Of a stretch of DNA of 49,496 nt, positions 1 to 49,496 are shown piece after piece (positions within the stretch are counted from its first letter, which is position 1; each line of letters starts with the position of its first letter). The DNA is taken from NCBI GenBank assembly GCA_027062625.1, contig JAMOSZ010000015.1:1-49496 (forward strand), read 5' to 3'. Source of the DNA: Nautiliaceae bacterium. Its GTDB lineage: Bacteria; Campylobacterota; Campylobacteria; Campylobacterales; Nautiliaceae. The notes below the pieces were generated by a model. That model did no database searches and had not been told where the DNA came from. It saw nothing but the letters and a program-made list of their open reading frames with translations. Position numbers and translations under genes: made by a program.

Positions 1-335
1 TTAGTTTTATGCCATACAAAAAACTGAAAAGTATCAAAAAGTGGATCAAAAATTTCATGCCATCTGCCAATTAAATTATAAGAGCAAAAAGCAAATATAT
101 TGCCTGTTGGCTTTAAGACCCTTAAAAATTCATCTTTAAGTATTGCCGGATCAAACCCCTTGTCCCACTCAGCTATATCATTATTTATTTCACTTCTCCA
201 AGAAAATTTCATATTACCAGTTGAATACTCTCCTAAATTATAAGGAGGGTCTGTTAAAATTAAATCTACACTATTATCAGGTAAAGTTTTTATTTTCTCA
301 AATGCATCACCTAAAATTAATTTATATTTATCCAC
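1..335 (-). CDS. DNA methyltransferase (DPPY motif), 3'-truncated by window edge; partner of the adjacent restriction endonuclease
   Basis: Reverse-strand reading from a GTG at 335: VDKYKLILGDAFEKIKTLPDNSVDLILTDPPYNLGEY...FLRVLKPTGNIFAFCSYN. Contains the catalytic DPPY motif of amino-methyltransferases; overlaps the end of the upstream ORF. Confidence 0.85.
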   Translation of the reverse strand, partial: MDKYKLILGDAFEKIKTLPDNSVDLILTDPPYNLGEYSTGNMKFSWRSEINNDIAEWDKGFDPAILKDEFLRVLKPTGNIFAFCSYNLIGRWHEIFDPLFDTFQFFVWHKT

Positions 336-1125
336 CTAGATATTCCTTTTTAATTTTTTCAAGGGCATTTTTTATAATATATGAATTTTTAGAATATTCA
401 TCTAAAACAATATTATACCCATTTTTACTTTTTGTAATAAAATTCCAAAAACCTTTTCCAATTAAAAGCTCATCTTTAGAAAAAAATTGTAATACTCTTC
501 CTTGTTTCCAATCTTTTCCTTCCCCAAACCTATTATAAGCAGTGGCAAAAAAACATTTGATATTATTTGTTTGCTGATTATTATATAAAATACAAAACTG
601 TTCCAATAAAGCCTCTTTTTCAGCCCTTGCTTTTTTGTTATCCAAATCTCCACCAATTTTTAACTCTATTAAATAGTGAAAACTATTTTCTTTATCAAAT
701 AAATAATAATCACTTTCGTGAGTTTTTACTTTTTTTGAACCACTTTTAATTTTTAACAATTCATAATCTTGTAAAGAAGGATTTTTTGTTCTATTTTTAT
801 AACTTTCTAATAGTTCTGCTATTTGTAAAATTTGCTCTTCAAAAATATATCCTTCTACCTTTTTATATACCTCAAAAAAGAGTTCTGCAATATTGATAGC
901 CATTTTTTCTAACATATTTCCTAATGCACTGTCAAAAGATCTAACAAGAGCAGTATAATATCTAAGTTCATCTCCTAACACAGCAATAAAAGGATTATGA
1001 ATTTTCATATTTATAGTTCCATTTGGATCATCTTTTTCCCCTATATGTCTTGAAGAAAAGCCTTCTGCAAAACTTTCGACTGAACTTTTAACAATACTTC
1101 TAATTGCTTTTTCTTTTGAAATCAC
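328..1125 (-). CDS. Putative type II restriction endonuclease (TdeIII/MjaII-like family)
   Basis: 265 aa ORF directly upstream of and overlapping a DNA methyltransferase; LIELKIGGDLDNKKA resembles a PD-(D/E)xK-type core and the overall sequence resembles TdeIII-family enzymes. Family assignment is from memory. Confidence 0.6.
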   Translation of the reverse strand: MISKEKAIRSIVKSSVESFAEGFSSRHIGEKDDPNGTINMKIHNPFIAVLGDELRYYTALVRSFDSALGNMLEKMAINIAELFFEVYKKVEGYIFEEQILQIAELLESYKNRTKNPSLQDYELLKIKSGSKKVKTHESDYYLFDKENSFHYLIELKIGGDLDNKKARAEKEALLEQFCILYNNQQTNNIKCFFATAYNRFGEGKDWKQGRVLQFFSKDELLIGKGFWNFITKSKNGYNIVLDEYSKNSYIIKNALEKIKKEYLGG

Positions 1126-1128
1126 TTT

Positions 1129-2868
1129 TTACCCTTTATAAATCTTATTTCCAATTTCTTGATATCTTTTGTAATAATATCTTACAAATTCATCAGCCTT
1201 CTTATTTAAAGGATAGAAATTTTTATCTTTATAAACAAACTTATCTAAAAACTCTTTTGCATCTCTTTTTTCTACATAATGATTAGCTAAATTAAGATAA
1301 GTCTCTTTATACCAATTTTTAAGCTCACTATACTTTGAATAATCATATTCAAGGTTTTTACCGTTAAATTTAATTACTCCACTCTCAAAAAGCCCACTTA
1401 AATGAATAAGCCCTTCAATATAATAAGGCAGCACCTCATCAACTTCCATCCACCCTATAAGTCCTACCGCTCTTTTTATTGTATCATCTAAAATAGCATC
1501 TATTAAATCTTTTTCTTCATTTTCAAAAAATGCCATAAGTCCACCAGTTGTAGCTTTAAACTCTTCAATATTTTTAAACATTCCACTTTTATTCATTACT
1601 CTCTCACTCTCTTCATCAACCCATAAAATATGCCCAAACTCGTGCCCAATTGTAGTAATATCATAAACTTTTATAAATTTTTCTCTATCTTCTAACTCAC
1701 TATAAAATCTATCCATAAAACTTTTACCAAAAATTTCATAACTAAGTGCCATTTTTGGTCTTGCTTTTATATCTTCATAAACTTTATCCACAAAAGCAAA
1801 TATTTTTTTACCTTTTTCAAGGCTAACTTGCTCATCATTTGGTACAACCTGAGCTGAAAATAGTCCGTTAAATTCAGCTCCATAAAACGTAGCCGGTGTT
1901 GAGATATAAAGCTGAGTTTTATTAATATTTTGCAACGCTTTATTTAAAAGCTCTTTATCAAGGCAATATTTTTTATACATTTTTACGATACTTTTCTTTA
2001 CTTCGCTTTTTAAATTTGGATTCTTAATCCTAACATCAAGTTCAAGGGCTACGGCTTTGCGGAATTTATCTTCATAATATTCAAGAGGATGCCCTACTTG
2101 AATTGGAGCTTTTATATCCATCCAAACTTCATCAACTTTTTGCCACTTTTGTAAAAGATTCTCTCTTGCAACCAATGCCTCTTTGAGTGCCTCAAAATAT
2201 CTTATCCACTCTATCTTAAATTCATCCTCTAAATCAACCAAATTAAAAACCAATTCATCAATTGCCAAAACCGCTTCATCAATCTCTTTTTGAAAAACTT
2301 CATAATAACTTCTAACTCTATACTCTCCATCTTCTTTAACCAATACCGAATAGCTTCTCTCTTCATCAATTAAGCCTCTCTCCATTAAAAACGCCATAAC
2401 TTTTGACTCATCTCCGCCAAATTCAAGGCTTAACTCTTCATTAATTGTATAAATTATATGATTCATCCAAGCTGGTTGCCATTTCGAAAAAGCTATTCCT
2501 ATTTTATGCACCCCTTTTAGAACTTCACTATAAAAAGGTCCTACAAAAGCAGCAATCTCATCAATTAATTTTTTATGCTCGTTTAGCCAAAAATTTTTCG
2601 TAATTTCATACAATCTAAATTGAATATCCCTTATTCTCTTTTTATCAAAATCTTTTAACATATTAAAAAGAGCATCCTCTCTTAAATGAAAAACTCTTTT
2701 TTTTAAAGCAAAAAGATTATCTTCGTTTATTTTTAATCCAAACTCTTTTAAAATTCCTTCAAAAACTTCCATAATCTCTTTTGGAGGATTTTTAAAGTAA
2801 CTATTTACTCTTTTATCTCTTTTTCTAACAACTTCATATGCCTCTAAATTCATAATCCCTCCTACCAA
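1129..2868 (-). CDS. ciaB: CiaB-like protein with gluzincin-type zinc metallopeptidase motif
   Basis: 579 aa; TTIGHEFGHILWVDEESE...KNIEEFKATTGGL gives HExxH plus a downstream Glu. Size and composition recall Campylobacterota CiaB proteins. Confidence 0.5.
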   Translation of the reverse strand: MVGGIMNLEAYEVVRKRDKRVNSYFKNPPKEIMEVFEGILKEFGLKINEDNLFALKKRVFHLREDALFNMLKDFDKKRIRDIQFRLYEITKNFWLNEHKKLIDEIAAFVGPFYSEVLKGVHKIGIAFSKWQPAWMNHIIYTINEELSLEFGGDESKVMAFLMERGLIDEERSYSVLVKEDGEYRVRSYYEVFQKEIDEAVLAIDELVFNLVDLEDEFKIEWIRYFEALKEALVARENLLQKWQKVDEVWMDIKAPIQVGHPLEYYEDKFRKAVALELDVRIKNPNLKSEVKKSIVKMYKKYCLDKELLNKALQNINKTQLYISTPATFYGAEFNGLFSAQVVPNDEQVSLEKGKKIFAFVDKVYEDIKARPKMALSYEIFGKSFMDRFYSELEDREKFIKVYDITTIGHEFGHILWVDEESERVMNKSGMFKNIEEFKATTGGLMAFFENEEKDLIDAILDDTIKRAVGLIGWMEVDEVLPYYIEGLIHLSGLFESGVIKFNGKNLEYDYSKYSELKNWYKETYLNLANHYVEKRDAKEFLDKFVYKDKNFYPLNKKADEFVRYYYKRYQEIGNKIYKG

Positions 2869-3173
2869 TCATTCCAAGAATGCACTTTTTTAATCACTTG
2901 GAGTCCATCAACTTCACTAATTGCAGAAAATCCAATATCTTGAAGATACTCCTCATCAAATTTAACCAAAGAGATAATATACCCTCCATTCCTCAAAGCC
3001 CTAAAATAAGGCTTAATATCCTCTTTTCTATCAAGGATAATAAAGTGAAAATATCTTTTATAATTTACATCCTTATCAATAAACTCCCCATCAAAAATAT
3101 CTTTATTCGTAGTCCCAACTTTTGGATTATCCCCTTTGCTTATACTATCAATTATTTGTTGAATAATCTCCAT
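2862..3173 (-). CDS. Small conserved-looking protein of unknown function; C-terminal half resembles the end of a Rossmann methyltransferase/spermidine synthase-like fold
   Basis: 103 aa; FHFIILDRKEDIKPYFRALRNGGYIISLVKFDEEYLQDIGFSAI. Overlaps both neighbours in an operon-like arrangement. Confidence 0.45.
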   Translation of the reverse strand: MEIIQQIIDSISKGDNPKVGTTNKDIFDGEFIDKDVNYKRYFHFIILDRKEDIKPYFRALRNGGYIISLVKFDEEYLQDIGFSAISEVDGLQVIKKVHSWNDW

Positions 3174-3466
3174 TATATACTCCCATAAGAATAAAGCTCT
3201 TTGAATAAAAACGCTTCAACCACTTCATCAATCCCCATTCCCTCTCTTGGACACATCAAAGGCTCAGCTCCCATTTCAATAAAATCAAAAACATACTCCT
3301 CTTTTGGAGTAACAAAAAAGTGAACCCCTCCTACTAAATCATCTCTACTCTTAACATATTCTATCTTCTCAACTCTTCCATTATTTACAAAAACTTTTGC
3401 AAACTTTTTAGCATCTTTACTTGATGAGCAAACCCCATCTCTAAGAGGAATTCCCAAAACAAACAT
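3173..3466 (-). CDS. Small protein, possibly NifX/NifB-like (dinitrogenase cofactor-binding) fold
   Basis: Start placed at the ATG at 3466 (preceded by AAAGGGG) rather than the ORF-track start at 3508: MFVLGIPLRDGV...NGRVEKIEYV...GG...MGAEPLMCPREGMGIDEVVEAFLFKEL has the spacing of that fold. Confidence 0.4.
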   Translation of the reverse strand: MFVLGIPLRDGVCSSSKDAKKFAKVFVNNGRVEKIEYVKSRDDLVGGVHFFVTPKEEYVFDFIEMGAEPLMCPREGMGIDEVVEAFLFKELYSYGSI

Positions 3467-3467
3467 C

Positions 3468-4187
3468 CTATCCCCTTTCAATCTCTCCTGGGTAATCGGC
3501 AATTCCATAAGTTAAATTCCCTACTTTATCAAAACCAAGTTGTTGTTGAAGCGCTCTTTGAAGATATGCACTTCTACTTCCAACATGACAATAGATAATA
3601 ATTCTTTTATCCTTTAACTTCATCCATTCATCCAAATCGTATTGAACTCTACTTATTGGTAAAAGTTTATCAGTCCCTTTTATCCTCATCATTTGATGCT
3701 CAAAAGGCTCACGAATATCAATAAGTTCAAAATCCAAAAGCTCTTTTTCTCTTGCCTTTAATAAAACTTCAAGCTCACTTCCTAAAAGTTGCTCTTTTTT
3801 CAAAATCTCTTCAAGCTCATTTACACTAAGCCCATCTATCTTAATATGAGAGTTTTTATTTGCTTTTTGACTAAACTTCTCAGAACAAAAAATACCACAA
3901 TGGCAAGCCCCTTTATTTGGAATTTCATCTTCAATTGCTTGTTTGCAAGGGCAAATTCTATTATCGGCACTTACATATTTACCATCTTTTTCAATTACCG
4001 GAAAACAAGGACAAAATCTTTTCCCATAAAGGAGTTTATTGTTTGTAAGCCCTTTTAAAACCCTCTCAACAATTTCTTCATCAGGATTAAATTTCCACCC
4101 AAACTGCTTAACTACTTTGTGAGCAAACTTTTCAGTCTTTAAAAATTCTTGCTGAAATTCAGGAGAATTTATATCAACTGTTTTCAC
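3468..4187 (-). CDS. Ferredoxin-thioredoxin reductase catalytic-like domain fused to C-terminal rhodanese domain
   Basis: 239 aa; CPC-x17-CPC-x13-CHC (FeS/disulfide motif of FTR catalytic subunit), then ELIDIREPFEHQMMRI...IIIYCHVGSRSAYLQRALQQ (rhodanese with active-site Cys). Confidence 0.85.
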   Translation of the reverse strand: MKTVDINSPEFQQEFLKTEKFAHKVVKQFGWKFNPDEEIVERVLKGLTNNKLLYGKRFCPCFPVIEKDGKYVSADNRICPCKQAIEDEIPNKGACHCGIFCSEKFSQKANKNSHIKIDGLSVNELEEILKKEQLLGSELEVLLKAREKELLDFELIDIREPFEHQMMRIKGTDKLLPISRVQYDLDEWMKLKDKRIIIYCHVGSRSAYLQRALQQQLGFDKVGNLTYGIADYPGEIERG

Positions 4188-4519
4188 TTATCACCTTTTA
4201 ACTCTTCACACTTATTAGGATTACAAAAGATTCCACAATGACAACATTCCTCTTTTACTTCATACTCAATTGCCGGTTTGCAAGGACAAATTCTATCATC
4301 CTTATCCCCCATTGGAATAAAGCATGGACAATATCTTTTCCCATACATCAATTTATTCCTTGTAAGCCCCATTACAATTGCATCATAAACCTCTTTATTT
4401 GGATTTAAACACCATCCAAACTGCTTTACAACTTTTTCAACAAATTTTTTTGTTTTTTCCTCTTCTTTTTTAAACTCCTCACTATTTACATCCACATTTG
4501 TTCTTTTTGGTGCAAGCAT
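4184..4519 (-). CDS. Ferredoxin-thioredoxin reductase catalytic-like protein (single domain paralogue)
   Basis: CPCFIPMGDKDDRICPCKPAIEYEVKEECCHCGIFC motif. Start placed at the ATG at 4519 with AAAGGAG upstream instead of 4549. Confidence 0.85.
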   Translation of the reverse strand: MLAPKRTNVDVNSEEFKKEEEKTKKFVEKVVKQFGWCLNPNKEVYDAIVMGLTRNKLMYGKRYCPCFIPMGDKDDRICPCKPAIEYEVKEECCHCGIFCNPNKCEELKGDK

Positions 4520-4655
4520 AACATCTCCTTTTTTAAAAGATTTTATCAAAAAAAAGTAAAAAAATAAAATTAAAGTGATTAATTTTTAATCAATTATTCA
4601 ACTTAATTAATAAATTTTTTCAGATAAAATTTCGCATATAATTTTAAGAAGCAAA

Positions 4656-4760
4656 ATGAAAAAGATTGAAGTTATAATAATAGAAAATCACGCAAAACAG
4701 GTAAAATTGGAGATGGTAAAATCTTTGTATTACCAATTAAAGAGGCAATAAAAACTAAAA
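4656..4760 (+). pseudogene. glnK: Remnant of PII nitrogen regulator (glnK/glnB), internally deleted
   Basis: Start MKKIEVIIIEN joins abruptly to KTGKIGDGKIFVLPIKEAIKTKT, i.e. the PII C-terminal signature TGKIGDGKIFV, with the middle of the protein missing. Confidence 0.8.
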
Positions 4761-5233
4761 CAAGCAAAAGCAGTAGCAACCGTTACTTGGATAATATTAG
4801 ATTACATAAAATATGGAAAACCTAGTTTACTTGGAGCAGCAAATGGAGCGATAGCTGGATTTGTAAATGTAATTAGAGCGTTAATTATTGGAATTGGTGG
4901 AAGTGTGAGCGGATTTTTAGGAGTTACTTGGATTAAAAAAGTTCAAATACAACGATAGTTTAGATATTTTTAAAATCCACTTTATCTCTGGACTTTGAAG
5001 AGCAATTGCGACTGAAATTTTTGCACTAAAAGACTTGACTTGGACTGAAAGCCCATTTTACAATAAAAGAGATAAACTTGCTCAACTTTGGGTACAACTT
5101 CAATCAGTAATTGTAACGATTATGACAATTACTGTGCTAAAAATTGCATCATTAATTACTGATAAAGAGGTAGGAAAAAGAGATTGAAGGGCTTGATTTT
5201 ACTCAATACAAAGAAAAAGAATTTAATCTTTAA
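4761..5233 (+). pseudogene. amt: Decayed ammonium transporter (amt), multiple frameshifts, stops and deletions
   Basis: Fragments in different frames: QAKAVATVTWIILDYIKYGKPSLLGAANGAIAGFVNV; HFISGL*RAIATEIFALKD (Amt-like GLWGAIATGIFA with stop at Trp); LAQLWVQLQSVIVTIMTITVLK; frameshifted C-terminus EIEGLDFTQYKEKEFNL matching the Amt C-terminal EGLD...HGE pattern. Confidence 0.82.
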
Positions 5234-5244
5234 TCCTTTTTTGT

Positions 5245-5250
5245 TATAAT
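5245..5250 (+). promoter_or_regulatory. Candidate -10 element (TATAAT) upstream of the NtrC-like gene
   Basis: TATAAT 7 bp before an AAAAAGG Shine-Dalgarno-like stretch (5257-5263). Confidence 0.35.
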
Positions 5251-5321
5251 TTTGCAAAAAAGGTATAAAAATTTTTATAGCGAAATCTAAATATCTTAAA
5301 AAAATAAAAGAATTAGCAGAT

Positions 5322-5936
5322 ATGGCAAAAGAGTTAAAACTTAGTATTTACATTTGGGGAGAGAGAGGAGTTGGAAAAAGCTTTTTAGCAAGATATATCT
5401 CCCCAGATGCTATCATTAATAAATTATCTACTACTAAACCTATTATAATTGAAGATTTTGATAAAAATCCATCTCTAAATTTTAAAAATCCTTTTTTAAT
5501 AGCAACTGGCACAAAACCTCTCTCAAAAGAGACAATTAAAAAATATTTCTCAATAGATATTGAACTAAAACCTCTAAAAGAACATAAAGAAGATATTTTA
5601 GAATTTGCAAATTATTTTAAAAGCCAAGCCCAAAAAGAGTTAAAAATTCAAAAAGAGATTTCATTAGAAAATTTAGATATATCGGAAAATCTAAACTCTT
5701 TAAAAAGAGACATTTATAAAAGACTTTTACTCCCAAGCGATAAAGAAGAGATTTTTGATATTTTAAAAGATATTTATAAAACAAATCATAAAACATACGA
5801 AGAGGAGCTTTGCTTGTTTGAGAGAACACTTTTTAGTGCAATGAAAGAAAAATATACTTCCAAACTCAAAATTTCAGAAAAGTTAAAAATCAATAGAGTA
5901 ACATTAACAAAAAAGATGAGGCAACTTGATGTTTGA
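5322..5936 (+). CDS. Reduced sigma54-activator-like (NtrC-type) AAA+ protein with Fis-type HTH; probably starts upstream of 5322
   Basis: Walker A GERGVGKSFLARYI, Walker B-like PIIIEDFDK, PLKEHKEDILEFANYF (equivalent of PLRxRxEDI..L..HF), C-terminal LKISEKLKINRVTLTKKMRQL Fis-like helix-turn-helix. Confidence 0.7.
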   Translation: MAKELKLSIYIWGERGVGKSFLARYISPDAIINKLSTTKPIIIEDFDKNPSLNFKNPFLIATGTKPLSKETIKKYFSIDIELKPLKEHKEDILEFANYFKSQAQKELKIQKEISLENLDISENLNSLKRDIYKRLLLPSDKEEIFDILKDIYKTNHKTYEEELCLFERTLFSAMKEKYTSKLKISEKLKINRVTLTKKMRQLDV

Positions 5937-6591
5937 AGAATTTTGCGAGCATGATATAAATCCTTTTATTATTTTTAATCAAAAAGGGGAAATTAAATAT
6001 TGCAATCAAGAAGCAGAAATACTCCTCTCATACATAAACCAAAAAGAAATCTTTCAATTTGTAATTAAAAATGCACCAAAAAATCCAGAGATAATTACTG
6101 AATTTAAAAAAATAAAATTTAATGACTTTGAATTTACAGGCCATACAATTGGATATAAAGATGAAAAAGAGATTGGAGTTAGATTCTTTATTGATACTCA
6201 TCTTCATTCAATAAATTTAGAAGATTTAGAAAAGAGTAACATACTAAAACTTATCCGCTTTGCAGTTGAATATACAAAATTAAAACACCAAACAAAATTT
6301 AAAATCTACCCAGACCCAGACTTACCAGAAATTTTTATAAATAAAAAAGCATTTATTAATCTGCTACTTGATATATTAGAAGGACAAAGAGAGGCAGAGA
6401 TTGAGACAAAAATTAAAATTGGTGAATACATAAAAATCCAAAATAAAAAGTATCCAATACTCTCTATCATAATCATTACAACACTAAAAAAAGAGATAAA
6501 AAGTAACTTTTTTGAAGTCATTAGCTTAGATAATGGATATATAATCCAAATTCCAATAATAAAAGAGAAAGATGAAAATAGTAATACTTGA
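5926..6591 (+). CDS. PAS-like protein with degenerate histidine-kinase-like C-terminus
   Basis: 221 aa; N-terminal INPFIIFNQKGEIKYCNQEAEILLS is PAS-like; DPDLPEIFINKKAFINLLLDILEGQRE resembles a kinase N-box region (LP...D...LxxVLLNLxxNA); no clear phospho-His or G-boxes. Confidence 0.45.
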   Translation: MMFEEFCEHDINPFIIFNQKGEIKYCNQEAEILLSYINQKEIFQFVIKNAPKNPEIITEFKKIKFNDFEFTGHTIGYKDEKEIGVRFFIDTHLHSINLEDLEKSNILKLIRFAVEYTKLKHQTKFKIYPDPDLPEIFINKKAFINLLLDILEGQREAEIETKIKIGEYIKIQNKKYPILSIIIITTLKKEIKSNFFEVISLDNGYIIQIPIIKEKDENSNT

Positions 6592-7444
6592 TACGGAAAC
6601 AACGGGAATAAAAGAAGAAGATAGAATTTGCCAACTTAGCTTTATAATTGCAAATCAAAAACTAGAAATTGAAGAGATTTATAACGAACTCATAAAACCA
6701 CCAGTGCCAATTAGCTATGATGCAATGGCAATACACCATATCACAAACGAAGATATACAAAACGCACTCCCAATTGAAAAAACAAAAGCTTACCAAAAAT
6801 TAATAGAGCTTAACAAAATTGAAAATATCTTAGTAATTCACAACGCAGAGTTTGATATCAAAATGTTACAAAAAGAAGGATTTACTCCAAATTTTAGGGT
6901 TATAGATACTTTTAGAGTATTAAAGCATATTCTCCCCACTGGAAAATTTTCACTCCAATACAATAGATACGCCCTTGGACTTTACAAAAAAGAAAGCGAA
7001 ATTGCAAATAAATACAACATAACAATAAACCCTCACGATGCACTAAGTGATGTAATCGTGCTTTATTTATTACTTGTTTACTTAAAAGAGCAATACTCTT
7101 TTGATGAATTAATAGAGCTTACTCAAAAACCGATTCTCCAAGAAAAATTTTATATGGGTAAATACAAATTCCAAAAGATAAAAGATGTAATAATAAAACA
7201 TCCAGACTATATTGAAAATTTACTTCACACAAAAGATACCCCAGAAGATATAATCTATTCAATCAATCACTATCTAAAAGAACTTGATGAACCAATGCAA
7301 TTTAGATTTAGTGTTGGAAAATATAAAGGAATGCTTATTGAGGATGTTGCAAAAATTGATAAAGAGTATCTAAAATGGGCATATCATAATATGAAAATGG
7401 GAAAATGGATGAGAGAGAGAATTAAAGAATTACTTTCTCTCTAA
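6572..7444 (+). CDS. DnaQ-like 3'-5' exonuclease (DEDDh) with C-terminal DUF3820-like domain
   Basis: ILDTETTG (ExoI), HNAEFDIKML (ExoII), NPHDALSDVIVLYLLL (ExoIII); C-terminal FSVGKYKGMLIEDVAKIDKEYLKWAYHN. Confidence 0.88.
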   Translation: MKIVILDTETTGIKEEDRICQLSFIIANQKLEIEEIYNELIKPPVPISYDAMAIHHITNEDIQNALPIEKTKAYQKLIELNKIENILVIHNAEFDIKMLQKEGFTPNFRVIDTFRVLKHILPTGKFSLQYNRYALGLYKKESEIANKYNITINPHDALSDVIVLYLLLVYLKEQYSFDELIELTQKPILQEKFYMGKYKFQKIKDVIIKHPDYIENLLHTKDTPEDIIYSINHYLKELDEPMQFRFSVGKYKGMLIEDVAKIDKEYLKWAYHNMKMGKWMRERIKELLSL

Positions 7445-9256
7445 ATATTTCTCCAAAACTTCAATTAATTTATCAAGCAAAATTGGCTTTAATAAATAAT
7501 CATCAAAATCATACTTTTCAATCACTTTTTTAATATCACTCTCTTTCATAGCACTAAATGCAATAATAGGTATATTTGGCAATATTTTTTTTACACTTGC
7601 GGCAAACTCTCTCCCATCAATTTGAGGCATTTCTAAATCCGAAATAATCAAATCCACATCGTGTTTTTTTAATATATCTAACCCTTCTAAACCATTTGTT
7701 GCGGTATAAACTTTTACTCCAAGTTTTTTAAGTAAAATTTCAAGAAGCTCTCTATTTAGTCTATTATCTTCAACTATCAAAACTGATTTTCCACTAAAAT
7801 CGATACTCTCTTCTAACTCTTCATAATCGTCAATTATACTCAATAAAAATCCACTTCTTGCAAGACACTCTGATACTTCATAATCATAATTTTTACTAGA
7901 AAATTTATCTTTATAAATATAAACTATTTTTTTAGCAATTCTTTTTTTATAATCCATATCAATATAAAAAGCAAAATCAAAAAGCTCACTTGGCTCTTTT
8001 TGGTAAATTTTAACATCCATAAACAAGTTTTCTAAAAACTCTTTTAAATATAATATAAATTCATCTTTTACATCTTTTGTAATAAGCGCTACTTTACATT
8101 CAGATAAAGGAAGTCTTTTTTTAACTTTTATAGGTATCCAAAATCTAAACTCACTCCCTTTACCTTTCTCAGATTCAACTTCAATATCTCCATTTAAAGC
8201 TTCAATATATCTTTTTACAATATGTAATCCAAGCCCTGTGCCTTTGTATTTTTTCTTAATCTCACTACTCTCCTGAGCAAAAGGAGCAAAAATAGTTTCA
8301 ATTTTCTCTTTTTCAATTCCAATACCAGTATCTTTTACACTCCCTACTAACTTATCATTCTCAACACTCAAAGATACCTTTACATAACCTTTTTCGGTAA
8401 ACTTAATAGCATTCATAACTAAATTTAGCAAAATTTGCTTTAACTTTAATACATCAAATTCCACTATACAATTAGTACTTACATCAAGCATCGTATAATA
8501 CTCAATTCCTTTTTTTTGAGCATTGTTACAAAATAAGAAAAATAAAGGTTCTAACTCATTTACTAAATGAACCTCTCTTAAAATAACCTCATCCCTTCCT
8601 AAATTCATAAGAAGATATGATAAATCCGATACAAGTTTAGAGCTTTGAAGTGCAAGTTCAATATATTTATTTAAAGTCCTATCTTTATTTTCAAGTTTCA
8701 AAAACGATAATACCGCAAAAACTCCATTAATTATATTTTTAATATCATGTATCATCTCTTTAAAAAACAACACTTCTTTTGCAACTATATCACCAGTCAA
8801 AACCTCAATAAAAGCGTAAAATAAATCATTCAAACTCTCCAAAAATTTTAAATCATCCTCTATAAACTGATGATAAGCTTTATCTGTAATAAACGCTTCA
8901 ATTACCCCAACAACCCTATCATCTTTTAAGATAGGAATTACCATTAAATGTTTAACATCAAAATTATAAATATTGTCAACTTTTGGATTAAATTTTGGAG
9001 TGTTTTTTGCAAAAGGGATTATTTTCCCCTTTTTAGTATTAATAACCTCTTTTAAAATAGACTCTTCCAAAGAAATTATTTCATTATCTTTAATATTTAC
9101 AATATGTCCATCTTCCACCAAAAAAAATAAAGCTTCATTTGCTGTTGTAATAATAGAGACTATCTTAACAACTTTATCTATATTTGCTTTATTGTGAAGA
9201 AGCTCAAAAGAGAGAGAGGAAATCTCTTTTAAAGCTTCTAAGAATCTTTTTTCCAT
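7430..9256 (-). CDS. GAF-domain hybrid sensor histidine kinase with C-terminal receiver domain
   Basis: 608 aa; H-box MIHDIKNIINGVF, N-box LLNLVMNAIKFTEKG, G-boxes VKDTGIGI and KGTGLGLHIVK, receiver VLIVEDNRLNRELLEILL...DLIISDLEMPQIDG...AFSAM...LLKPI. Confidence 0.92.
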   Translation of the reverse strand: MEKRFLEALKEISSLSFELLHNKANIDKVVKIVSIITTANEALFFLVEDGHIVNIKDNEIISLEESILKEVINTKKGKIIPFAKNTPKFNPKVDNIYNFDVKHLMVIPILKDDRVVGVIEAFITDKAYHQFIEDDLKFLESLNDLFYAFIEVLTGDIVAKEVLFFKEMIHDIKNIINGVFAVLSFLKLENKDRTLNKYIELALQSSKLVSDLSYLLMNLGRDEVILREVHLVNELEPLFFLFCNNAQKKGIEYYTMLDVSTNCIVEFDVLKLKQILLNLVMNAIKFTEKGYVKVSLSVENDKLVGSVKDTGIGIEKEKIETIFAPFAQESSEIKKKYKGTGLGLHIVKRYIEALNGDIEVESEKGKGSEFRFWIPIKVKKRLPLSECKVALITKDVKDEFILYLKEFLENLFMDVKIYQKEPSELFDFAFYIDMDYKKRIAKKIVYIYKDKFSSKNYDYEVSECLARSGFLLSIIDDYEELEESIDFSGKSVLIVEDNRLNRELLEILLKKLGVKVYTATNGLEGLDILKKHDVDLIISDLEMPQIDGREFAASVKKILPNIPIIAFSAMKESDIKKVIEKYDFDDYLLKPILLDKLIEVLEKYLERK

Positions 9257-9271
9257 TTTTACTTACCTACC

Positions 9272-9640
9272 TTAAATTCCTAACGATTTTATAACCTCTT
9301 GCATAACTTGATTCATAGTAAGTTTTGCAAGTCCTATATTTCCCCCTTCTTTTTCAAGTATCAATACAATATGAAGATGAACTCGTGCATCCTTTCCTGA
9401 ACATTTAATCAAAATAATAGCCTTTTCAGTCTCAATTGAAATTAAATCAGCCCCTCCAAATCCAAGGTCATCAGCAATTTCAGAAGTTTTCGTAAAAAGA
9501 CTATTAAAAGTTAACAATGCTTCATCAATATTCTTATCAGCCAAAACTCCTGCATCTTTAAAAATTACTTCACCACCTGCATCAACAATAGCCGATGCAA
9601 TATATCCTTCAAGCTTCTTAAACTTTTCTAAAAAATCCAT
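9272..9640 (-). CDS. Roadblock/LC7-like small protein
   Basis: 122 aa; KLEGYIASAIVDAGGEVIF ... EKEGGNIGLAKLTMNQVMQEV resembles the Roadblock fold NLGLxRL terminus. Confidence 0.55.
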   Translation of the reverse strand: MDFLEKFKKLEGYIASAIVDAGGEVIFKDAGVLADKNIDEALLTFNSLFTKTSEIADDLGFGGADLISIETEKAIILIKCSGKDARVHLHIVLILEKEGGNIGLAKLTMNQVMQEVIKSLGI

Positions 9641-9702
9641 TTTAACCTCCTTTTTAAAAATTATAGCATATTATATAACAAAATAAGACAAATTTAACCT
9701 TT

Positions 9703-10416
9703 TTACATTCCAAAATATTTCCTTTTCACTTCTGGATTTAATACTAAATCCTCTGGCAAACCTTCCAAAACTATTTTCCCGTGGTCTAAAATATAGATAT
9801 AATCAGCAAACCTTATTCCAATTTGAGCATTTTGCTCAATTAAAAGCATAGAAATCTGACGTCTTTCACTAATTTTTAAAAGCCCATTAAAAACTTCTAT
9901 TAAAATCTTTGGAGCAAGCCCAAGTGAGGGTTCATCCAACACCATTAAAATAGGGTCACTCATCATAGCTCTACCAATTGCAAGCATTTGCTGCTCACCA
10001 CCACTTAAATTCCCAGCATACTCATCTTTTTTTTCCTTCAATCTTGGAAAAGTATAATAAACATCCGCTAAAAGCTCTTCGTAATTTGGATCATTAAAAA
10101 ATCCCCCCATTTTCAAATTCTCTTCAACCGTTAAATTTACAAAAACTCTTCTACCTTCTGGAACAATAGAGATTCCTTTTCTTACAATCTCATAAGGAGG
10201 TAAATGAGTAATATCTTCTTCAAAAAATAAAATCTTTCCTTCTTTTTCTTCAACTAAATTAAATATAGCCTTAATAAGAGTACTTTTACCACTCCCATTT
10301 GGCCCAAGAAGAGTTACAATCTCACCTCTTCTAACCTCTAAATTAATCCCTTTTAAAACTGGAATTCCATCATACTTTACCACTAAATCCCTAACCTCAA
10401 ACATTTTTTCTCTCAC
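9703..10416 (-). CDS. livF: Branched-chain amino acid type ABC transporter ATP-binding protein LivF
   Basis: GPNGSGKST, LSGGEQQMLAIGRAMM, LMVLDEPSLGLAP; LivF-type features (MEV.dL...Y..i.vLkgI). Confidence 0.9.
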   Translation of the reverse strand: MREKMFEVRDLVVKYDGIPVLKGINLEVRRGEIVTLLGPNGSGKSTLIKAIFNLVEEKEGKILFFEEDITHLPPYEIVRKGISIVPEGRRVFVNLTVEENLKMGGFFNDPNYEELLADVYYTFPRLKEKKDEYAGNLSGGEQQMLAIGRAMMSDPILMVLDEPSLGLAPKILIEVFNGLLKISERRQISMLLIEQNAQIGIRFADYIYILDHGKIVLEGLPEDLVLNPEVKRKYFGM

Positions 10417-11200
10417 CTTTTTTAGCTTTAATCACATCCTCATCAATCTCTCCACCCAAATAAGCACTAATTACTCTCTCATCTTGAAACATATCTTGCG
10501 GTAATCCATCAAAAATAACTTTCCCATAATCAAGCACAACAACTCTATGAGCTACCAATCTTAAAAAATTCATATCGTGTTCTATAAATAAAATAGTTTT
10601 TTCAAGTTCTAAATTTATAAGCTTTATAAGCAAAGCCAACTCTTCTGTCTCAACATCTGTAAGCCCAGCTGCTGGCTCATCTAAAAGTAATAAATCTCCA
10701 TTTGTTGCAAGAGCTCTTGCAATCTCTATTTTTTTTCTAATTCCATATGGTAAATTTTTAACTTTTTTATCCAAATAATTACTAACTCCAACAAATGTTG
10801 CAATCTCTATTGCTTTTTTTCTTGCTCTATTTTCATCAATAAAATATCTTGGCAATCTTAAAAAAGCGTCTATTAAAGAGTATCTATAATTTATATGAAA
10901 ACCAACTAAAATATTTTCTAACACATTCATATTATCAAAAAGTCTAATATTTTGAAAAGTCCTACTTATCCCTCTTTTTACCCTCTCAACTGGGGATAAA
11001 TCAGTAATATCCTCATCTTTAAAGATTATCTTCCCCTCATCTGGCTTAACCGCTCCTGAGATAACATTAAATAAAGTGGTCTTCCCAGCCCCATTTGGTC
11101 CTACAAGAGCTACAACTTCTTCTGCCCTTACTTCAAATGAGACATTACTAAGCGCCCTAACTCCTCCAAAACTCTTTGTAATATTATGAACTTTTAGCAT
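10397..11200 (-). CDS. livG: Branched-chain amino acid type ABC transporter ATP-binding protein LivG
   Basis: GPNGAGKTTLFN, GISRTFQNIRLFDNMNVLENILVG, LPYGIRKKIEIARALA, LLLDEPAAGLTDVE; LivG-typical. Confidence 0.9.
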   Translation of the reverse strand: MLKVHNITKSFGGVRALSNVSFEVRAEEVVALVGPNGAGKTTLFNVISGAVKPDEGKIIFKDEDITDLSPVERVKRGISRTFQNIRLFDNMNVLENILVGFHINYRYSLIDAFLRLPRYFIDENRARKKAIEIATFVGVSNYLDKKVKNLPYGIRKKIEIARALATNGDLLLLDEPAAGLTDVETEELALLIKLINLELEKTILFIEHDMNFLRLVAHRVVVLDYGKVIFDGLPQDMFQDERVISAYLGGEIDEDVIKAKKGERKNV

Positions 11201-12281
11201 TTAAATACTCCTCTCCATCTCTCCTAGCCCATTTTATAAAAAGTCTTAGCGAATTTAAAGAGGGCTTTTTATTATACTTTATATAATCATAAAGCATTTT
11301 AGCACATACATAAGCATTTGAAAAACCTCTCCCACCCATTCCATTAATTACATATAAATTATCTTCATACTTAACACTTCTTGGCAAAGCTCCTTTTACA
11401 ATAGCTTTTGTTAAAGTTTTATCAATATTTATAACTTTATCAACAATTGGAAAATAATCCACACTCCCAGCTCTAAATCCACCTTTTATATCTTCAATCT
11501 TAAAATCATAAATATTAATAATTTCTTTTGCTTTTTTTATAAGCTCCATTGCTTCTTCTTTATTCTCCTTACATCCTAAACAATCTCTTTTGTGAGTAGC
11601 TCCAATTTTTAATCTCCCATTAACTTCCCCAACTGAACAATTTTTATGATAAAAATGCTCTATTTTATCCCACTTACCACTAATTTCTATTCTCTCCCCC
11701 CAAATAGGTCTTATTTTTAAATACTCTATATCCTCTTCATACCCTCTTGCTAAAATAAGATTTCTTGCTTTAATATCCCCTATTACAAAATAATCTCCTT
11801 CCTTCTTTATACCATCAAACTCAGCTTCTACAAAATCAACTCTTAATTTATCCTTTACATCCTCTGGATTTATAACGCTTCCTAAATCAAAAAAGAACCC
11901 ACCATCTCTTTTTTCAAAAGAAAAAGTTATAAATTTTTCATACTCTTTAAATTTTTCAATATCTTTCTTATTCCTTGGAAGTATCAAAACTCCCTTTTTA
12001 TAAACTCTAACTCCAACTTCTTCATAAAATTTAATAGACTTTACAATCGCACTATTTATAAAATCGGTATATTTACTTTTTTTGCCAACTTTTGGAAACA
12101 AAAAAGCCCCAGCCGCTCCACTTGCTCCTTTTAATAATCCTCTCTTATCAAGAATTACTACTTTATAATCTTTTTGCAAAAAATATCCACTCAAAAGTCC
12201 AGCAATTCCCCCTCCAACAATTGCAAAATCAACCAAATATCGCACTAAACGCCTCATTAAATTGTTTATCGCTAAGAGCAA
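11184..12281 (-). CDS. FAD-dependent oxidoreductase (DAO family, resembling the MnmC FAD domain)
   Basis: VDFAIVGGGIAGLLSGYFLQKDYKVVILDK (GxGxxG FAD site), GGFRAGSVDYFPIVDKV and NGMGGRGFSNA near C-terminus. True start likely internal (TTG near 12245 or ATG at 12257). Confidence 0.65.
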   Translation of the reverse strand: MLLAINNLMRRLVRYLVDFAIVGGGIAGLLSGYFLQKDYKVVILDKRGLLKGASGAAGAFLFPKVGKKSKYTDFINSAIVKSIKFYEEVGVRVYKKGVLILPRNKKDIEKFKEYEKFITFSFEKRDGGFFFDLGSVINPEDVKDKLRVDFVEAEFDGIKKEGDYFVIGDIKARNLILARGYEEDIEYLKIRPIWGERIEISGKWDKIEHFYHKNCSVGEVNGRLKIGATHKRDCLGCKENKEEAMELIKKAKEIINIYDFKIEDIKGGFRAGSVDYFPIVDKVINIDKTLTKAIVKGALPRSVKYEDNLYVINGMGGRGFSNAYVCAKMLYDYIKYNKKPSLNSLRLFIKWARRDGEEYLNAKSS

Positions 12282-12705
12282 ACATATTTTTTAATCTATT
12301 TTTGAATTTATCTTTATCAACAACAATTACAAAATATTTATGTCCTTTAAAACTACAACTCTCTTTTACTTCACTCTCAGCCAAAATAGCTGAACCTACC
12401 TCTTCTTTTATCTTTTCCCTCTTTTTATCTCCAACAATATAATTATATTTTTTTTCTATATAATTGAAAAATTTATCAAGTTTTTTTGCCATAAAACTTC
12501 TAAAATCTGTAAAAGCCTTAGCTCTTAAAATCTCTTTTGGTTCATTAGTAACTGGATAACAGAAGATAAAGTAGCGATTATTTGAAGAGCAGTGATTTTT
12601 AATAGCAATATCGCAAACTTCATTATTATTTATTTTAAAAGGTATCTTACCACTACATCCACTAAAAATAATAAACCCCACCGCCGCAATAAGAAGTTTA
12701 TTCAT
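12229..12705 (-). CDS. Putative lipoprotein of unknown function
   Basis: 158 aa; MNKLLIAAVGFIIFSGCSG signal peptide with lipobox. Confidence 0.6.
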   Translation of the reverse strand: MNKLLIAAVGFIIFSGCSGKIPFKINNNEVCDIAIKNHCSSNNRYFIFCYPVTNEPKEILRAKAFTDFRSFMAKKLDKFFNYIEKKYNYIVGDKKREKIKEEVGSAILAESEVKESCSFKGHKYFVIVVDKDKFKNRLKNMFALSDKQFNEAFSAIFG

Positions 12706-12763
12706 CCTTAATCCTTTAAATAAAATAACAACTTATTATAACAAAAAGAGGAAAAAGAGAAGA

Positions 12764-13162
12764 TTATCTTTTTGAGAATTGAGGAGATTTTCTTGCTTTT
12801 TTCTTTCCGTATTTTTTTCTTTCAACGATTCTTGCATCCCTTGTAAGAAGACCAGCCGGTTTTAGAACACTTCTAAGTTCTGGTGCATACTCAACAAGTG
12901 CTTTTGAGATTCCATGTTTTATTGCATCAGCCTGAGCTGCAAAACCACCACCAAAAGTTTTAACTTCAATATCAAAATTTCCTTCTTGTTTAGTAAGTCT
13001 AAGTGGCCAAAGAACTCTAAGTTTTAAAGCCTCTCTTCCACCTAAAAATTCATCTAAACTCATTCCGTTAATACTCAAATTTCCATTTCCAGGCTTAATC
13101 CAAACTTTTGCTACTGCTGTTTTTCTTTTACCTGTTGCATAAATTCTTCCGTGCATTTTCAT
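12764..13162 (-). CDS. rpsI: 30S ribosomal protein S9
   Basis: [14 protein letters not shown]...[18 protein letters not shown]...[18 protein letters not shown]. Confidence 0.98.
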
Positions 13163-13590
13163 CAGTTACCCTTTATTTGAGCTGTATGAGGATGATTTTC
13201 ACCAGCATAAACTTTAAGTTTTTTTAGCATTTTTCTTCCAAGTTTAGTTTTTGGAAGCATACCTCTTGTTGCAAGTTTAAATAATTTTTCTGGATTCTTT
13301 TTTAAAAGTTCTTGAACTTTTTCTTCTTTTACATGTCCAAAATAACCTGTATGTTTATAATATTTCTCATCAAGTTTTTTACTTGTAGAGAACTTAACTT
13401 TATCTGCATTAATAACTACCACATAATCTCCACAATCAACATGCGGAGTATAGAAAGGTTTATGCTTTCCTCTAAGATATGTAGCAATTTCAGTAATTAA
13501 TCTACCAAAAGTTTTATCTTTTGCATCAATTAAAATCCAATCTCTTCTAACCTCTTCCGGTTTTACTGATTTAGTAAATTTCATTATCAC
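13162..13590 (-). CDS. rplM: 50S ribosomal protein L13
   Basis: [48 protein letters not shown]...[26 protein letters not shown]. Confidence 0.98.
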
Positions 13591-13667
13591 ACCTTTTGTG
13601 AATTTTTTAGGTATGAAATTGTAATTGGCAAAACTTAAAAAAAACTTAAATTAAGGTTTCTTTAAGG

Positions 13668-13889
13668 TTATTTCCTGACTTTTTTATTTCTCTCTAAATT
13701 CAATTTATCAGGAGAAAGTTTTGCTTCCAATTTGAATATTTCATTTTCCAAAAGACAAATTCTATGTTCAAGTCTTATTATATTTTGCTGACATCTCTTA
13801 TAAAGCTTAATTATCGCATAAATTAAACTCCAAATAAACACTACCACTACCAAAAAAATAGTCCCAAAAACAATATAACTCCCTAACAT
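13668..13889 (-). CDS. Small single-pass membrane protein with short coiled coil, unknown function
   Basis: 73 aa; hydrophobic N-terminus followed by heptad-like charged segment. Confidence 0.4.
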   Translation of the reverse strand: MLGSYIVFGTIFLVVVVFIWSLIYAIIKLYKRCQQNIIRLEHRICLLENEIFKLEAKLSPDKLNLERNKKVRK

Positions 13890-13898
13890 CCCTTCCCT

Positions 13899-14732
13899 TT
13901 AAAGTTTATCTAAGATAATAAAAACTAAAAAAATAATTCCTAAAAATCCATTCAAATCAAAAAAAGCTTTTGGAATATTATCAAAACTTTTAGAGATTAA
14001 TAAATGCTCATAATACAAAATCGCTCCACTTATCAAAACTCCAATCCAAGCAAAAAATCCAAGATTAGCATAAGCAACAAACAATGCCCAAAAAATCACA
14101 GCAAAAACATGAAACATCTTTGCCATAAACAAAGCCCCTTTTTCCCCAACAATTGCGGGAATAGAAAATAGCCCCTCTTTTTTGTCAAATTCTATATCTT
14201 GCAAAGAGTACAAAATATCAAACCCAGCTACCCAAAACATCGTCCCAAAAGCTAAAAAAACCGACCAACAAGGAATACTTCCAGTTACTGCAATCGCACC
14301 AGCAATTGGAGCAAGCCCAAGAGATACTCCTAACACTAAATGAGCAAATGCACTAAATCTTTTAAAATAGCTATATCCAGCCAAAATAATCAAAATCAAA
14401 AAAGAGAGTTTGAATGCTAAATCATTAATCATATAAGCAGTTCCAATAAAAATCAAAGCATTTGCAACAATAAATAACTTTATCTCATCAACACTTATAT
14501 CTCCCCTTACAGAAATTCTATCTTTTGTGCGAGGATTTTTAGCATCAATATCCCTATCAACAAGCCTATTAAAAGCCATTGCAAAATTTCTTGCACTAAT
14601 AGCAGCTAAAAGAGCTAAAATAAAAAGTTTCCATCCAAACCATCCATTTGCCCCAACAATCATTGCAATTAAAATAAAAGGAAGACTAAAAATAGTATGA
14701 GAAAACTTTACAAGCTCTAAATACTTTTTCAT
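13899..14732 (-). CDS. mqnP: UbiA-family prenyltransferase (MqnP-like, menaquinone via futalosine)
   Basis: MKKYLELVKFSHTIFSLPFILIAM...NFAMAFNRLVDRDIDAKNPRTKDR (NxxxDxxxD). Start placed at the ATG at 14732. Confidence 0.8.
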   Translation of the reverse strand: MKKYLELVKFSHTIFSLPFILIAMIVGANGWFGWKLFILALLAAISARNFAMAFNRLVDRDIDAKNPRTKDRISVRGDISVDEIKLFIVANALIFIGTAYMINDLAFKLSFLILIILAGYSYFKRFSAFAHLVLGVSLGLAPIAGAIAVTGSIPCWSVFLAFGTMFWVAGFDILYSLQDIEFDKKEGLFSIPAIVGEKGALFMAKMFHVFAVIFWALFVAYANLGFFAWIGVLISGAILYYEHLLISKSFDNIPKAFFDLNGFLGIIFLVFIILDKL

Positions 14733-14779
14733 CAACTCCGCCTTTAAAAATTTGTATAATTGTAGCAAAAAGGAGTAAA

Positions 14780-15637
14780 ATGTTTGCAATTATAGGACCT
14801 ACTGCAAGTGGAAAAAGCAATTTAGCCTTAGAGCTTGCAAAAGAGTTTGGATATGAGATTTTATCACTTGATAGTTTGAGTATCTACAAAGAAATTGACA
14901 TAGCCTCAGCAAAACCTTCAAAAGAGGAGTTAAAAGAAATAAAACATTACGGAATTGATGAAATATATCCAAATGAAGAATTTAATGTAGCGAAATTTAT
15001 AGAGATTTATAAAAAAATCCCTCACGAAAAAATAATTATAGTAGGAGGAAGTAGCTTTTATTTAAAAGCTATGATTGATGGAATTTCTCAAATGCCTCCA
15101 ATTAACAAAGAGATAAAAGAAAAAGCCAAAAGATTTTCTTTTAAAGATATCCAACAAATAGACCCTCTTTATGCTAACAAAATTTCTCAAAATGACACTT
15201 ACAGAATTCAAAAAGCAGCCCAAATTTACCTTGCAACAAAACTTCCTCCTACTGAGTATTTCAAACTACATCCAAAAATCCCAATCCTACCACAAATTCC
15301 TATCTTTGAAATTGAAATTTCAAGAGATAAATTAAGAGAAAGAATTAAAAAAAGAACAAAAAAGATGTTTGAGATGGGATTAATTGATGAAGTTGCTTAT
15401 CTTGAAAAGAAGTATCGCGATAGAAGACTTCCAAGCTTAAAAGCCATTGGAGTAAAAGAAGTACTGGATTATTTTAACGGAAAGTATAATAAAGATGAGC
15501 TATTTGAAAAGATAGTTACAAACACTGCTCGTCTTGCAAAAAGACAACAAATCTTTAACAAAACTCAATTCCCTCAAAAAATATCAGCCCCTCTTGAAAA
15601 ATTAAAAGAGATTATAAAGAGAGAAAATCTCTCTTAA
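14780..15637 (+). CDS. miaA: tRNA dimethylallyltransferase
   Basis: GPTASGKSNLALELA...LSLDSLSIYKEIDIASAKPS...GGSSFYLKAMIDG. Confidence 0.95.
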   Translation: MFAIIGPTASGKSNLALELAKEFGYEILSLDSLSIYKEIDIASAKPSKEELKEIKHYGIDEIYPNEEFNVAKFIEIYKKIPHEKIIIVGGSSFYLKAMIDGISQMPPINKEIKEKAKRFSFKDIQQIDPLYANKISQNDTYRIQKAAQIYLATKLPPTEYFKLHPKIPILPQIPIFEIEISRDKLRERIKKRTKKMFEMGLIDEVAYLEKKYRDRRLPSLKAIGVKEVLDYFNGKYNKDELFEKIVTNTARLAKRQQIFNKTQFPQKISAPLEKLKEIIKRENLS

Positions 15638-16971
15638 AATTGGATAGTAGCATCAAACACATTGCTTGCTACTATTCCAAAATAGATAGTCCCAGCAAGC
15701 AAGATAAGTTGCCCTATTAAACTTCCGTTTGAAATTAAAATTACTCTCTCAACATCTTCCCTTGGCTCATCAAAGTAGATATGTTTAATAATCCACACAT
15801 AATATCCAACCGCAAGAGCTGAATTTAAAAGTGCAATCAATACAATTACCCAAAGTCCAGCATCTACTCCCGCATAAAATGCCACCGCTTTACTTAAAAA
15901 CCCTGCAAGAAGCGGAATTCCAGCAAGTGAAAAAAGTTGAACTGTAAAAAAGAGTGAATGAAGTGGTGCTTTTTTATAAAGTCCTTTAATATCATCAAGA
16001 TATTTTACTCCAAGTTCTCTTCTTAAATCATTCAAAATCAAAAATACACTAGTTTGCATAAAAATATACGCAATTGCATAATACAAAACCCCAGAATACG
16101 CATATAAACTCGCACTTGCCGCAAATGGAATTAAAGCATACCCACTATGAGCAATTGATGAATAAGCAAGAATTTTTGAAATTCTCTTTTGCCAAAGTGC
16201 CATAAAGTTTGCAAGAGTCATTGTAATAATAGCAAAGAAACTAAAAATTAAAACGCTTGCAAGAGGATATGCAATCATAAACTTATAAAACGCTTTAAAA
16301 GTAGCAACTAAAATCACACTCTTAATAACCCCGCTCAAAATTGCCGCAGCTGCGTGATTGATTTGAGAGTATGCATCAGCTGCCCATCCGTGCATTGGGA
16401 CAATTGTAAGTTTATAGAAAATCCCTGCAAGCATAATAGTTACTGCAATTAAAGTATACTTTCCTGCAACATTCATATCAACATAGTTAAATGAATCAGT
16501 ATTAAAGCTATAAAGTGCAAATCCAATCAAAATAATACCACTTGCAACAGCACCGGCAATAAATGTTTTAATAGCACCTTCTGCATTGTAATAGTTTCTA
16601 ATATTTGCAACTAAGATATAAGAGATAATCGCAATTACCTCAAACAAAACAATATACATAAAAAAGTCATTTGTTTCTAAAAGAGCAAGAGATGCACCTG
16701 CTAAAAAAAGCATTTGAGAAATTAAAGGTCTCTCAAAGCCAGTAAGAGAAAAAGTCACCGCCATTAAAGTAATAAGCAATACATACTCCATAAGTCTTGT
16801 TGCTTCATCACTCACAAAATATGGGAACAAAGCATTTAAGCTATTATGCGTATAGATAAAATACATTGCCAAAATAAAAGCAATAAAAGAGATAGTTTTT
16901 GCAATAAAAATATTGCTCCTATAAAAAATCGGTACCAAAAGTCCAGCAGCTATTAATACTATAAAACTCAT
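15634..16971 (-). CDS. nuoN: Complex I-like subunit N (antiporter-like)
   Basis: Multi-TM protein; LTIVPMHGWAADAYSQINHAAAAILSGVIKSVIL and KRISKILAYSSIAHSGY; last gene of nuo cluster. Confidence 0.93.
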   Translation of the reverse strand: MSFIVLIAAGLLVPIFYRSNIFIAKTISFIAFILAMYFIYTHNSLNALFPYFVSDEATRLMEYVLLITLMAVTFSLTGFERPLISQMLFLAGASLALLETNDFFMYIVLFEVIAIISYILVANIRNYYNAEGAIKTFIAGAVASGIILIGFALYSFNTDSFNYVDMNVAGKYTLIAVTIMLAGIFYKLTIVPMHGWAADAYSQINHAAAAILSGVIKSVILVATFKAFYKFMIAYPLASVLIFSFFAIITMTLANFMALWQKRISKILAYSSIAHSGYALIPFAASASLYAYSGVLYYAIAYIFMQTSVFLILNDLRRELGVKYLDDIKGLYKKAPLHSLFFTVQLFSLAGIPLLAGFLSKAVAFYAGVDAGLWVIVLIALLNSALAVGYYVWIIKHIYFDEPREDVERVILISNGSLIGQLILLAGTIYFGIVASNVFDATIQF

Positions 16972-18401
16972 TACATTCCTCCTAAAAAGCTAAATGCTTT
17001 ATTTGCTAAATCAAAAATTGGTTGAGGATTTATACCAAAGTAAACAATCAAAAACGCAAATACACTAAGCGCAAATTTTTCTGCAAAATGCATACTAAAA
17101 TCTGCTTTTGCTACTTTCTCACTCATTGGTCCGTGAATTACTCTTCTAATTGCCCAGATAATATACCCAGCACTAATAAGCCCTGCAATAGCAATTACAG
17201 CAATCCACCATCCATAAGCTTTAACAGCAGAAACTATAATAGTAAGTTCACCTACAAATCCCATTGTTCCTGGAAGTCCAAGTGCTGCCATACCAGCTAA
17301 AATGAAAATTGCACTAACATAAGGTGCCTTTTTCATAATTCCACCCATCTCATCCATATACCAAGTATGAGTTTTGTGATGTAGCCACCCAGCAATTAAA
17401 AATAGAGGCGAAATTACAAGTGCGTGTCCAATCATTTCATAAAGCGAAGCACTAAGCCCATCATATGTCATAGTAGAAATTGCAACTACTACAAGCCCCA
17501 TATGTGAAATTGAAGAGTATGCAACCATCTTTTTAATATGTCTTTCATAAATTGCAAGAAATCCTGCATAAAGAGTAGTAATAAGTCCAAAAATCAACAT
17601 CCATTTTGCAAACAATAAAGTACTAACTGGCATTAATTCAACCGTAAATCTAATAAGCCCATACGCTCCCATTTTAAGCAAAACCCCAGCTAAAAGCACT
17701 GAAATACTACTTGGAGCTTGAACATGCGCATCTGGTAGCCAAGTATGAAATGGAAACACTGGCAGCTTTGCCGCAAATCCCAAAAACATAAGCCACCAAA
17801 TAAGAGCTGGCGTTGCTAATAAAGCCTCTTTAATTGTAAGTAAATCCCAAACTCCCGTTTGAGCAAATAGTAAATAAAATCCAACAAACATAAACATTGC
17901 AAACACATGAGTGTAGATAAAAAACTTAATTGCTGCATAAATTCTATTCTCAGCCCCCCAAATCCCAACTAAAAATAGCATAGGCACAAGAGTTAACTCC
18001 CAAAACATAAAAAACCACAAAACATTTGTAGTCATAAATACCCCAAAAATAGGTCCACTAAAAAAGATAAGCAAACTAAAATAAGCCGCTTGTTTTTTCT
18101 CTTCCCAAGATGTAAATACCACTAAAACCAAAAGCGCAGCAGTTAACAAAAGCATAGCCACACTTAATGCGTCAATTTGCAAAGTTAAAGAAAATGCAAA
18201 TTGAGGCACTTTTAAAAATTCTCCAAGATATAAAAAGCTACCATCGCTTGGAAGATGCTTATACCAATAAAAAGAGATAAAAAATAGCACTAAAAACCAA
18301 CCAAGCGCTATATACTTAGCTATATGCTGAGCGTTTCTTGTTAAAAAGTAAACAAGAGCCGCTCCAAACATAGGTGCAAAAATTATACCTAACCCTACCA
18401 T
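16971..18401 (-). CDS. nuoM: Complex I-like subunit M (antiporter-like)
   Basis: MFWELTLVPMLFLVGIWG, KLPVFPFHTWLPDAHVQAPSSISVLLAGVLLKMGAYG, KKMVAYSSISHMG. Confidence 0.96.
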   Translation of the reverse strand: MVGLGIIFAPMFGAALVYFLTRNAQHIAKYIALGWFLVLFFISFYWYKHLPSDGSFLYLGEFLKVPQFAFSLTLQIDALSVAMLLLTAALLVLVVFTSWEEKKQAAYFSLLIFFSGPIFGVFMTTNVLWFFMFWELTLVPMLFLVGIWGAENRIYAAIKFFIYTHVFAMFMFVGFYLLFAQTGVWDLLTIKEALLATPALIWWLMFLGFAAKLPVFPFHTWLPDAHVQAPSSISVLLAGVLLKMGAYGLIRFTVELMPVSTLLFAKWMLIFGLITTLYAGFLAIYERHIKKMVAYSSISHMGLVVVAISTMTYDGLSASLYEMIGHALVISPLFLIAGWLHHKTHTWYMDEMGGIMKKAPYVSAIFILAGMAALGLPGTMGFVGELTIIVSAVKAYGWWIAVIAIAGLISAGYIIWAIRRVIHGPMSEKVAKADFSMHFAEKFALSVFAFLIVYFGINPQPIFDLANKAFSFLGGM

Positions 18402-18402
18402 T

Positions 18403-20253
18403 TTATAGCCCCTTTACAATAATTAAAATCGCAATAACGATAATTGCAACGCCAAGAACAAATTGCCCCATATAAGTTCCAATTTTACCGCTATGACCTG
18501 CTCTAAATATTTTATAAACTGCATAAGTAAAGTCAACCGTTTTATTTACGATGTAATCTACTACATAAGTATCAAACCATCTTGCTGATTTTGCAATAGC
18601 ACCAACGATAATATTTTTTGATACCCAAGTAATCATAGCCTCAACATAGTATCCATTAAACAATACTTGGTGAATTGTTTGCACAAAATGATGAGATGAA
18701 ATTTTGTATAACAGATTAAGTCCTTTAACATAAAGTCCAACTACAATTAAGAATAAAATAAGCATTCCAGTCAACATAAACGCAGTAAGTCCTGCTACAT
18801 GAGGCTCAACTACTTCTCCACCTGTAATATAGCGGATAATATCGCTTTGCCAAATTGAGATAAATAGAGTTAAAAACGCCAAAATTCCAAGTGGAAGTCT
18901 CATCCAAAGGTTACTTGGTTTGTGCACGCTTCCACCAATTGATTCATGTCTTGGCTCACCAAGGAAGATTAAAATCCAAAGTCTTGTAATATATGCAATT
19001 GAGAGAAGTGCGGCAATTGTAACAAATGTTTTTGTAAATCCATTACCCCACTCCCAAGCAGCGGCTACTACCATTTCCTTAGAGAAAAATCCACTAAATG
19101 GAGGAACACCTGCTAAACTAAGTGAACCCATTGCCATAAATAGTGCAACAAATGGAGCTGTTTTAATAAGTCCTCCTAGTTTCCAAGCATCTTTTTGATG
19201 ATGCGCAATATAAATTACAGCACCCGCACTTAAAAACAATAACGCTTTAAAGATTGCGTGATTTACAAGATGAAGCATACCAGCTGCTAAGCTTCCAACT
19301 CCAAGTCCTACAAATGCAATTGATAAATGCGACATAGTTGAATATGCAAGAATTTTTTTAATCTCTTTTTGCACAAGAGCTGATGTTGACCCAATAAATG
19401 CACTAAGTGCTGCAACATTTGCAACAACGAATAAAGCATCCGTATAACTAAAAAAGTCAAAAAGTCTTGCAACAATATAAATACCACTATTAACCATTGT
19501 AGCCCCATGGATAAGAGCCGAAACGGTTGTTGGACCTTCCATTGCATTCATAAGCCAAGGATAAAGCGGAAATTGACCTGATTTACCAATAGCTCCCATA
19601 AAGATAAACAAAGCCACAACTAATGCAATAGTTTTATCAATCTGTCCAGCATCTGCAAGTTTATTAAGCTCTACTAAATTTACAGTCCCAACATAATACA
19701 TCAAAAGCGCAATTGCCGCTAAAATAAAAATATCCCCAAATCTTGTATAAAGAAACGCTTGCATACCAGCATTTGCCGCTGAATGTTTATAATACCAAAA
19801 ACTAATTAATAGATAACTCGCAAGCCCCATAAACTCCCAACCAACAAAAGCTCCAATTAAATCTTTTGTAATAACAAGTAAAATCATACCCCCAATAAAA
19901 AATAGAACCTTTGCATAATATCTTGGCTGGTCTGGGTCCTCACCCATATAATCGTGAGCAAAGTGAATATCTAAAAATCCAAGTCCCGTTGCTACTAAAA
20001 GCATTACAATTGAGAGATGGTCGATATAAATTCCAAAAGGTAATTGCAAATTACCATAAGCAATCCAAGTATAATCAATATCAATCACGGTATCTGAATA
20101 TTTCAAAAATAAAACTACACTTGCTAAAAACAACACAAACCCTACAACCTCTGCTACCCAAAATGCAAGTTCTCTTTTTACCTTTCCTAATACATACGCT
20201 AATACAGCACCAACAAAAGGAGCCGTTAGTAATATAAATACTGCATTATTCAT
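18403..20253 (-). CDS. nuoL: Complex I-like subunit L (antiporter-like)
   Basis: GWEFMGLASYLLISFWY, GKSGQFPLYPWLMNAMEGPTTVSALIHGATMVNSGIY, KKILAYSTMSHL. Confidence 0.96.
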   Translation of the reverse strand: MNNAVFILLTAPFVGAVLAYVLGKVKRELAFWVAEVVGFVLFLASVVLFLKYSDTVIDIDYTWIAYGNLQLPFGIYIDHLSIVMLLVATGLGFLDIHFAHDYMGEDPDQPRYYAKVLFFIGGMILLVITKDLIGAFVGWEFMGLASYLLISFWYYKHSAANAGMQAFLYTRFGDIFILAAIALLMYYVGTVNLVELNKLADAGQIDKTIALVVALFIFMGAIGKSGQFPLYPWLMNAMEGPTTVSALIHGATMVNSGIYIVARLFDFFSYTDALFVVANVAALSAFIGSTSALVQKEIKKILAYSTMSHLSIAFVGLGVGSLAAGMLHLVNHAIFKALLFLSAGAVIYIAHHQKDAWKLGGLIKTAPFVALFMAMGSLSLAGVPPFSGFFSKEMVVAAAWEWGNGFTKTFVTIAALLSIAYITRLWILIFLGEPRHESIGGSVHKPSNLWMRLPLGILAFLTLFISIWQSDIIRYITGGEVVEPHVAGLTAFMLTGMLILFLIVVGLYVKGLNLLYKISSHHFVQTIHQVLFNGYYVEAMITWVSKNIIVGAIAKSARWFDTYVVDYIVNKTVDFTYAVYKIFRAGHSGKIGTYMGQFVLGVAIIVIAILIIVKGL

Positions 20254-20554
20254 CGTTCACCGCCTTATCTAAGTGGTCTGGGATTACTTCTCCTGTCATT
20301 CGGTTTGCAAGGATAAAGATTAAAACTCCCGCTGCCGCTTCAAGAGTTGCAATTACAATTACAACATAAGCAATTGCAAGCCCTCTTGTAAGCCCAAAGT
20401 GATACGCCGCACTCGCTAATAACAAAATTACGGCATTTAAAAGCATTTCAAGTGAGAAGAAAATTTTTAAAAAATCACTTTTACTCGTTACCCCATAAAG
20501 CCCTACCCCAAAAAGGATAATTGCCGCTATTGCATCAATATAAAATCCAACCAT
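20246..20554 (-). CDS. nuoK: Complex I-like subunit K
   Basis: FFSLEMLLNAVILLL...VIVIATLEAAAGVLIF. Confidence 0.93.
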   Translation of the reverse strand: MVGFYIDAIAAIILFGVGLYGVTSKSDFLKIFFSLEMLLNAVILLLASAAYHFGLTRGLAIAYVVIVIATLEAAAGVLIFILANRMTGEVIPDHLDKAVNDE

Positions 20555-20557
20555 CTT

Positions 20558-21025
20558 TTATTCCTTTCCATACTTTAAAGTATGAAGCATTCTAATACTT
20601 CCATATAATACACTTGCCGCTACAACTCCCATAAATACCGCAATTTCAGCATAAAAATCTGTAAAGATTTTTACTTGGTCTTTTAGAGGAATTGGCTTTC
20701 CGCCAAGTGGCATACTTGGAAGCAAAAATGGCACAATCAAAAACCCAATAATTACAATAGTCACAATACTCACAGCCCAAGGTCTAATTTCAAATTTAGG
20801 AAATTTTGCACCAATAATTGTAACCCCAAATAGAGTTAAGACTACAATTCCTCCGGTATAAACAAAAATTTGGAAAAGTCCAAGCAATTTCTCATCCATA
20901 AGAATGTAATAAATTCCAAGTAAAAACATCATCAAAACAAACGACAATACCGCTGGGACGGTATTTTTTTGAGCTAAACTCATAATTGCAAGGATAATAA
21001 CGATTGCTAAAATCAATACACTCAT
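20558..21025 (-). CDS. nuoJ: Complex I-like subunit J
   Basis: LGLFQIFVYTGGIVVLTLFGVTII typical NuoJ segment; position between nuoK and nuoI. Confidence 0.9.
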   Translation of the reverse strand: MSVLILAIVIILAIMSLAQKNTVPAVLSFVLMMFLLGIYYILMDEKLLGLFQIFVYTGGIVVLTLFGVTIIGAKFPKFEIRPWAVSIVTIVIIGFLIVPFLLPSMPLGGKPIPLKDQVKIFTDFYAEIAVFMGVVAASVLYGSIRMLHTLKYGKE

Positions 21026-21648
21026 TTTGATTCCTCCTCTTTTTGTACCTTAGCCACTTCTTTACTACTCTCTTCACTCTTAACATCTGTTTTTGGCTTA
21101 ACTTCCGCATTTTTAGATTCATCTGTCTTTGGCTGAGTTTCCTTAGCTTTTTTCGCTTCTGCCGCTTTTTTTGCCGCTTCTGCTTTTTTCTTAGCCATAG
21201 CCTCTTTTTTCTTTCTTGCTTTTTCTTCTTCTTCTTTTTTCTTAGCCTCTATCCACTCCTGAGGAATATCAACTCTAACCCAAAAGTTATCAAGAGCTTC
21301 TGGCGTTCCATCTGTAATCATCTCAATATCACCACCACTTAACTTAATCGCCTTTGGCTTAGTAGGACAAACATCCTCACAAAGCCCACAGAAAATACAA
21401 ATAGCCAAGTTTACTTCTGGCACAATCCTTGGCTTTTTAAGAGGAAGTGGTTTCATTTTAATAGCATCAACTGGGCAAATTTTATTACAAGCATCACATC
21501 CAATGCATAGCTCATATTTAATTTCGTGTCTTCCCCTAAAAATAGGTGATTTGTGAGCTGGTTCTTTTACTACATCTTTTATTGCAATTCTTGGCTCGGT
21601 TATAGCTTTTAATACCCTTATTACCTTTTCACTAATTTCAAAAATCAT
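21022..21648 (-). CDS. nuoI: Complex I-like subunit I (2x[4Fe-4S]) with long Lys/Ala/Glu-rich C-terminal extension
   Basis: CIGCDACNKICPVDAIK and CIFCGLCEDVCPTKP; then EEEEKARKKKEAMAKKKAEAAKKAAEAKKAKE... Confidence 0.94.
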   Translation of the reverse strand: MIFEISEKVIRVLKAITEPRIAIKDVVKEPAHKSPIFRGRHEIKYELCIGCDACNKICPVDAIKMKPLPLKKPRIVPEVNLAICIFCGLCEDVCPTKPKAIKLSGGDIEMITDGTPEALDNFWVRVDIPQEWIEAKKKEEEEKARKKKEAMAKKKAEAAKKAAEAKKAKETQPKTDESKNAEVKPKTDVKSEESSKEVAKVQKEEESK

Positions 21649-21649
21649 C

Positions 21650-22621
21650 CTAAACTCCTATAATGTATAGTTTTGCAAAAACTATCCAAACTAAATTTAA
21701 AATCGCAAGAGGAGTTAACCAGCTCCAACAAAATTTTAGCATCTGGTCAAGTCTAAGTCTTGGGTTTGATGCTCTAATTGCTACCATAATTACCGCAAGA
21801 AGCGCGATTTTTAAAAACAACCACCAAAAACTATCAAAGAAAATCCCTCTATATCCACCAAAAAACAATGTAACAGCTGCTGCACTTACTACTAAAATTT
21901 CCGTAAATTCAGCAAATTTAAGCAACACATAGTTTGTTCCTGCATACTCTGTATAAAATCCATATACAATCTCTTGCTCAGCATCTGGAATATGAAAAGG
22001 AGGTTGTTCTAAAATTCCAAGCATGGTAATAATAAAAATAATTGCACCTGGGAGTAAGATAAGGGTTGTAAGCCAATTGTTGCTATACATAATTTCATAC
22101 AAATTCATTGTCCCAAACAGAAGTGCTGGTGAGAGAGCCGCTAAGAAAAATGGTGCTTCCATTGAAATCATTTGAGCCAAAATCCTCATACCACCAAGAA
22201 ATGAATATTTATTATGACTTCCAAAACCTGTTAAAAAAAGTAAGAAAGGTTCAACTCCAATTAATACAACAAGCCCTAAAATTCCATATTCTGTATCTAA
22301 AATTCCTCTTCCATTATTAATAAGTGGCGACCATGGAATAAGAATCACTGGAAGTGCCGCCACAAGAGGAGTAATAATTGGAATGATATTAAAAAGATAC
22401 GGATCAGCACTCTTTGGAGTAATTGATTCTTTTGTTAAAAGCTTAAACACATCATAAACAGTTTGCAATGTCCCAGCCGGTCCATTATAGTGAGGTCCTA
22501 CCCTTTTATGCACATATGCTAAAACTTTTCTTGCAAAGTAAAACACAAAAAATGTCCATAAAAGCAAAAACAAAAGTCCTGGAAAAACAAAAATGTAAAA
22601 TAGCATACTTCCAATACTCAT
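21650..22621 (-). CDS. nuoH: Complex I-like subunit H
   Basis: KRVGPHYNGPAGTLQTVYDVFKLLTKE, EQPPFHIPDAEQEIVYGFYTEYAG, RLRLDQMLKFCWSWLTPLA. Confidence 0.95.
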   Translation of the reverse strand: MSIGSMLFYIFVFPGLLFLLLWTFFVFYFARKVLAYVHKRVGPHYNGPAGTLQTVYDVFKLLTKESITPKSADPYLFNIIPIITPLVAALPVILIPWSPLINNGRGILDTEYGILGLVVLIGVEPFLLFLTGFGSHNKYSFLGGMRILAQMISMEAPFFLAALSPALLFGTMNLYEIMYSNNWLTTLILLPGAIIFIITMLGILEQPPFHIPDAEQEIVYGFYTEYAGTNYVLLKFAEFTEILVVSAAAVTLFFGGYRGIFFDSFWWLFLKIALLAVIMVAIRASNPRLRLDQMLKFCWSWLTPLAILNLVWIVFAKLYIIGV

Positions 22622-22630
22622 CTTCTCTCC

Positions 22631-24304
22631 TTATCTATCTAAATCACCCTGACAGATATGCATACTTCCATAAAGAAGCGGAATATCTGATAGGGTATGT
22701 CCTGGTAATAACTCTTCTAAAACTTTTGTATGATTTACACTTGGTGCTTTTAACTTTAATCTATAAGGAGTTGTCGCTTTTGGTTTTGTCACAAGATGCA
22801 TAAGCACCTCACCTCTTGCCCACTCAACTCTGGTAACTGCTTCACCTTCTGGGAGTCTTTTTGGCATTTTAACAAGATGATCTTTCTTAGGGTCCATCTC
22901 TCCTGCTTCAACTCCTTCTTCAATTTTCTTCATAGCCTGTTTAATCAAATCAATTGCTTGGTCAACCTCTTTTACAATAATATAAAGTCTATCTCTTGCA
23001 TCCCCATTTTCACAAGTTACATAATCTATTTCAAGTTCCCCATAAGCTGCATAAGGTTCATCAATTCTTACATCAATTTTTGCGCCACTTGCCCTTGCAA
23101 TTGGACCTGCAAGATAATACTTTTCAACATCTTTTAAACTAAATTTTCCAGCATCTTTTGCTCTAACGCTCATAAGAGGGTTTTTTAAGAAAATATCTTC
23201 AATATCTGGTTTTATAGTTTCCCATTTTTTAATAGCTTTATTTATTTCATCAAACCAAGCTTTATAATCATTTAAAGGATATCTAACTCCACCTGGTTCT
23301 ATGCAAGAAGTTGCAATTCTTGCACCTGAATAATCTTCAAGAACATCTAAGAAATATTCTCTTACATCAAGACACCACATCAAGAATGTTTGAAGCCCCA
23401 TTGTTCCAAAAAATCCACCCATTGAAATAAGATGAGATGCAATTCTTCCAGTCTCTCCTAAAATAACTCTCATATACTTTGCAAAAGGAGTTATCTCTTT
23501 TCCAGCAATCTCTTCAACTGCCTGAGAATAACAAATCATAGGGTTTGGGTTATCCATAAAGCAAATTCTCTCAACCGCAACAATTGCACCTATAAAATCT
23601 TTTCTCTCAGCAAGATGTTCTAACGCCCTCCAAACATAACCAATATCTGGTTCTACTTTTTCAATGTTTTCACCATTTACGAATACTTTTAATCTAATTG
23701 GACCACTTGCTGGGTGAGTTGGTCCCCAATGAAGCACTGTTCTACTTCCCTCATGCCCCATTGTTTTTTCATGCTCTTCATACTCTTTGAAAAACTCTTC
23801 TGTAATTGCATTTACATTTTCAATAAGGTTTTTTTCATGCTCTTTCCAATCAAAATCTTTTCTAAATGGATATTTTCCATAATAATCTCTACTTATTAAG
23901 AAATATCTTAAATTTGGATGACCTACAAATTTTACTCCATAAGTTGAATATGCTTCAAGCTCATGATAATCAGCACTTGGAAATTCTGGGGTAATTGAAT
24001 CAATCTCACAATTTTCTAAATTTCTTGGTAAATCTACTTTTAGCCAAACATTAACTTTTTCTTTCTCTTTACTTGAAACTGATGGATTTAAACTTTCAAG
24101 AAAATAATTTACTTCAATTCTATCTTCATCAATAAAATCTGTTGGTGAAACGGTTGAACAAGTTTTAATGCCTGCTTTTTTTAATTCTCTTACAAGAGGA
24201 AGCAAATCTTCTTTATTTTTTAATTTTGCTTTTACCCAAGATTTATAATCCTCTACATACTCTACATCAAATTTTGAAATAATATTTTTAATCTCTTCTC
24301 TCAT
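22631..24304 (-). CDS. nuoCD: Fused complex I-like NuoC-NuoD protein with atypical active-site motifs
   Basis: NuoC-like N-terminus (YHELEAYSTYGVKFVGHPNLRYFLISRDYYGKYPFRKDF) fused to NuoD/49-kDa-like domain (GPTHPASGPIRLKV...GYVWRALEHLAERKDF...RVILGETGRIASHLISMG...DLDR). Confidence 0.9.
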   Translation of the reverse strand: MREEIKNIISKFDVEYVEDYKSWVKAKLKNKEDLLPLVRELKKAGIKTCSTVSPTDFIDEDRIEVNYFLESLNPSVSSKEKEKVNVWLKVDLPRNLENCEIDSITPEFPSADYHELEAYSTYGVKFVGHPNLRYFLISRDYYGKYPFRKDFDWKEHEKNLIENVNAITEEFFKEYEEHEKTMGHEGSRTVLHWGPTHPASGPIRLKVFVNGENIEKVEPDIGYVWRALEHLAERKDFIGAIVAVERICFMDNPNPMICYSQAVEEIAGKEITPFAKYMRVILGETGRIASHLISMGGFFGTMGLQTFLMWCLDVREYFLDVLEDYSGARIATSCIEPGGVRYPLNDYKAWFDEINKAIKKWETIKPDIEDIFLKNPLMSVRAKDAGKFSLKDVEKYYLAGPIARASGAKIDVRIDEPYAAYGELEIDYVTCENGDARDRLYIIVKEVDQAIDLIKQAMKKIEEGVEAGEMDPKKDHLVKMPKRLPEGEAVTRVEWARGEVLMHLVTKPKATTPYRLKLKAPSVNHTKVLEELLPGHTLSDIPLLYGSMHICQGDLDR

Positions 24305-24313
24305 CTCTCACCC

Positions 24314-24787
24314 CTAAAATTTCATTTGTTTCCATAAGCCACCTTGACTTGAAGCTGATGGCTCACCTCTTTTAATTTTTTCTTTAAGTTCTTCAAGTCC
24401 TGCAATAATTGCCTCTGGTTTTGGAGGACATCCAGCAACAAATACATCAGCTGGCAAAATCTCTGTCATATTTTTAATAACCGATTCACTATCATTATAA
24501 GGACCTCCATCATAAGCACACGCCCCAATTGCCACAACATACCTTGGTTCTGGCATTTGCTCATAAGTCCTAAGAAGTGCTGGAAGGATTTTTTTGCTTA
24601 CAAGCCCAGTAATAAAAATAATATCAGCCTGCCTTGGAGTTGGAGTCATAATATATCCATATCTCTCCCAATCATACCTTGGTCCCATAGCCGCAAGCAT
24701 CTCCAATGAACAACACCCGCTACAAAAATGAACAATCCAAGGACTTTTGCTTCTTGCATAGTTAAAAAAATCAAGCACCTTTAACAT
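24314..24787 (-). CDS. nuoB: Complex I-like subunit B (N2 cluster)
   Basis: VHFCSGCCSLEMLAAMGPRYDWERYG, TGLVSKK, YVVAIGACAYDGGPY, FVAGCPPKPEAI. Confidence 0.95.
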   Translation of the reverse strand: MLKVLDFFNYARSKSPWIVHFCSGCCSLEMLAAMGPRYDWERYGYIMTPTPRQADIIFITGLVSKKILPALLRTYEQMPEPRYVVAIGACAYDGGPYNDSESVIKNMTEILPADVFVAGCPPKPEAIIAGLEELKEKIKRGEPSASSQGGLWKQMKF

Positions 24788-25127
24788 TTCTAAACTCCTT
24801 TGAATTTCTATACTCTTTCATACTAACTGTAATTGCCGTAAACAATAAAAATCCAAATACCATCGCCCAATGAAGAGCCTCTTTATTGTCTGCAAAAACA
24901 AATAAGCTAAAAAACAATCCAGCCATATCAAACACAATAAAAGCAATTGCAAAAATAAAATAACTAAAATTCGCTTTCATTGGCACTTCACTACTTGGAG
25001 GAAGCCCACACTCAAAATGGTCATTTTTAATCTCCCCTGGATTATAAGGAGCAACAGCAATACCCAAAAAGTAAAGAAGTAAAACACCACCTAAAATACC
25101 ACTTGCAAAAATTAAAATAGTTTCCAT
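24771..25127 (-). CDS. nuoA: Complex I-like subunit A
   Basis: HFECGLPPSSEVPMKANFSYFIFAIAFIVFDMAGLFF. Confidence 0.93.
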   Translation of the reverse strand: METILIFASGILGGVLLLYFLGIAVAPYNPGEIKNDHFECGLPPSSEVPMKANFSYFIFAIAFIVFDMAGLFFSLFVFADNKEALHWAMVFGFLLFTAITVSMKEYRNSKEFRNVKGA

Positions 25128-25244
25128 TAACTCTCCTTATGAAAATAGGACTTTTTTTCTATTTTTTATTATAAGAAAAATTTATAAAAAAAAAAGAAGT
25201 AGGTATTAAATGATTATTAAATTTTACCAAAAAGTTACTTAAAG

Positions 25245-26876
25245 TTACACTGAAAACCCAACTTCTTTATACCCTCCAAAATCACTCTTTAACTCTTTTT
25301 CAATAACCTCAACAAAATCGCTAACTCTAAAAACATCATCCCCTCTCATAGCAACTTTTAAAGCCGTATTTTTAATAACTACCTCAATTTGAGCTCCCGT
25401 TAGAGGGTATTTTGCCAATTTATTTACATCAAATCCATCTTCATATTTTGCCTCTTTTGGAAGTTTTATTTTCCAAAGTTTTACTCTATCTTTAAAAGAT
25501 GGTTTTTCAAATTTAACCTTAAAATCAAACCTCCTTGAAAAAGCCTCATCAATTGTCTCTAAAAGGTTAGTAGTAGCAATTAATATCCCATCAAATCTCT
25601 CAATTTGTTCTAAAAAAATATTTTGCATTTGATTGTGCATTTTATCTGCACTACTTATTGCATGAGTGCTTCTTGAAGAGAGAAATTGATCAGCTTCATT
25701 TAAAAGCAAAACCGGAGGAGTTTTTAGCTTATCGCTAATTTCATAATACTCATCAAAAAGCCTTCTTACATTCTTTTCACTCTCTCCAACATAAGCTGAG
25801 AGTATCTTACTTGAATCAAGCGATAAAATTGGCTTATTTAAAACATTTGCAATTGCATAAGCGCTCATAGTTTTTCCAGTCCCTGCTGGACCATAAAACA
25901 AAATCTTAGCGCTCATTATATTATCTTTTATCCCCCACTTTTTCAATTTCTCCAAAACTTTCTCATCAAATTGAGATAAAAATGTATCAATACTTTTTTT
26001 AGTAGCCTCTGATAAAATCAAATCACTTAAAGTAACACTTGGTTCTAACAAATCAAACATTGTATCTTTAATTAAAATATTAATTTTATGATTTTTCCTT
26101 GAAGAGACTAAATTTTCTAAAATATTATCAGTAATATAATACCTTCTACCTCCACCAAAAAAGTCACTCTCTTCAAAATCAATAAGCCCTTCATTTACTA
26201 ACTTTGAGTCTAAATCAACCAAAGAGATATTATCAATCATCTCTTCTAAATCATCACTAACAACTCCAAGTAAAGTTTCTAACACTCTTATATCATCATT
26301 ACTTCTTAAAAACTCTTCTCTTAAAAGCAAAAAGAAAATAATTTCTTCTTTTTTACTAAGCTCTAAACTTCTTAATAAATCAACTAAAAAAATTACCTCT
26401 TTTGTAGCAGATAATCTTTTTGCAATTCTTGTCTCAATAAGTCCTATTTTCTTTTTTAGAAAAGGAATTTTTATGGAGTGTTTGTTCTTTTTTTTGTGCA
26501 AATATAATTTATAATAAAGCTCAGCCCTCTCAAACTGCTCTTTTAAAAATTGAGATTCCTTTTCATAAGGAGAATCAATAACCTCAACATCCTCTTTATA
26601 TTCTAAAATTTCAAAAAACAAAGGAGAGAGTGAAATAGACTTAAAATATAAATCAAATAAAGAATTGCTATAAAACTCAACATTTACAAGCTCTTTTTCA
26701 TACAATTTTTTAATAATTTCTAGTTCATCTTTATCAAGTTTTACCAAATTCTTTACCGATACAACACTTTTATTATCTAACTTAGCTTTAAGCAAAGCCT
26801 TTAATATATCTAACTCTTTATCTGATAAAATAGCAAAATTAGTCTCTTGTGGATTTTGTAAAAATTTATATAGCAT
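25245..26876 (-). CDS. AAA+ ATPase of unknown function
   Basis: 543 aa; GPAGTGKTMSAYAIAN (Walker A), PVLLLNEADQFLSSRS (Walker B-like with Asn), ATTNLLETIDEAFSRRFDFKVKFEKP (sensor 1/Arg finger). Confidence 0.82.
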   Translation of the reverse strand: MLYKFLQNPQETNFAILSDKELDILKALLKAKLDNKSVVSVKNLVKLDKDELEIIKKLYEKELVNVEFYSNSLFDLYFKSISLSPLFFEILEYKEDVEVIDSPYEKESQFLKEQFERAELYYKLYLHKKKNKHSIKIPFLKKKIGLIETRIAKRLSATKEVIFLVDLLRSLELSKKEEIIFFLLLREEFLRSNDDIRVLETLLGVVSDDLEEMIDNISLVDLDSKLVNEGLIDFEESDFFGGGRRYYITDNILENLVSSRKNHKINILIKDTMFDLLEPSVTLSDLILSEATKKSIDTFLSQFDEKVLEKLKKWGIKDNIMSAKILFYGPAGTGKTMSAYAIANVLNKPILSLDSSKILSAYVGESEKNVRRLFDEYYEISDKLKTPPVLLLNEADQFLSSRSTHAISSADKMHNQMQNIFLEQIERFDGILIATTNLLETIDEAFSRRFDFKVKFEKPSFKDRVKLWKIKLPKEAKYEDGFDVNKLAKYPLTGAQIEVVIKNTALKVAMRGDDVFRVSDFVEVIEKELKSDFGGYKEVGFSV

Positions 26877-26923
26877 ATGGCTCCTTTTTGTTTATAATAT
26901 AATTTTATCAAAAAAGGATAAAG

Positions 26924-27580
26924 ATGCAGTTTGTATATTATGAAAATCCAACTTCTTACATTACACTAAAAGGGGAGCTTCACAAATACCTTTTTAAAGT
27001 AAGAAGAGCAAAAAAAGATGAAATAATAAACATACGAAACTTAAAAGATGACTACCTTTATCAATATGAAATTATAGAAATTAATAAAAAAGAAGCTACT
27101 TTAAAATTAAAAGAAAAAATTCTAAAACCCAACAAACCTCAAAAATTTTTCCACCTTGGATGGTGTATGATTGACCCTAAAAACATAGAAAAGACACTCC
27201 CTACTTTAAATGAAATTGGAGTTAGTAAGATAAGCTTTGTTTATTGTGATTTTTCTCAAAAAAATTTTAAACTCAATTTAGAAAGAATTAAAAAAATTTT
27301 AATCAATTCATCCCAACAATGCGGAAGAAGCGACATAATTGAAATTGAGATACTAAATTCTACCGATGAATTTAAAAAAAAGTATCCAAATTTTATAGCG
27401 GTTGATTTTAATGGCAAAGAGATTGAGTGTAAAGAGTATAAAAAGCCTTTTTTAATAGGACCTGAGGGAGGATTTTCTAAAAAAGAGAGAGAGATGTTTG
27501 ATCAAAAAGTGAGATTAAAAGGGTTTATTTTAAGAAGTGAGAGTGCTGCTTGTGCTATTGCAAGTAAAATTTTACTTTAA
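26924..27580 (+). CDS. rsmE: 16S rRNA (uracil1498-N3)-methyltransferase
   Basis: [43 protein letters not shown]. Confidence 0.92.
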
Positions 27581-28156
27581 CACATCTAAAATAAGTTTAG
27601 CAAGAGTTAGTGCTTTGAATCTATGAGAAATTTTATCTTTAATCTCACTATCAAGCTCCCCTAATGTCTTATCAAATCCATTTGGAATAAAAATTGGATC
27701 ATACCCAAAGCCTTTTTCTCCTCTTTTGGTATCAATTACTCTTCCTCTCATAAATCCGTGAGTAGTAAATATCCCATAAGGGGTAGCAAGCGCAATTGCG
27801 GATGTATAAAAAGCTTTTGAAGTTTTGATATTTCTTTTTTTAAGCTCACTAATTAATTTTTCTAAATTTTCCTTATCACTTGCTCCATCTCCTGCATACC
27901 TTGCTGAATAAATCCCAGGCTCTCCATCTAACGCTTCTACACTAATACCACTATCATCAGCCAATACAATATCATTTGGAAAAAATTTAGCAACTTCTTT
28001 TGCCTTAATAACTGCATTCTCTTTAAAACTTTTACCATCTTCTTTTATCTCAAAAGGCTTTACAAAATCACTATACACAAAAACATCATACCCTCTTAAA
28101 ATCCTCTTTATCTCCTCTAATTTACCTTTATTTTGACTCGCTATAATTATTCTCAT
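27572..28156 (-). CDS. rdgB: XTP/dITP diphosphatase (RdgB/HAM1)
   Basis: [20 protein letters not shown]...[25 protein letters not shown]...[10 protein letters not shown]. Start set at internal ATG 28156. Confidence 0.95.
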
Positions 28157-28166
28157 AAAATCTCCT

Positions 28167-30236
28167 TTATAAAGGTTTTGGAGGGGAGAAATAATAGCCT
28201 TGAAAATAATCAACTCCCATTGATTTTAAAAGCTCAAATATCTCCTCACTCTCTACAAACTCAGCAATTGTTTTTATATTCATCTCTTTTGCGAAAGAGA
28301 CAATTGTTTTAATCATAATTCTTGATTGGGTATCTTCTAAAATATTTTTTATCAAACTTCCATCAATCTTAACCCCATCTGGATGGAGTTTTAAAAGATA
28401 ATCAAAATTACTATACCCACTCCCAAAATCATCAATATAAATCTTACATCCAATTGATTTAACTTTATTTAAAAATTCTTTTACTTTCTCCGATTTTGAA
28501 ACATCTTCGTTTTCAACTATTTCAAAAGTTATTCTCTGAGGCTTTTCAAAGCAACTAAGCTTACTTATAATCTCCTCTCTCATCTTCTCATCATCAATAT
28601 CCTCTAATGAGAGATTTATTGAGACATTTATACCTTTTTTCTTTACAATATCCAAAACTTTATTAAACATAATATGAGTTATATCCAAGTAAAGCATAGA
28701 TTTTCTTGCAATATCTAAAAAGAAATATGGCGAAATTACCTTACCATCTTCATCAATCATCCTAACAAGTGCTTCATATTTTACAACTCTTTTATTTTTA
28801 TCAACAATTGGTTGAAAAAATGGCTCAATTCTATTCTCTTTTATAGCTTTTTTTAATTTTTTAAGCCACAAAATTGTATCTTCATAACTCTTCTTAAAAG
28901 AATCTAAATCATCTCCAAGCACAATATCCTTTTTAATCTCTTTTGCTTTATTTAAAGCAACCTCAGCATTTAAATAATCTTTCTCAATAATACTTCCTCC
29001 AATTCTAAATTTTACAATAATTTCATTATTATCAATAATATAAGGTTCTTCTAAAAATTTCAAAATTTTAGAAGCTACAAAGAAAAACTTACCTCTTTCC
29101 ATTACATCATTAAATACTAACGCAAACTCATCAATATCAATATGATAAATCTCAAACTTATACTTCCTAGCAAGTTTTTTTAGTCTATTTGAGACTTCAA
29201 GTATCAGTTTATCCGCAATCTCCGTTCCAAAATAGTTGTTAATTTCTCTAAATTTATCAATATTAACAAGCATTAAGGCTCTTTTTTTATAATCTTCTAA
29301 AAATTTATTTCTGTTTGGAATATGAGTAATTGAATTATAATAGAGTTTATGGAAAAGTTCTTTTTTATACTCTTTAATTGTTTCAATAGTTCTATTTATC
29401 ATAATCTTTAAATTTTCAAAATCTAAATAGTGCATTTTAACAAGCAAAGGCACATAAATACCTTTTGATACTTTCTCTTTAAAAAATTTTAAAATCTTAT
29501 CAATATCTGAAATTATGTTTTTATAAATCCTATACACAAGATAAATCCCTATACTAAGCACAAAAACAAGTAAAAAACCAGATATCATAAAAACCAATAA
29601 AACCTCTTTATTAACCTTAGAAATTGGCACAACAATAGACAAAATTCCTCTTAACTCTCCAACTTTATATCCAAAAGCTTTATTACCATACCTCTTAATA
29701 AGTTTTTTATAGATAAAAGGTGGCACATCCTTTTTTGGATCTCCGTGACATTTAAGACAAGATGGCTTTACTCTAAGAACATATGCATAATAAAGACGCT
29801 TTGTAAAATTACCATTTATCATAGAATGATAATTATATACTTCCCAAAACTCTTTTGCATTTTTATGAGTTTTAAAATAGTTTATCGCTTTTAAATCATA
29901 ATAAGTTGGCTTATCTTTTTGATTTCTATACCTATCAGAAACTTGCCTAATAAAAAACTCCCTACTATCAGAAATAATTTCAGCCGCTTCATTAGTAACT
30001 TTTGCAGGAGTACAAGCAAAAAAAGAGACATTTTTATCAAAAGGTTTTATATGAGTAGAAATTTTAGACAAATAGCCCCTGTAAGCGAGTATCGTAGTAG
30101 CAACCATTCTGGCTTTTTCAACTTCTTGCTTTACAAAAATATTATTTATCAAAAAATACAAAAGCCAAAATGAAAAGATAACACTAACAAATACAATCAC
30201 AAATGCAACAAAGAGGTCTTGCTTTAACTTCTTCAT
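28167..30236 (-). CDS. Periplasmic DUF3365-type c-heme sensor with degenerate GGDEF and EAL domains
   Basis: [11 protein letters not shown] heme motif between TM segments; [10 protein letters not shown] at the GGDEF position; [58 protein letters not shown] motifs. Confidence 0.88.
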
Positions 30237-30267
30237 TTTTTAAAGAAATTATAACAAAATGGAGAGA

Positions 30268-33200
30268 TTAAATCTCCTCCATTCCGTATCTTATATGTTT
30301 TTCTTTTTTATGTTTAGAGATTAAATATCTCCAATAAAGAATTGGGACAACTATAACTGATAAAAGAGTAGAAGCAAGCACTCCAAAAATCAGTGCAACA
30401 GCAAGCCCTTGCCAAACTGGGTCTAAAACAATAACCAACGAAGCCAAAATAATTGCAAGTGCGGTTAGAATAATTGGTCTAAATCTTGTAGCTGCTGCTT
30501 CAATTATTGCTTCATTAATACTTCTACCTTGTTCTAACAACTCATCAGTAAAGTCAATAAGTAAAAGTGAATTTCTAACAACAATTCCAGCTAAGGCAAT
30601 AAATCCAATCATACTTGTTGCGGTAAAGTAAGTTTTACTATGGAAAAATGTTAATGTAATCCAATTCATTAGAGCATGTCCTGGAAGAACTCCTATAAAT
30701 GTTAGAGGAACCGCCGCAAGCACAATTCTTGGCACACGGAAATTTTTATAGTATGCAACCATCAATAGATAAATCAAGATAACCGCAACTCCAAATGCAC
30801 TTCCAAGATCACGAAATACATCAAAAGTAAGCTCCCACTCTCCTCCCCAAATTAAATCATACTTTTTACCAGTTTTCTCATCAATAGCTTGTAAATTAAG
30901 TCTTGGATTCCCATCATAAATAATTTTATATCCAGGAATTCCTTTTTCTTTTAAATAGTTAAAAATTTCAAGAAGTGCGTATAAACTTCCTCTTTTATCC
31001 ATCTCACCAGTTACCATTACCATTGGGCGAAGGTCTTTGCTTGTAATCATTCCATCAAACGGAGCTGGAATAATTTTTACTACTTCTTTTAAAGCAATAA
31101 GCTTTCCAGTAGTTGGTGACATAATTTTAATTTTATCAAGCTCCTCAATACTATCTCTTGCTTTTTTATCAAACCTTACAAAAATTCCAACCTGTTCTTT
31201 TTCACTTGGAATATGAGCAAGACTAATAACAGCACCCCTAATCCCCATTCCAAGAATTTTTGCAATTTGATCTGTTGTAATTCCATAAAGTGCCGCTTTT
31301 TCTTTATCTGGAATGATTTTATACTTGATAATTTGTCTATCTCTCATAATGTCAATATCAACAACTTTTGGAGTTTTTTTATAAATCTCTTCAATATAAT
31401 TTGCAAGTTTAAGTCTTCCCTCTTCATCCCCACCAAACACTTGCATAAGCAAAGTAGCAATAACTGGTGGTCCTGGTGGGTCTTCTACTAATTTGATGTT
31501 GGCGTTATAAAAACTACATTTACTTTGAATAATAGGTCTTAAACGACTAACCATATCAATTGAACTCTCTTTTCTACCTTTCTCTTTTGGATATAAATTT
31601 ACCCTAATCTCTCCATAATTCTCACCCTGCTTCATAGAGCTACCTCTTAAAAGCCCGTTAAAATCAACAACTCCACTAATTCCAATAAATTGCTCAAAAT
31701 CGTGAATTTCTGGTTCTTTGCTTAAAATATCAGCCACACAATTGCTAACTTGGGTAGTAGCATCAATACTACTTCCCTTTGGCAAGTCAATAGTGATATT
31801 GAATGTATTTTTATTTGCACTTGGAAGCATCTTAAATAAAACTATCTTAAACACAGGCAAAGCCATACTTCCAAGTAACGCAACAATTAAAACCGTAAAG
31901 AATATAGCTCTTTTTAAAGTTGAATTTAATAAAGGTTCAAGTATTCCTTTAAAGATTTTGTAAGTTTTTGTCTTTCTAATATCAAATGGCTCTTTATTAT
32001 GTTTATGCTCTGGCAAAAATTTAACCGCAGCCCATGGAGTAAAAATATATGCAACAAAAAGCGATGCAATCATAGCAACAGGAACATTAAAAGGAATTGG
32101 TCTCATATAAGGACCCATCATACCAGTAACGAAAAACATTGGCACAAACGCTAAAATAATAGCCAAAGTTGCTATATTTGTAGGATTACCAATCTCATTT
32201 GTCGCATAAATTGCCGCATATTCACGAGGTTTATCTCCAATTTCAAAATGTCTATGAATATTTTCAATAACAATAATTGCACTATCTACCAAAAGTCCAA
32301 GTGAGAGGATAAGTGCAAAGAGTGTAATTCTATTTATTGTTTGTCCAGCAAGCATTCCAATAAAGAGTGTGATTGAGAGAATAAGTGGAACCGTGAATAA
32401 AACTATCGCAGCCTCTCTTATTCCAAGCATTAATACAAGTAAAATAAAGATAATCACAAGTGAGATAAATAAGTGATAAATAAGCTCATTAACCGCGTGA
32501 TTTGCTTTTTCTCCATCATTTCTGGTAATGTAAACTTTAACATCTTTTGGAAGAGTTTTTTTAAGCTCTTCCATCTTCTTAATCACCGCCTCAGCTACAA
32601 ATACCGCATTGCTTCCTCTTTTTTTAGCAATAAAGATAGTTACTTGATTTAGCTTCTGACCAACTGGAAATTTATTAACTTCCTTTCCAGCAATCAAAGG
32701 GTCAACATAAAATGCTTTTCCACCCTCAAAGTAAGTTTTATGTTTATGTTGATAATCAACTCCATCTTCAACTTTTGCAATGTCTTTTATATAAATTGGT
32801 CTTCCCATATAGTTTGCAACAATTAAATTTTCAACATCTTTTACCGATTTGATAAATCCATCAAATTCAACTGGAATTGAATACTTTTTATTATCAGTCC
32901 CACCAAGTGGATAATCAACATTTGCTCCTTTTAGAGCCATTGCTATTTGACCAAGTGAGAGATGATAAGCTGCAAGTTTTTGAGGGTCAACTATAATATT
33001 AAATTGTCTCTTATGTCCCCCCTTAATTCCTACAATACTTACATTCTTAACCTCAGCAAGTGGGCTTAGAAGTCTTTGAGCGATTCTATAAAGCTGAGCA
33101 TCATTGTAAGTTTTACTTGATAAAGCAAAAGTAACAATTGGCACTTCATCAATATCAATAGGTTTTACAAGAGGAGGCATAACCCCTTTTGGCATTTTAT

Positions 33201-33738
33201 CCATATTTTGCATAACTCTATCATAGAGTTTTGTCATACTTCTTACTTTATCCTCTCCAATTTTAAATCTAACAGTTACAATCCCTACACTATTCATTGC
33301 CATACCATAAACATGCTTAACCCCAGTCATAGCCTTTAACTCTCTTGCAAGAGGCTCAACTACAATATTTTGAACTTCTTTTGAGCTTGCCCCAGGATAG
33401 ATAACAATAACATTTGCAGCAGGCACATCAATTTGAGGATTTTCCTCTCTTGGAGTTAAAAGGAGTGCTATTAATCCCATTAACATAAAAACAATAGCCA
33501 AAACAGGTGTTAGAGGATTTTTTAAAAACATCCTTGCAAGTTTTCCAGCAATATTAAGTTTTAACTCCTCTTCAACCTTTTTTAATTCTGCTTCTTCTGC
33601 GGCAATTTCTGCTTCAATTTTTTTTATCTCTTCTTCAAAAGTTTTAATCTCATCAATATCACAACTACCAAGCTTTTTTTCTTGAAGCTCTCTTTTTTTT
33701 GCTTCTAAGAGTTTTTTTAGATTTTGAATTCTACTCAT
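30268..33738 (-). CDS. RND efflux transporter permease with N-terminal coiled-coil extension
   Basis: 1156 aa; MGLIALLLTPREENPQIDVPAANVIVIYPGASSKEVQNIVVEPLARELKAMTGV; LGLLVDSAIIVIENIHRH; repeated RND halves. Confidence 0.95.
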   Translation of the reverse strand: MSRIQNLKKLLEAKKRELQEKKLGSCDIDEIKTFEEEIKKIEAEIAAEEAELKKVEEELKLNIAGKLARMFLKNPLTPVLAIVFMLMGLIALLLTPREENPQIDVPAANVIVIYPGASSKEVQNIVVEPLARELKAMTGVKHVYGMAMNSVGIVTVRFKIGEDKVRSMTKLYDRVMQNMDKMPKGVMPPLVKPIDIDEVPIVTFALSSKTYNDAQLYRIAQRLLSPLAEVKNVSIVGIKGGHKRQFNIIVDPQKLAAYHLSLGQIAMALKGANVDYPLGGTDNKKYSIPVEFDGFIKSVKDVENLIVANYMGRPIYIKDIAKVEDGVDYQHKHKTYFEGGKAFYVDPLIAGKEVNKFPVGQKLNQVTIFIAKKRGSNAVFVAEAVIKKMEELKKTLPKDVKVYITRNDGEKANHAVNELIYHLFISLVIIFILLVLMLGIREAAIVLFTVPLILSITLFIGMLAGQTINRITLFALILSLGLLVDSAIIVIENIHRHFEIGDKPREYAAIYATNEIGNPTNIATLAIILAFVPMFFVTGMMGPYMRPIPFNVPVAMIASLFVAYIFTPWAAVKFLPEHKHNKEPFDIRKTKTYKIFKGILEPLLNSTLKRAIFFTVLIVALLGSMALPVFKIVLFKMLPSANKNTFNITIDLPKGSSIDATTQVSNCVADILSKEPEIHDFEQFIGISGVVDFNGLLRGSSMKQGENYGEIRVNLYPKEKGRKESSIDMVSRLRPIIQSKCSFYNANIKLVEDPPGPPVIATLLMQVFGGDEEGRLKLANYIEEIYKKTPKVVDIDIMRDRQIIKYKIIPDKEKAALYGITTDQIAKILGMGIRGAVISLAHIPSEKEQVGIFVRFDKKARDSIEELDKIKIMSPTTGKLIALKEVVKIIPAPFDGMITSKDLRPMVMVTGEMDKRGSLYALLEIFNYLKEKGIPGYKIIYDGNPRLNLQAIDEKTGKKYDLIWGGEWELTFDVFRDLGSAFGVAVILIYLLMVAYYKNFRVPRIVLAAVPLTFIGVLPGHALMNWITLTFFHSKTYFTATSMIGFIALAGIVVRNSLLLIDFTDELLEQGRSINEAIIEAAATRFRPIILTALAIILASLVIVLDPVWQGLAVALIFGVLASTLLSVIVVPILYWRYLISKHKKEKHIRYGMEEI

Positions 33739-33747
33739 TCACAACTC

Positions 33748-34785
33748 CTATAATCTTTGTCCATCAACTAAATTTGCTGGTGGATAAAGAATTACTTTCT
33801 CACCACCTCTTAATCCTTTAACCGCAATAAAATCTTTAATCTGAGCAATTTGCTTAACTGGCACAAAATGAACAACATCTGAATTATCAACCACAAATAC
33901 TCCAACTATCCCACCTCTTGTAGTTAACGCCGCAAAAGGCACCAATACTGCTTCTTTTTTACCAAGAGTTACAATCGCTTTTGCATACATTCCAGGAAGA
34001 AGCCCTTTATGATTTTCAAAAGAGTATTTAACTACAAAAGAGTGAGTAAAACTATCTCCTGCTGGAATAATAGTGCTAACTTTTGCATCATAACTCTTTT
34101 TAAGAGCTGGCACATAAATCTTAACTGGCATTCCTACTCTAAATTTATCAATATCACTCTCTTTAATTGTACTTTTTGCTTTAATAAAGTGAATATCACT
34201 AAGCACAATTACTGGATATCCAGGAAGTGCCATTTCAGCTACTTTTTTCATTTTAGAAGTTACAACCCCATCAATTGGAGAAGTTACTTTTGCGTATTTC
34301 ATTTGAGCTTTTGCCCTATCAAGCCCCGCCTTAGCTTGTTTTAACATACCTCTTGCCATTTCAACTTGTTTTTGTCTAATTTGCATCATAAGTTTCATCT
34401 TTTCAAAATCTCTTTTACTAACTGCTCCATTTTGATAGAGATTTTTAAATCTCTCATAATCTTTTTTAGCATCGGCAAAACTCATCTCTGCCATCAAAAG
34501 CCCACTTCTTGCTTGAATAACCGCTCCTCTTGCTTGATTAATCATTGAATAAATATCAGCTGGGTCAACTTCAAACAAAGTATCACCCTTTTTTACCAAA
34601 TCGCCCTCTTCAACAGAAATAGACTTAATATATCCCATAAGCCTCGTAGATACCATTACTTGTTTTGGCGAATAAATTTGAGCAATATAGCTTTTTTTGA
34701 TATCTATTGTCTTTTTTATAGCCATTGCAAACTCTAAGGCAAATAACGATGCTACACTAAGACCAATTGCAATTAATTTCTTCAT
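33748..34785 (-). CDS. RND efflux periplasmic adaptor (membrane fusion protein)
   Basis: VSTRLMGYIKSISVEEGDLVKKGDTLFEVDPADI...AKVTSPIDGVVTSK. Confidence 0.93.
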   Translation of the reverse strand: MKKLIAIGLSVASLFALEFAMAIKKTIDIKKSYIAQIYSPKQVMVSTRLMGYIKSISVEEGDLVKKGDTLFEVDPADIYSMINQARGAVIQARSGLLMAEMSFADAKKDYERFKNLYQNGAVSKRDFEKMKLMMQIRQKQVEMARGMLKQAKAGLDRAKAQMKYAKVTSPIDGVVTSKMKKVAEMALPGYPVIVLSDIHFIKAKSTIKESDIDKFRVGMPVKIYVPALKKSYDAKVSTIIPAGDSFTHSFVVKYSFENHKGLLPGMYAKAIVTLGKKEAVLVPFAALTTRGGIVGVFVVDNSDVVHFVPVKQIAQIKDFIAVKGLRGGEKVILYPPANLVDGQRL

Positions 34786-36245
34786 TTACTCTCCTTTAAT
34801 AACTTTTCTAAGGAATTTAAATCAATCCTATAAACCATTTTTTTCTTTTGCAAAGATTTAACTTGATTAACCAAATCTCCCATTGCTTCTTTAAGCTCAG
34901 CCGCTGCTATTGCTTCATCATATTTTGCTTTAATAAGCTCAGCCCTTGCTTTTCTTGCATCAGCCTCTTTCATCAAAAGGATTGGCATGCTAACCATTCC
35001 TTGTTTATACATATATTCATACTTTTTTAATATCTCTTCTGCAAGTTCTTTATTTGCAATTTTCTCTTTTACAATCGCCCTTTTAGCTTTGTAATTTAGA
35101 TACTTTTGCTCCACATCAAGCAAAACCCCTCTTTTCATATATTTATAATAATATCCCGTTTGAACAGCTGCAAGTTTTGCTTCTTGAATTTTTGCTCCAA
35201 TACTCTTATCAAAAATATTCCATTTAAGTCCAGCCGCTGCTAAATAGTAATCTTTATCCGAAGAGAGAGTTGGAGTGTTATCATTCCACCCATATTCAAG
35301 ATGAGCTCCAACCATTGGATATTTCGCTGATTCTTCAAATTTTACTTTTGCTTGCATAGTTTCTACATTTTTTTTCATCCACTTCAAATCCCCTCTATTT
35401 TTAAGAGCGATTTTTTGAAGAGTCTTTAAAGATGCGTTTTTGGGGATTAAAGTTTTAAAATCTTTAACTTCACTTATATACTCATCTCCTGTTAAAAATC
35501 TAAGATAGCTAAGTGCAAGAGCATATTTATTTTTTGCCTCAATCAACATTGCATCAATCTCTTTATCTCTCTTTTCCACTTGTAATAAATCAGTTTTAGT
35601 AGCCATACCCTGAGAATAGAAATCTTTCACAACTTTTACAAAAGTAGAAGTTGTCTCTTTTGCTTTTTGAAGAGCTTTTATAAAATACTTAGCAGCCACA
35701 GCTCCGTTATAAGCTTTTAAAACTTCAACTCCAAGTTTATTTTTATCTTGACTATATTTAAACTTATTTGCCAACACTTGAAGCTTGGCCATCTTTTTTG
35801 CATAAGTTAATTTCCACCCGGTAAAAATTGGAACCTCATACACAAATTTTGTCTTAAAGTTTGTCCTTGCATCTGGATAATTTAAATCTTTTGGCTCAAT
35901 TGCCAAAACCTGTGCACCTGATACAGTCCCTCCCATAAGTCCAGGCATTTTTGCTAAAAAATCAGCAAAACCAAAATCTCTAAATGTAGCCTCCCTACTT
36001 TCAAGTTTCATCCCAAACACATACATTGCATTATTTGTCCTACTAACCTCTTCACTAAAAATAAGTTTCCCCCAATCATAACTTTTAGCCTCTTTTAATT
36101 TAGCCTTAGCTTTGTCAATTTCTATCTTTTTTGCTTTAAGTTCTAAATTATTATTTAAAGCCTCATTTAAAGCTTCATTAAAACTTATAGTCTTAGCAAA
36201 TATAATAGTTGACAAAGCGGCTGAGAGGATTAAAATTTTTTTCAT
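34782..36245 (-). CDS. TolC-family outer membrane efflux protein
   Basis: Signal peptide, coiled-coil repeats, YSQGMATKTDLLQVEKRDKEIDAMLIEAKNKY typical of OEP domains; third gene of RND operon. Confidence 0.9.
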   Translation of the reverse strand: MKKILILSAALSTIIFAKTISFNEALNEALNNNLELKAKKIEIDKAKAKLKEAKSYDWGKLIFSEEVSRTNNAMYVFGMKLESREATFRDFGFADFLAKMPGLMGGTVSGAQVLAIEPKDLNYPDARTNFKTKFVYEVPIFTGWKLTYAKKMAKLQVLANKFKYSQDKNKLGVEVLKAYNGAVAAKYFIKALQKAKETTSTFVKVVKDFYSQGMATKTDLLQVEKRDKEIDAMLIEAKNKYALALSYLRFLTGDEYISEVKDFKTLIPKNASLKTLQKIALKNRGDLKWMKKNVETMQAKVKFEESAKYPMVGAHLEYGWNDNTPTLSSDKDYYLAAAGLKWNIFDKSIGAKIQEAKLAAVQTGYYYKYMKRGVLLDVEQKYLNYKAKRAIVKEKIANKELAEEILKKYEYMYKQGMVSMPILLMKEADARKARAELIKAKYDEAIAAAELKEAMGDLVNQVKSLQKKKMVYRIDLNSLEKLLKESK

Positions 36246-36345
36246 ACCGCTCCTTTTTGAGTGAATTCTAACAAAAACTTAATAATAATTAATGGATTAT
36301 AAGAAAAAGTTATAAGAAGAAAAGGAAAAAAGGAGAAAAAAAGTA

Positions 36346-38151
36346 TTATTTTTTTCTACTCATTCTCTTTCTCACAGCCGGGTCAAGATATTTCTTTCTT
36401 ACACGGATTGATTTTGGAGTAACTTCCACAAGTTCATCCTCTTCAATCCATTCAAGTGCCTTTTCAAGCGTCATCTCAACAGGAGGTACTAGTTTTATCG
36501 CTTCATCACTTCCGCTTGCCCTAACGTTTGTTAAGTTTTTTCCTCTTATTGGATTAACTTCAAGGTCATTGCTTCTGCTATGTTCTCCAACAATCATTCC
36601 ATTATAAACTTTATCCCCCGGTTTTATAAACATTTTCCCTCTCTCTTGAAGGTTAAAAATCGCATACCCAGTTGCTACTCCATTTTCCATTGAAATAAGC
36701 GCTCCATTTTTTCTTTTATAAGGTTTAGTGGTTGCTGGGCGAAACTCCAAAAAGCTTGAATTAAGCACTCCCTCACCCTTAGTATCACTCATAAATTCAC
36801 CTCTATACCCAATAAGTCCCCTTGCTGGCATCTCAAATTCAATCCTTGTAGTTCCATCTGAAAGTGGCATCATATTTTTCATAATTCCACCTCTTATTCC
36901 AAGCTTTTCAATCACTACTCCGCTATATTCATCTGGCACATCAACAACCACATACTCATAAGGTTCAAGTTTTACTCCGTTTTCTTCTTTGATAATAACT
37001 TCTGGACGCGAGAGGGAAAATTCAAAATCTTCTCTTCTAAGATTTTCAGCCAAAATCGCAATTTGAAGCTCACCTCTTCCTGAAACTTTAAATTTACCCT
37101 CACCAAGCTCTTCAATTTTCATAGCAATATTTGTCTCCATCTCTTTAAAGAGTCTATCTCTAAGCTTTGGAGCGGTTACATTTTTCCCCTCAGTCCCAGC
37201 AAGTGGAGAATCATTTACGCTCATAATTACGCTAATTGTCGGCTCTTCAATATGAAGCGGATCAAGTGCTACTGGGTTATCTTTATCAGCAATTGTATCT
37301 CCAACATCAAGGGCATCAAACCCAGCAAGTGCTACAATATCCCCAGCACTTGCTTCATCAATCTCAATTCTATCAAGTCCTAAAAATCCAAGAAGCTTTG
37401 TAACTCTTCCTTGAATTTTCTCTCCATTTGCTTTTACTAATGTAACTTGATCCCCTTTTTTCACGCGCCCGTTAAAAATCCTTGCAATCCCAATTCTTCC
37501 AACATAATTATCATAATCAAGAGTAAAGACTTGCATTTGAAGAGGTTTATTCTCATCCCCACTTGGAGGTGGAATATGTTTGAGAATAGCTTCAAAAATT
37601 GGAGTCATATCTTTATTATCATCTTCAAGCTCCCACTTTGCAATTCCATTCTTAGCCGCTGCATAAATTATCGGAAAATCAAGCTGGTCTTCACTTGCTC
37701 CCATACTAACAAACAAATCAAAAACCTCATCAACAACCCTATCTGGCTCAGCTGCTGGTTTGTCTATTTTGTTTACAACTAAAATGGGTTTAAGTCCAAG
37801 TGAGAGTGCCTTTTTTACAACAAACTTTGTCTGAGGCATAACCCCTTCTTGCGCATCAACCAAAAGCAAAACTCCATCCACCATCTTTAATACCCTCTCA
37901 ACCTCTCCACCAAAATCACTATGTCCTGGGGTATCAATAATATTAATTTTATAATCTTTCCACTTAATTGCCGTATTTTTTGAAAGAATTGTTATTCCTC
38001 TCTCTTTTTCCAAATCATTACTATCCATAACTCTCTCACCAAGCTCTTTTCTACTATCAAGAGTGCCTGATTGTTTTAGTAATTCATCCACTAATGTAGT
38101 TTTTCCATGGTCAACATGAGCAATAACCGCTATATTTCTTATATTTTTCAT
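36346..38151 (-). CDS. typA: Translational GTPase TypA/BipA
   Basis: [24 protein letters not shown]...[24 protein letters not shown]...[22 protein letters not shown]. Confidence 0.97.
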
Positions 38152-38175
38152 CTATTACCTTTAAAATTTTTGAAA

Positions 38176-39888
38176 TTATATCTTTTTGAGAAAATTTGAC
38201 AACCTATCAAATTCAAAAGTATTAATAACATCCTCTTTTTCTATCCATCCTCTTCTTGCTTGATTTACCCCATACCTTATAAATTCAAACATTTTTATAT
38301 TATGAGCATCAGAATTAATTGCAACCTTACAACCAATCTCTTTTGCTCTTTTTGATAAAATATCATTTAAATCCAATCTATCTGGTTGAGAGTTTATCTC
38401 CATTGCCACATTAAGCTCTTTTGCCATTTTAAAAATTTCATCCCACTCAGCTTCAATCCCTTCTCTTTTATTTATAAGCCTATTTAAAGGATGAGCTAAG
38501 ATATTAATTTTTGGTAACGCCCTTAAAATTCTTTTAGTTTGAGTTTTTTTGTCCAAATTAAACTTATAATGAATCGCACCAACTACAATATCAAGCCTTT
38601 TTAACACTTCATCCGAAAAATCCAAACTCCCATCTTCTAAAATATCAACTTCTGCTCCTTTTAAAATTTTAATTTGAGGGTATTTCTTTTTTAGTCTCTC
38701 AATCTCATCAAACTGCTCTAAAAGCCTTTTTTCATCAAGCCCATTTGCAACTGATAATCTTTTTGAATGGTCAGTAATTGCAATATATTCATATCCTAAT
38801 TCTATTGCCCTTTTTACCATCTCTTCAATACTACAAGCTCCATCGCTATAAATTGTGTGCATATGCAAATCCCCTCTTAAATCAAAAAGCTCTACAAGCT
38901 TTGGCAACTCCCCAGCCAAACACGCCTCAATTTCTCCTCTATTTTCCCTAAGCTCTGGCTCAATATAACAAAGCCCAACTGCTTTGTAAACTTCATCTTC
39001 ACTCTTACCTGCTATCTTTCTCTCCCCCTCATAAACCCCATATTCATTAACCCTAAGTCCTTTTTCTATTGCCAAGCGTCTTATTTTTATATTGTGAGCT
39101 TTACTTCCGGTAAAATAGTGAAGTGCCGCTCCATAACTTTCACGGCTAACTGCTCTTAAATCAACTTGAAGAGAATTTTCTAAAAATACGGTTGAGCGGG
39201 TAAGACCGGCTGAATGAACTTCTTTTACTCTTTTAAACTTTATAAAATACTCACTAACCTTTTTATAATCTTTTGCAATTACCAAAACATCCAAATCCCC
39301 AACACTCTCCTTTTTTCTCCTAAAACTACCGGCAATTTCAACAATCTCCACTCCATCAAACTTTTGTAAATACTCTTTAAGCTCATTGGCTATCCCCTCA
39401 ACCTCAGCCCACAAAAATCTAATTCCAGCCTTTTTTAGCTGCTTAATCCCTTTTAAAATCTTCTCAATAAGTTTTGGTCCAAATCCTTTTAATTTAGCGA
39501 GCTCTCCGCTTTGCGCATATTTTTTAAGCTCATCAAGAGAAGTAATCCCAAAAGCGTCATAAATTTGCTTAATTCTTTTTGGACCAAGCCCCTCAATGCT
39601 TAACATCTCCAAAAGTCCAGAAGGTATCTCTTTTTTTAGCTCTTCAAGTTTTGAGAATCTATGAGTTAAAACAATCTCTTTAATATATTCACTCAAATCT
39701 TTCCCAATTCCAGGAAGCCTTGTTAAATCAACCCCCTCTCTTACAAGCTTTTCAAAATCTTTACTTGAATTTTCAATTATCCTTGCTGCATTTCTATACG
39801 CTCTTACCTTAAAAGAGTTCTCTCCTTTAATCTCTAATAAATCCGCCGTTTGAGAGAAAATTTTTGCAATTTCACTATTATTCATCAA
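38176..39888 (-). CDS. polX: DNA polymerase/3'-5' exonuclease PolX
   Basis: Pol beta-like N-terminus (RRKKESVGDLDVLV) and PHP C-terminus (GDLHMHTIYSDGACSIEEM, AITDHSKRL, INSDAHN). Confidence 0.93.
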   Translation of the reverse strand: MMNNSEIAKIFSQTADLLEIKGENSFKVRAYRNAARIIENSSKDFEKLVREGVDLTRLPGIGKDLSEYIKEIVLTHRFSKLEELKKEIPSGLLEMLSIEGLGPKRIKQIYDAFGITSLDELKKYAQSGELAKLKGFGPKLIEKILKGIKQLKKAGIRFLWAEVEGIANELKEYLQKFDGVEIVEIAGSFRRKKESVGDLDVLVIAKDYKKVSEYFIKFKRVKEVHSAGLTRSTVFLENSLQVDLRAVSRESYGAALHYFTGSKAHNIKIRRLAIEKGLRVNEYGVYEGERKIAGKSEDEVYKAVGLCYIEPELRENRGEIEACLAGELPKLVELFDLRGDLHMHTIYSDGACSIEEMVKRAIELGYEYIAITDHSKRLSVANGLDEKRLLEQFDEIERLKKKYPQIKILKGAEVDILEDGSLDFSDEVLKRLDIVVGAIHYKFNLDKKTQTKRILRALPKINILAHPLNRLINKREGIEAEWDEIFKMAKELNVAMEINSQPDRLDLNDILSKRAKEIGCKVAINSDAHNIKMFEFIRYGVNQARRGWIEKEDVINTFEFDRLSNFLKKI

Positions 39889-40165
39889 ATTCCTTTAAAA
39901 ATTCTCTTATCTTATCATTAAGTGGCAAAGAGACTTTTTTTTGCTTACTTGTTGGATTTTTAATCTCAATTTCACTTTTTGGAACTTTAAAAGTTTTGCT
40001 AAAAAACTTAATAAGCTCCTTATTTGCCGCCCCTTCAACCGCTGGGGCTTTTATGTTAACTTTTAAAGCATCCCCATAAAGTCCAGCAATCTTATTTTTT
40101 GAAGAGTTTGGCTGGACCTTAATACTTAAAATTACCCTATTATCTTTAATCTCAAACATTCTCAC
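39878..40165 (-). CDS. DUF167/YggU family protein
   Basis: VQPNSSKNKIAGLYGDALKVNIKAPAVEGAANKELIKFFSK. Confidence 0.92.
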   Translation of the reverse strand: MRMFEIKDNRVILSIKVQPNSSKNKIAGLYGDALKVNIKAPAVEGAANKELIKFFSKTFKVPKSEIEIKNPTSKQKKVSLPLNDKIREFLKEFDE

Positions 40166-41276
40166 CCCTTATTAATTTTGCTATTTTCTCTAAATCTATC
40201 TTACTTTTAATTTCAGTTGGCTTTGCTTTTTTAATAGCTTCGTTTATATTCTCAACATCACAAACTTCAATCCCAAAAACCTCTTTATAAAGAGATTTTT
40301 GATTAAAAAAGTATCTACCACTAATAATTGGCACATTAAAAAAAGCCGCTTCAATTGGATTATGCCCTCCTACTCCCTTTACAAAACTCCCACCAAGAAT
40401 TACAATATCCGCAATTGAGTATAAATTAACAAGCTCTCCTAACTTATCATCTAAAATAATATCCCCTCTTAGCTCTTCACTTAATTTTTCAAATTTAAGC
40501 CCTCTTTTTTTTGCAAACTCACTTAAAAACTTTTCAACCTCTAAAAATCTCTCTGGATGTCTTGGAGCAATTACTACTTGATATCCTTTAAAATCAAGAT
40601 TTTTTAAAATAAGCTCCTCTTCATTTGGATGAGTAGAAGCTATAACAATTAAAGGCTTTTGCTTTTTATACTTTTTTGTAATTTGTGGAATAAAATAAGT
40701 CTTAATATTCCCAACAACTTCCACATTTTCTGCTCCAAGCTCTAATAGTCTTTTTTTATCCTCTTGGCTTTGAGCTAAGACTAAATCAATATTCTTAAAA
40801 ATATGCCTATAAAACCATCTAAATTTTTTATATCTTGGATAACTCCTATCAGATACTCTTGCATTTAATAAAACAACCCTCTTACACCTTTTTTTCCCCA
40901 TTAAAAAAAGCATATACCAAAGCTCAGCTTCCATTACCACTAAACTCTTACACTCTCTAAACCAAAAAGGTAAAAAAATCTCATAAGGCAAAAATCTTAC
41001 ATCCCCATATCTTTTAGCTTCATCAAATCCAGTTTGGGTAATTACGGAAATGTTTGGATTTTTAAAAATTTCAAACAAAGGTTTTAAAGCTCTAACCTCT
41101 CCAAAAGAACAGGCGTGAAAATGGTAATCTTTTTTTGTAAAGGGAGGGTTTTTATAAAGAAAAAATCTTGCTGGAATTGAGCGGCGATACTTCTTCTTTA
41201 AAGAGAGTAAAATCAAAAAAGGAATAGCTAAAAGATAAAGAAAAAAAAAGAAAAAGTAATAAAAACTACTTATCAT
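40152..41276 (-). CDS. waaA: 3-deoxy-D-manno-octulosonic acid transferase
   Basis: HACSFGEVRALKP...TQTGFDEAKR...VMEAELWYMLF...LVIVASTHPNEEELIL...LGGSFVKGVGGHNPIEAA. Confidence 0.93.
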   Translation of the reverse strand: MISSFYYFFFFFLYLLAIPFLILLSLKKKYRRSIPARFFLYKNPPFTKKDYHFHACSFGEVRALKPLFEIFKNPNISVITQTGFDEAKRYGDVRFLPYEIFLPFWFRECKSLVVMEAELWYMLFLMGKKRCKRVVLLNARVSDRSYPRYKKFRWFYRHIFKNIDLVLAQSQEDKKRLLELGAENVEVVGNIKTYFIPQITKKYKKQKPLIVIASTHPNEEELILKNLDFKGYQVVIAPRHPERFLEVEKFLSEFAKKRGLKFEKLSEELRGDIILDDKLGELVNLYSIADIVILGGSFVKGVGGHNPIEAAFFNVPIISGRYFFNQKSLYKEVFGIEVCDVENINEAIKKAKPTEIKSKIDLEKIAKLIRGENV

Positions 41277-41994
41277 CTTTTAAATCATCTTCACTTTCCA
41301 CAAACAAAACTCTCCCACAATGCGGGCAAGTTGTAATATCTTCTCCTTTTACAACCTCAGCATAAACTTTATCGCTAATTCTCATATGACATCCCGTGCA
41401 AGCTTGTTTTCTTACCGGAGTTACTGCACTAATTCCAGCCCATCTTTTAATTTTTTCGTAAAATCTATAAATTTGAGGATTCATTTGTGAGACTAAGTTA
41501 TTAATTTTTTCATAAATAGTTTTCTTTTGAGCCTCAATTGTCTCTAACTTCTTATCAACATCAAGCTTTGTTAAAGTAATATCCGCATCAATCTTTTCAA
41601 GCTCTTTTTCAAGTTCTGCTTTTTTCTCTTCTTTTTGTTCAATTATTCTTTCAAGTCTCTCAATCTCTTCATTTGCTACATTAATTTGCTCTTTTGCAAG
41701 CTCCTCTTCAATTTGAAGAGCTTTATACTCTTTTTCACTCTTAATTCTTGATTGCTTCTCTTCAATATCCTTTAACTTATCTTTAAGCTCAGCAATTAAA
41801 AGCTCACTTTGGCTAATTTTTACTTTTAAATTTCTAATCTCATTTACTATCTTATCAAACTCATCTAATACTTTTTTCTTTTTTGCTTCAAGTCTTAATA
41901 GTGGTGCTTTTATACTCTTTTCAATAGGTTCAAGTTCTTGAAGTCTTCTTTCAAGTCTATTTAGCTCAATTAACTCCTCTAAAAATTTATTCAT
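41266..41994 (-). CDS. flgZ: Coiled-coil C4-type zinc ribbon protein (HP0958/FlgZ-like)
   Basis: Long coiled coil then ACTGCHMRISDKVYAEVVKGEDITTCPHCGRVLFV. Confidence 0.85.
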   Translation of the reverse strand: MNKFLEELIELNRLERRLQELEPIEKSIKAPLLRLEAKKKKVLDEFDKIVNEIRNLKVKISQSELLIAELKDKLKDIEEKQSRIKSEKEYKALQIEEELAKEQINVANEEIERLERIIEQKEEKKAELEKELEKIDADITLTKLDVDKKLETIEAQKKTIYEKINNLVSQMNPQIYRFYEKIKRWAGISAVTPVRKQACTGCHMRISDKVYAEVVKGEDITTCPHCGRVLFVESEDDLKDDK

Positions 41995-42014
41995 CTCTCA
42001 CCTTTTTGTTGGAA

Positions 42015-42737
42015 TTATATCAAATCTAAAAATGGATTACTTGAATTTAACTTGATAATATCAATATCAAAATGCTTTATTGCTTCATACATTGCATCTA
42101 CAAAATACCTCTCACTCTCATAATGTCTAATATCAATTAAAGATATTTCTCTCGCTTTTGCCTCCATTGCTTCGTGATACTTTATATCTCCCGTTAAAAA
42201 ACAATCAGCCTCTATCTTTCCTAAAAGTCCCATTCCAGCACCAGTTGTAACTGCTATTCTTTTAATAAAATCCTTTGCCCTAACTACTCTTAAAACCTCA
42301 ATACCCATTCTCTTTTTTACCAAATCACAAAGTTCATCAAATTCCATAAATACATCGCTATAAAAAACAAAACCATCAACTTCTCCGCTAAACCCAAGGA
42401 CATTTCTTGCAAAATATTCATTAAGATGAGTCTTATCAAAATTTGTATGCATTGAGATAAGGGAGATATTTTTTTGAATAAGTTTTATTAAAAATTTTGT
42501 AGAAAAAGTATCTCCATTTACTCTTTTTATACCTTTAAAAATTAATGGATGATGGGTAATTAACAAAGAATTTGGCTCAATTTCTCTAACAACCTCATCA
42601 TCAATATCCAAAGAGATATAAATTCTATTAACCTCAAAATCAAAATTGCCAACAATAAGCCCACTATTATCCCACTCCTCTTGAAGCTCAAAAGGAGAAA
42701 TTTCATTTAACAAATCATAAATAGTTCTAACTCTCAT
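42015..42737 (-). CDS. Nif3-like dinuclear metal centre protein
   Basis: EEWDNSGLIVG, LITHHPLIFKGIKRV, ISMHTNFDKT, CFLTGDIKYHEAMEAK. Confidence 0.92.
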   Translation of the reverse strand: MRVRTIYDLLNEISPFELQEEWDNSGLIVGNFDFEVNRIYISLDIDDEVVREIEPNSLLITHHPLIFKGIKRVNGDTFSTKFLIKLIQKNISLISMHTNFDKTHLNEYFARNVLGFSGEVDGFVFYSDVFMEFDELCDLVKKRMGIEVLRVVRAKDFIKRIAVTTGAGMGLLGKIEADCFLTGDIKYHEAMEAKAREISLIDIRHYESERYFVDAMYEAIKHFDIDIIKLNSSNPFLDLI

Positions 42738-42745
42738 TTTATCTC

Positions 42746-43576
42746 CTACATTATATTATGAAGTTTATTTCCCTCTCTCATCCACTCTTCAAGTTCTTCC
42801 CATTTTTCTCTTTTTATAAGCTCTTTTGCTCTTTTTAGCTCATCTTCAAATGCATCCACTGCTTTTAGCAGATTTTTTTTATTCTCTTTAAAAATACTCT
42901 TCCACATCGTAGGATTTGACTTTGCAAGTCTACTCATATCCTTAAATCCACCAGCTGCAAGAGTTACTATATGCTCTTTATCTTCTTGATTTAAAACCGC
43001 ATTTGCAATTGAAAAAGAGACAATATGAGGCATATGAGAGATAAAAGCCGCGTGGCGGTCGTGCTCTTTTGAATTCATAATTTTAATTTGCATTTTAAGA
43101 TAGTTATAAATATCAAAAGCCCTTTTTACTTGCACCTCTCCACTCTCTTCAATATCGCAAACTACCATTACCTTATTATAATACAAATCCTCAATAGCTG
43201 CTTTTGGACCTGAATATTCAGTCCCAGCCATTGGATGAGAAGCTACCAAATTTTTTCTAATGTTTTTAGGACAATTTTTAACAATACTCTCTTTTGTTGA
43301 GCCAAAATCAATTATTAAAGCATCTTTTTTTAAAGAAAGCTTTGAGATATCTTTTAGTGCTTTAATAATTGCTTCAATAGGAATTGCTAAAACAATAACA
43401 TCCGCACTCCTAACGCCATCTTCAAACTCCAAAACCTCATCCACCAACCCAAGCTTTAACGCTTCTTCTTGATGGGATGGATTGTTATCCACTCCAATTA
43501 TTCTATCAAAATAGCCCCTCATAGCAAGCGCAAAACTTCCTCCCATAAGTCCAAGTCCAACAACACAGCAAGTCAT
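42746..43576 (-). CDS. tyrA: Prephenate dehydrogenase
   Basis: VGLGLMGGSFALAMR...SHPMAGTEYSGPKAA...HMPHIVSFSIANAV. Confidence 0.93.
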   Translation of the reverse strand: MTCCVVGLGLMGGSFALAMRGYFDRIIGVDNNPSHQEEALKLGLVDEVLEFEDGVRSADVIVLAIPIEAIIKALKDISKLSLKKDALIIDFGSTKESIVKNCPKNIRKNLVASHPMAGTEYSGPKAAIEDLYYNKVMVVCDIEESGEVQVKRAFDIYNYLKMQIKIMNSKEHDRHAAFISHMPHIVSFSIANAVLNQEDKEHIVTLAAGGFKDMSRLAKSNPTMWKSIFKENKKNLLKAVDAFEDELKRAKELIKREKWEELEEWMREGNKLHNIM

Positions 43577-43613
43577 TTTACCTCTTTTTTTAAAAATTAT
43601 ATCACATTTACGA

Positions 43614-43619
43614 TATAAT
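43614..43619 (+). promoter_or_regulatory. Candidate -10 element upstream of bamA
   Basis: TATAAT in the tyrA/bamA divergent region; followed by AAGGAG Shine-Dalgarno before the ATG at 43663. Confidence 0.35.
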
Positions 43620-43662
43620 TTTGGCTAATAAAAAATTTAGCGTATACTTTATAAGGAGAGAT

Positions 43663-45840
43663 ATGAAAAAATCCATTTTTTTAATACTTCCAATAGCACT
43701 TCTTGCACAAATAAACGAAATAAAATATAAAGGACTAATCCACATTTCCCCTCTTAGTGCAAATGCTATAATCAATATTCAAAAAGGAAGTGAATTTGAT
43801 ATAAAAAAAATAGACAAAGCCTTAAAAAAACTCTACAAAACTGGCTACTTTCAAACAATAAAAGTTGATTATTCAAACGGCATTTTAACATTTATCTGCA
43901 AAGAAAAACCAACCATCGCAAAAATAAAATTTTACAATGTCCCAGAAGATGTAAAAAACCTTTTAAAAGAACAAAAATTAATAATAAAAAAAGGTGAAAT
44001 TCTCCAAGAAGAGAAAATTAAAAAAATTCAAAAATTTATTGAAGAATACTATAAAGCAAAAGGCTACTTTAATAGCTATGTAAAAGTTATTATAAAACCA
44101 CTCCCTAATAACAGAGCAGAAGTAGAAATTATCGCCCACAAAGGTCGCTCAGTTTATGTAAGAGAAGTTAACTTCTTTGGAGCAACTTTACCAAAAGATG
44201 AATTACTTGATGAAGTTGAAAATCAACCCCGCACATTTTGGAGCAACCTTCCATTTACAAATAGCGGTAAATTAAATTTACTCACCCTCTTAAACGATAA
44301 AATAGCACTTAAAAATTACTATATGAATTTAGGATATATTGATGCTAACATCTCAACTCCCTTTGCATCAATAAATACTGATAGCTATTTTGCTGATATT
44401 GACTATAAAATAGAAGAAGGAAAAAGATATATAGTAAAAAAAGTTTCAATAGACTACCCAAAAACCATAAAAGTAAAACTTCCAAAACTAAATTTAAAAC
44501 CAAACAAATATTTCAACATCTCCGCCCTTAAAAAAGATATAAAAAATATTCAACACGCCTTTATGGACAAAGGATACGCATACGCAAAAGTTTATCCAGA
44601 TATCAAAAAAGAAAATAACTTTGCACATATAACTTATAAAGTAATTCCAGGAGAGATAGTTTATATAAATGATGTAATTATTGAAGGAAACAATAAAACT
44701 CTTGATAGAGTTGTTAGAAGAAATATTTTCTTAGCACCAGGAGATAAATTCTCATATACCGATTTCCAAGATAGCATCAACGCTTTAAAAAGAAAAGGGT
44801 ATTATAAAGAAGTTAGCATAAAAAAAGAGAGAATCTCTCAAAATAAAATGAACTTAAAAGTAAAAGCAGTTGATGGGCTTAGTGGAATGCTAAAAGCTGG
44901 AATAAGTTATGGAACTTATACAAAACTAGGATTTAATTTCTCCCTTAGCGAAAAAAATATCTTTGGTAGCGGGCAAACAATCTCTATTAACGCCGATGTT
45001 AGCTCAGTTTCATCAAGTTATAGCATAAGCTTATTTAACCCAAGAATTTTTGATAGCCTCTACTCATTTAATTTTTCTCTTTATAAAAGAAGCTTTGATG
45101 GAATCTCTTACACTTCAAAACAAAAAGGTGGTAGTATTGGAATTGGTCGCCAATTAAATAGATTCACATCCGCAAACATAACTTATGGATATGTAAAAAC
45201 AAAGCTAACTGATTATCCAGACGAAGATTACATAAAACCAAACAGCACAAAAAGTTATGTAACTTTATCTCTTGCTTATAACAATACAGATGACTATTTC
45301 TTCCCAACAAACGGAATAATTGCAAGTGCCTCTTCTCAAATTGCTGGACTTGGAGGAGATGAGAAGTTTATAAAAACTTTATTAAAAGCAAAAACATTTT
45401 ACCCTATTACTGACAAAACCTACAACACAATAGCAGTGCTAAAATATAGAGTAATAGCAGGAGCTATTAAAGATAATGGGTATTTACCAATTAACGAAAA
45501 ATTTTATGTTGGAGGGGCAAGAAGCATAAGAGGATTTAACTGGTACTCAATCTCTCCTGTGGATAAAAAAGGCAATAAAATAGGAGGAAAGTATGAATTC
45601 ATAACAGGTCCAGAAATTTCAACTCCTCTTAGTGAGAAAAGTAAAATATGGCTAACAGGATTTATTGATTATGGAGCTGTGGGAGAGGATAGATTAAATA
45701 TTACAAGAAGCTCATATGGATTTGAGATTGACTGGATTACCCCAATGGGACCTCTTAGCTTTATATGGGCTTGGCCAATTAAAAGTGAGAGTGGAGATGA
45801 CTTACAAAAATTTGAATTTAACATAGGAGCAACTTTTTAA
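43663..45840 (+). CDS. bamA: Outer membrane protein assembly factor BamA (POTRA repeats + beta-barrel)
   Basis: MKKSIFLILPIALLAQINEIKYKGL; POTRA-like repeats; barrel VGGARSIRGFNW and C-terminal FNIGATF. Start moved to ATG at 43663. Confidence 0.95.
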   Translation: MKKSIFLILPIALLAQINEIKYKGLIHISPLSANAIINIQKGSEFDIKKIDKALKKLYKTGYFQTIKVDYSNGILTFICKEKPTIAKIKFYNVPEDVKNLLKEQKLIIKKGEILQEEKIKKIQKFIEEYYKAKGYFNSYVKVIIKPLPNNRAEVEIIAHKGRSVYVREVNFFGATLPKDELLDEVENQPRTFWSNLPFTNSGKLNLLTLLNDKIALKNYYMNLGYIDANISTPFASINTDSYFADIDYKIEEGKRYIVKKVSIDYPKTIKVKLPKLNLKPNKYFNISALKKDIKNIQHAFMDKGYAYAKVYPDIKKENNFAHITYKVIPGEIVYINDVIIEGNNKTLDRVVRRNIFLAPGDKFSYTDFQDSINALKRKGYYKEVSIKKERISQNKMNLKVKAVDGLSGMLKAGISYGTYTKLGFNFSLSEKNIFGSGQTISINADVSSVSSSYSISLFNPRIFDSLYSFNFSLYKRSFDGISYTSKQKGGSIGIGRQLNRFTSANITYGYVKTKLTDYPDEDYIKPNSTKSYVTLSLAYNNTDDYFFPTNGIIASASSQIAGLGGDEKFIKTLLKAKTFYPITDKTYNTIAVLKYRVIAGAIKDNGYLPINEKFYVGGARSIRGFNWYSISPVDKKGNKIGGKYEFITGPEISTPLSEKSKIWLTGFIDYGAVGEDRLNITRSSYGFEIDWITPMGPLSFIWAWPIKSESGDDLQKFEFNIGATF

Positions 45841-47118
45841 ATGAAAATGAGAAAAATTGGATTTTTAGAAGCGTTTAGTATTGGTGTTGGGGGAATGGTA
45901 GGTGGTGGAATTTTTGCAGTCCTTGGACTTACAATTGATTTGGCAAAAGGAGCAGCTCCCATTGCTTTTTTAATTGGAGGACTTATTGCATTAATTACCG
46001 CTTACTCTTACGCAAAACTATCAGTTAAATTTCCAAGTGAGGGTGGTAGCATTGAATATATTGTAAAAGCCTTTGGAAACAATTTATTTAGCGCTATTGC
46101 CAATAATTTACTTCTTATTTCATATGTAATTATGCTTGCTCTTTACGCCTCAGCCTTTGGAAGTTACGCAAGTGCCCTTATTATGGGAGCTGATATTCCA
46201 TCTCTTCATAAATTCTTATCAGTTGTAGTAATTACTCTTTTTGTTTTAATAAACTTAATGGGAGCGTTTTTAACAGGAAAAGCAGAAGATATTTTAGTTT
46301 ATACAAAAATTGCAATCTTAGTAGTTTTTGTTATTATTGGATTTTATACAGCTGAGCATTTTGAGAGATTATCCCCTAAATATTGGGAGAGTCCAATTAA
46401 GATTATAACTGGTGGATTGATTATATTTTTAGCATATGAAGGATTTGAGCTTATTGCAAATTCAGCAAAAGATGTTATAAATCCTCAAAAAACACTCCCT
46501 AAGGCTTTTTATGCAAGCGTAATTTTTGTAATTATTCTTTATGTAAGTATTGCAATAGTTACAATTGCAAACGTAGATTTTCAAACCGCAAAAAAAGCCC
46601 AAGATTATGTGCTTGCAATTGCTGCTAAACCTTTACTTGGAAAAGCTGGTTTTATAATAATCTCTCTTGCGGCTATGCTCTCAACTGCAAGTGCAATTAA
46701 CGCAACAATCTATGGAGCTGGAAGGGCTGGATATTTAATTGCAAAACTTGGAGAAATCCCAAAAAGCTTTTCAGAAAAGATAAAACAAGGGTATGAAGGA
46801 ATGATAATTCTTGGACTACTTGGAATAATTTTTGCAATAAGCTTTAATATAGAAAACATCTCAGTAGCCGGAAGTTTTGGATTTTTAACAATCTTTGGAC
46901 TGATTAATTTAGCTAACTTTAAACTAAGAAAAGTAACAAACGCAAATCCTATAATCGCACTACTTGGCTTTATTTTGTGTATCTTATCAGCTATTGTTCT
47001 TATTGGATATAACTTAATTTACAACATTCAAGCTCTAAAAAGTAGTGCGTGGGTTATAGCAATTGTAATAATTTTTACTTACATCTATCAAAAATTTAAA
47101 ACCCTACACATAAAATAA
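45841..47118 (+). CDS. APC-family amino acid permease
   Basis: EAFSIGVGGMVGGGIFAVLGLTIDLAKGAAPIAFLIGGLIALITAYSYAKLS; YEGFELIANSAKDVINPQKTLPKAFYAS. Confidence 0.92.
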   Translation: MKMRKIGFLEAFSIGVGGMVGGGIFAVLGLTIDLAKGAAPIAFLIGGLIALITAYSYAKLSVKFPSEGGSIEYIVKAFGNNLFSAIANNLLLISYVIMLALYASAFGSYASALIMGADIPSLHKFLSVVVITLFVLINLMGAFLTGKAEDILVYTKIAILVVFVIIGFYTAEHFERLSPKYWESPIKIITGGLIIFLAYEGFELIANSAKDVINPQKTLPKAFYASVIFVIILYVSIAIVTIANVDFQTAKKAQDYVLAIAAKPLLGKAGFIIISLAAMLSTASAINATIYGAGRAGYLIAKLGEIPKSFSEKIKQGYEGMIILGLLGIIFAISFNIENISVAGSFGFLTIFGLINLANFKLRKVTNANPIIALLGFILCILSAIVLIGYNLIYNIQALKSSAWVIAIVIIFTYIYQKFKTLHIK

Positions 47119-47421
47119 ATGGGCAATTCCTTTTTTGTCTTTTCCTTTTACACACAAAATCACAAGCACACTCTCAACTTGCATAAATTTACTAAGCCTT
47201 TTTAAAAACTCACTCCTCATTGCACATCTACAAGACACCTCTATAATTGCAACTGCCTTTTTTATCCTCTTTTCAACCTTAAATTCTTCTTTAAGCCCAA
47301 CTTTTAAATAATTAATCTTCTCCTCATCAAAAATATCAAGCCTTTCAATGGGAAGGTGGTTAAATTCTCTCTCTGACACATCTTTTACAAAAGCTAAATA
47401 CTCATCCCTTGAAACTTTCAT
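47104..47421 (-). CDS. Small protein of unknown function
   Basis: 105 aa ORF filling a gap between permease and glyQ; no motif recognised. Confidence 0.45.
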   Translation of the reverse strand: MKVSRDEYLAFVKDVSEREFNHLPIERLDIFDEEKINYLKVGLKEEFKVEKRIKKAVAIIEVSCRCAMRSEFLKRLSKFMQVESVLVILCVKGKDKKGIAHLFYV

Positions 47422-47485
47422 CCTTTATCCTTTTTATTTTACAAAATTATATCAAAAAGTCCCAAAGATTAAATTAAAAGAGGAG

Positions 47486-48328
47486 CTAAGAAGCAACCTC
47501 TACATAAAGCTCTGCCACCGCTTTTGCAAGCTCGCGGATTTTTAAGATATAGTTTTGTCTTTCTGTTTGGGAGATAGCTTTTCTTGCATCAAGCACATTG
47601 AATATGTGGGATGCAAAAATCGTATAATCATAAGCCGGAAGTGGAAGTTTTGCCTCAATGCATCTCTTTGCTTCATTCCTGCTATCTTCAAACCATCTAA
47701 ACAACATATCAACATTTGCTACTTCAAAATTGTATTTAGAAAACTCAAATTCGCTTCTTTTATGCATATCACCATAAGTTGTGTTTTCATTCCACTTAAT
47801 GTCATACACATTATCAACCCCTTGCAAATACATAGCAAGTCTCTCAGTCCCGTATGTTATCTCAACTGGTACTGGAAAAGTTTTAAGCCCTCCAACCTGC
47901 TGGAAATATGTAAACTGGGTAACTTCCATACCATCAAGCCAAACTTCCCAACCAAGCCCCCAAGCTCCAAGGGTTGGAGACTCCCAGTTGTCCTCTACAA
48001 ACCTTACATCGTGTTCTTTAAGATTAAGTCCAAGATATTCAAGGCTTTCAAGATACATCTCTTGAATGTTATCTGGACTTGGTTTCATAATCACTTGAAA
48101 CTGATAATAACTCCCAAGGCGGTTTGGATTTTCGCCGTATCTTCCGTCAGTCGGGCGGCGGCTTGGCGCCACATACGCAACATTCCAAGGTCTATTTTCA
48201 AGGCTTCTTAAAAGAGTTGCCGGATGAAAGGTCCCAGCCCCACTTGGAAAATCATAAGGCATTACTATATTGCAACCTTTATTTTTCCAAAACTCTTGCA
48301 GTTTTAAAAGCAAATCACTAAAATACAT
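47486..48328 (-). CDS. glyQ: Glycyl-tRNA synthetase alpha subunit
   Basis: [24 protein letters not shown]...[40 protein letters not shown]. Confidence 0.98.
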
Positions 48329-48773
48329 TCTCTATCCTTTGAAGTAAATTTTTAAAATTTCTGCACTCTAAAACCAAAACTTCATCATAAGCAATTTTAA
48401 TTCTACTTAACCTACTCTTAAAATGCTCTTTTATTTTCTTTTTAGATTTACTAGCCTTGTATACCAAAACAAACCTTTTTTCAAAAGTATCAAAATTTTT
48501 AACCAACTTTTTTAGTAAAAAATAACTCTCATACGCCTTTAACAAAATCTGCTGATTTTTAATCTTATCATCTGTCCACTCTTTAATATCTTCAACCTCA
48601 TCAAGTTTCTTAAATTCAACCAACAAAAAGTAACTATCCTTAATTATCAAACAATCAGCAGTTGCTAAATTATTATCAACTTTATCAAAATCTATACACT
48701 TTTTTCCATTATCTTCACAGCAGTTATCACTCACCTCATTCAAAGGTGCCAATAAAGAGTTTAAATCTACCAT
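48318..48773 (-). CDS. Unknown protein with possible PD-(D/E)xK-like nuclease core
   Basis: 151 aa; [21 protein letters not shown] gives a D...E-x-K arrangement in predicted strand context; overlaps ATPase upstream and glyQ downstream. Confidence 0.45.
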
Positions 48774-49495
48774 TTTAATTTCTCTATCTCCATCTCTTCC
48801 AAAATATCAATACTTTGAGCCAAAACATCATAAATCTCACTCGCTTCACACTCTTTTAAAATCCCATCTTTTGCCAAATAGAAATTTGTCTCTTTGTATA
48901 AATTCTCAATAGCCTCTATAAAAAATGGAGAATGACTCGTAATCAAAACCTTAACCCCTCTTTTTACCAACTCAACTATTAATTTGGCATACTCAATTTG
49001 CCATTTTGGATGAAGATGGACTTCTGGCTCATCTATTATTAAAATTCTATTTTCAGAAATATATCCGTTTTTAAGTAAAATCTCAATAATTCCAAACTGT
49101 TTTATTCCCATCGCAACATTATTAATCTGAAAACTTTTTCTATCTTTTACAAATCTCCACTCTTTTTTTTCTTCATCAAAAATCCAAAAGCCTTTAACTA
49201 CATTTTCAATAAAATCAAATAAATCATCTGAATCTAATTTTGGTTTAAATTGAGACTTATTATATGATTTTAAAAACAAATCCCAAGCAACATAAGGATA
49301 ATCAATATAAATATCTAACGGATTTTGAGAAACGATAAAAGGTTGAATTGTTTTAAAAGTATCAAACATATTCAAAACAAACGGCGTTTCTATAAAAAGC
49401 GCATCTAAAAATTTCTTATTTTCTACATTAATTTTAAAACACTCCACAAAAAACTCTTCACCTTCTAATTTACAAAAAGAATCTTTATTGATTAT
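48767..49495 (-). CDS. OLD/AAA-type (ABC-like) ATPase, 5'-truncated by window edge
   Basis: NVAMGIKQFGIIEILL (signature-like), ILIIDEPEVHLHPKWQIEYAKLIVELVKRGVKVLITSHSPFFIEAIE (Walker B, D-loop, H-loop). Frame stays open from the GTG at 49447 to the window edge. Confidence 0.85.
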   Translation of the reverse strand: MINKDSFCKLEGEEFFVECFKINVENKKFLDALFIETPFVLNMFDTFKTIQPFIVSQNPLDIYIDYPYVAWDLFLKSYNKSQFKPKLDSDDLFDFIENVVKGFWIFDEEKKEWRFVKDRKSFQINNVAMGIKQFGIIEILLKNGYISENRILIIDEPEVHLHPKWQIEYAKLIVELVKRGVKVLITSHSPFFIEAIENLYKETNFYLAKDGILKECEASEIYDVLAQSIDILEEMEIEKLKW

Positions 49496-49496
49496 T

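Follow-up and report, generated by a model that had tools for sequence, protein, structure and literature searches.

Operon structure and gene content

The window, by which we mean the whole 49,496-nucleotide stretch of Nautiliaceae DNA that was analysed, carries a ten-gene operon, nuoA-B-CD-H-I-J-K-L-M-N, extending from 25127 to 15634 with the gene order and membrane arm of complex I:

24771..25127, minus strand: nuoA
24314..24787, minus strand: nuoB, proximal [4Fe-4S] subunit
22631..24304, minus strand: nuoCD-like gene, 557 aa, catalytic-chamber subunit
21650..22621, minus strand: nuoH
21022..21648, minus strand: nuoI, with two [4Fe-4S] motifs and a charged C-terminal tail
20558..21025, minus strand: nuoJ
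20246..20554, minus strand: nuoK
18403..20253, minus strand: nuoL, antiporter-like pump subunit, scoring above the TIGR01974 cut-off
16971..18401, minus strand: nuoM, antiporter-like pump subunit, scoring above the TIGR01972 cut-off
15634..16971, minus strand: nuoN, antiporter-like pump subunit

The nuoCD frame, for which the first-pass annotation named no strand, is read on the minus strand (24304→22631); the plus-strand translation is riddled with stops. Its product carries WGPTHPASGPIRL, ERICFMDN (within VERICFMDNP), and SMHICQGDLDR. We refer to the lineage of the window complex as X. Across 16 further X loci the nuo order was identical in most; in the others, a contig end cut the operon, a frame was broken, a subunit had been missed, or an insertion intervened.

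Neither nuoE, nuoF, nor nuoG was found in the window operon, and in the other X loci the nuo genes are spaced too closely to accommodate them. NuoF (PF01512) was absent genome-wide in the source genome and in all seven Nautiliaceae searched; it was missing in 12 of 14 X genomes, and in the other two (G080 and G081) it adjoins another nuoCD. With no NuoF in the genome, a reading of the complex as an NADH dehydrogenase was ruled out. In its available part, the N. profundicola genome paper describes an incomplete Nuo in which E, F, and G are absent, also lists K as missing, proposes quinol-driven formation of NAD(P)H, and does not discuss the chamber site; the window, unlike that list, does have nuoK. 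The concatenated tree of a 2025 survey shows a separate clade of complex I-like sequences from Campylobacterota, which may be X. Our literature search, of partial coverage, returned no description of the X chamber.

Residues of the catalytic chamber

The D domain of NuoCD was aligned over its full length with the complex I 49 kDa subunit, MbsL, MbhL, and HycE by profile alignments against solved structures, in which the key blocks align unambiguously. The sites concerned, with the Cys motif of NuoB, are:

23690..23725, minus strand: residues 194-205, GPTHPASGPIRL, the beta1-beta2 loop without Nqo4 His38
23561..23563, minus strand: C248, first Ni-ligand position, equivalent to MbsL C85, present in 53/53 homologues
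23552..23554, minus strand: D251, second Ni-ligand position, E88 in MbsL
22652..22654, minus strand: C551, third Ni-ligand position, equivalent to MbsL C385, present in 53/53 homologues
22643..22645, minus strand: D554, fourth Ni-ligand position, D388 in MbsL and usually D or E in complex I
24710..24724, minus strand: NuoB C22-S-G-C25-C26, the tandem CC of complex I with one further Cys

The first-pass annotation, made by eye, had claimed that His38 of the complex I quinone site was absent and that Tyr87 had become Phe, and the profile alignments agree on both counts. The complex I loop HPAAHG becomes HPA-SG, with loss of Thermus His38, and residues G194-G201 were invariant in alignment A1. 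DRLDY aligns with ERICF, so that D is replaced by C, and F249, two residues ahead of D251, stands in for Tyr87, a residue kept in every complex I sequence sampled. Thermus Asp139 (bovine D160) is also lost, a change that the first-pass annotation had missed, HALDxGA being replaced by GFFGTMG, and the C-terminal xDIVxGExDR of complex I becomes HICQGDLDR. A second type of Campylobacterota NuoCD (loci L020-L034) keeps both His38 and Tyr87, with Asn replacing the Asp that precedes Tyr87 (RLNYC).

Of the four [NiFe] cysteines, two were kept (C248 and C551), with Asp at the remaining two positions. Both align with the first Cys of a hydrogenase CxxC, the reference being the intact group 4 hydrogenase of the source genome itself (RVCGLC and DPCMSC), and from established knowledge of [NiFe] sites we take these positions to be those of the terminal Ni ligands. 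The earlier reading of RICFMD and SMHICQGDLDR as motifs that each retain only the first, terminal-ligand Cys thus stands, the sequences being present as stated.

In NuoB, the adjacent pair of the CxGCC motif corresponds to Nqo6 C45/C46, and the additional Cys occupies the position of MbsJ C25. All five NuoB cysteines were invariant in 49/49 distinct NuoB proteins, and the subunit appears from its residues to have enough Cys for full ligation of the cluster. A tandem Cys pair in NuoB is typical of quinone-reactive complexes. A separate search of 200 genomes with a NuoB-motif pattern matched eight of them, all already known to carry X.

Conservation and structure model

Conservation of the two cysteines in relatives had been named in the first-pass annotation as a check on its claims. 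C248 and C551 were found in 53/53 distinct NuoCD homologues, some from loci selected with the pattern VER[IL]CFMD, which includes C248, while all other Cys columns varied (next best, 51/53); their retention is therefore not due to chance. The homologues recovered solely from similarity over the whole protein all have both as well (14/14), and no locus search pattern included C551 or the NuoB motif. Together with D251 and D554 they were invariant in alignment A1. Decay to a pseudogene was ruled out, since homologues as distant as about 55% identity still share the site unchanged.

AlphaFold, given 70 sequences, produced a confident model (pLDDT 91, pTM 0.92; an earlier model was poor, with pLDDT 67). 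The closest solved folds were HycE, the top Foldseek match, and NuoCD of Aquifex and E. coli. The sole segment of the model below 50 was 197-200, within the loop that lost His38.

Phylogenetic position

Trees were built from NuoD (51 rows and 62 rows) and from concatenated NuoB+NuoD+NuoH (38 rows). X formed a single clade in all three, with support of 100/100. Complex I without X was recovered at 100/97 (51 rows), 99/93 (62 rows), and 100/100 (concatenated), so that X is not nested in ordinary complex I. With 51 rows and in the concatenated tree, the hydrogenases grouped together (100/99 each); with 62 rows, Ehr-like sequences fell among them, and they stayed outside X+MBS+complex I (100/100). 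Within a limited sampling that omits Fpo, NdhH, and most archaeal Mbx and that includes long branches, a position of X outside complex I, group 4 hydrogenases, and Ehr-like proteins is supported.

The order among X, MBS, and complex I is a trichotomy. The 51-row tree favoured MBS+complex I (97/88) and the 62-row tree favoured X+MBS (77/32). In AU tests on the 51-row tree, neither X+MBS (p 0.08) nor X+complex I (p 0.08) was rejected; on the 62-row tree X+complex I was not rejected (p 0.4), and X+MBS is already in the best tree, weakly supported. A grouping of X with MBS is thus neither shown nor rejected. The first-pass annotation had suggested a branch between complex I and the hydrogenase-related complexes: the placement outside both holds, but a literal intermediate position is not established, as the AU tests reject none of the alternatives compared.

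NCBIfam scores also indicate that the window protein is not an ordinary NuoD: it fell below the cut-offs of NF004739 (305.6 vs 360) and TIGR01962 (236.1 vs 459.35); NuoB, NuoL, and NuoM passed their subfamily cut-offs.

Comparison with known complexes

Judged by its residues, the closest parallel of X is MBS, the membrane-bound sulfane sulfur reductase characterised from Thermococcales, which the first-pass annotation did not name. In MBS, H38 and Y87 are absent, whereas C85 and C385 are kept next to the proximal cluster (PMC7684303). A C85A/C385A mutant is still active, since catalysis takes place at the three-Cys proximal cluster, where it requires an iron without a Cys ligand, and MBS has been presented as a step from hydrogenase to complex I in which half of the NiFe cysteines were lost (PMC7684303). 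The full MbsL alignment, obtained from a PDB search with a chimera query (the window protein plus MbsL letters), gives C85-V-P-E and C385-P-P-D at the Ni-ligand places. The pattern of two cysteines and no quinone residues in X thus matches one already characterised in MBS.

Like X, MBS/Mbx of Pyrococcus furiosus (PDB 6U8Y) has the same two cysteines with neighbouring acids, lacks H38 and Y87, and has no NADH module, and its MbsJ is the best PDB match to X NuoB. It differs in having a Mrp-type arm and separate C and L subunits, where X has a complex I arm and a fused NuoCD; in its single Cys (C-G) and three-Cys proximal cluster, where X has a tandem CC (CxGCC); and in reading RICVPEP, where X reads RICFMD. 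A genuine MBS/Mbx-type operon was seen in a Campylobacterota genome (G037, locus L106, about 3336-12567); with its Mrp subunits, RICVPEP, and SLGICPPEIER, it is easily told from X.

Complex I, including the 11-subunit forms without an NADH module, shares with X the gene order, arm, tandem NuoB CC, and fold. In X, however, His38, Tyr87, and Asp139 are missing and C248 and C551 are present; its protein falls short of the curated NuoD cut-offs, and it branches outside complex I. Group 4 [NiFe] hydrogenases (MbhL, HycE, Ech/Coo) share the superfamily, the fold, and the first Cys of each CxxC, but X is without the two bridging Cys and without the hydrogenase NuoB-type motif SCNGCD. Ehr-like complexes, which we presume to be recognisable by RxSGD, are likewise hydrogenase relatives without a NiFe site, although their Cys set was lost differently. 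Membership of X among them was rejected: the four sampled Ehr-like rows group with HycE/MbhL, and the residues differ.

Distribution and horizontal transfer

When 84,980 species genomes were scanned for two peptides specific to X, a search that relatives lacking both would escape, 50 X loci were found, 48 in Campylobacterota and two in gammaproteobacterial metagenome-assembled genomes. The Campylobacterota hosts include Nautiliaceae, Sulfurimonas, Sulfurovum, Sulfuricurvum, Nitratifractor, Thiovulum, and others. Most of the named hosts belong to groups that metabolise sulfur; any link between X and sulfur metabolism would be drawn from these host groups, whose relatives without X are often sulfur users too. 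No sulfur gene linked to the operon was found among the flanking genes scanned. Several X genomes also hold a canonical complex, and X is therefore probably not redundant; Nautiliaceae have no complex I-like enzyme other than X and the hydrogenases.

The two gammaproteobacterial copies, L050 and L067, were sisters inside X (100/100), and each genome also holds an ordinary NuoD. On the L050 contig, the flanking thyA is 87-88% identical in related genomes; mis-binning was therefore rejected, the contig being native to its host, and the copy is most simply explained by a real horizontal transfer of the X operon into a Thiomicrospira-type genome. Beside L067, an adenylosuccinate lyase shares no more than 31% identity with Campylobacterota proteins; this makes mis-binning unlikely and fits an apparent transfer of the whole operon here as well.

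All 14 Campylobacterota X genomes carry futalosine-menaquinone genes. ATP-citrate lyase was found in 14/14 X genomes and in 51/86 others (Fisher p 0.0018, with kinship ignored). Searches of both gammaproteobacterial carriers with PF16114 and PF02621 found no ATP-citrate lyase and no futalosine-menaquinone gene, the ATP-citrate lyase model being one that matches Campylobacterota but that matched no control genome in this search. A simple role linked to the rTCA cycle was rejected on the ATP-citrate lyase result. Since neither gene was detected in the Thiomicrospira-type carrier, use of X seems to be tied neither to ATP-citrate lyase nor to menaquinone.

Proposed function

The invariant loss of the quinone-head residues makes altered chemistry at the acceptor site a fair inference. 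The account we prefer, tentatively and without calling it probable, is that X, related to complex I but forming a third lineage next to it and MBS, couples ferredoxin or flavodoxin to the pumping of ions and would perform an MBS-like function on a complex I chassis. Electrons would presumably enter from ferredoxin or flavodoxin, the likely donors, at NuoI and pass through the proximal cluster to a substrate in the chamber, rather than to quinone in the canonical way. That substrate may be sulfane sulfur or polysulfide, as in MBS, or sulfide in the reverse direction, and the free energy would drive, or be driven by, ion pumping via NuoL/M/N. By textbook potentials, sulfide (about -270 mV) would feed reverse flow to ferredoxin more easily than menaquinol (about -70 mV).

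Sulfane sulfur or sulfide as the acceptor is our leading guess, if a rather uncertain one. It is favoured because MBS is, to our knowledge, the only characterised enzyme with this chamber pattern, because several genomes hold X alongside a normal complex I, and because most hosts come from sulfur groups, whereas searches for rTCA and menaquinone genes did not succeed in every host. Against it count the tandem NuoB Cys, with X apparently having full Cys ligation, unlike the open iron of MBS; the activity of MBS C85A/C385A, by which the retained cysteines need not be catalytic; the menaquinone genes of all 14 Campylobacterota X genomes and the lack of a sulfur gene among the flanking genes scanned; and the PsrABC, Sud, and NAD(P)H polysulfide reductase that N. 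profundicola already has, according to the available part of its genome paper.

The main rival, to which we give nearly equal weight and which is a serious if unproven contender, is that X still reacts with menaquinone as a ferredoxin-linked complex I, probably reversed for CO2 fixation, other residues having taken over the binding and protonation of quinone. The complete gene order and arm of complex I speak for it, as do the tandem NuoB Cys, the presence of menaquinone genes and of ATP-citrate lyase throughout the 14 genomes, the position of X as the sole complex I-like enzyme of Nautiliaceae besides hydrogenases, and the quinol-driven reverse transport assumed in the available part of the N. 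profundicola paper. It must account, however, for the invariant loss of all three known head-group residues, including a tyrosine found in every sampled complex I, for the occurrence of X alongside canonical complexes, and for two gammaproteobacterial hosts in which searches detected neither futalosine-menaquinone nor ATP-citrate lyase genes, although ubiquinone could take the place of menaquinone in these.

It is improbable that C248, D251, C551, and D554 form a putative new catalytic site, whether a mononuclear metal centre or a redox-active dithiol. The four residues are invariant in alignment A1, and MbsL has C85/E88 and C385/D388 at equivalent places, but MBS loses no activity on replacement of both cysteines, and the position of D554 is D or E in most complex I too. 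A functional or degraded [NiFe] hydrogenase, to which the protein family and the two remaining cysteines among four ligand positions might point, is largely refuted by sequence and can hardly be entertained, given the loss of both bridging Cys in all homologues, an intact group 4 hydrogenase in the same genome, and conservation too strong for decay.

Returning to the sulfane reading, a more specific version is possible though doubtful: that X is a third energy-converting class, a sulfide/polysulfide oxidoreductase of sulfur bacteria that is built on complex I and linked to ferredoxin. Its half-dismantled [NiFe] site (C2D2) and complex I-type cluster ligation would then mark an intermediate on the way from hydrogenase to complex I, other than the one seen in MBS. 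X combines a half-lost NiFe site with the arm and the cluster ligands of complex I, which implies that these traits do not change together and makes the order of steps in complex I evolution testable. In Nautiliales and in many Campylobacterota of vents, the enzyme annotated as complex I may not work on quinone in the normal way; if so, metabolic models of these autotrophs would be affected.

Variation around the operon

Several minor features of the loci were observed. At L066 (13610-19431), three genes lie between nuoJ and nuoK, encoding a DUF4010/MgtC protein, a protein of 1188 aa, and one of 341 aa. The C-terminal tail of the window NuoI (21022-21300, minus strand) is long and rich in Lys, Glu, and Ala. 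A gene for a UbiA-like prenyltransferase, possibly acting in a menaquinone step, lies two genes downstream of nuoN (13899-14789, minus strand). Directly upstream of nuoA, an AAA-type ATPase gene was found in the window (25245-26876, minus strand) and at L037; it is absent from that place in the other X loci listed.
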